Made by a program: the position numbers and the translations under genes. From positions 1 through 33,140 of the forward strand of contig JAKEFB010000147.1 in NCBI GenBank assembly GCA_022616275.1: 33,140 bases of DNA, written 5' to 3'. Of the stretch, positions 1-33,140 are shown piece by piece (position 1 is the first letter of the stretch; each line of letters begins with the position of its first letter). The notes beneath the pieces were generated by a model. The model searched no databases and had not been told where the DNA came from. It worked only from the letters and a program-made list of their open reading frames with translations. Origin of the DNA: Chloroflexota bacterium. Lineage in GTDB: Bacteria > Chloroflexota > Anaerolineae > Promineifilales > Promineifilaceae.

Positions 1-1372
1 GCAGGAGAAGGATTGAGCGACCGGGGTCTGCCGGACGGGTGTTGCGGTCGGGAGTGAACTCCAAGTCACACTGTGGGTTGATCACCAAAAGCAAGTCCGG
101 CTTGCGGCTAGCAGCGCCTTGGCTCTCAATCTTGCCTTGCTCAGTGACCGTATCTGTAGTAGCTACGTTACCATCTCCTTGGAGCATTTGATACCTTAAT
201 ACATCCCCGAGTGTCAATGCTGACGGATTAGCTGATGCCTCAGCGGTTGTTACTACTCTTGCAGCTCGTGCATGGGGTGTAATTGGTCCAACGCTGGTAT
301 CGAAGAGCGCTGTATGGTATATCTCAGTTAGTCGGTCAGATGGTGGATCAAGGCTAGGAAGTGCTTTAGTAAACGTCATCGAGTCAAGCTTAGCGCGCTC
401 GTCTCGTAAGGCATTAGCAAAGAGCAATTGTCCCAAATAGGCACTGAAGAGCCACAAGAGATAGTCCCCGAGTGGTTGCCCATCATCCTGAAGGCTAAGG
501 CTCTGAACGTAGGCGTAGTCATTTAGTGTGAGATCACTAATTCCCTTGAGAAATTCCTTCTTTACATCGTCGAACTTCTTGTCTAGTGCATCCACAAACG
601 TCTGCAGGTCCCGCCCAGCTGTCAGTGACATTGCAAATAATCGCATGTGCATGCGGAGCTTGAAGCGATCTGTCAACTCGCGCTTCGGTACAGCGTAAAA
701 CATGCCTCGAAGGATCCCTGAATGACGGCAAAACTCGCCAGCGTGCTCGCGCAGACCTGGGCGTGAGGACATAAGCACGAATATTGGCTTCGGACGGTCT
801 GGCCACCTCGAAAGGATGTCCATCACTTTAGCAACCGCAACTTTCACGGCTGCGGGCATATCCCTTTTGCTCACGACTCCAGCTTCCCCATCCGGAACCA
901 CGTCATCGCCAAGGTACCAATCAATGAATAACAGTTGAGCCTCGTCAGAAACCAGATCCTCCGTTGGACTATTACGACCGAACGTCCCCACTTTCAGACC
1001 CAGGTCCTGCTCCAGGAGCCCCTTCAAGCGTTTGACTTGGCCCCGTCCCGCCTCAACTCTGTTGCCGACCATCGATGCCAGCCAGACGCGTTCGAAGGCC
1101 GGACATTGCGCCCGGCTTGCGTCGAACGCAGCCAGCACCATGCTAGTCAGTTCACCGGGATTGGAGAGCTGGTGACCGATACGTTCGAGATCCGCAAGCG
1201 CTTCATCGTCGGCCTCAAGCCGCGTCCACAGCTCGTCACGCTCGCCGGACGGGAGTTCCATCAGTTCGAGCGGATCGTAGACATCATCAACGAGTGCCGC
1301 ACACCGGAGCCCGGTCGTGACCAGTAGGGCGGAAAGTGTATCACCCATGCCGTTCGTTAGGGCTTCATTCAT
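1..1372 (-). CDS. Divergent receiver-domain (response-regulator-like) protein, 3' end off the left edge
   Basis: The frame starts with ATG at 1372, overlapping the TGA of the upstream kinase gene by 4 bp (ATGA), and stays open to the left edge, giving 457 residues with no stop. It shows the residue pattern of a phosphoacceptor receiver domain: an acidic pair at the end of a hydrophobic strand (ALVDD, D29/D30), an aspartate ending a second strand (LLFIDWYLG, D151), a serine after a third (PIFVLMSS, S202/S203) and a lysine (YAVPKREL, K230). The gap between the first two strands is about 120 residues, far longer than the usual 40 or so, so the fold is divergent or carries an insertion. The remainder (residues 240-457) is helical at first and has a hydrophobic strand LLLVINPQCDL near the edge; I do not recognise it. 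Translational coupling to a histidine-kinase-like gene supports a phosphorelay partner. The reading frame is certain; the receiver assignment is inference from motif spacing. Confidence 0.8.
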   Translation of the reverse strand, partial: MNEALTNGMGDTLSALLVTTGLRCAALVDDVYDPLELMELPSGERDELWTRLEADDEALADLERIGHQLSNPGELTSMVLAAFDASRAQCPAFERVWLASMVGNRVEAGRGQVKRLKGLLEQDLGLKVGTFGRNSPTEDLVSDEAQLLFIDWYLGDDVVPDGEAGVVSKRDMPAAVKVAVAKVMDILSRWPDRPKPIFVLMSSRPGLREHAGEFCRHSGILRGMFYAVPKRELTDRFKLRMHMRLFAMSLTAGRDLQTFVDALDKKFDDVKKEFLKGISDLTLNDYAYVQSLSLQDDGQPLGDYLLWLFSAYLGQLLFANALRDERAKLDSMTFTKALPSLDPPSDRLTEIYHTALFDTSVGPITPHARAARVVTTAEASANPSALTLGDVLRYQMLQGDGNVATTDTVTEQGKIESQGAASRKPDLLLVINPQCDLEFTPDRNTRPADPGRSILLL

Positions 1373-3741
1373 GTCGCCATACCTCCCAAGGTAAGTATGA
1401 ATGTGTGGAGGGTCTTGTCAGGTCCACTGGGTTTCTCGGCTAGGTACAAATCAGCACCGTGATAGCGGGCGATCTCGCGACCAATGAAAAGGCCAAGTCC
1501 TTTGCCCTCGCCAGCGGGTTTAGTGGAGAAAAAGGCCTCAAAGACGCGCTCCCTAAGTTCGTATGGCACTCCAGGGCCATTGTCCCAAACGCGGATCTCT
1601 TGCGCGGCCGTGTCGACTGTTACCTGGATTTGGGAGCGATGCATCGGATCAAGAGTGCGCTGCTGGCGAAGCCAGTATACAGAGTTGGCAACAAGATTTT
1701 CAACCACCTGTATGATCATGCCCTTTACAGCCTTGATTCGGAGTTGGGGACGGCCGTTGGAAGGCTCGGTGACGACCATACAGGTAATGCCCTCCCTTGC
1801 AAAACGATCCGCGTGAGCATCGACGACATCCTGAACGAGCACAACGACATCAAACGTTTCTTTCCGCTGTCTCGCAGCTGTACTGAGCGGATCGAGTAGC
1901 CGTAAGCGCTTTTGGAGGGTTTTGAGCTGCGCCTCTAGGGTTTGTATAAGCGCACCTACCGGCTGCGGCATCTGCTTGCTGGAGGCATCCCCAAGGGTAA
2001 TTAGAGCATACTCTGTGGCCCGATTGAGCTCGTGGGCCAGCATTTCAACTGTCAACCCTATTCCTGCCAGGTGAAGCAGTTGTCCACGACCCTCTTCATA
2101 AGAAGAGGCTACCTCCTGCACATCCTGAATTAAATTGTCAATCTGGGCGAGTGCCTCTCGGATACCCTTCAGGAGCGGCTGATGCTGCTGGATTTCTGGC
2201 ACACGCCGTGCCAATTCGACAAGATTGTCTTCCACGCGCTGTCCCTCGCTACGAACTCGCTGTTCCAGCTCCTCTATAGCGACCGGCTCCCGCGCCTGGA
2301 TGTCCTTATCTACTGTATCCAGAAAGGTTTTCAACTCCGTTCGGACGACATATAGGAGCAACTTCATTAGCGCTCCCTTCTCTGGACAGTCACGCAGACC
2401 CTCGCGATTGGTCTGATCAGTCAGGGCAGGATTGTCACGACTTGAGATGCTTAGCCGTCCAATGATTTGGGCCCGATTGACCTTATAGCCGCCTGAACCG
2501 AATGCCTTCCGGTCGAGACCGAGCCAGTCGTCGTCAGGACCACCATACGGCAGGACGCGAAAGCCGTCCCGGAAGACCATTACGCCACCACCCCAAGTAT
2601 TGACGAGGGCAAGTACTTCCCTACGGTTACCAATGCCTTCGATCTCTGTAAGCACCTTCCGGTTGTACCAGTACACCTCGATCGAGAATGGACCAAGTGA
2701 ATTAAGAATATACGGGGAACTGTCTGTCGTCGAAGCTAGATGGGTTCCCTCAAGGGCAAAGGTGCGTTGGCGTTCCTTGTACTGTACGGTTCCGGTGAGC
2801 CGCATCATGCCATCTGGTTCGCCTTTGAACTGTGCTCGGACAGTGGCATGGGCATGCTTAAGAAGCAACTTGTCAAAGCGTTGGATGGACACGAGTTCGC
2901 CATTGAAGTGAAGGCTGATAGGAAACACTGTTTTCGCCGCGAAAGGGTCAGTCAGTCTGCTGAATTCCTTTCTGGCGAAGCTCTCAAGTTTCTCTACGGT
3001 CCACTCAGCATTCAGACTGCTGATGCGGATGTGGGTGCCGGAAAAAGCAGGGTCGTCCTTTTGTCGGCCGCGCCGAGCATCAACGGGAAACGCCTCAAGC
3101 AGTTCGTCAGAATCGTGGGAGAGTAGCGACCAGTCAATATCAAGCACGTTCCAATGGGCCTCCCCGCTTGTTGTCGATTCTATATGCAGGCGCTCCCCTA
3201 GGCGCATTGTAGAAAGGCGTCCCACGCCCTTCTCGCCGAGTATGGGACGGAGGTTGCCATTAGCTCTTCGGGACTGAAGCACCGCGTGTCTTGATCGCGT
3301 TCCGATTGTTAGAAATGCATCCTCTAGGGTATCTAGTGTCATTCCCTCGCCAGTGTCACTGACCACTATGTAGTTCGCCTCAGTTAGAGTGTCTGTAAGG
3401 ATATCCCAGGTTGCTGCGTGCTCAACGGTATGTTGAAATACTCTCGCATCGGGAGCAGTGAGATCTACCGCATCCAAAAACTCTTGACGGAATTCTTCCA
3501 TTGCTAGACGATCTGCCGTGTTATCTGCAACGCTAAAACGACGTTTATCGAGACGCTCTATCAGCCGTTCTCTCAGCCGTTCGATGTCAGTATATTTTAG
3601 GCGAACCACCACCTCGATCACCACACGCCTTGAACCAGCGTCGAACGCGTTTTTTACCAGTTCGTACAAGGCTACTATGTCCGAACTAATTAACTCGGAT
3701 CCTAGAAGGATAAGTGTTCGTGCGAGCACTCGGAAAGTCAC
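1369..3741 (-). CDS. Dual GHKL ATPase: Hsp90/MutL-like N-terminus fused to a histidine-kinase-like C-terminus
   Basis: This 790-residue protein carries two Bergerat-fold ATPase sites. The N-terminal one (about 1-190) has N-box ELVKNAFDAG (27-36), G1 DTGEG (129-133) and G2 GEKGVGRLS (169-177), as in HATPase_c_3/MORC/Hsp90-like proteins. The C-terminal one has N-box ENLVANSVYWL (681-691), G1 DNGPGVP (720-726), F-box FEAFFSTK (734-741) and G2 GEGKGLGLFI (744-753), as in sensor histidine kinases. Between them, a helical stretch (about 480-620) holds LAHELNR with H570, a plausible phosphoacceptor. No membrane segment or signal peptide is seen, so it should be cytosolic. The start is GTG at 3741, supported by AGAGAGG 6 nt upstream and by a typical family N-terminus. 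It lies 96 bp after the ATPase gene and overlaps the receiver-like gene by 4 bp. It probably senses a signal through the first ATPase module and passes it to the receiver; that role is inferred. Confidence 0.85.
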   Translation of the reverse strand: MTFRVLARTLILLGSELISSDIVALYELVKNAFDAGSRRVVIEVVVRLKYTDIERLRERLIERLDKRRFSVADNTADRLAMEEFRQEFLDAVDLTAPDARVFQHTVEHAATWDILTDTLTEANYIVVSDTGEGMTLDTLEDAFLTIGTRSRHAVLQSRRANGNLRPILGEKGVGRLSTMRLGERLHIESTTSGEAHWNVLDIDWSLLSHDSDELLEAFPVDARRGRQKDDPAFSGTHIRISSLNAEWTVEKLESFARKEFSRLTDPFAAKTVFPISLHFNGELVSIQRFDKLLLKHAHATVRAQFKGEPDGMMRLTGTVQYKERQRTFALEGTHLASTTDSSPYILNSLGPFSIEVYWYNRKVLTEIEGIGNRREVLALVNTWGGGVMVFRDGFRVLPYGGPDDDWLGLDRKAFGSGGYKVNRAQIIGRLSISSRDNPALTDQTNREGLRDCPEKGALMKLLLYVVRTELKTFLDTVDKDIQAREPVAIEELEQRVRSEGQRVEDNLVELARRVPEIQQHQPLLKGIREALAQIDNLIQDVQEVASSYEEGRGQLLHLAGIGLTVEMLAHELNRATEYALITLGDASSKQMPQPVGALIQTLEAQLKTLQKRLRLLDPLSTAARQRKETFDVVVLVQDVVDAHADRFAREGITCMVVTEPSNGRPQLRIKAVKGMIIQVVENLVANSVYWLRQQRTLDPMHRSQIQVTVDTAAQEIRVWDNGPGVPYELRERVFEAFFSTKPAGEGKGLGLFIGREIARYHGADLYLAEKPSGPDKTLHTFILTLGGMAT

Positions 3742-3747
3742 GGATAA

Positions 3748-3754
3748 CCTCTCT
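3748..3754 (-). promoter_or_regulatory. Ribosome binding site that fixes the GTG start of the dual GHKL ATPase
   Basis: On the minus strand AGAGAGG lies 6 nt before the GTG at 3741. No in-frame ATG nearby gives the family's typical N-terminus, so this site decides the start. The same 96-bp gap (3742-3837) also holds an imperfect inverted repeat, TAACG-8 nt-CGTTA at 3761-3778, of unknown meaning. Confidence 0.6.
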
Positions 3755-3837
3755 CGCCCTTAACGCTAGCCAACGTTACACATGCACCCAACCTGCAACC
3801 TACCTTTCGCTGTTCAGCCCTAAACTGTTGTTATATA

Positions 3838-6800
3838 TTATGCCTGGTCATTAGCTAATAGGCTGTTCTTTAGTACTCGCGCCAGGGCAGCCAAGCGAAG
3901 TTCTCCACTATCAATGAGTGCTGCTTCCAACTTCGCCGCTAACGTCTGCAGCCTGGGTTCGTCCTCGACGCGTGTACGAACGACCAATGCCTCCTCCATC
4001 CCATCACCCAGTGTCAACACAAGCCGCATCGCCATAACGTCAGGCTCGTCTTCAGCGCCTGTGAAAGCAGTGGCCTCCACCCGGCAGAACATCGCCGTGA
4101 GTACGTCGATTTCATCCATTGCACGAGTTTCTTCTGTCACTGTCCACCGCGCTGATGGCCTGGAGATGACGGAACTACCTACCTTTTCTGCCCATGCATC
4201 GTCAGACAGGGAGATATCCGTAAGGGATCGTGCGAAGGTCTGTAGACGTGGTTCGTAGGCAGCGAGTACAACCCGTGATGCGCGATGCGCTATGTCGCTA
4301 CGGTCTGGGCGATAGCCATCTGCAAGCGCGTACGTGATCCGGTCACGGATGCGCTCAAGGAGCTGTGGATAGGCTGCACGGAGATCATCCAGCGCTTCCC
4401 GAAGTGTACTCACGAACTGTACTGCTCGCTCGGCATCGGCTGGCTCCTCGGCTAAAAATGGTTCAAGACCACAGGCGGCCGGAAGGGTCGTAAAAAGCAG
4501 GGTTGCTGGTTCTAGCGCCGTGAGAAGGGCGTCACGTACGCTCTTTGCCGGCTCCTGCAAACTTGTGTTGTGGCGGGTGTACTCTGGAAGCTTTGCAGCA
4601 AATACCATCAGCGGCCGCACGACATCAAGCAGCTCAGGATCCCGGTCGCTGGAACGTTCACTGGCAAATACGTGAGCCAGGTGTGTGAAAACCTCGGCGC
4701 GGACACCTGCAACACGGCACAATTGAAACTCGAATGCTGCCGGTTGTTTGATCAGGCGCAGGAAGTCCGATGCCCGAAATCGTTGGAGAAACGTGCCATG
4801 CTCATATACCGCAATCTGGTGCGCGTGCGCGGCTGCCACGATTGCCAACAGGAATGGTGCCACGCCTGCCCGTACCCCGTAGGGACGATCCTGAAGTAAG
4901 CCCAAGATTCTAGGCACCGACACGCGATGGCCATCACCTTGCTCCAGTAGCGCCAAGATCCGTATCAGAGCGGGTCGGAGACGCAGCGGGTCGGCGTCTT
5001 CGGGAGGTATTGCCAGGACGAACTGCCCCGCCTCCTGGCGATATACGTTTCCAGCATCCAGGACGGACAGATACATGGATTTCTCCGGCGGCGCCTTTCC
5101 CGGCTTAAAGCCTAGCATCGGTTTATCGGCTGCTGAAAACATCCGCTCGATCAACCGCATACGAGCCGCGGCCGCTGCGCTGCTCAGGGTATGGCGGTTC
5201 AGTAATTCGTTGCGGATGAGCGGTGCCTCGTTAAATAGCTCGTTGCAGATCACGGACAGTGTAGCCGAGAGCCTACCCTGTGTTGGCAGTTCAACCCGCT
5301 TGCCACCGCGCCACCATTCTACGTCGCTATTCTCACCGTGAAAGCCGAACTGAGCCGCGAGTCGTTTCAGGAGGGAACGCCGTGACGCGACGGCCTGGCG
5401 TGTGACCTCGGCAGCCGCATACGAATCTTGTGCCAGTTCCGGCGTGTTGTCGGCAATCCACTGCCAACACCTGGCATCCTGAAGCTCCGGCACAACGTCT
5501 TGCAGAGGCGGTGGTACCGCCACGATCACTTCCTGGTGCGAGGCAACCTCGACCGCCTTCGCTTGCTCGACTGCAGCATTGCATTCCTCTGGCGATTCGC
5601 AAAGCGCGACAACAACCAGGCCATCGGCATCAGTTGGCCTTGCCACGACCTCCGGCAGCGATGCTTGCTCGGTGTAACGTACCTCGAAGTGTCGCAGGGT
5701 ACCCGTCTCAATATAATGACGACGCGCCAACAATGGACTTGCATCCAGGTACGGTCTAAGTTGTGCGGAAACCCGTTCCACTGGCCCAAGTGTACGCTGC
5801 GCTATCTGAAGTGCCGATTCCAGGTTGATGCTTGTGCTCGGCCACAAGCAGTAACCGCCAGCCGCACCACGGTGAAAAAGGAGACCACGGTGCTTTAGAG
5901 ATGATACAGCTCTGCTCACATCACTTTCTATATCGCCATCTGTGATGGCGGCTGCCAGCACAGTGTCGGTCGCAAGCAGATGCTCGACATCGAGTAAATT
6001 GAGTACAGCTACGGCTTTGAGTACCTTCAACTCAAGGATGTCTAGATCGGTGACGGTTGCGTAGTCAAGCGTCCCTACAATGCGCAACCAGTGACTGCGG
6101 TAGCTCGCGCCAGCCAACCGATGCCCAAAGTTGGTTCGGATGTAATCATAGAAGTCAGGTAGGCGATAATAGGTGCGACCGGTTGCTCGGCGCTCGGCGA
6201 AGGACTGAAGTCCAAAGGGTTCTGACGAGAGGAGGAAACTGAACAGCGAGCGTTCATGTTGCCCAAACCGCGCGAAAAACCGCACCAGTACTGGCAATAC
6301 CGTCGGGTGCAGTGGATATAGGGCCAACGGTGTCGGGCTGTCAGCAGATGGTCTGTACCAGCCTGTGGACTGTGTCGCGGTTAGTACGATCTCCGCCGAC
6401 GCCACAACGTCTTCTGGTGCTTGCTTGGTGTCGACGTTTAGGGCTCCAGCCACAAGCGCTGCCACGTGGACTAGTGGTTGGTCGAATGTAATCTCCTCGT
6501 ACCGGCCGGCCACTTTCTCCCACTCGAAACGGGACGCAGAGGGTAGTCGTTCAGCATAGGCGTGAAAGCCTTGATGGAGGAGACCTATGACGATGAGCGG
6601 ATAATCCCCGCTTCGCGCAGCGGCTTCAGCGAGCCTCTGCAGGATGTACACATCCTCTTTTTCAGGGTGGAGAGAAGCGTACTCAAGAAATTTGCCCAGC
6701 TCATCAAGCACCAACAATACACCTGAGCGACCGTTCCGTGCTGCATGATTATGGAGGCAGTCCAGTAACTCAAGCAGTTGTGATGGATCTCCCGTTGTGG

Positions 6801-7323
6801 CAACTGTAGCCGCTCGGCTGCGCAAGTTCTCTAGGGCCTGGTTGGTCTTGTCTTGGCCGCATAACCGTTCCACGGCACGTCCGACCCCTCGCGCCACTGC
6901 TGGCACGAGGGGCTCACGAGCACCCGTGACAAGTACAGGCACCATACGAGGCGGGGTCGTGTTCAACACATCGCGCTCAGTCGCTCGGGTGATCGCCTGA
7001 CGGACGCCCGCAAGAACGGGCGTTGTGGGATCACTAAGCAGGTGGGCCAACACGAGGGCAAACGAGGATTTTCCTGTGCCGAAGTCACCAGTGATGCGCC
7101 ATGCTCGACGACCAGACCTAGGACGAAGACCTTCGCTGATGCGAGAAAAAGCCATTCCCATAGGGCGTGTTACGATATAGTGTTGGAGCGAAGCGGTATC
7201 GTCAAAATCGCGTTCCAGGTGAACGGAACGCAGGTAGCGATCTGGAATGTGAAACAAGTCGACGATGAGTGGTACCGCGCCATCTGCATTGGTAGGTCTC
7301 TCGCTCTCTGGAGTTACCGGCAT
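3838..7323 (-). CDS. Large P-loop ATPase of a DNA modification/defence operon (SspC/BrxC-like)
   Basis: With the ATG at 7323 this is an 1,161-residue cytosolic protein. Walker A is GDFGTGKS (79-86, K85) and Walker B is GVLLVLDE (201-208, D207/E208), followed by LGKFLEYA. The remaining 850 or so residues are mostly helical and include recognisable winged-helix-like stretches, but I cannot assign named domains. Large P-loop proteins of this build accompany DUF4007 proteins in phosphorothioation (SspC) and BREX (BrxC) systems, where they supply ATPase activity for modification or target recognition. The frame is open further upstream to 7719, but that extension lies over the end of the DUF4007 gene and reads as low-complexity Ser/Thr/Arg. 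The ATG at 7323 is 16 bp after the DUF4007 stop and fits better, although no clear Shine-Dalgarno precedes it. The ATPase assignment is firm; the choice between SspC-like and BrxC-like is not. Confidence 0.83.
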   Translation of the reverse strand: MPVTPESERPTNADGAVPLIVDLFHIPDRYLRSVHLERDFDDTASLQHYIVTRPMGMAFSRISEGLRPRSGRRAWRITGDFGTGKSSFALVLAHLLSDPTTPVLAGVRQAITRATERDVLNTTPPRMVPVLVTGAREPLVPAVARGVGRAVERLCGQDKTNQALENLRSRAATVATTGDPSQLLELLDCLHNHAARNGRSGVLLVLDELGKFLEYASLHPEKEDVYILQRLAEAAARSGDYPLIVIGLLHQGFHAYAERLPSASRFEWEKVAGRYEEITFDQPLVHVAALVAGALNVDTKQAPEDVVASAEIVLTATQSTGWYRPSADSPTPLALYPLHPTVLPVLVRFFARFGQHERSLFSFLLSSEPFGLQSFAERRATGRTYYRLPDFYDYIRTNFGHRLAGASYRSHWLRIVGTLDYATVTDLDILELKVLKAVAVLNLLDVEHLLATDTVLAAAITDGDIESDVSRAVSSLKHRGLLFHRGAAGGYCLWPSTSINLESALQIAQRTLGPVERVSAQLRPYLDASPLLARRHYIETGTLRHFEVRYTEQASLPEVVARPTDADGLVVVALCESPEECNAAVEQAKAVEVASHQEVIVAVPPPLQDVVPELQDARCWQWIADNTPELAQDSYAAAEVTRQAVASRRSLLKRLAAQFGFHGENSDVEWWRGGKRVELPTQGRLSATLSVICNELFNEAPLIRNELLNRHTLSSAAAAARMRLIERMFSAADKPMLGFKPGKAPPEKSMYLSVLDAGNVYRQEAGQFVLAIPPEDADPLRLRPALIRILALLEQGDGHRVSVPRILGLLQDRPYGVRAGVAPFLLAIVAAAHAHQIAVYEHGTFLQRFRASDFLRLIKQPAAFEFQLCRVAGVRAEVFTHLAHVFASERSSDRDPELLDVVRPLMVFAAKLPEYTRHNTSLQEPAKSVRDALLTALEPATLLFTTLPAACGLEPFLAEEPADAERAVQFVSTLREALDDLRAAYPQLLERIRDRITYALADGYRPDRSDIAHRASRVVLAAYEPRLQTFARSLTDISLSDDAWAEKVGSSVISRPSARWTVTEETRAMDEIDVLTAMFCRVEATAFTGAEDEPDVMAMRLVLTLGDGMEEALVVRTRVEDEPRLQTLAAKLEAALIDSGELRLAALARVLKNSLLANDQA

Positions 7324-7339
7324 CGCAGGTGATGGAAAG

Positions 7340-8257
7340 TCATTCACCGTTGGCCTCCTCCGCGTATACAGCGGCCAGGAAGTCGTGCCGATCCTCATCT
7401 CGGCGGGACACGAGACCCTGTACAGCAGACGGGTGGTAGATAAAGGGTCGCTGCGCGTCGGTCGGCGTGTAGACCTCCAGGCGGGTACGAATGTCATCTT
7501 CAGGGAGTTTGAATACTTGTCCGATGCTGCCAGGGGCAGTGGCCACATCGCGGTACGTGAGGGTGGCTTCTGCTGTGTGCTGCTGCCAGTAGTCGTCCAG
7601 GCAGTACTCAAAGAGTGCCATCGTGATTTCTGGCTTGGCTTCGCGGCGGAAGGTGTAAACCGGCTCACGCCGTCCCGAACCATCGATGTTGCGCTCTCCT
7701 GCGACCTGGAGCAGTTCAAGTTCGGCTAGCGGACAGTCAAGTGAGTCCTCAAAAGCACTCTTGGCACCCCGGGTGGGGACGTAGGTATGAAGGAAGATGT
7801 CTAAGTGCTGACCCAATGTAACCTGTGAGTAGGCCATGTTGAGCCGACGTGCCTCCCGTGTGAACGCCGATAGGGCCTCGCTTCGCGTCAACTCGGGGTA
7901 CGGCCACTTGTACAGGAGGAAGTCCCAGGCGAACAGCGGGTCCTCGACACGTACAGCCACGTTCCAGTGGAGTAACCAGAGCGTTCGTACATCTTCGAGG
8001 AAGGGGTCAAAGCCGTTGTTGGCAAACACTGCCTGTCCGAAAGGTGCGAGTCCCATTTTTCTGTCAGGTTGCGGGATGGCAACATTCATCACCTCTATCC
8101 AAAAGCGGATTGACCGGACCATGTTCTTTCCGACTCCAAGGCTCACCATGGCCCCTTCGTCATCCGTAAATACGGCGGGGTTCTCCTCAATCGCTCGGTA
8201 AGCCTTTGGTAACCAGGCGTACCGGCAGGCGAAGCTTTCGTGTCCAGAGAATCTCAT
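7340..8257 (-). CDS. DUF4007 family protein, SspB-like
   Basis: This 305-residue protein begins MRFSGHESFACRYAWLPK and continues with SLGVGKNMVRSIRFW and DPFLEDVRTLWLLHW, the hallmark sequence of the DUF4007 family over its first 110 residues. As I recall, this family includes SspB, the DNA nickase of the SspABCD phosphorothioation system, thought to open one strand so that sulfur can be introduced; related domains also occur in BREX type 4 loci. GVGKN resembles a P-loop but lacks the Ser/Thr after Lys and is a conserved family motif, not evidence of ATP binding. The gene starts 28 bp after the cysteine desulfurase stop and ends 16 bp before the large ATPase, which fits an sspA-sspB-sspC order. 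Family membership is confident from sequence; nickase activity is by analogy only. Confidence 0.85.
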   Translation of the reverse strand: MRFSGHESFACRYAWLPKAYRAIEENPAVFTDDEGAMVSLGVGKNMVRSIRFWIEVMNVAIPQPDRKMGLAPFGQAVFANNGFDPFLEDVRTLWLLHWNVAVRVEDPLFAWDFLLYKWPYPELTRSEALSAFTREARRLNMAYSQVTLGQHLDIFLHTYVPTRGAKSAFEDSLDCPLAELELLQVAGERNIDGSGRREPVYTFRREAKPEITMALFEYCLDDYWQQHTAEATLTYRDVATAPGSIGQVFKLPEDDIRTRLEVYTPTDAQRPFIYHPSAVQGLVSRRDEDRHDFLAAVYAEEANGE

Positions 8258-8285
8258 AGCGTGTCTGTACTATGGAGGCGTCGTA

Positions 8286-9443
8286 TCATCCCATCGCAAG
8301 CCGAGTGGCGGTCACGGCCTGTGCGATGTATTCTGCGGCACACTCAATTTCCTCATCTTTGGTAAACTTGCCGATCCCGATCCGTAGCGCCCCTTCCTGT
8401 AACGCATCGGGTAACCCCATCGCACGCAGCACGTGTGAGGGTGTTTGCGCGCCTGACATGCAGGCTGCGCCCGTAGAGAGCGCAACATGGCGGTGCAACC
8501 GAGTGACAACGGCATCATTCGGCACACCCGGCACCGACACGTGCAGGTTATTACTGAGTCGGTTCTCACGGTCGCCGTTGACAACAAGCCCATCGATGAC
8601 CGCCGCCAAGAGTGATTCCAATCGGTCACGCTGGGCTGCCATGCGCGGCTCATCGTCGGTCATCTCGACGCGCCGTAGCCGGCACGCCTCACCCAGGCCA
8701 ACAATGCCGGGGACGTTCGGTGTCCCATCTCCGGTTCCTGGAGTAGATCCATGCGACAGCCGCACTTCGAGTTCGGGCGGGACGATTAAGGCGCCGACGC
8801 CCTTTGGTCCGTAGATCTTGTGGGCGCTGACGGTAAGATACGTAATCCCCCAGGCAGTTGCCTGAATAGGGAGTCGGCCTACTGCCTGGGTTGCGTCCAC
8901 GAGTGTCTGCGCCCCAGCTTGCGTGGCAATACGAGCGACGTCTTCAATCGGATAAAGCGTGCCGACTTCGTTGTTGGCAGCCATGACGCATACCAGATCG
9001 ATGCCGTCAGCGCAGGCAGCCTTCAATGCCTCCATGTTCAGGCGAGCCTGGCGGTCAACAGGGAGCCAGCGCACAATGGCTTCGCCGGCACGTTCGTGGT
9101 TGACAACAGCATTAAGGACTGCCGAGTGTTCGACCAGAGTTAAAGCAACACGTAGCGGTCTTTGCCGTCGCTTGCTGACAGCGTGTGCCAGAGCAAGGCG
9201 AATGCTCTCACTTGATCCTGAGGTGAAATGCACTCCTTTGGGGTCTGCATTGAGGAGTTTGGCAACTTCACATCGGGCGTCAGCAACAAGTGCGGCAGCC
9301 ACCTTTCCATAGGAGTGCTCTACGCTGTTTGCGTTTCCAAAAGCGGTGGTCATCGCGTGCAATACAACAGCAGCCACACGCGGATCGACGGGCGTAGTTG
9401 CATGGTGATCCAGATAAATAGGCATAGGTGTAGGGGTTTTCAT
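8286..9443 (-). CDS. Cysteine desulfurase, IscS/DndA/SspA-like
   Basis: This 385-residue PLP enzyme removes sulfur from L-cysteine and holds it as a persulfide for transfer to an acceptor. Visible residues are the N-terminal IYLDHHATTP motif (9-18), the PLP-stacking histidine in VEHSAVLNAV (H106), the Schiff-base lysine in SAHKIYGPKG (K209) and the catalytic cysteine in STGAACMSGAQTPSHVL (C328). Length and loop match group I desulfurases (IscS/NifS/DndA). The start ATG at 9443 overlaps the stop of the HTH gene by 4 bp, so translation is probably coupled; an internal ATG at residue 7 (MPIYLD) is an alternative. No iscU or other Fe-S assembly gene is adjacent, while DUF4007 and a P-loop ATPase follow directly. 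That favours a dedicated sulfur donor for DNA phosphorothioation (DndA/SspA role) over housekeeping Fe-S assembly. The enzyme call is firm; the pathway is inferred. Confidence 0.93.
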   Translation of the reverse strand: MKTPTPMPIYLDHHATTPVDPRVAAVVLHAMTTAFGNANSVEHSYGKVAAALVADARCEVAKLLNADPKGVHFTSGSSESIRLALAHAVSKRRQRPLRVALTLVEHSAVLNAVVNHERAGEAIVRWLPVDRQARLNMEALKAACADGIDLVCVMAANNEVGTLYPIEDVARIATQAGAQTLVDATQAVGRLPIQATAWGITYLTVSAHKIYGPKGVGALIVPPELEVRLSHGSTPGTGDGTPNVPGIVGLGEACRLRRVEMTDDEPRMAAQRDRLESLLAAVIDGLVVNGDRENRLSNNLHVSVPGVPNDAVVTRLHRHVALSTGAACMSGAQTPSHVLRAMGLPDALQEGALRIGIGKFTKDEEIECAAEYIAQAVTATRLAMG

Positions 9444-9769
9444 AGCTCGCGCGTCCTTGTACTCTCCACAGCACCTCCGACAAAGCCTGGCCGCCGTGGA
9501 ATGGTATCTGCATAGTACTCAGCGTAAAGGGTTGCGATCTGGTCAGCTGGATACAGGAGCCGCCCGCCGCCCAGCGTACGTATGTGAGGCAGTTCTCCCT
9601 TCGCGGCCCACATACGAATGGACCGTTCGCTCATGTAGAATAAGGCGGCAACGTCCGAAGAACTGAGGGGGGGTGCATCTTCAAGTCCCGCTCTCGGCTT
9701 TCCCTCGGGTGTAAAGAGGTACTCTAGTACCTCACGCCGCCGTTTGCCAGTGTCGGAAGTGGTCTCCAT
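9440..9769 (-). CDS. Small HTH DNA-binding protein (excisionase/MerR-like), probable operon regulator
   Basis: This protein has 109 residues if started at the ATG at 9769; an in-frame TTG at 9775 would add two residues. Neither start has a well-spaced Shine-Dalgarno sequence. The centre reads LSSSDVAALFYMSERSIRMW followed by AAKGELPHIRTLGGGRLLYP, the typical excisionase-type (HTH_17/MerR-like) winged helix-turn-helix with recognition helix and beta-hairpin wing. The N-terminal 30 or so residues (KRRREVLEYLFTPEG) and the C-terminal tail are not recognised. It is the first gene of the six-gene operon and lies 3' of a promoter that overlaps five 9-bp direct repeats, so autoregulation is likely. 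A recombination-directionality role is possible for this fold, but no integrase is visible. Function as the operon's regulator is inferred from position. Confidence 0.8.
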   Translation of the reverse strand: METTSDTGKRRREVLEYLFTPEGKPRAGLEDAPPLSSSDVAALFYMSERSIRMWAAKGELPHIRTLGGGRLLYPADQIATLYAEYYADTIPRRPGFVGGAVESTRTREL

Positions 9770-9781
9770 CCTCAATACCTA

Positions 9782-9826
9782 TAGTGCCGCTAGTGCCGCG
9801 TTTTCCGCTATTGCCGCTTTTGCCAA
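9782..9826 (-). repeat. Five tandem 9-bp iterons, probable operator of the defence operon
   Basis: On the plus strand the units are TAGTGCCGC, TAGTGCCGC, GTTTTCCGC, TATTGCCGC and TTTTGCCAA, back to back without spacers; the first two are identical and the outer ones degenerate. On the transcribed strand the core is GCGGCAnTA. The array fills the expected start-site and leader region between the -10 box (9826-9831) and the start of the HTH gene (9769). A 9-bp period is close to one helical turn, so copies would lie near the same DNA face, as expected for cooperative binding. Confidence 0.6.
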
Positions 9827-9854
9827 GTATACAACAAGCGAGTCGCAGGCACAA
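9826..9854 (-). promoter_or_regulatory. Candidate sigma70-type promoter of the HTH-desulfurase-DUF4007-ATPase-kinase operon
   Basis: On the minus strand the -10 is TATACT (9826-9831, 5/6 match) and the -35 is TTGTGC (9849-9854, 3/6 match), with an exact 17-bp spacer. Transcription would start near 9819, inside the iteron array, giving a leader of about 50 nt before the HTH gene. The weak -35 and overlapping repeats suit a regulated promoter. Confidence 0.5.
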
Positions 9855-9952
9855 CGCAATAGTAGCGCAGTGTTGATAGCACTGCGCCGCCGTCTAACCC
9901 GCGACCTGTGTTGGCAGGCCAAAGGCTGGTGTGAGTGGACTACAGGCCCGGC

Positions 9953-10043
9953 GCGGCCGGGTAGCGGAGTACGGATGGGGACAGCAAACGGCCGCCTCCC
10001 GAAGGTTTCGGGAGGCGGCCGTTTGGTTGGTGCGGGGTGGCGC
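9953..10043 (-). repeat. Copy 1 of a roughly 90-bp dispersed hairpin element
   Basis: This segment aligns almost base for base with 14710-14801. Shared blocks are GGCCGGGTAGCGG, GGATGGGGA and GCAAACGGCCG, then the hairpin, then GTTTGGTTGG and GCGGGGTGGCGC. The hairpin sits in the middle of the element. Both copies lie 3' of a minus-strand gene, suggesting a mobile or conserved terminator-like repeat of this genome. Confidence 0.75.
9986..10024 (-). terminator. Perfect 18-bp hairpin, probable terminator downstream of the C11 gene
   Basis: AAACGGCCGCCTCCCGAA pairs perfectly with TTCGGGAGGCGGCCGTTT around a 3-nt loop. On the minus strand the stem is followed by a short T run only (TTTGCTGT), so this is either a weak intrinsic terminator or a repeat-borne stem that protects 3' ends. 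It lies about 140 bp after the C11 stop codon. Confidence 0.6.
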
Positions 10044-10112
10044 TGTTCAGTTGGCCGGGGGGCAAAGTGGAGCAGGGGCGCGTTGTCTAAGGTCGAAAAG
10101 TGAGAGAGGGTG

Positions 10113-10147
10113 AGGGCGGCGGCGCGGGGAGTGACGGCCGCCGCCCT
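10113..10147 (-). terminator. GC-rich hairpin immediately after the C11 lipoprotein gene
   Basis: An 11-bp perfect inverted repeat (AGGGCGGCGGC / GCCGCCGCCCT) with a 13-nt loop begins 15 bp after the TAG of the C11 gene. On the minus strand it is followed by pyrimidine-rich sequence ending in TTTT about 20 nt later, not an immediate T tract. Terminator function is plausible but unproven. Confidence 0.45.
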
Positions 10148-10162
10148 ATGTCACGCTTGGGC

Positions 10163-11962
10163 CTAATCACCCATAGGCAATAGCCCGGCCCGCGCCTTCG
10201 TTAAGGTATGCACAGGTATAGTGGTATTACCGGCCAAGAAGTGCACCAACTCATCCCACCCGCGGGCCATCCCTCCGGCCGTGGCGAAAGCGTAGTTGTC
10301 GTCATGGTAGGTAGCGGTCAGGCTGTAGCATGCGCCGTAGTCGAGCGAGTTCTCGCCAGCGTTAGCCTCGTCCGGGCAATCTCCGCCCATCCACAGCTCC
10401 TGATAAACAGGGAAAAAGATAGATAGACCCCGGCTCCGGCTAAGGTCCCAATCTATGCCGTCGTAAGAGCCGGGTTGATACCAGACCATCGCCCCCGCTG
10501 TGCTACCGGCGGCCTCGCTGGCTAACCTGCTGATATTGGCGTCGTAACTGAAAACCCCAGCGATGGCATTGGCCAGGCTGATGGCATCCACATAGCTGTC
10601 CAACTGATCCAGCAGCTTATCATCATTGATGTCGTAATATTGCCCGGCTCGATCCATAGCCATTCTCAGGTTGTCCAGGGTGCTTGTCTCGTCAGCCTCC
10701 AGAAGGTCTAGCAAAGCCGAACCTAATTCATGCCAGTCATTCATAGCGACTTGGGCAAGGGAGCTATTGATGACGGTGACCTCCAGCGGCAGAGGCGGGC
10801 GTGTCCGTGTCAGCGTAACAAAGTACTCAATAGCCCAGTTGCCAGCAATCTTGGCACTATTCTGCCCAGCGGCGATGTCATTCGTTAACTGAATCAGGTT
10901 GGCCTCGTAGTCGCCTGGCCCGAAGAGGTAGTTTTGCCCGGCGATGATGTAGTCGGTGTATCCGGCCACCTCATAGGCCACTTCCAGCATGGACATCAGG
11001 CAAGCGTGGAAGAAAAGAACGTCTACATGCAAGTCCGACAGGAGACCCAACTCGGCCGTTGACAGGGCATCAGCGTCTGCCACACTCTCGATTAAATCCC
11101 TATTGGCATCGTAATAGGTATAGTCGAAGGCCAGGCCGGTGCCGCCGAGGCCCCATTGGAGGCCGGGTTGTGCTGGCGGCCTAGCTATTGAAGCCAGAGC
11201 GCCGGCCGGCCGGCCGGCACCGACATCGGTGGGATCGTCAGGAGTGATGCCGTAACCGTGGGAGACGAGCGAGAGCAGGTAATGATCGGCCGGGTAATTG
11301 CTTTGAGCCCAGGCAACAAAGCCGTGCAACGTTTGGCCATCGCCAGTGTTGACCTCGTGATAGTCAGCGGCCAGATCTGGCAAATACTCGGCCAGCGCTT
11401 CGTAATCATCCAACTGATGGAAGGGTTCAGCATCAGCGCAGGACTTTACCCAGAGTTGAGAGTTGCCGTCGTCGAGTTGGTCATAAAGGACGACGACGTT
11501 TAGCCGTTGCTGGTCTAGCCCAAGCTGGTAATCAGCACCGGCGGCAATGTCTTCGAGCATTTCCTCGCCCATTGAGGGCGGATCGCTTGGGGAGGCCAGG
11601 GGGTCGCGCCCCAGGTCATTGTCTACGGCCAGGTAGATCATGACGGTCCAGTCTGCCTGCTGGCAGAACCGTTCGTTTGAGACCGCTGGCGTCGTTGTGG
11701 TTGTTGGTTCTACGGTTGGCCCGGCCGTTGGTTCCTGGCTAACCTCTTCGGTTGGCTCGGCCGCTTCTTCCTCCGGCCCTTCGGTTGTCACCCCGGCGGT
11801 TTCTTCCGCCGGTTCTTCCGCCGGCTCTCCGGTTGGCTCTTCAGGGGCTAGCTCGGTTGCAGCCGGAGTCCGGGTCGGCTGTTTGTTACAGGCTACCAAA
11901 AGGAGCAAGACCCAGATGCTGTGAAGCGCTATGTGGGTGAAAATTCTTCTCTTGCCTCTCAT
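10163..11962 (-). CDS. Lipoprotein with clostripain-family (C11) cysteine protease domain
   Basis: The start is ATG 11962, fixed by AAGGAGG 4 nt upstream; the frame extends further to 12250 but only over the previous gene. The 599-residue protein has a basic N-terminus (MRGKRRIF), a hydrophobic stretch and lipobox LLVAC (C25), so it should be exported and lipid-anchored. Residues 26-98 are a Pro/Glu/Thr-rich linker. The rest is a C11-type domain: DWTVMIYLAVDNDL (103-116), the catalytic histidine region LVSHGYG (H235) and the catalytic cysteine region FHACLMSMLEVAYE (C321), where the family usually has DACLM, so the usual Asp is His here. Lys/Arg-specific clostripain and gingipain are relatives; the substrate is unknown. 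It follows the STAND gene by 32 bp and is probably co-transcribed with it. The fold assignment is strong; proteolytic activity is likely but not certain because of the D-to-H change. Confidence 0.85.
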   Translation of the reverse strand: MRGKRRIFTHIALHSIWVLLLLVACNKQPTRTPAATELAPEEPTGEPAEEPAEETAGVTTEGPEEEAAEPTEEVSQEPTAGPTVEPTTTTTPAVSNERFCQQADWTVMIYLAVDNDLGRDPLASPSDPPSMGEEMLEDIAAGADYQLGLDQQRLNVVVLYDQLDDGNSQLWVKSCADAEPFHQLDDYEALAEYLPDLAADYHEVNTGDGQTLHGFVAWAQSNYPADHYLLSLVSHGYGITPDDPTDVGAGRPAGALASIARPPAQPGLQWGLGGTGLAFDYTYYDANRDLIESVADADALSTAELGLLSDLHVDVLFFHACLMSMLEVAYEVAGYTDYIIAGQNYLFGPGDYEANLIQLTNDIAAGQNSAKIAGNWAIEYFVTLTRTRPPLPLEVTVINSSLAQVAMNDWHELGSALLDLLEADETSTLDNLRMAMDRAGQYYDINDDKLLDQLDSYVDAISLANAIAGVFSYDANISRLASEAAGSTAGAMVWYQPGSYDGIDWDLSRSRGLSIFFPVYQELWMGGDCPDEANAGENSLDYGACYSLTATYHDDNYAFATAGGMARGWDELVHFLAGNTTIPVHTLTKARAGLLPMGD

Positions 11963-11966
11963 TTTT

Positions 11967-11973
11967 CCTCCTT
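11967..11973 (-). promoter_or_regulatory. Strong Shine-Dalgarno fixing the start of the C11 lipoprotein
   Basis: AAGGAGG followed by AAAA and ATG lies inside the 32-bp gap after the STAND gene. It selects the ATG at 11962, which directly precedes the lipoprotein signal, over any upstream in-frame start. Confidence 0.85.
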
Positions 11974-11994
11974 CTACGGGGTTAGCGGCCGGGC

Positions 11995-14385
11995 TCAACC
12001 CCTGGAGCGGGCCTGGGCCAACACGTCGTTCCAGCGCTGCCAGACGACTGCCGCCGGCTTGCCATCCGGTTTGGGCAGTCGCCGGCGCAGGGCCTGCTCC
12101 AGGGCCTGGGCGGTCTCCAGCTCGCCGCCGGCCACCAGGGCGGCGTAGCGCGAAGCTAACAGGCCGGCATTGGCGGCCAGCAACTCCGTTAAGTTGAGGC
12201 GGGCGGCCTCGGCCAGGGAAGCCAGGCTTAACTCCAGGGCCTCGTCCCAACGCCCCTGCCGGCTGAGGACGTAAGCCAGGTTATGCTGGCTCGAGGCGGC
12301 CACATCCACCAGGCGCTCCTGTTCAGCCAGAGTCAGGGCGGTCCTGACTTCGCGCTCAGCCTCGTCCAACCGGCCCGCGTCCGCCAGGGCGTAGGCCAGC
12401 GAGCCCCTGGTAAAGGCCAGGTCATAGAGGTCACCTGTCTCTTCGACGGCGGCCAGGGCGGCCTGGTAATGGCCGGCGGCAGCGGTAAAATCTCCTCGGT
12501 CATAGGCCACCCGGGCCCGGGTGGTGTGCAGCAGGCGACGCAAAGCGGGATCGGCGGCAGGACCGGCGAGGGCGCCGGCCTGCTGCAGCAAGTTTTCGGC
12601 CTGGTCCAACGTCCGGCGGGCGACGGCGACCAGGGCCAGGTTGCAGAGCGTTTTGGCCTCGCCGGCCAGGTCGCCGGCCCGGTTAAAGCTGTGCCGGCTC
12701 TGTTCGAACCAGCCGGCGGCCTGATCCAGCTCGCCCCACTGTCCATGGACAGCTCCCAACCAGTTCTGCATTTGGGCCAGCGCCGGCCAATCCTGGCGAC
12801 GGCCGGCGGCCTCCACGGCGGCCAGGAGCCATTCACGCCAGACCGGCAGATAACCCCGTTGCCAGGCGACCGGCCGGGCCAGGATGGTCATGGCGCAGAC
12901 GGCTTCATCGTCAGCCAGGGCCTGGGCCCAGCGAAAAGCCTGCTGCAGGTTGGGCAGCTCGGCTTCAACCTGGTCGTAGGCGGGTGGTTGTTTTTGAACG
13001 GCAACCTTACCCAGGTTGTGGTAATAGTCGAGGTGGCAGCGCCAGGCCTGGCGATCTTCACCGGACGCAGCCAGCTCGACCTGGGCGTATTCGCGCAGCA
13101 GGGGGTGGATGGTGTAAGTAGCGGCCGGTGACGGCCCGGCTTCCGGCTGGCCCCATTCCAAAAGAGCCCTGACGACCAGGGCATCCAGACCAGCCTCAGC
13201 CTCGGCCGGGCTCAACTCCATCACCCCGGCGACAGTGGCCGGCTTTAGGGGCGCGGGGGCAAAGGATCCCAACCAGCGAAAGAGGCGCTGCTGGCTGGCG
13301 GGCAGGGCGTCGTAGGTAATGGCAAAGGTGGCCGCCAGGCCGGGGTGCCCGGGCAAGGCCAGGGCTTCGTTGGCTCGAACAGCCACGGCGGCAGCCAGGT
13401 TGGCCAGTTGGTGGCCGGGTTTGCGGCCGAGCAGAGCCAGGCGTTTGCCGGCCAGTTCTATGGCCAGTGGTAAATTGCCGAGCAGACGCACCAGCTCATT
13501 GGCCAAGGCCCGGTTGTTGGCGATCAGGCCGTTGCCGGCATGGGCGGCCAGGAGTTTAAGGGCCTCATCATCGGCCAGGGCATTGAGATGGTAGGGCTCG
13601 GCGTCGAGGGCCAGGGCCAGTTCTTCATCGCGGCTGCTCAGCAGGCCAGGCGTGCCGGCCGGTATGGCCTCTTTTAAGTAACGGGCGCCGGATAACCACT
13701 CCGGCCGGACGTCATCTATGATGACCAGCACTGGCCCATAACGGACCTTTTGGGCGGCCAGGAGGCCGCGCACCTGGTTGACAAGGGCAGCGGTGTCTGT
13801 CTGGTCGGGCAGATCGTCGGCGCAAGCCGCACCCCAGGCGCGCAACACCGGCCGGGGGTTGCCATCGTGGTCGGGCAGGGAGCCCCAAAAGATGCCACCG
13901 CTGAAGTGGGCGGCCAGCTCAACGGCCAGCATCTTGGCCAGGGCGGTCTTGCCCAGACCGCCCATGCCCAGGAGGGCCAGCAGGGCCGGCGCTTGATTGC
14001 TGACCACCCGACGCTTCAGGTTATGCAGGTCTTGAACCCGGCCAGTGAAGTGGGTGGGTGGGGCCGGGGCGGCCGGGATGATGGCCGGGGCTTCACGCTC
14101 GTAGGCCGGCAGTTCAGCGTAGAGGGCATCTAACACCGCCCGGCCTGTGTCGAATCCGGCCTGGCGGAAAGCATCGGGGTGCATTTCCTGCAGGCGGGCC
14201 AACAAGCCGGCCAGCCGGCGGCGGCGCCCGAAGGCAAGGATAAGCTCTCGCGCTTTGCTGGGCCGACTATTGTCGCCGCCCAGGTCGTCAGCGTCAACGC
14301 CCAAGTCGAAGCAGAGCGTTTTTACTTCTTCCAGGCTGTAGTGCTCAAGGATGAACTTGTGCAGACGGGCGATATAACCGGCCAT
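11995..14385 (-). CDS. STAND ATPase: death-like effector-associated domain, NB-ARC, winged helix, TPR repeats
   Basis: This 796-residue cytosolic protein has four visible parts. Residues 1-75 (FILEHYSLEEVKTLCFDLGV, then ...LARLQEMHPD) resemble the death-like effector-associated adaptors found on bacterial STAND and caspase-like proteins; I cannot assign the exact type. Residues 110-330 are an NB-ARC/AP-ATPase: FTGR (113-116), Walker A GMGGLGKT (140-147, K146), Walker B VLVIIDDV (219-226) and the NLPLA motif (304-308). A winged-helix segment follows (about 345-430, TYTIHPLLREYAQ). Residues 440-790 are TPR-like helical repeats (for example WLGAVHGQWGELDQAAGWFEQS). Such proteins are switch-like sensors that oligomerise on ligand binding to the repeats and activate an effector through the N-terminal adaptor. 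ATG 14385 has AAGGAG at 5-nt spacing. The protein could act in signalling or conflict defence; the target is unknown. Confidence 0.87.
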   Translation of the reverse strand: MAGYIARLHKFILEHYSLEEVKTLCFDLGVDADDLGGDNSRPSKARELILAFGRRRRLAGLLARLQEMHPDAFRQAGFDTGRAVLDALYAELPAYEREAPAIIPAAPAPPTHFTGRVQDLHNLKRRVVSNQAPALLALLGMGGLGKTALAKMLAVELAAHFSGGIFWGSLPDHDGNPRPVLRAWGAACADDLPDQTDTAALVNQVRGLLAAQKVRYGPVLVIIDDVRPEWLSGARYLKEAIPAGTPGLLSSRDEELALALDAEPYHLNALADDEALKLLAAHAGNGLIANNRALANELVRLLGNLPLAIELAGKRLALLGRKPGHQLANLAAAVAVRANEALALPGHPGLAATFAITYDALPASQQRLFRWLGSFAPAPLKPATVAGVMELSPAEAEAGLDALVVRALLEWGQPEAGPSPAATYTIHPLLREYAQVELAASGEDRQAWRCHLDYYHNLGKVAVQKQPPAYDQVEAELPNLQQAFRWAQALADDEAVCAMTILARPVAWQRGYLPVWREWLLAAVEAAGRRQDWPALAQMQNWLGAVHGQWGELDQAAGWFEQSRHSFNRAGDLAGEAKTLCNLALVAVARRTLDQAENLLQQAGALAGPAADPALRRLLHTTRARVAYDRGDFTAAAGHYQAALAAVEETGDLYDLAFTRGSLAYALADAGRLDEAEREVRTALTLAEQERLVDVAASSQHNLAYVLSRQGRWDEALELSLASLAEAARLNLTELLAANAGLLASRYAALVAGGELETAQALEQALRRRLPKPDGKPAAVVWQRWNDVLAQARSRG

Positions 14386-14609
14386 ACCCTCTCCTTAAGG
14401 CCCGTAGCTAAGAGATATTCAGCCGTTCTCGACGGAAATCTCGTTTTTAGCAAAACTTCCGGACGGTGTGGCTCGAAATATTAAACTACCAGGTAATTAG
14501 ACAGCAATCCCACCCGCCCCACTCCGGCCGAGCACTTAAGTCCTGGCAAGCATAGCGAAGGCAATAGACCTTCAGGGCCCCTCCGGTAAACTGGTGGCAA
14601 GCTGTTGCT

Positions 14610-14638
14610 ATTATAGGCTAAATAGCCACTCTTGTCAT
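14610..14638 (-). promoter_or_regulatory. Near-consensus sigma70-type promoter of the STAND-C11 unit
   Basis: On the minus strand the -35 is ATGACA (14633-14638, 5/6), the spacer is 17 bp and the -10 is TATAAT (14610-14615, 6/6). The spacer contains an inverted repeat GGCTA-AA-TAGCC (plus strand 14616-14627) that could be an operator. The predicted start is near 14603, so the leader is long. Confidence 0.7.
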
Positions 14639-14709
14639 TAAATTGTCACATTCAGGTAGCCGGCATTTCCGTTGATGCTGAAGAGGCGCTGACTTAGGCT
14701 GGTTTCAGC

Positions 14710-14801
14710 GTGGCCGGGTAGCGGGGGATGGATGGGGAGGGCAAACGGCCGTCTCGCGAAGGTTGCGGGAGACGGCCGTTTGGTTGGGCGGGGTGGCGCG
14801 G
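14710..14801 (-). repeat. Copy 2 of the roughly 90-bp dispersed hairpin element
   Basis: This is the second copy of the element at 9953-10043, with the same flanking blocks on both sides of the hairpin. Differences include a C-to-T change in one stem arm matched by a G-to-A change in the other, so pairing is kept at that position. Confidence 0.75.
14743..14781 (-). terminator. Hairpin downstream of the giant surface-protein gene
   Basis: AAACGGCCGTCTCGCGAA pairs with TGCGGGAGACGGCCGTTT at 16 of 18 positions around a 3-nt loop, about 65 bp after the TAG of the giant gene. The T run after the stem on the minus strand is short. A terminator role is inferred from position and from the identical setting of the other copy. 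Confidence 0.6.
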
Positions 14802-14846
14802 TCAGGAGACCGGCCACAGCAAGAGGGGCCAGGGCCCAGGGATCAA

Positions 14847-15320
14847 CTAGGGAGCGCCACCACAGGTGGTGTAGCCCAGGAACTGGACGGTGATGCGGTC
14901 CTGGCCGGGCAGGTGGTAGGATAGCAGGCGGACCCTGGCGAAGGCGACGACGTGGTAGGTGGCGTTGGCGCCGGCGCCCTGGGTGACGTCCCAGACGGGG
15001 ACGATGATCTCGCGCAGGATGAGGGCGTCGAGGGCGTCGCGGACGGGCTGGGCGTTGGAGAGGCCGGGTTTGCCTTCCACCCAATCGTCCAGGGAGACAA
15101 GGTGGTCGCCGGGGTCGTTGGGGTTGAGGTAGGTGTGGCTGTTGCCGGGCGGGACGAGGCTGGCGACCAGGGCGGAGACGCTGTTGTCGCCGGTCCAGGT
15201 CAGCCAGCCGAAGTTGCCCGGCCCTTCGCCGTTCAAGATGTCGGCCAGGACGTCGCCGGGGTTGGCGCCGGCCAGGAGGCCGGCCTGGAGGGCGATGGGG
15301 TACAGCTCGCAGGCGCCGGC
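14847..15320 (-). other. C-terminal domain of the giant protein, possible sorting or anchoring module
   Basis: The last 158 residues differ from the repeats before them. They contain ACELYPIAL, a GNFGWLTWTGD motif, DWVEGKPGLSNAQPVRDAL, a strand REIIVPVWDV, YHVVAFARVRL and the end FLGYTTCGGAP. Motifs of the GNFGWL...IVPV...YHVVAFA kind recall, to me, the extracytoplasmic part of TadE/TadG-like pilus-associated proteins of Chloroflexota. Two cysteines, one at each end, could form a disulfide. Function is not known; a role in export or surface attachment is a guess from its terminal position. Confidence 0.55.
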
Positions 15321-18300
15321 GGCCGGGGTGACGGTGACGGTGACGGTGGCCGTGTCGCTGCCGCCCTGGCCATCCTCCACGGTGTAGGTGAAGGTGTCCA
15401 GGCCAATAAAACCAGGCTGGGGGGTGTAGGTGAGGGCGCCATCGGGGTTGGTGGCCACGGCGCCGCTCAAGGGCTGGGTGACGGCGGTGACGGCCAGGGG
15501 GTCGCCGTCCACGTCGCTGTCGTTGGCCAGGACGGGGATGGTGACGGCGGTGTCCTGGGTGGTGGCGGCGCTGTCGCCGGCGGCCAGGGGGTCGTCGTTG
15601 ACGGGGTTGACGGTGACGGTTACGAGGGCGGTATCGGCGCCGCCATTGCCGTCGCTGATGGTGTAGGTGAAGCTATCCAGGCCGTAGTAGTTGGCGGTGG
15701 GGGTGTAGGTGATGGCGCCATCGGCGTTGACGACGGCCAGGCCGTGGGTGGGGGTGGTGACGGCGGTGACGGCCAGGGGGTCGCCGTCTACGTCTTTGTC
15801 GTTGGCCAGGACGTCAATGGTGACGGCTTTGTCTTCGTCGGTGGCGGCGCTGTCGTCTTCGGCGACGGGGTTGTCGTTCTGGCTGGTGACGAAGATGGCC
15901 ACGGTGGCGGTGGCTGAGCCGCCGCTGCCGTCGTCTATGGTGTAGGTGAAGGTGTCGGGGCCAAAGTAGCTGTCCTCGGGGGTGTAGGTGACGGTACTGT
16001 CCAGGTTGACCCCGGCCGTGCCGTGCAAGGGCTGGGTGAGGCTGGCGACGAACAAGGAATCGCCGTCCACGTCGCTATCGTTGGCCAGGACCTCGATGGT
16101 GACGGCCTTGTCCTCTTCGGTGACGGCGGCGTCATCGGCAGCCACGGGGGGGTCGTTGACGGGGTTGACGATGACCCAGACGGTGGCGGTGTCCATGGCG
16201 CCGTGGCCGTCGGCGATGGTGTAGGTGAAGCGGTCGGGGGCGGCGGCGCTGGTGTAGTCGGCACCGGGGGTGTAGGTGAAGGTGTGATCGGGGTTGAGGA
16301 CGACCAGGCCGTGAGTGGGGGTGGTGAAGCCGGTGACGGCCAGGGGGTCGCCGTCCACGTCGCTGTCGTTGGCTAATACGTTTATAGTGACAGCGGTGTC
16401 CTCATCGGTGGCGGCGCTATCGTCGGCGGCCAGCGGGTCGTCGTTGACCGGGTTGACGGCCAGGGTGACGGTGGCGGTGTCGGCGCCGCCCTGGCCGTCT
16501 TCGATGGTATAGAGGAAGCTGTCGGCGCCGTGGAAGTCGGCGGTGGGGGTGTAGGTGAGGGTGCCATCGGGGTTGGCAGCGACGAGACCATTGGCCGGGG
16601 TGGTGACGGCGGTAACGACGAGGGGGTCGCCGTCCAGGTCGCTGTCGTTGGCCAGGACGGGGATGGTGACCGGCAGGTCTTCGTTGGTGGCGGCGGTGTC
16701 GTTGGCGGCCAGGGGAGCGTCGTTGACGGGGGCAACGGTAATGGCGACGACGGCCATGTCCGTCCCGCCCTGGCCATCGTTGACGGTGTAGATAAAAGCG
16801 TCGCTGCCGTAGAAGTTGGCATCGGGGGTGTAGGTGAGGCTGCCATCGGGGTTGGCGACGACGAGGCCGTGGGTGGGGGTGGTGACGGCGGTGACGGCCA
16901 GGGCGTCGCCATCCACGTCGCCGTCGTTGGCCAGGACGTCTATGGTGACGGGCAGGTCTTCGTTGGTGGCGGCGGTGTCGTTGGCGGCCAGGGGCGGGTC
17001 GTTGACCGGGGTGACGGTGAGGGTGACCGTGGCGGTATCTGAGCCGCCCTGGCCGTCGCTAATGGTGTAGACGAAGCTGTCGCTGCCGTGGAAGTTGGCG
17101 GCCGGGGTGACGGTGAGGGTGTTATCGGGGTTGACGACAACCAGGCCGGCGGTGGGGGTGGTGACGGCGGTGACGGCCAGGGGGTCGCCATCCACGTCGC
17201 CGTCGTTGGCCAGGACGTCCAGGGTGACGGCGGTGTCTTCGGGGGTGGCGGCGCTGTCGGCGGCGGCGACGGGGTTGTCATTCTCGGCGGTGACGGTGAC
17301 GGTGACGGCGGCGGTATCTGAGCCGCCCTGGCCGTCGGCGATGGTGTAGGTGAAGGTGTCGAGGCCGTTGTAGCTGGCGGCCGGGGTGTAGGTGATGGTG
17401 CCGCCGGGGTTGGTGGCGGCCGTGCCGTGGGCGGGGGTGGCGACGGCGGTGACGCTCAAGGGATCGCCGTCCAGGTCGCCGTCGTTGGCCAGGACGGGAA
17501 TGGCGACGGCCGTGTCTTCGGCAACGGCGACGGCATCATCGGCGGCCTGGGGCGGATCGTTGACGGGGGTCACGGTGACGGTGACCAGGGCAGTGGCCAT
17601 GCCGTCGTGCCCGTCGGCGGCGGTGTAGGTGAAGCTGTCCAGGCCGTGGAAGTTGGCGGCCGGGGTGTAGGTCACGGTGCCATCGGCGTTGGCGACGGCC
17701 GAGCCGTTGGCCGGGGCGGTGACGGCGGTGACGCTGAGGGCGTCGCCGTCCAGGTCGCCGTCGTTGGCCAGGACGTCCAGGGTGACGGCCGTGTCTTCAG
17801 GGGTGGTGGCGGCGTCGGGGGCGGCCTGCGGGGGGTCGTTGACGGGGGCGACGGTGACGGCCACCAGGGCCAGGTCTGCGCCGCCCTGGCCGTCGGCGAC
17901 GGTGTAGGTGAAGCTGTCGGCGCCGGAGAAGTTGGCGGCGGGGGTGTAGGTGATGGTCCCGTCAGCGTTGGCGACGACCAGGCCGTGGGTGGGGGTGGTG
18001 ACGGCGGTGATGGCCAGGGGGTCGCCGTCCACGTCGTGGTCGTTGGCCAGGACGGAGATGGCGACGGGGGTGTCTTCGTTGGTGGTGGCGGCGTCGTCGG
18101 CGGCGACGGGGGGGTCGTTGACGGGCGTGACCGTCACCAGGACGGTGGCGGTGGCCGCCTGGCCCTGGCCGTCGGTGATGGTATAGGTAAAGTTATCGGT
18201 GCCGCTGGCGCTGTCGGTGCTGTTGAAGTCGGCGTCGGGGGTGTAGGTGACGGCGCCATTGGGGTTGAGGACGGCCAGGCCGTTGCCGGGCTGGGTGAGG

Positions 18301-21300
18301 GCGACGACGGCCAGGGGGTCGCCGTCGGGGTCGCTGTCGTTGGCCAGGACGGGGATGGTGACGGCGGTGTCTTCGGGGGTGGTGACCGGGTCGTCAACGG
18401 CCAGGGGGGCGTGGTTGGCGAAGAGGGGGGTGGCGATGGTGGCGGTGTTGTTGGCGGGCGTGGGATCGGGGCCGTGAGCGCCGTCGTCGGCGACGGTGGC
18501 GGTGTTGGTGATGGCCTGGGCGCCGGCCGGCAAGGGGCTGTCGAGCTGGACGGCCAGCGTCCGGGTAGCCGTGTTCCCGGCGGCCAGGTCGAAGGCGGGC
18601 CAGGTGACCAGGCCACCGGCCAGGCTGGCGCCGTGGCTGGCAGAGACGAAGGTGGTATGGGCGGGCAGGGTGTCGGTGAGGACGACGCCGAGGGCTTGCA
18701 AGGTGCCGTGGTTGTGGACGGTCAGGACGTAGGTCAGGACGTCGCCGGCGAGTACCGTCACCTGGCCGTCGTCTTTGGCCAGGACGAGGTCAACGGCGTC
18801 GTTGATGGTCAGGCTACCGGCGTCGAAGCTGGGCAAGAGGTCAATGGCGGGGGCCGGCCGGTCAAGGCCGGAGTAAATGGCGCGCAGGTCTTGGGGGCCG
18901 AGGCTGATCCAGTCCGGCCCAGGCGTCCAGGTGATTTCAAAGACGCCGTCGCCGTCGGCATCGGTGTCGCCGCCGACGGCGACGCCGGCGACGCGGAAGT
19001 TGACGACGCCGCCATCCGGCCCGGCGACGCCGGCCTGGCTGACGGTATCAAGGACGGTCGCGGCCAGGCGGATGGGGGTGTTTATGGGCGCCACCAGGCC
19101 GTCGCCGGCGACAATGGTGGTATTGGTCGGATGGCCCTGGGTGGGGGGCGGCGAGGTCACGGCTTCGACCAGGGCCGTCCGGACCAGGGCGGGGGCGTTC
19201 TGGGAGCGGGCAATGACGCTGAAGGGCACGGACAGACTTTGCGGCAGGCCGGCCGGGGCGACGACGGTGAGGGTCAGGGTGGTCTGGCTGCCAATAGCCA
19301 GGGTGACGGCCGGGGCGCTGAGGCCGGCCTGCCAGCCGGGCAGGCCGCCGGTGACGGCAAGGTGGTAGGTGTCGATGGCGACGCCGGTGTTGCCGACGGT
19401 GACGGTATAGGTGGCGGTCTGGGAGACGGCCAGGCCGGGGGTGAGGACGCGGAAGGCGGGGGTGGCCTCTAAGACAAAGCTGAAGTCGCCGTAACAGGCC
19501 AGGGCAATGACCGGCCACATGGTGCTGACGAAGGGCTGGCCGGCCCCGGTGTAGCGCAGGGGCCAGGGGCCGTCGGAGACGCCAAAGGGGACGCGGCTAT
19601 TGGGCTCGTGGCCGACCTGGTGGTGGATGAGCCAGTCAAGGCCTTGAACGACCTGGGGATGGGTGCGGCTGACGCCGGCGGCACAGAGGGCGTAGACCGA
19701 TTGGCCGGTGGCAAAGGAGCTGGTCCAGGTGAAGCTGCTGTTTTCGGCCCAGCCGCCGTCGGCAAACTGGCCGGCCAGGACGGTGTCAATCAGGCCGGTG
19801 ACCAGGGGATCGCTCCTGGGCAGGCCGGCTTCGACGAGGCCGATGAGCTTCAAGGCTTTGTCCTGGTTGGTGGAGACGGGGGCGGTGCGTAGCCAGTTCA
19901 GGGCGGCATCAATGGTGGCCTGGTATTGGGCGGCCGTGGTGGGGTCCACCCGCTGTCTAGCCTGGTTGAGGGCGAAGAGCATGTGGACGGTGGGCTCGAT
20001 GTCGCCCTGGTTGGTGGGCGGGAAGTGCTGGTCAATGGGCCAGCGGCCGTTGGCCGCCTGGCGAGGCAGCATGGCGTTGACGCCCAGGAGCAGGTTGGCT
20101 GTCTTATCGGTGCTGACAAAGCGGTCGTACATGGCCAGGCCAAAGAGGGAATGACTGGAGTTAATGGTCTGGAAACTTCCCTGGCCCGGCGGATGGCCCC
20201 ACAAGCCGTTGTTGGGGTTCTGGTAGGCGGGATTGGTGATAAAGTTGGCCAGCCAGCCGAGGCCGCTGCCGGCGCCGGTGTCAATGACCAGGCCGGTGGA
20301 GGCGCCCAGCGACAGGCCGTGCAACGAATCGCCCTGGACGTGGCAGGCGACGCAAGCCAGGGAGGTGGACTCGTTTTTGACGGCCGTGGCCAACCAGTTG
20401 GCCCCGGCCTGGCCGGCCTCCTGGCTGGTCAGCTTGTGGCTCTTGTCAATGAGCATGGCGGTGTGCAACGGCTGGCTGATATTGCCGACCAGGTCGCGGG
20501 CGCGGACGGAGAGCGGGGTGCTGCCGTGGGTGCTGAAGAGGAAGGGCTGGGCGAAGGTGAGCCAGGTGGAGCCCGAATTGGTGCTGTATTCGATGAGGGT
20601 CACGCCGGAACCACCGGGGTTCTCCTCGGCGCTGAGCCGGACGAGGACATCGCTGTTGAACCAGCCGTCTGCCAGGCGATCTACCTCGGCCCGGACCTGG
20701 ACGTTGTAGATGGAGATGCAGCAGGTGCTGCCGTGGTTGTTGAGGGCGACGAGGCGGACGTAGCGGGCCTGGACGTCGGCAAAGAAGAAGTGCTGCAGTT
20801 GGCCGTTGCTCTGGGCGGTGCCGGTGTAAACGGTGGTGAAGGCGGCGTCGTCGCTGGTGGTGTTGGAGACCTGGACCAGGAAATCGCGCAGCGATTCGCT
20901 GCCGGAGACGGGCTGAATGGAGAGGCCGTGGACGGTGTGGGATTGGCCGCCGGCGAGGAGGAGCTTGACCCACTGGTTGGTGGTCTGGCCGGTGGCTGAA
21001 CGCCAGAAGGTGCGGGTGGTCGGGTCGAGGAGCAGCTCGGCCCGGTGGCCGGCGTCGGCCTGGCTGGAGACGGCGACGATGCCGCCAGGCGGCGGGGCGC
21101 CGGCGGCGACGACCTGGAAGGTGGTGACGGAGATGCAGCAGCCTGAGCCGCGATTGTTGAGGGCGACGAGCTTGACGTAGCGGGCCTGGACCGGGCCGCC
21201 GGGGAAGAGGAACGGTTGCAGGTTGCCGTTGTCGGCGGCGGTGGCGGCCAGGACGCGGGTGAAGGACCAGGGGTCGGCCGTGGTGGTCGAGACCCAAACT

Positions 21301-24300
21301 TCGAAGTCTTTGACGCGCTGGTCAAAGCTGGAGTCGGCGCGGGGCTGGACGAGGACTTGGTCAATGGTCGGAAGCTGGTCGCCGGCCAGGCGGATGACGA
21401 CGGACTGGTTGGTGGTCTGGCCATTGGCCGAAGCCCAGGTGGAGACGGTGGTGTCGAGGTCGAGCAGGTTTTCGGGGACGAAGCTGGTGCTGAAGCGGCT
21501 GGAGTAGGCGACGACGGTGGCCCCGGCGGCCAGGAGTGAGGGCGTGTTGGCGCTTTCGAGGAGGGCGGCGTTTTGACTGCCGACCAGCTCGACGACGGGC
21601 GTGGGGGCGGTGTGGTCGTCGTAGACGACGACCTGCATGGAGTCGCTGGCCGAAGCGCCCTGGGGATCGGTCACGGTCAGGGTGACGGTGTAGGCGCCGG
21701 CGGCAGGATAGCTGTAGTTGACGGTGGGGGTGGTCAGGAGGCGGCCGTCGCCCAGGTCCCAGGCGTAGGCCAGGTTGGCCAGGTCAATGGCGCTGGCGTC
21801 GTTGACGGTGCGGAAATTGCCGCCGCCGGGAATGAGGACCAGGTCGCCGGTGCGGCGGATGATGCTGGCCGGCCCGATGTCCACGGTCGGAGTGACGTTG
21901 CCGACGGGGACGATGAGGGTGAGGCTGCCGCTGACGAGCTGGGTGTCGGTGACGATGAGGGTGACGGGGAAGTCGCCGTCGTCGGGGAAGGTGGCGCTGG
22001 TGTTGGGCGTGGTTGGCCGGGTGGCGGTGTGGGTAAATTGCCACTGCCGGCCGACGATGGCGCCGCTGGCGGTGGAGGTATCGGCGAAGGCGGTGGCCTG
22101 GCCTTCGTTGGGCAGCGGCGGCGACCAGGTGAAGCTGGCGACCGGCCGGGGCAGGACGGTGTAGCTGCGGGCCGTGGTGGCCGGCAGGCCGTTGGCGTCG
22201 GTAATGACCAGGGTGACGGTGTACGTTCCGGGCGCGGCAAAGGTGTGGGAGGGATGCTGCTCGCCGGCGGTTGTGCCGTCGCCAAAGTCCCAGCGCCAGG
22301 CGACGACCTGGCTGTCCGGGCTGCCGGAGAGGTCGTCGAAGGGCACGGCCGGCCCGCCGAGCGCTGGCGTGTAAACCTGGAAGTCGTAGACGCGGGTGAC
22401 AGAGGGATGGCCGTGGTTGTTGAGGATGTAAAGCTGGACGTATTTAGCGGGCACGGCCGGGAAGGTGATCCAGTGGTCCTGGCCGTCGCGGGGCAAGGCG
22501 CCGAAGAAAACGGGGACGAAATCGGCGTCGGCCAGGGAGCCGTTGGAAACGCGGACCTGGAACTCCTGGGGGGTGGCGTCGCCGTCCACGGCCCGGATTC
22601 TGACCCGGTCAATGAGGTGGGTGTTGCCGTCAAAGAGGGCGACTTTGATCCACTGGTTGGTGGTCTGGCCGGCGGCCGTTTCCCAGTAGGTGGTGGGGCT
22701 AAAATCAATGGCCTTCTCAGGGCCCAGGCTGCTGTTGCTGCTCTGGCTGGAGGCGGCGGCAACTGAGGCGCCGCCTTCCAGCAGGGAAACAACGCCGCCC
22801 TGCCGGTCGCGGGTCTGGGCGGTAAAGTGGTAGACCTCGGTGTAGCTGGCGTTGCCCCAGTTGTCGAGGAGCAGTAGTTGGACGTAGCGGGCCTGGACCG
22901 GAGCAAAGGGATAGGTATGAAGGACGCCGTCCTGGGGCAGCGTGCCGGTCAGGATGGTGGTGAAGTCGGTTTCGGCCGGACTGTTGGTCGAGACGCGGAT
23001 GGCAAAGTGGCGCGGGCTGGCCGGGCCGGCCGGGCCCTGGAGGGTGACCTGGTCAATGACGTGGACGTTGCCGCCCAGCAGGGCGACGGTCAGCGACTGG
23101 TTGGCCGGCTGGCCGTTGGCGGTCCGCCAGCGGCTGGCCGGGTCGTGGTCAATGGCGTTTTCGGGCTGGTAGAGGGAGCTGCTGTTCCAGACGCTGGAAG
23201 CGCCAGCGATGCTGGCCCCATCGGCCAGTTGGGCGGCGTTCAGCCCCTTGGCCGGGGCAAAGTGGGCCACCGGCCCGGCGGGGATGACGTTCACGTCCAG
23301 GGCGGTGTTGTTGTCGCTGGTCTCTTCGGGGCCGTGGGCGCCATCGTCGGCGACGATGGCGGTGTTGGTGATGACCCCGGTGGCGGGCGGCAGGGGGCTA
23401 TTCACGCGGACGGTGACGGTGCGGGTCAAGGCGGCGGCCGGGCCCAGGGCGGGAATTTCCCAGACGACGACGTGGCCGTTGGCATGGTAAGCGCCGCCGT
23501 CGCTGGCGGCCAGGAAGGTGGTGTGGGCCGGCAGGATGTCGCCAACCATGACGTTGGTCACGGTCAGGTTGCTGGCGTTGTTGATGGTGAGGGTGTAGGT
23601 CAGGGTCTCGCCCGGCCGGGCCACGGTCTGGCCGTCGCTCTTGGTGATGGCCAGGTCCACGCGGTTGACCTGGAAGGCGTCGCAGCCGGTGGCCCCGTCG
23701 TCGTCGGTGAGGCAAATCTCGACGGTGTAAACGCCGTCGGCGGCGTAGACGTGGCTGGCGGAGACAGTCCCTGAGCCGTTGAGTTCGCTGACCGTGCCGC
23801 TGACGACCGCGCCGTCGCCCCAGTTGATGGTGGCCGTGTGGCTGTCCAGTACACCGGGGTCGCTGAAGGTGGTCGCCGTCAGGCTGATCGTCTCGCCGGC
23901 GGTGGCGGTCAGGTCGGGACCGGCGGCGACGGTGGGGGCGACGTTGCGGACGTTGACGTCCGTTTCCTGGCAGTTGGTCCCGCCATCGTCGTCACTGAGG
24001 CACAACTGCATCGTATAGGCGGCGTCGCCGTCGGCGTAGGTGTGACCGCTGCTGACAACGCCGGCGCCGCTGGCTTCGGTAATCGTGCCGCTGACGACGG
24101 TGCCGTCGCCCCAGTCAATGGTGGCGGTGTGGGTGTCGAGGATGCCCGGATCGCTGAAGATGCTGTCGAGGGTCAGGGGGCTGCCTTCGTCAACGGTAAT
24201 GGATTGGAAGTGGAAGTCGCGGAAGACGGCGTCGGCCTGGGAGTAGGTGTAGAAGCCGAAGCGGCCGGCGGCCAGGTAGGCAAAATCGCCGTCGAGGTCC

Positions 24301-27300
24301 AGCTCCAGGCTGCCATTGACGAAAACCTTGAGATTGGTGGCGCTCAATTCAAAGGCAAATTCGTAATCGGTGTTGTAATCCCAGCCGGCCGCGCCCAGGG
24401 TGGCGGCCCGGGCCAGCTCTTCGACGCCGTGGCCAGGGCCGTTGCAGGTGTGGTCCAGGTGGCCCCACATTTCGGAATCGGCCGGGCTGCCGAAGACGCG
24501 GGAGATGGCCAGGCCAGGCTGGGCCTCGGTGTAGCCGCCGCAGCCAAAGGCAAAGCCTTGCGGCTGGCCGCTCTTCCAGTCTACCAGCAGGTATTCGGCT
24601 TGGGGGTCGTTGAGGTCGCCGGGCTGGTAGCCCAGGACGAAGCCGACGTAGTCGTCGTCGAGGAAGGGGGCGGTGGTGGTCAGGTTCTCGGTGAAGACGT
24701 GGACGGTGCCTTCAATGCGGGTCTCGTAGGCGCTGAATTCGCCGTAGAAAACGCCCGGCCGGCTGTTGACCGTTTGGGTCACAGTCTGGCCGTCGGCGGC
24801 TATCTCCCAGCGGGGGGAGGGGTCGTAACAGGAGAGCAACTCGTCGTCTGTCCAGAGGCGGAAATCGGTCAGGAGGGTGTCGAGGATGAAGGGCACGCCG
24901 TTCTGGACGCCCAGGGCCAGGATGTCGCAGCCAACCCCGCCGTCGTCGTCGGCGACGCAGATTTCGACGTTGTAAGTGCCGTCGTCGGGGTAGGTGTGGG
25001 CGCCGAAGACGTCGCCGCCACCACTGGCGCCGGCGACCAGGGCCTCTTCCACCGTTCCATCGCCCCAGTTGACGGTGGCGGTGTGGGTGTCATTGGCGCC
25101 GGGGTCGGTGAAGGTGGCGATGACCTGGTTCAGGTCGTCGCCTTCGGTGACGGCCAGGCTGGTGTTGGCGGTGACGGCCGGAGCGGCGTTGTTGACGGCG
25201 ACCGCGGCCGTGGCCGTATCGCTTTCGCCGCTGTTGTCGGTCACGCGCAGGTGGACGAGGAACTGGCCGTCGTCGGCCAGGGTGACGGTGGCCGTTACGC
25301 CGCTGGCGTCGTCGTACTGGCCGTCGCCGTCCAGGTCCCAGGCGTAGCCGGTGATGACGCCGTTCCGGTCGCTGCTGGCCGAGGCGTCGAGCAGGATGGG
25401 CTGGCCTTCGTCGCCGCTGTAGGGGCCACCGGGGTCGGCCCGGACGCTGAGGAGGGTGTCCACGTCGCCGGCCTGGTTGTTGGCCAGCCGCATATCAGGG
25501 CCATTGGCGCCGTCATCGGCCACGGTCACGGTGTTGGTAATGGCGATTACGGCCGGCGGCGGGGAGGCCTCGGCCTTGAGGGTCAGGGTGCGGGTCGCCA
25601 CCTGGCCGGGGGTCAGGGCGCCAAGCAGCCAGGTGATCTGGCCGGCAGCGGCGTTGTAGTTGCCGCCGGCGCTGGCGTTGATAAAGGTGGTATAGGCGGG
25701 CAAGGTGTCGGTCAGGGTGACGCCGTTGACGGCCAGCGTCCCGGCGTTGGTCACGGTCAGGGTATAGGTGATGGCGTCGCCGGGTTGGACGGCCGGACGG
25801 CCGTCGGTCTTGGCCACGGCCAGGTCAACCAGGTTGACGAAGAAGGTATCGCAGCCGGTATCGCCGTCGTCGTCGGTCACGCAGAGTTCAACCAGGAAGA
25901 CGGCCGTGGCGGTGTAGACGTGGGAGCCGCCGACAGTGCCGCCCTGGCTGACAAGGCCGCCGGCGACCGTGCCGTCGCCCCAGTCAATGGTGGCGGTATG
26001 GGTGTCGTTCACGCCCGGATCGGTGAAGGTGGCCGGGGCCAGTTGGACCGTTTCGCCGGCGGTGGCGGCGACGTCGGGACCGGCTTCGACGACAGGAGGC
26101 TCGTTGGCCACCAGCGCCTGCAGGGTGGCGCAGCTCTGGCCGCCGTCGTCGTCGGTGAGGCAAACTTCGACTGAGTAAGTGCCGTCGTCGGTGTAAGTAT
26201 GGGTCCCCCGAATGGTATCGCCATCCAGGGCGCCGCCGGCAACTGTGCCGTCGCCCCAGTCAATGGTGGCGGTGTGGCTATCGGCCTGGCCGGGATCGCT
26301 GAAGGTGGCCAGGGCGTGGGTGGCCGGGCGGCCCTCGTCAAAGGCGGGATCGGGCGCGGCCTGGACGGCCGGCGGCAGGTTGGTGGTAGAGACGAAGGCG
26401 GTGTCGGTGTCTTGTTCGCCGTCGTCGTCAGTTACCTGGAGGCCGATGGTGAAGCTGCCGTTGTCGGGGAAGGTGACCGTAGTGGTGAGGCCACCGGCGT
26501 CGTCGTACTGGCCGTCGCCGTCGAGGTCCCAGGTGTAGCTGACAATGGTCCCGTCGCGGTCGGCCGAGCCGGAGGCGTCCAGGAGGATGGCCTGGCCCTC
26601 ATCGCCGGTGTACGGGCCGCCGGCGTCGGCCTGGACGGTGGTCAGGGCGTCTACGTCGCTGGCGCTGTTGTTGGCCGGGGTCTGGTCGGGACCGTTGGCG
26701 CCGTCGTCGCTGACGGTGGCCAGGTTGGTGATCTCGGTGGCGCTAATGGGCAGACTCTGGTTGACCTGGACCACCAGGCTGCGCGTGGCTGCCTGGCCGG
26801 CCGCCAGGCTGAAGGCCGGCCAGGCGACGACGCCGTCGGCCACAGTCCCGCCGTTGCTGGCGCTGACGAAAGTGGTGTTGGCCGGCAGGGTATCGGTCAG
26901 TATCACGCCGCTGGCGCTGCCGGCAAAGGCGTTGAACACGGTCAGGGTGTAGGTCAGGGTATCGCCGGAGGAGACGAGGCTGCGGCCGTCGTCTTTGGTC
27001 AGGACCAGGCCCAGGACGGCCGTGTCGTAGGCGTAGCTGTGGGCGTTGTTGCCTTCGCGGCACTCGCTGTGCTGGCCCTGGCCGGCCCCGTCGTCGTCGG
27101 CGACGACGGTGATGACGCCGGAGCCCAGGCCGGGCATGGTCCATTCCAGGGAAACGTCCAGGTACTGGCCGGGCAGCAAGGGCTGCTCCAGGGGCAGTAC
27201 GCCGATGAGCGTTCCTCCGGCGCCGGGGTTGCCGTCGTAAAAGGCAACGGGTGTTCCGGCGGGAACGACGGCCGCCCCGCCGTTGCCGATGCGGGCGCCG

Positions 27301-30300
27301 ACGACGGCCAGGGGGAAGTTGTCGAGATTGACGGTAATCCGGGAGGCGGTCAGGTCGGGCGCGCCAAAGCGGGGCTGGCCGGCCGGGCCGACGTTGGCCC
27401 GGTAGGTGTTGTGGGTCAGCCAGCCGAAGGCCTCCTGGGTGGGAATGGCGCCGTCGTCGTTGACGTTGTCAATGTGGTAGGCGTGCTGGTTCCAGATGGG
27501 CCGGGCGGAGACCCAGTTGTCGTTGGCGTCGCCAAAGACACGCAGGCCAAAGGTGCGCTCGGCGTTGGGGATGTTGGGCACGCGCCGGGCGCGGTCGCTG
27601 GTGACCAGAATTTCGGCGTTGCCGTCGGCGTCCACGTCGGCCACGACGACCTCTTCGTTCATGGTCTCCGAGCTGAGGATGTGCTCGTAGAGGACGACGC
27701 CGTCGCTGCCCCGGTAAATGCGGAAGCGGCGCTCGTCGCGGTAGAGGACTTCGAAGTTGCCGTCGCCGTCGAGGTCGAAGACGGTCGAGCCGGTCATGTT
27801 AGAGCTGGCGTCCTGGGTGGTGGTTTGCCATTTGAGGCTGCCGTCGGTCTCATAGACGACGTAGCGGTCGGCGCCGGCCACGCCGATTTCCGGCTGGCCG
27901 TCGGCGTCGAAGTCGGCGATGGTCGGGGCGCCGCCGGCGTTTGCCGTGGTGCTGGGCAGGATGAACGGCCCCCAGATAAGCGTGCCATCGTGTTCGTGCA
28001 AGCGAATGCGGCCGCGGGCGACGACGACGATCTCCGGGTAGCCGTCGTCGTCGAAGTTGGCTACGGCCGGGTAGCCGTCGTCGTAGGGCACCTGCCAGTA
28101 AATGGAGCCGTCGGAGCGGTAGGCGGTGTTGCCGGTGACCAGCTCGGGGTTGCCGGCCATGTCCAGGTTGGCGACGATGGAAATCGCGCCGCTGTCGTTT
28201 TTGTCCTGGTTGCGGGCCGACTGGAAAGCCTGGCCGCCGCTGCCGGACCAGCGCAGGTGGCCATTGTTGTTGAAGACGTTGGCCCCGACGATGATTTCCG
28301 GCGTGCCGTCGCCGTCCAGGTCGGCAATGGTGGGATTGTCACGGTTGGTCGGCTGGCCCTGGGGGTGGGTGACGTAGTCGGCGGTGAACCACTTGCGAGC
28401 GCCGGTATGCTCGAAAGCGACCAGGCGGGTGGTCGGCACGCCGGAGGACAAGGGGTGGAGGTTGAAGACCAGGGAAGAGAGGATAATCTCCGGCTTGCCG
28501 TCGTTGTCTATGTCGCCGGCGGCCAGGCCGGGCATGGTATAGATAAAGTAACGATAGCTGGGATAGTAATAGAACTGGGGCACGTCGAAGATGGCTTCGC
28601 CGGTGTCGCCCTTGATAGCCCGCAACATCGTCGGGGCGCTAAAGAAGCTCAGGTCGGCGGTGATGAAAACGATGTCGGGCACGTCGCCGTCGTTGATCTG
28701 TCCATCGCCGTTGTCGTCGGTCAGGTTCACGACCAGGGGGGTGGAGAGCGTATCTTTGGATTCAGGCTCGACGACGCCGGGCTGGGGCCAGGAAAGTTCG
28801 ACAATGGGACTGAAAACGCCAGGGGCCGGCACGTACAGGCAGGAGTTGGCCGTGTTGTTGAGGTTGTTGTTCTCGTTTAATTCGGCAATGATCTCATCGC
28901 TGTCGGCATAGGCATAGATGGGGTTATCGCGGAAGGAGACCGAGCCGGCAAGGGGCACGGTGAAGGTGACGGCCTGGCCGATGGCCAGGGTGCTGTTGTA
29001 GACGCCCTGGCCGAGCATGTTGTCGGCGCCGGGGGAGAAGGCGCCGTTGCCATTGCTGTCTTCGAATAAAGTGACGGTGAATGGTTCGGCCAGGGCGGCG
29101 TTGCCGGCGTTTTGCAATTGGACGGCCGCGTCACCGTTGGCGATCAAAGTCTGGGGGTCTATGGCGGCCGGGCCGGTGGCGACGGCCGGCACGGTAAGGT
29201 CAGGTTGGCGGACGACAGGGGTGGTCAGGCTGGCGGTGTTGCCGGCCGGGTTGCCGTCCGGGCCATTGGCGCCGTCGTCGGCGACAGTAGCGGTGTTGGT
29301 GACGGCGGCGACGGTGGTGGAGAGGGGCGGCAGCGGGTGGAGTTGCACGGTGATCGTCCGGCTGGCGCTCTGGCCGGCCGGCAGGGTAAAAGGCGGCCAG
29401 GTGACGAGGCCGGCGTTCTCCAGGCCGCTGTCGCTGGCGTTGAGGAAGGTCACTCCGGCCGGCAGCGTGTCGCTGACGACTACACCACTGGCCCCCTGCG
29501 TGCCGGTGTTGGTGATGGTCAGGGTGTAGACCAGGAGGTCGCCGGGAGTGACGGCGGCCGCACCGGCCTGCTTGGTGATTTGCAGGTCGGGGGAGGCGTC
29601 GGCGGTGGCCGAGGGGCTGACTGTGTTGTTGCCGGGGGTGGGGTCGAGGCCGGCGGCGCCGTCGTGGTTGACGGTGGTGGTGTTGGTGATGGCCGCGACG
29701 CCGGCCGGCAGCGGGGCTACGACCCGGACGACCAACTGGCGGGTTGTGGTCGCACCGCCGTTGAGGGTGACGGCCGGCCAGGTGACGGCGCTGCCGCCGG
29801 CCGCACCGCCGCCAGAGGCGGAGAGGAAGGTGACGTGGGGCGAGAGCTGGCTACGCAGGAGGACGCCGCCGGCCGTTTGCGCGCCGGCATTGCTGATGGT
29901 GAAGGTGTAGGTGAGGGTCTCGCCGGGCAGGACGGTGGCGGGCAGGCCAGCGGCCGCCAGGACCAGGTCAAGGCCAAAAGTCGTGGTCAGGGTGTGGGAA
30001 ACGTACGTGCCGGTTTGCCAGACGGCGGCCGGGGCGGCCGCGGCACCACCGACTTTGAAGGTAATGAGCTGGCCCTGCTGGCCGCCTTCGACGGCGGTCG
30101 TTTCGGGAAGGTCGCCGGGCAGGTCAAGGCGGTAGACGGAACGGCCGTCTTCCAGGAAGGCCGGGGCTGTGGCGTACTGGACGCCGTTGATCCAGGCCGA
30201 GACGACCGTCCCGGCCGGGACGTTGTCCCCGCCCACCGTGACCGGGCCATAGAAGCTGGAAGCCAGGGGGGGTGGGATGGTCTGGGTGATCGTTTGCTGG

Positions 30301-33140
30301 GCCGGGCGGCTCTCAAAGCGGGTGCCCACGCTGAATTTGGCCATGATCTCGTTAGTGGGGAGCGGGCTGTTGGCCAGGAGATCGAGAGCGGCCAGGCGGG
30401 CCACCGGTTCGGCCGGCAGGCCACCTATTAACGGGGCCGAGGCAACGATGTAATTGGTCCGGGTAAGGGTATCGCTGCCGCCGGGGCCGGAGACGGTGAG
30501 GACGACGGAGTAAACGCCGGCGAGGGTGTAGATGTGGGCCGGGCTCTGGAGGGTGCTGGTCAGGCCGTCGCCAAAGTCCCAGAGCCAGCCGGTCACGTTG
30601 CCGGGCGAGGCGTCGGCGAAGGTAACGGTGAGGGGGACTGAGCCGGAGAGGGGGGCGGCCGTAAAGCTGGCCAGGAGCGTGAGCCAGGGATCAAAGAGGA
30701 CGTTGTTGCTGACCTGGTTGCCCTGGCCGGCGGGATTAAGCGTGGGGTGGAACGGGCCGGAGGCGTGGCCCCACCAGTTGTGGCGGGCGTCAATGGTGAC
30801 GCTGCCGGCGTTGAACAGGCCGTTAAAGCTGTTGTTTTCAATTCGATTGCCGGATAGGGGTGGCGGCGCAGCGCTGCCGCCGAAATAGAGGCCGTGCTCG
30901 TGGGAGTGTTCAATGGTGCAATGGGTGATGGCCACGTCGTTGTTGTCGGCTCGGACGTTGCCGAAGATGTGGGAGTAGCCCCGGTTGCCGCCATAGGCGA
31001 CGACGCAGTGGTCGAGAACGTTGCCGCTGCTGGTGGCGGAGAAGTAGAGCTGGCCCCAGTTGCCAGGGGCGGGGGCGGTGGCGCTGCCGTCGTTGTTGGT
31101 GTCGCCGCCGTAGCGGTCATCCCATTGGGAGGTGAAGACGATGGGCTGATCGGCCGTGCCCTGGGCCAGGAGGCGGCCGTTGACGGCAACCTGGTGGAAG
31201 GGCTGGGTGGCTTTGAAGACGACGCCGGGCGACAGGTCCAGAACGGCCCCGTTGTTGACGGTTAGATCACTGTTCAGCCGCAGGGCAAACGCTGGCTGAT
31301 CGTTCCAGTTAAGGGCCAGCGCGCCGCCAATGGCCCCCTGGATGCCGGCGCCGTTGACGGCGTTGCCGGAGGCGGTGTTGTGGCGCAAGGTAATCTGGCC
31401 GCTGCTGTTGACCAGGTCGAAGAAGACGGCGTGGCTGTTGTTCTGGAAGGTGTTGTTCTCCAGGAGAATGTCGGCCGCGGGGCCCAACTGGTTAAAGTCC
31501 AGGCCGGTGAAGGCGTTGTTGCGGAAGATGGTGTTGCTGATATGCAGGGACGAGTTGATGGCAAAAAGGCCGGCCTCGTGGGAGTGTTCGATGGTGCAGT
31601 TGGTCAGGGCGATGCTGCCGGTGTTAGCCCGGACGTTGCCGACGATGTCGCTATAACCCCGGTTGCCGCCATAGGCGACGACGCAGTAATCGAGGACGTT
31701 GCCGCTGCTGGTGGCAGAGAAGTAGAGCTGGCCCCAGTTGCCGGGGGCGGGGGCGGTGGCGCTGCCGTCGTTGTTGGTGTCGCCACTGTAGCGGTCGTCC
31801 CAGAGTGAGGTAAAGACGATAGGCTGGGCGGCCGTGCCGTCGGCCACCAGGCGGCCGTGGACCACGAGCTGTTGGAAGGGCTGGCTGCTCTTGAAGACGG
31901 TGTTGGGCGACAACGTCAGCGTGGCGCCGTTGTTGACGGTCAGGTCGCTGTAGAGGCGGAGGGCAAACCCGGTCTGGTCGTGCCAGTCCAGGGTGAGGTT
32001 GCCGGCAATGGTCCCTTGAACGCCGGCCCCATTGACGACGTTGTTGGTGACGACGTTGTCTGCCAGGGTAACCTGGCCGGAGGCGTTGACGAAATCCAGG
32101 AAGAGGGCCTGGTCGCCGTTGTTCAAGAAGGCGTTGTTGGCCAGGGAGACGTTACTATTTGTCCCCAGGTTATCAAAGCGCAGGCCGGCGTAGGCGTTGT
32201 TCTGGAAAACGGAGCCGGTAATTTGCAAGGGGGCGTTGCTGGTGTACAGGCCGTATTCGTGGGAATGCTCAATGGTGCAGTTGGTCAGGGTAATATTTTT
32301 GGTATCGGCCCGGAGGTTGCCGAAGATGTGGGAATAGCCCCGGTTGCCGCCATAGGCGACGACGCAATGGTCGAGGACGTTGCCACTGCTGCTGACGGCG
32401 AAGTAGACTTGGCCCCAGTTGCCGGGCGCACCGTTAGAAGGGCCGTCGTTGTTGGTGTCGCCGCCGTAGCGGTCGTCCCATTGGGAGGTGAAGACGATGG
32501 GCTGATCGGCCGTGCCCTGGGCCAGGAGGCGGCCGTTGACGGCGACCTGGTGGAAGGGTTGGGTGGCTTTAATGATCGTGTTTGGCGAGAGGTCGAGGGT
32601 GGCGGCGGTATTGACGGTCAAATCGCTGTTCAGCCGCAGGGCAAAATCTTCCTGTTCCGTCCAGTCGAGGGCCAGCACGCCGCCGACGGCCCCCTGGATG
32701 CCGGCGCCGTTGACGGCGTTGCCGGAGGCGGTGTTGTGGCGCAGGGTAATCTGGCCGCTGCTGTTGATCAGGTCGAAGAAGACGGCGTGGCTGTTGTTTT
32801 GGAAGGTGTTGTTTTCTAACAGAACATCGGCTCCGGCGCCCAACTGGTTGAAGTCCAGGCCGATGAAGGCGTTGTTGCGGAAGATGGTGTTGCTGATATG
32901 CAGGGACGAGTTGATAGCAAAAAGGCCGGCCTCATGGGAGCGTTCAATGGTGCAGTTGGTCAGGGAAATATTGGGGGTGTTGGCCCGGACGTTGCCGACG
33001 ATGTCGCTGTAGCCCCGGTTGCCGCCGTAGGCGACGACACAGTGGTCGAGGACGTTGCCGCTGCTGTCGCCGTAGAATTGGATCTGGCCCCAGTTGCCGG
33101 GGGCGGGCGCAGTGGCGCTGCCGTCGTTGTTGGTGTCGCC
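14847..33140 (-). CDS. Giant modular surface/secreted protein, N-terminus off the right edge
   Basis: The frame is open without interruption from the right edge to the TAG at 14847, giving at least 6,097 residues; the N-terminus and signal peptide are outside. Approximate modules, numbered from the first visible residue: parallel beta-helix repeats (1-817); PKD (831-904); two DUF11 (1052-1311); CARDB-like (1314-1430); FG-GAP/VCBS segment with calcium-type motifs such as DIDNDGKPEI and DLDGDGTPEI (1450-1860); CARDB-like (1927-2047); alternating DUF11 and PKD (2044-2749); thrombospondin-C-like lectin domain (2751-2981); PKD and DUF11 (2982-3284); two discoidin-like F5/8C (3291-3597); three PKD (3597-3851); two more F5/8C (3857-4151); Ig-like (4151-4234); terpenoid-cyclase-like toroid with CVACH (4234-4557); Ig-like modules and a sixth DUF11 (4561-4906); eleven cadherin-like repeats (4908-5940); a distinct C-terminal domain (5941-6097). 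The architecture suggests adhesion or a cell-surface/sheath role with much calcium binding; no enzymatic role is shown. Confidence 0.9.
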   Translation of the reverse strand, partial: GDTNNDGSATAPAPGNWGQIQFYGDSSGNVLDHCVVAYGGNRGYSDIVGNVRANTPNISLTNCTIERSHEAGLFAINSSLHISNTIFRNNAFIGLDFNQLGAGADVLLENNTFQNNSHAVFFDLINSSGQITLRHNTASGNAVNGAGIQGAVGGVLALDWTEQEDFALRLNSDLTVNTAATLDLSPNTIIKATQPFHQVAVNGRLLAQGTADQPIVFTSQWDDRYGGDTNNDGPSNGAPGNWGQVYFAVSSSGNVLDHCVVAYGGNRGYSHIFGNLRADTKNITLTNCTIEHSHEYGLYTSNAPLQITGSVFQNNAYAGLRFDNLGTNSNVSLANNAFLNNGDQALFLDFVNASGQVTLADNVVTNNVVNGAGVQGTIAGNLTLDWHDQTGFALRLYSDLTVNNGATLTLSPNTVFKSSQPFQQLVVHGRLVADGTAAQPIVFTSLWDDRYSGDTNNDGSATAPAPGNWGQLYFSATSSGNVLDYCVVAYGGNRGYSDIVGNVRANTGSIALTNCTIEHSHEAGLFAINSSLHISNTIFRNNAFTGLDFNQLGPAADILLENNTFQNNSHAVFFDLVNSSGQITLRHNTASGNAVNGAGIQGAIGGALALNWNDQPAFALRLNSDLTVNNGAVLDLSPGVVFKATQPFHQVAVNGRLLAQGTADQPIVFTSQWDDRYGGDTNNDGSATAPAPGNWGQLYFSATSSGNVLDHCVVAYGGNRGYSHIFGNVRADNNDVAITHCTIEHSHEHGLYFGGSAAPPPLSGNRIENNSFNGLFNAGSVTIDARHNWWGHASGPFHPTLNPAGQGNQVSNNVLFDPWLTLLASFTAAPLSGSVPLTVTFADASPGNVTGWLWDFGDGLTSTLQSPAHIYTLAGVYSVVLTVSGPGGSDTLTRTNYIVASAPLIGGLPAEPVARLAALDLLANSPLPTNEIMAKFSVGTRFESRPAQQTITQTIPPPLASSFYGPVTVGGDNVPAGTVVSAWINGVQYATAPAFLEDGRSVYRLDLPGDLPETTAVEGGQQGQLITFKVGGAAAAPAAVWQTGTYVSHTLTTTFGLDLVLAAAGLPATVLPGETLTYTFTISNAGAQTAGGVLLRSQLSPHVTFLSASGGGAAGGSAVTWPAVTLNGGATTTRQLVVRVVAPLPAGVAAITNTTTVNHDGAAGLDPTPGNNTVSPSATADASPDLQITKQAGAAAVTPGDLLVYTLTITNTGTQGASGVVVSDTLPAGVTFLNASDSGLENAGLVTWPPFTLPAGQSASRTITVQLHPLPPLSTTVAAVTNTATVADDGANGPDGNPAGNTASLTTPVVRQPDLTVPAVATGPAAIDPQTLIANGDAAVQLQNAGNAALAEPFTVTLFEDSNGNGAFSPGADNMLGQGVYNSTLAIGQAVTFTVPLAGSVSFRDNPIYAYADSDEIIAELNENNNLNNTANSCLYVPAPGVFSPIVELSWPQPGVVEPESKDTLSTPLVVNLTDDNGDGQINDGDVPDIVFITADLSFFSAPTMLRAIKGDTGEAIFDVPQFYYYPSYRYFIYTMPGLAAGDIDNDGKPEIILSSLVFNLHPLSSGVPTTRLVAFEHTGARKWFTADYVTHPQGQPTNRDNPTIADLDGDGTPEIIVGANVFNNNGHLRWSGSGGQAFQSARNQDKNDSGAISIVANLDMAGNPELVTGNTAYRSDGSIYWQVPYDDGYPAVANFDDDGYPEIVVVARGRIRLHEHDGTLIWGPFILPSTTANAGGAPTIADFDADGQPEIGVAGADRYVVYETDGSLKWQTTTQDASSNMTGSTVFDLDGDGNFEVLYRDERRFRIYRGSDGVVLYEHILSSETMNEEVVVADVDADGNAEILVTSDRARRVPNIPNAERTFGLRVFGDANDNWVSARPIWNQHAYHIDNVNDDGAIPTQEAFGWLTHNTYRANVGPAGQPRFGAPDLTASRITVNLDNFPLAVVGARIGNGGAAVVPAGTPVAFYDGNPGAGGTLIGVLPLEQPLLPGQYLDVSLEWTMPGLGSGVITVVADDDGAGQGQHSECREGNNAHSYAYDTAVLGLVLTKDDGRSLVSSGDTLTYTLTVFNAFAGSASGVILTDTLPANTTFVSASNGGTVADGVVAWPAFSLAAGQAATRSLVVQVNQSLPISATEITNLATVSDDGANGPDQTPANNSASDVDALTTVQADAGGPYTGDEGQAILLDASGSADRDGTIVSYTWDLDGDGQYDDAGGLTTTVTFPDNGSFTIGLQVTDDDGEQDTDTAFVSTTNLPPAVQAAPDPAFDEGRPATHALATFSDPGQADSHTATIDWGDGTVAGGALDGDTIRGTHTYTDDGTYSVEVCLTDDDGGQSCATLQALVANEPPVVEAGPDVAATAGETVQLAPATFTDPGVNDTHTATIDWGDGTVAGGLVSQGGTVGGSHVYTATAVFLVELCVTDDDGDTGCDTFFVNLVDLAVAKTDGRPAVQPGDAITYTLTVTNAGTLAVNGVTLTDTLPAYTTFINASAGGNYNAAAGQITWLLGALTPGQVATRTLTLKAEASPPPAVIAITNTVTVADDGANGPDMRLANNQAGDVDTLLSVRADPGGPYSGDEGQPILLDASASSDRNGVITGYAWDLDGDGQYDDASGVTATVTLADDGQFLVHLRVTDNSGESDTATAAVAVNNAAPAVTANTSLAVTEGDDLNQVIATFTDPGANDTHTATVNWGDGTVEEALVAGASGGGDVFGAHTYPDDGTYNVEICVADDDGGVGCDILALGVQNGVPFILDTLLTDFRLWTDDELLSCYDPSPRWEIAADGQTVTQTVNSRPGVFYGEFSAYETRIEGTVHVFTENLTTTAPFLDDDYVGFVLGYQPGDLNDPQAEYLLVDWKSGQPQGFAFGCGGYTEAQPGLAISRVFGSPADSEMWGHLDHTCNGPGHGVEELARAATLGAAGWDYNTDYEFAFELSATNLKVFVNGSLELDLDGDFAYLAAGRFGFYTYSQADAVFRDFHFQSITVDEGSPLTLDSIFSDPGILDTHTATIDWGDGTVVSGTITEASGAGVVSSGHTYADGDAAYTMQLCLSDDDGGTNCQETDVNVRNVAPTVAAGPDLTATAGETISLTATTFSDPGVLDSHTATINWGDGAVVSGTVSELNGSGTVSASHVYAADGVYTVEICLTDDDGATGCDAFQVNRVDLAITKSDGQTVARPGETLTYTLTINNASNLTVTNVMVGDILPAHTTFLAASDGGAYHANGHVVVWEIPALGPAAALTRTVTVRVNSPLPPATGVITNTAIVADDGAHGPEETSDNNTALDVNVIPAGPVAHFAPAKGLNAAQLADGASIAGASSVWNSSSLYQPENAIDHDPASRWRTANGQPANQSLTVALLGGNVHVIDQVTLQGPAGPASPRHFAIRVSTNSPAETDFTTILTGTLPQDGVLHTYPFAPVQARYVQLLLLDNWGNASYTEVYHFTAQTRDRQGGVVSLLEGGASVAAASSQSSNSSLGPEKAIDFSPTTYWETAAGQTTNQWIKVALFDGNTHLIDRVRIRAVDGDATPQEFQVRVSNGSLADADFVPVFFGALPRDGQDHWITFPAVPAKYVQLYILNNHGHPSVTRVYDFQVYTPALGGPAVPFDDLSGSPDSQVVAWRWDFGDGTTAGEQHPSHTFAAPGTYTVTLVITDANGLPATTARSYTVLPRPVASFTWSPPLPNEGQATAFADTSTASGAIVGRQWQFTHTATRPTTPNTSATFPDDGDFPVTLIVTDTQLVSGSLTLIVPVGNVTPTVDIGPASIIRRTGDLVLIPGGGNFRTVNDASAIDLANLAYAWDLGDGRLLTTPTVNYSYPAAGAYTVTLTVTDPQGASASDSMQVVVYDDHTAPTPVVELVGSQNAALLESANTPSLLAAGATVVAYSSRFSTSFVPENLLDLDTTVSTWASANGQTTNQSVVIRLAGDQLPTIDQVLVQPRADSSFDQRVKDFEVWVSTTTADPWSFTRVLAATAADNGNLQPFLFPGGPVQARYVKLVALNNRGSGCCISVTTFQVVAAGAPPPGGIVAVSSQADAGHRAELLLDPTTRTFWRSATGQTTNQWVKLLLAGGQSHTVHGLSIQPVSGSESLRDFLVQVSNTTSDDAAFTTVYTGTAQSNGQLQHFFFADVQARYVRLVALNNHGSTCCISIYNVQVRAEVDRLADGWFNSDVLVRLSAEENPGGSGVTLIEYSTNSGSTWLTFAQPFLFSTHGSTPLSVRARDLVGNISQPLHTAMLIDKSHKLTSQEAGQAGANWLATAVKNESTSLACVACHVQGDSLHGLSLGASTGLVIDTGAGSGLGWLANFITNPAYQNPNNGLWGHPPGQGSFQTINSSHSLFGLAMYDRFVSTDKTANLLLGVNAMLPRQAANGRWPIDQHFPPTNQGDIEPTVHMLFALNQARQRVDPTTAAQYQATIDAALNWLRTAPVSTNQDKALKLIGLVEAGLPRSDPLVTGLIDTVLAGQFADGGWAENSSFTWTSSFATGQSVYALCAAGVSRTHPQVVQGLDWLIHHQVGHEPNSRVPFGVSDGPWPLRYTGAGQPFVSTMWPVIALACYGDFSFVLEATPAFRVLTPGLAVSQTATYTVTVGNTGVAIDTYHLAVTGGLPGWQAGLSAPAVTLAIGSQTTLTLTVVAPAGLPQSLSVPFSVIARSQNAPALVRTALVEAVTSPPPTQGHPTNTTIVAGDGLVAPINTPIRLAATVLDTVSQAGVAGPDGGVVNFRVAGVAVGGDTDADGDGVFEITWTPGPDWISLGPQDLRAIYSGLDRPAPAIDLLPSFDAGSLTINDAVDLVLAKDDGQVTVLAGDVLTYVLTVHNHGTLQALGVVLTDTLPAHTTFVSASHGASLAGGLVTWPAFDLAAGNTATRTLAVQLDSPLPAGAQAITNTATVADDGAHGPDPTPANNTATIATPLFANHAPLAVDDPVTTPEDTAVTIPVLANDSDPDGDPLAVVALTQPGNGLAVLNPNGAVTYTPDADFNSTDSASGTDNFTYTITDGQGQAATATVLVTVTPVNDPPVAADDAATTNEDTPVAISVLANDHDVDGDPLAITAVTTPTHGLVVANADGTITYTPAANFSGADSFTYTVADGQGGADLALVAVTVAPVNDPPQAAPDAATTPEDTAVTLDVLANDGDLDGDALSVTAVTAPANGSAVANADGTVTYTPAANFHGLDSFTYTAADGHDGMATALVTVTVTPVNDPPQAADDAVAVAEDTAVAIPVLANDGDLDGDPLSVTAVATPAHGTAATNPGGTITYTPAASYNGLDTFTYTIADGQGGSDTAAVTVTVTAENDNPVAAADSAATPEDTAVTLDVLANDGDVDGDPLAVTAVTTPTAGLVVVNPDNTLTVTPAANFHGSDSFVYTISDGQGGSDTATVTLTVTPVNDPPLAANDTAATNEDLPVTIDVLANDGDVDGDALAVTAVTTPTHGLVVANPDGSLTYTPDANFYGSDAFIYTVNDGQGGTDMAVVAITVAPVNDAPLAANDTAATNEDLPVTIPVLANDSDLDGDPLVVTAVTTPANGLVAANPDGTLTYTPTADFHGADSFLYTIEDGQGGADTATVTLAVNPVNDDPLAADDSAATDEDTAVTINVLANDSDVDGDPLAVTGFTTPTHGLVVLNPDHTFTYTPGADYTSAAAPDRFTYTIADGHGAMDTATVWVIVNPVNDPPVAADDAAVTEEDKAVTIEVLANDSDVDGDSLFVASLTQPLHGTAGVNLDSTVTYTPEDSYFGPDTFTYTIDDGSGGSATATVAIFVTSQNDNPVAEDDSAATDEDKAVTIDVLANDKDVDGDPLAVTAVTTPTHGLAVVNADGAITYTPTANYYGLDSFTYTISDGNGGADTALVTVTVNPVNDDPLAAGDSAATTQDTAVTIPVLANDSDVDGDPLAVTAVTQPLSGAVATNPDGALTYTPQPGFIGLDTFTYTVEDGQGGSDTATVTVTVTPAAGACELYPIALQAGLLAGANPGDVLADILNGEGPGNFGWLTWTGDNSVSALVASLVPPGNSHTYLNPNDPGDHLVSLDDWVEGKPGLSNAQPVRDALDALILREIIVPVWDVTQGAGANATYHVVAFARVRLLSYHLPGQDRITVQFLGYTTCGGAP
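15321..18419 (-). repeat. Eleven tandem cadherin-like repeats (about 279 bp each) in the giant gene
   Basis: Eleven consecutive units begin ND(P/D/N/A)P and carry EDTAVTI-VLANDSDVDGDPLAV in the first half and TYTPAANFHGSDSFTYTI-DGQGG in the second. Nine units are exactly 93 residues; the first and eighth carry short insertions (STDSASG and SAAAP). The family is the RapA2/VCBS-like cadherin-type Ig fold, with acidic DxDGD loops expected to bind calcium and stiffen the chain. The repeats probably form a stalk next to the C-terminal domain. Confidence 0.9.
19470..20440 (-). other. Terpenoid-cyclase-like toroid with a CXXCH heme-type motif inside the giant protein
   Basis: This segment of about 320 residues shows alpha/alpha-toroid repeats like those of squalene cyclases and prenyltransferases, for example GQFADGGWAENSSFTWTSSF and ALNWLRTAPVSTNQDKALKL. 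The N-terminal part contains SLACVACHVQGDSLHG (codons 20340-20354 for CVACH), a classical c-type heme attachment site. A catalytic DxDD cyclase motif is not seen, so the fold is likely structural or ligand binding. Heme attachment would require export and the cytochrome c maturation machinery. Confidence 0.6.
24200..24890 (-). other. Thrombospondin-C-like lectin domain within the giant protein
   Basis: About 230 residues with DDDYVGFVLGYQ, AEYLLVDWKSGQPQGFAFG and GRFGFYTYSQADAVFRDFHF, matching the pattern of the thrombospondin C-terminal L-type lectin-like domain. It lies between two PKD repeats and appears to interrupt the first strand of the second. A calcium and glycan or protein binding role is expected from the family. 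Confidence 0.65.
30690..33140 (-). repeat. Long beta-helix repeats (about 678 bp each) in the giant gene, array continues off the right edge
   Basis: Anchors of the motif GNWGQ(L/V/I)YF lie at 33086, 32411, 31730 and 31052, so the period is 675, 681 and 678 bp. Each unit reads: NCTIEHSHE..., N-rich rungs (NTIFRNNAFTGLDF, ENNTFQNNSHAVFF), NSDLTVNNGA..., VNGRLLAQGTADQPIVFTS, WDDRYGGDTNNDG and DHCVVAYGGNRGYS. These are right-handed parallel beta-helix rungs as in NosD/pectate-lyase-like proteins. Units one and three from the right are much closer to each other than to the middle unit. Confidence 0.85.

Follow-up and report, generated by a model that had tools for sequence, protein, structure and literature searches.

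A conserved histidine kinase-receiver pair at a putative Ssp-type DNA phosphorothioation locus in a Chloroflexota bacterium

Gene content of the locus and its assignment

The window, meaning the whole stretch of DNA that was analysed, is an entire contig (G000:C48, 33,140 b), so that the receiver gene is truncated and the sequence to the left of position 1 is unreadable in the organism's own genome. Six minus-strand genes lie at its left end (Table 1). The order proposed in the first-pass annotation (HTH regulator, cysteine desulfurase, DUF4007 protein, ATPase, kinase and receiver-like protein) was upheld, as the positions of all six genes agree with the ORF list and the profile matches are far beyond chance. 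The HTH gene overlaps sspA by 4 bp, and the receiver and kinase genes likewise overlap by 4 bp. The HTH protein scores 35 bits against BldC, under the family cut-off of 77, matches PADLOC mad1 at E 5e-5, and has a counterpart with 70% identity in the related locus L009. In the desulfurase, a residue check found both K209 and C328, as had been reported. The start of SspC was taken as the ATG at 7323, giving 1,161 aa, while an alternative ORF of 1,293 aa extends back into sspB.

Table 1. Genes and features at the left end of the window
Feature	Position	Strand	Evidence
Small MerR/BldC-type HTH protein, 111 aa, first in operon	9440..9775	-	PF13411 E 7e-6
SspA/DndA-type cysteine desulfurase, 385 aa	8286..9443	-	PADLOC DndA E 4e-112, SspA E 9e-112
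SspB (DUF4007), 305 aa	7340..8257	-	PADLOC SspB E 1.4e-109; PF13182 E 2e-62
SspC, P-loop ATPase, 1,161 aa	3838..7323	-	PADLOC SspC 1353 bits
MORC-type sensor histidine kinase, 790 aa	1369..3741	-	Pfam HATPase_c + HATPase_c_3 in one protein; structure comparison
N-terminal GHKL + S5-like module, MORC/Hsp90 type, kinase residues 1-477	2311..3741	-	ATP-site residues conserved
His570 codon, predicted phospho-acceptor of the DHp helix (VEMLAHELNRA)	2032..2034	-	Conservation
Histidine-kinase catalytic (CA) domain, kinase residues 625-790	1372..1869	-	
Receiver protein, first 457 residues only (contig end)	2..1372	-	ORF; homologue lengths
Receiver domain, about residues 18-251, with D29, D30, D151, S202, K230	620..1321	-	
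D151 codon, predicted phospho-acceptor of the receiver	920..922	-	
Start of receiver C-terminal domain, from G389, C435-D436-L437 motif, cut by contig end	2..208	-	

The Ssp components found in the window are the SspA-type desulfurase, SspB (DUF4007) and the SspC ATPase, and their PADLOC and Pfam profile matches support the earlier proposal that this is an Ssp-type DNA phosphorothioation locus. An assignment to BREX type 4 was also considered, as both kinds of system contain counterparts of SspB, SspC and SspD and a published account describes such common components (PMC12839542). The BrxC profile indeed matches the ATPase with 452 bits, and in one locus (L066) the kinase-receiver pair of the window's clade adjoins BrxL and a PglZ-like gene. 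However, the SspC profile reaches three times the BrxC score, PADLOC detected neither PglZ nor BrxL among the six window genes, and in L009 and L010 SspF-G(-H) genes follow, with no PglZ or BrxL among the proteins scanned there. BREX type 4 was set aside on the basis of the SspC score and the SspF-G(-H) genes of relatives, and is considered extremely unlikely.

SspD is missing from the window, most likely merely through the contig end. The SspD profile has no match elsewhere in the own assembly at E 1e-20 or better; a single PAPS-reductase match at E 0.001 or better lies on another contig. The SspF protein of L009 gave no match in the own genome at E 0.001, in a search that had no known positive and thus shows little. 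Because three relatives from the same phylum (L009, L010 and L011) carry SspD beside the pair, the gene is probably located just off the contig. The first-pass annotation would have been weakened by the lack of any SspD/DndC-like gene nearby; instead, SspD adjoins the pair in all three phylum relatives with Ssp genes, which rules out a true absence of SspD for these relatives. The three closest kin are L009, L014 and L010, L014 (59%) being nearer to the window than L010, and in each of them the pair stands between SspC and SspD. PADLOC profiles placed SspF-SspG(-SspH) downstream of the pair and SspD in L009 and L010, the SspG of L009 being named by its likeness to that of L010 rather than by PADLOC, and no SspFGH genes were seen within 10 kb in L014. 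The idea that the pair occupies the effector slot is therefore not borne out in this lineage, where SspC and SspD flank the pair and L009 and L010 continue with SspF-G(-H); it may hold in other lineages in which no known restriction module is visible.

Domain make-up of the kinase and the receiver protein

The kinase joins a MORC/Hsp90-type ATP-driven module to a complete histidine kinase in one soluble protein. It has no clear membrane segment, and its AlphaFold model has a mean pLDDT of 82.5 and is weak in the DHp part (residues 551-567). The N-terminal module displays the GHKL and S5-like folds with ATP motifs, and the remainder contains the DHp histidine, the N and G boxes and the CA fold. 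The DHp histidine is conserved in 57/57 clade kinases and in 82/82 dual-GHKL kinases; this motif count, with its 57 kinases and 53 receivers, still covers L050 and L052, which were dropped elsewhere as copies of L049 and L011. Structure comparison left MORC and Hsp90 tied, so that a DNA clamp remains a candidate only. The kinase was also compared with the Pfam family HEF_HK (PF19191) and was not assigned to it, as the score of 16.7 bits is below the cut-off of 24.1.

The partner protein consists of a complete receiver and a beta-rich C-terminal domain. The receiver fold and its DD, D, S/T and K residues are all present, and the C-terminal domain is mostly beta in the model of the L009 protein (residues 400-620). 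Full-length homologues in the clade comprise 616-769 aa (n=50, those over 590 aa), compared with 296-470 aa for 22 intact partners outside it. Among 39 receivers scanned with Pfam, no common family, no DNA-binding family and no Response_reg_2 domain (PF19192, 0/39 at E up to 0.5) was detected, and membership in the latter family was rejected. The receivers matched no nuclease family and displayed no clear nuclease motif, and no known output domain gave a significant match in Pfam, PADLOC or PDB sequences. With Foldseek alone, the best match to the receiver protein had an E of 0.013 and none fell below 0.001, and dehydrogenases, CTP synthases and flavodoxins appear among the response regulators in its list; since receiver domains fill this comparison, the C-terminal domain was hardly probed. 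The start of this domain may bear a weak likeness to small beta-barrel toxins, and the domain may have a DNA-binding role. Profiles of the receivers, compared with ten outer-group receivers, gave a probability of only 17% and an E of 0.0015, a reversed control giving 0.47. Stronger support came from a subsequent model.

Linkage of the pair to phosphorothioation genes

Relatives were collected by a genome scan with two short peptide patterns, from which 80 of 132 were kept, so that close kin are favoured. To name neighbouring genes, profiles were built from L009-L011 and the window, with PADLOC run on a subset of proteins. The kinase and receiver form a conserved, cognate pair tied to Ssp loci, with SspB, C or D nearby in 52/57 loci of the clade kinase type, and the first-pass annotation, which would have suffered had such homologues never occurred with DUF4007 loci, is borne out on this point. 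The 52 include L040, whose sole match is a 151-aa SspB fragment, and exclude L020, in which a 48-bit match to SspD was rejected as a DUF6339/PAPS-reductase-like protein. In the remaining five loci the neighbours are Pbe-, SspF/G-, PAPS-reductase- or BREX-like genes. More distant dual-GHKL loci have SspB, C or D nearby in 0/26 cases, some of the stretches outside the clade (L069, L073, L078 and L085) being as short as 5-9 kb. The two genes abut or overlap in all 53 loci having both, and kinase and receiver distances are correlated with a rho of 0.86 (0/300 permutations as high). A quick tree, built with a simple model and accompanied by long-branch warnings, placed 55 kinases in one group (SH-aLRT 100), 51 of them scored as linked to SspB/C/D (L020 being counted on its 48-bit match) as opposed to 0/25 outside. 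On plasmids, the pair lay beside or at most 8 kb from Ssp genes in 5/5 records inspected out of 17 matching.

An insertion of the pair separates SspC from SspD in 13/57 loci. The pair is accompanied by SspF/G/H genes in 19/57 loci and by Pbe-type genes in 6/57, the latter assigned by PADLOC in L033 and by clustering in the other five. In L230, an outside-clade kinase and a 390-aa receiver directly follow SspB-SspC-SspD, a second, independent recruitment of such a pair to Ssp genes. Sampling from the side of SspD found the clade-type pair in 6/65 loci, indicating that modification can proceed without it; these samples exclude the centre genomes G414 and G403, which had been selected for their possession of the pair, G972 is absent, and L224 is apparently the same contig as L038. 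In Chloroflexota, where several SspD stretches are short, the count of 3/32 is a lower bound.

Kinase distances are correlated with those of SspC (rho 0.46), SspB (0.50), SspD (0.30) and SspA (0.23, 3/300 permutations as high), compared with a rho of 0.76 each for SspC against SspB and SspC against SspD. The kinase thus tracks the Ssp genes less well than SspC tracks SspB or SspD, indicating that the pair is exchanged between loci. Such exchange, the known mixing of systems in defence islands, and the occurrence of related pairs beside methylation systems (PMC8011034) would suit a passenger, namely an independent methylation-type or stress kinase pair that merely shares defence islands with Ssp genes. 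This reading is very improbable, however, given the clade-wide Ssp link, the insertion between SspC and SspD, the correlation of kinase distances with SspC and SspB (0/300 permutations as high) and the independent recruitment in L230. The pair beside sulfur-marking genes recurs in many bacterial phyla (about ten) and is hardly described so far.

Possible functions of the pair and comparison with known systems

The window may be read as the 5' part of an Ssp-type locus with a built-in, dedicated kinase-receiver pair that gates restriction or modification by phosphorelay, an interpretation to which we give an even chance. SspA-SspB-SspC, together with an SspD probably located off the contig end, would put sulfur into host DNA. 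The N-terminal module of the kinase would close with ATP on DNA, or on SspB/C/D or the restriction complex, and would report a state such as unmodified, replicating or damaged DNA through a coiled coil to the DHp helix, where His570 would hand phosphate on to receiver residue D151. Once phosphorylated, the receiver would act via its C-terminal domain, probably by protein contact and not as a transcription factor, licensing or restraining either the modification complex or the restriction arm of the locus, be it SspFGH, Pbe or another. The first-pass annotation had proposed that the pair may relay phage sensing or modification status through phosphotransfer.

The pair could instead be the restriction or abortive-infection arm itself, the MORC-type module loading on unmodified DNA and the C-terminal domain of the phosphorylated receiver blocking or damaging DNA, and this would explain Ssp loci that have no known effector. 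In 31/57 loci, no SspFGH-, Pbe- or BREX-like gene was seen in the stretch covered. The SspE-type GmrSD_N domain was not found anywhere at E 0.001 in 12 of the 24 genomes tested from these 31. In all 24 the SspH profile matches only with its FtsK-like part (positions 1397-1778 of 1785), and the corresponding frames of 570-974 aa, lying elsewhere in genomes with no FGH at the locus, were read as housekeeping FtsK and rejected as SspH. It has been reported that 83.9% of 2,678 sspBCD loci contain neither sspFGH nor sspE (PMC8092258), and fusions of nucleases with GHKL modules related to that of the kinase occur in other restriction proteins (PMC2292703). Nevertheless, this role is rather unlikely: the pair is no substitute for effectors in the 19 loci, including L009 and L010, where SspF/G/H genes stand beside it, and the receivers lack a recognizable nuclease. 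Moreover, contig ends truncate many of the 31 stretches, the profiles score distant FGH proteins weakly (26-60 bits in L221), and unknown effectors may be near.

By analogy with CapK/CapS, which provides a precedent for kinase control of defence genes (PMC13373217), the pair might be an ordinary transcription regulator, in which receiver phosphorylation would switch expression of the island, perhaps via the small HTH protein. A BldC/MerR-type gene does come first in the window operon and is present in L009, but it was found only there among the loci compared (L009-L013). With the 39 scanned receivers devoid of a DNA-binding family, and the pair placed after SspC or SspD rather than heading the operon in 34/57 loci (by labelled genes, L020 on a weak match), such regulation is quite doubtful.

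Extending the gating reading, MORC-type DNA-clamp kinases and their cognate receivers could represent a recurrent phosphorothioation-immunity module, recruited at least twice, reading the state of the DNA and gating restriction by phosphotransfer, with the phosphorylated receiver as the antiviral effector in Ssp loci that have none of SspE, SspFGH and Pbe; this wider proposal is speculative and unlikely as a whole. The pair gives one group of partnerless sspBCD loci a concrete candidate partner and, if the gating reading is true, a phosphorelay is wired into DNA-sulfur immunity. If phosphorylation gates SspFGH, this could bear on the restraint of a system that harms cells without the mark. Two literatures are joined in this way, that of phosphorothioation defence and that of MORC/HEF_HK pairs, so far known beside methylation systems.

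Among described systems, SspABCD-SspFGH (PMC8092258) shares SspA, B and C with the window and SspD, SspF, SspG and SspH with its relatives, whereas the window lineage adds the kinase and receiver genes between SspC and SspD; the main text of that paper never uses the word kinase. The HEF_HK/Response_reg_2 pairs have the same soluble dual-GHKL kinase (HATPase_c_3 plus histidine kinase), an adjoining receiver gene and a DNA-modification link, which as published is to restriction-modification, mainly methylation, the text containing no mention of phosphorothio-, Dnd, Ssp or DUF4007 (PMC8011034). ParaMORC/MORC ATPases contain the same MORC-type GHKL + S5 module in a DNA restriction context, whereas the module in the window is fused to a complete histidine kinase, and neither 'receiver' nor 'dnd' occurs in the text that describes them (PMC2292703). 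CapK/CapS likewise has a GHKL-type kinase and a dedicated substrate encoded with a defence operon, but there the kinase acts by serine phosphorylation of a STAS-wHTH repressor, and the accessible account mentions no receiver or phosphorothioation genes (PMC13373217). For the Ssp locus of Acinetobacter baumannii global clone 2, the available text has one remark hinting at the pair, in one species, and differs from the present analysis in having no domain analysis, MORC-type kinase link or survey (PMC12421847). One A. baumannii record encodes a homologue of the window kinase, with 30% identity, and its partner beside SspD-C-B.

The operon at the contig end

The window is a complete contig of an assembly totalling 8.5 Mb in 309 contigs, and the six close-set minus-strand genes described in the first-pass annotation are confirmed, the row running off the contig end at position 1. 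Very strong scores against PADLOC defence-gene profiles identify the desulfurase as SspA/DndA, the DUF4007 protein as SspB and the ATPase as SspC, which bears out their earlier reading as SspA-SspB-SspC of single-strand DNA phosphorothioation (Ssp). The receiver matches no PADLOC profile, and the N-terminal part of the kinase bears a weak likeness to the GHKL modules found in type II restriction enzymes. The locus is read as Ssp-type and as carrying its own dedicated pair of MORC-type kinase and receiver; this reading is well supported as to identity and linkage, while the mechanism of the pair is a proposal.

Features of the window and of compared loci (L-numbers denote loci in other genomes)
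Locus	Feature	Position	Strand	Remarks
Window	Receiver-like protein	2-1372	minus	457 residues readable before contig end
Window	Kinase	1369-3741	minus	790 aa, two GHKL domains
Window	SspC-type ATPase		minus	1,161 aa
Window	Cysteine desulfurase		minus	K209 and C328 both found
Window	Small HTH protein, MerR/BldC-type	9440-9775	minus	
Window	Clostripain-family (C11) peptidase	10163-12250	minus	
Window	EAD7-NB-ARC-TPR protein	11995-14385	minus	
Window	Single open frame	14847-33140	minus	at least 6,097 codons, runs off contig
L010	SspG	4409-6052		
L014	Four-gene row	15223-19235		downstream of SspD
L230	Kinase-receiver pair	6071-9443	minus	directly after SspB-SspC-SspD
L020	Clade locus without SspB/C/D			PAPS-reductase-like gene
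L034	Clade locus without SspB/C/D			PbeA/PbeC-type genes, assigned by clustering with L033
L019, L042	Clade loci without SspB/C/D			SspF/SspG genes
L066	Clade locus without SspB/C/D			BrxL and PglZ-like gene

Linkage of the kinase clade to phosphorothioation genes

Scanning of the kinase alignment against 84,980 genomes yielded 132 relatives, and among the best 80 of these 132, 55 grouped with the window's kinase and 25 fell outside. The clade set, minus two copies and plus the window and three relatives from its phylum, gave 57 annotated loci, each inspected over up to 10 kb per side, or less where the contig ends. An SspB, SspC or SspD homologue lies within this stretch in 52 of the 57, contrary to what the first-pass annotation named as refuting its reading, namely kinase and receiver homologues never co-occurring with DUF4007 loci. 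The same profiles detected Ssp genes in 0/26 loci of more distant dual-GHKL kinases (L068-L087, L089-L093 and L012, a few of these stretches being short), five of which have an upstream start that we take to be C5-methyltransferase-like. In a quick tree, which carries a long-branch warning, all 55 usable kinases of the clade fall together with an SH-aLRT of 100, 51 of them scored as linked to Ssp (L020 counted in) versus 0/25 outside. Going by record titles, the clade spans about ten phyla; its Magasanikbacteria record, which lies very close to proteobacterial records, is possibly a binning error.

With the SspD profile as the sampling criterion, 32 of 400 Chloroflexota genomes were retrieved, along with 14 of 398 from the phylum of genome G414 and 22 of 395 from that of genome G403, and a clade-type pair stands next to SspD in 3/32, 0/13 (centre genome left out) and 3/20 (centre and one weak match left out), respectively. 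Almost all clade kinases seen are linked to phosphorothioation genes, yet the clade-type pair is present at 6 of 65 SspD loci over the three samples, which makes it an accessory of a minority of Ssp loci.

In all 53 loci with both genes, the receiver adjoins the kinase at a spacing of -169 to +29 bases counted by first start codon; no receiver could be read in 4 of the 57 loci. The distance matrices of kinase and receiver correlate with a rho of 0.86, versus 0.46, 0.50, 0.30 and 0.23 for the kinase with SspC, SspB, SspD and SspA, and 0.76 for SspC with SspB, and 0/300 permutations reached these values, save for SspA (3/300). The two proteins co-evolve tightly, and the pair is swapped more freely among Ssp loci. 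At L230, a dual-GHKL kinase placed outside the clade stands right after SspB-SspC-SspD, accompanied by a 390-aa receiver; this seems to be an independent recruitment and speaks for the combination being functional.

Placement relative to SspD and possible function

The first-pass annotation noted that the sulfur-transfer enzyme SspD is absent from the window, and the SspD profile finds nothing at E 1e-20 or better in the window's assembly; however, a search with the kinase against 301 genomes of the phylum found four besides the window's own, and three of these combine SspA-SspB-SspC and SspD with the kinase and a receiver of full length (648-722 aa). Because relatives carry SspD with the pair, SspD most likely lies just beyond the end of the window's contig, where SspF-G-H or another arm would be expected to come after it. 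The gene order in L009 and L010 is SspA-SspB-SspC-kinase-receiver-SspD-SspF-SspG, with SspH next in L010, and SspD stands ahead of the kinase in L011. PADLOC assignments are strong for SspD (E 3e-117 in L009, 4e-116 in L011), SspF (3e-212 in L009, 3e-220 in L010), and SspG and SspH of L010 (3e-192 and 0). L010 is plasmid NZ_CP128402.1 of Candidatus Chlorohelix allophototropha, whose annotation calls the kinase a sensor histidine kinase and the receiver a hypothetical protein. Complete loci from environmental bacteria include Swit_5323-5329 on pSWIT01 of Rhizorhabdus wittichii RW1, which comprises the pair and SspA-D, and one on pPNAP02 of Polaromonas naphthalenivorans CJ2, which comprises SspF-G-H, the pair and SspD-C-B. 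In the fourth genome (L012), a more distant dual-GHKL kinase adjoins a DrmA-type gene instead. The L009 SspF protein as query has no match at E 0.001 in the window's assembly.

The pair had also been placed in the effector slots, and it does lie downstream of SspC, but L009 and L010 have SspF-SspG(-SspH) after SspD besides the pair. At L014, whose kinase is second-nearest to the window's by identity (59%), the pair again lies between SspC and SspD; SspFGH was not found there within 10 kb, and an SNF2 helicase follows. Judging by these relatives, the pair has been inserted into the operon and is not a proven effector substitute. Of the 57 loci, 13 have it between SspC and SspD.

Of the 57 loci, 19 contain SspF, G or H genes, 6 contain Pbe-type genes and 1 has BREX-like genes; the other 31 show none of the three kinds, and their layouts contain no unlabelled frame of at least 1,500 aa. 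A genome-wide effector search covered 24 genomes in which FGH-, Pbe- and BREX-like genes are all missing from the locus. The GmrSD_N domain, which SspE contains, is found nowhere in 12 of these, and SspH-profile matches in all 24 concern the FtsK-like part only. For at least these 12 genomes, no candidate partner of SspBCD other than the pair is recognised, with room left for other genes, distant FGH and incomplete assemblies. Where FGH is present, it is more likely that the pair controls it; a gate on SspFGH would make sense because this module, according to PMC8092258, harms cells without the sulfur mark. No DNA-binding family appears in the 39 receivers scanned, so that protein contact is a more likely mode of action than control of transcription. 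In the L009 receiver, the C-terminal domain comprises residues 390-722.

Published counterparts and neighbouring modules

PMC8011034 describes pairs of HEF_HK and Response_reg_2 proteins that adjoin restriction-modification systems and mostly include HATPase_c_3, and contains no mention of phosphorothioation, Dnd, Ssp or DUF4007; the outer group here, with 22 intact receivers of 296-470 aa, fits that description. A remark on an A. baumannii Ssp locus in PMC12421847 hints at the pair, and SspD-C-B of an A. baumannii record has a homologue of the window's kinase next to it. The pair-Ssp association is not wholly unseen before. Among the matches listed, which mostly do not cover subscription literature, no other open-access paper joins pair and phosphorothioation; the breadth, the MORC-kinase nature, the SspC/SspD insertion and the independent recruitment appear unreported within the open literature searched.

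Several loci have further gene rows. In L033, L035, L038, L039 and L051, the kinase pair and modification genes of SspB-C-D type are accompanied by PbeA/PbeC-type genes, and L034 has Pbe-type genes and the pair only; PMC6459918 describes Pbe with DndCDEA in archaea. L014, among the closest kin by kinase, and L018 (Caldilineaceae) share by size a row of 473, 272, 237 and 342-351 aa, of which the first gene in L014 is the SNF2 helicase and, by eye, the second is ParB-like and the fourth metallo-beta-lactamase-like. In L176, L177, L178, L180, L216 and L225, three adjacent genes near SspB-C-D (about 542-557, 586-661 and 304-320 aa, matched by length only), with the kinase pair absent, are possibly another unnamed partner module. 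The window's HTH gene matches mad1 of MADS at E 5e-5 and L010 SspG weakly matches mad7 (E 1.6e-4), hinting by sequence likeness that MADS and Ssp may have parts in common.

Adjoining the Ssp operon, the neighbouring, overlapping frames of the EAD7-NB-ARC-TPR protein and the C11 peptidase are together composed like an immune or death module of STAND type. The long frame beyond them, densely filled by bacterial Ig, cadherin-like, PKD, DUF11 and F5/8 domains, is a giant surface or secreted protein.
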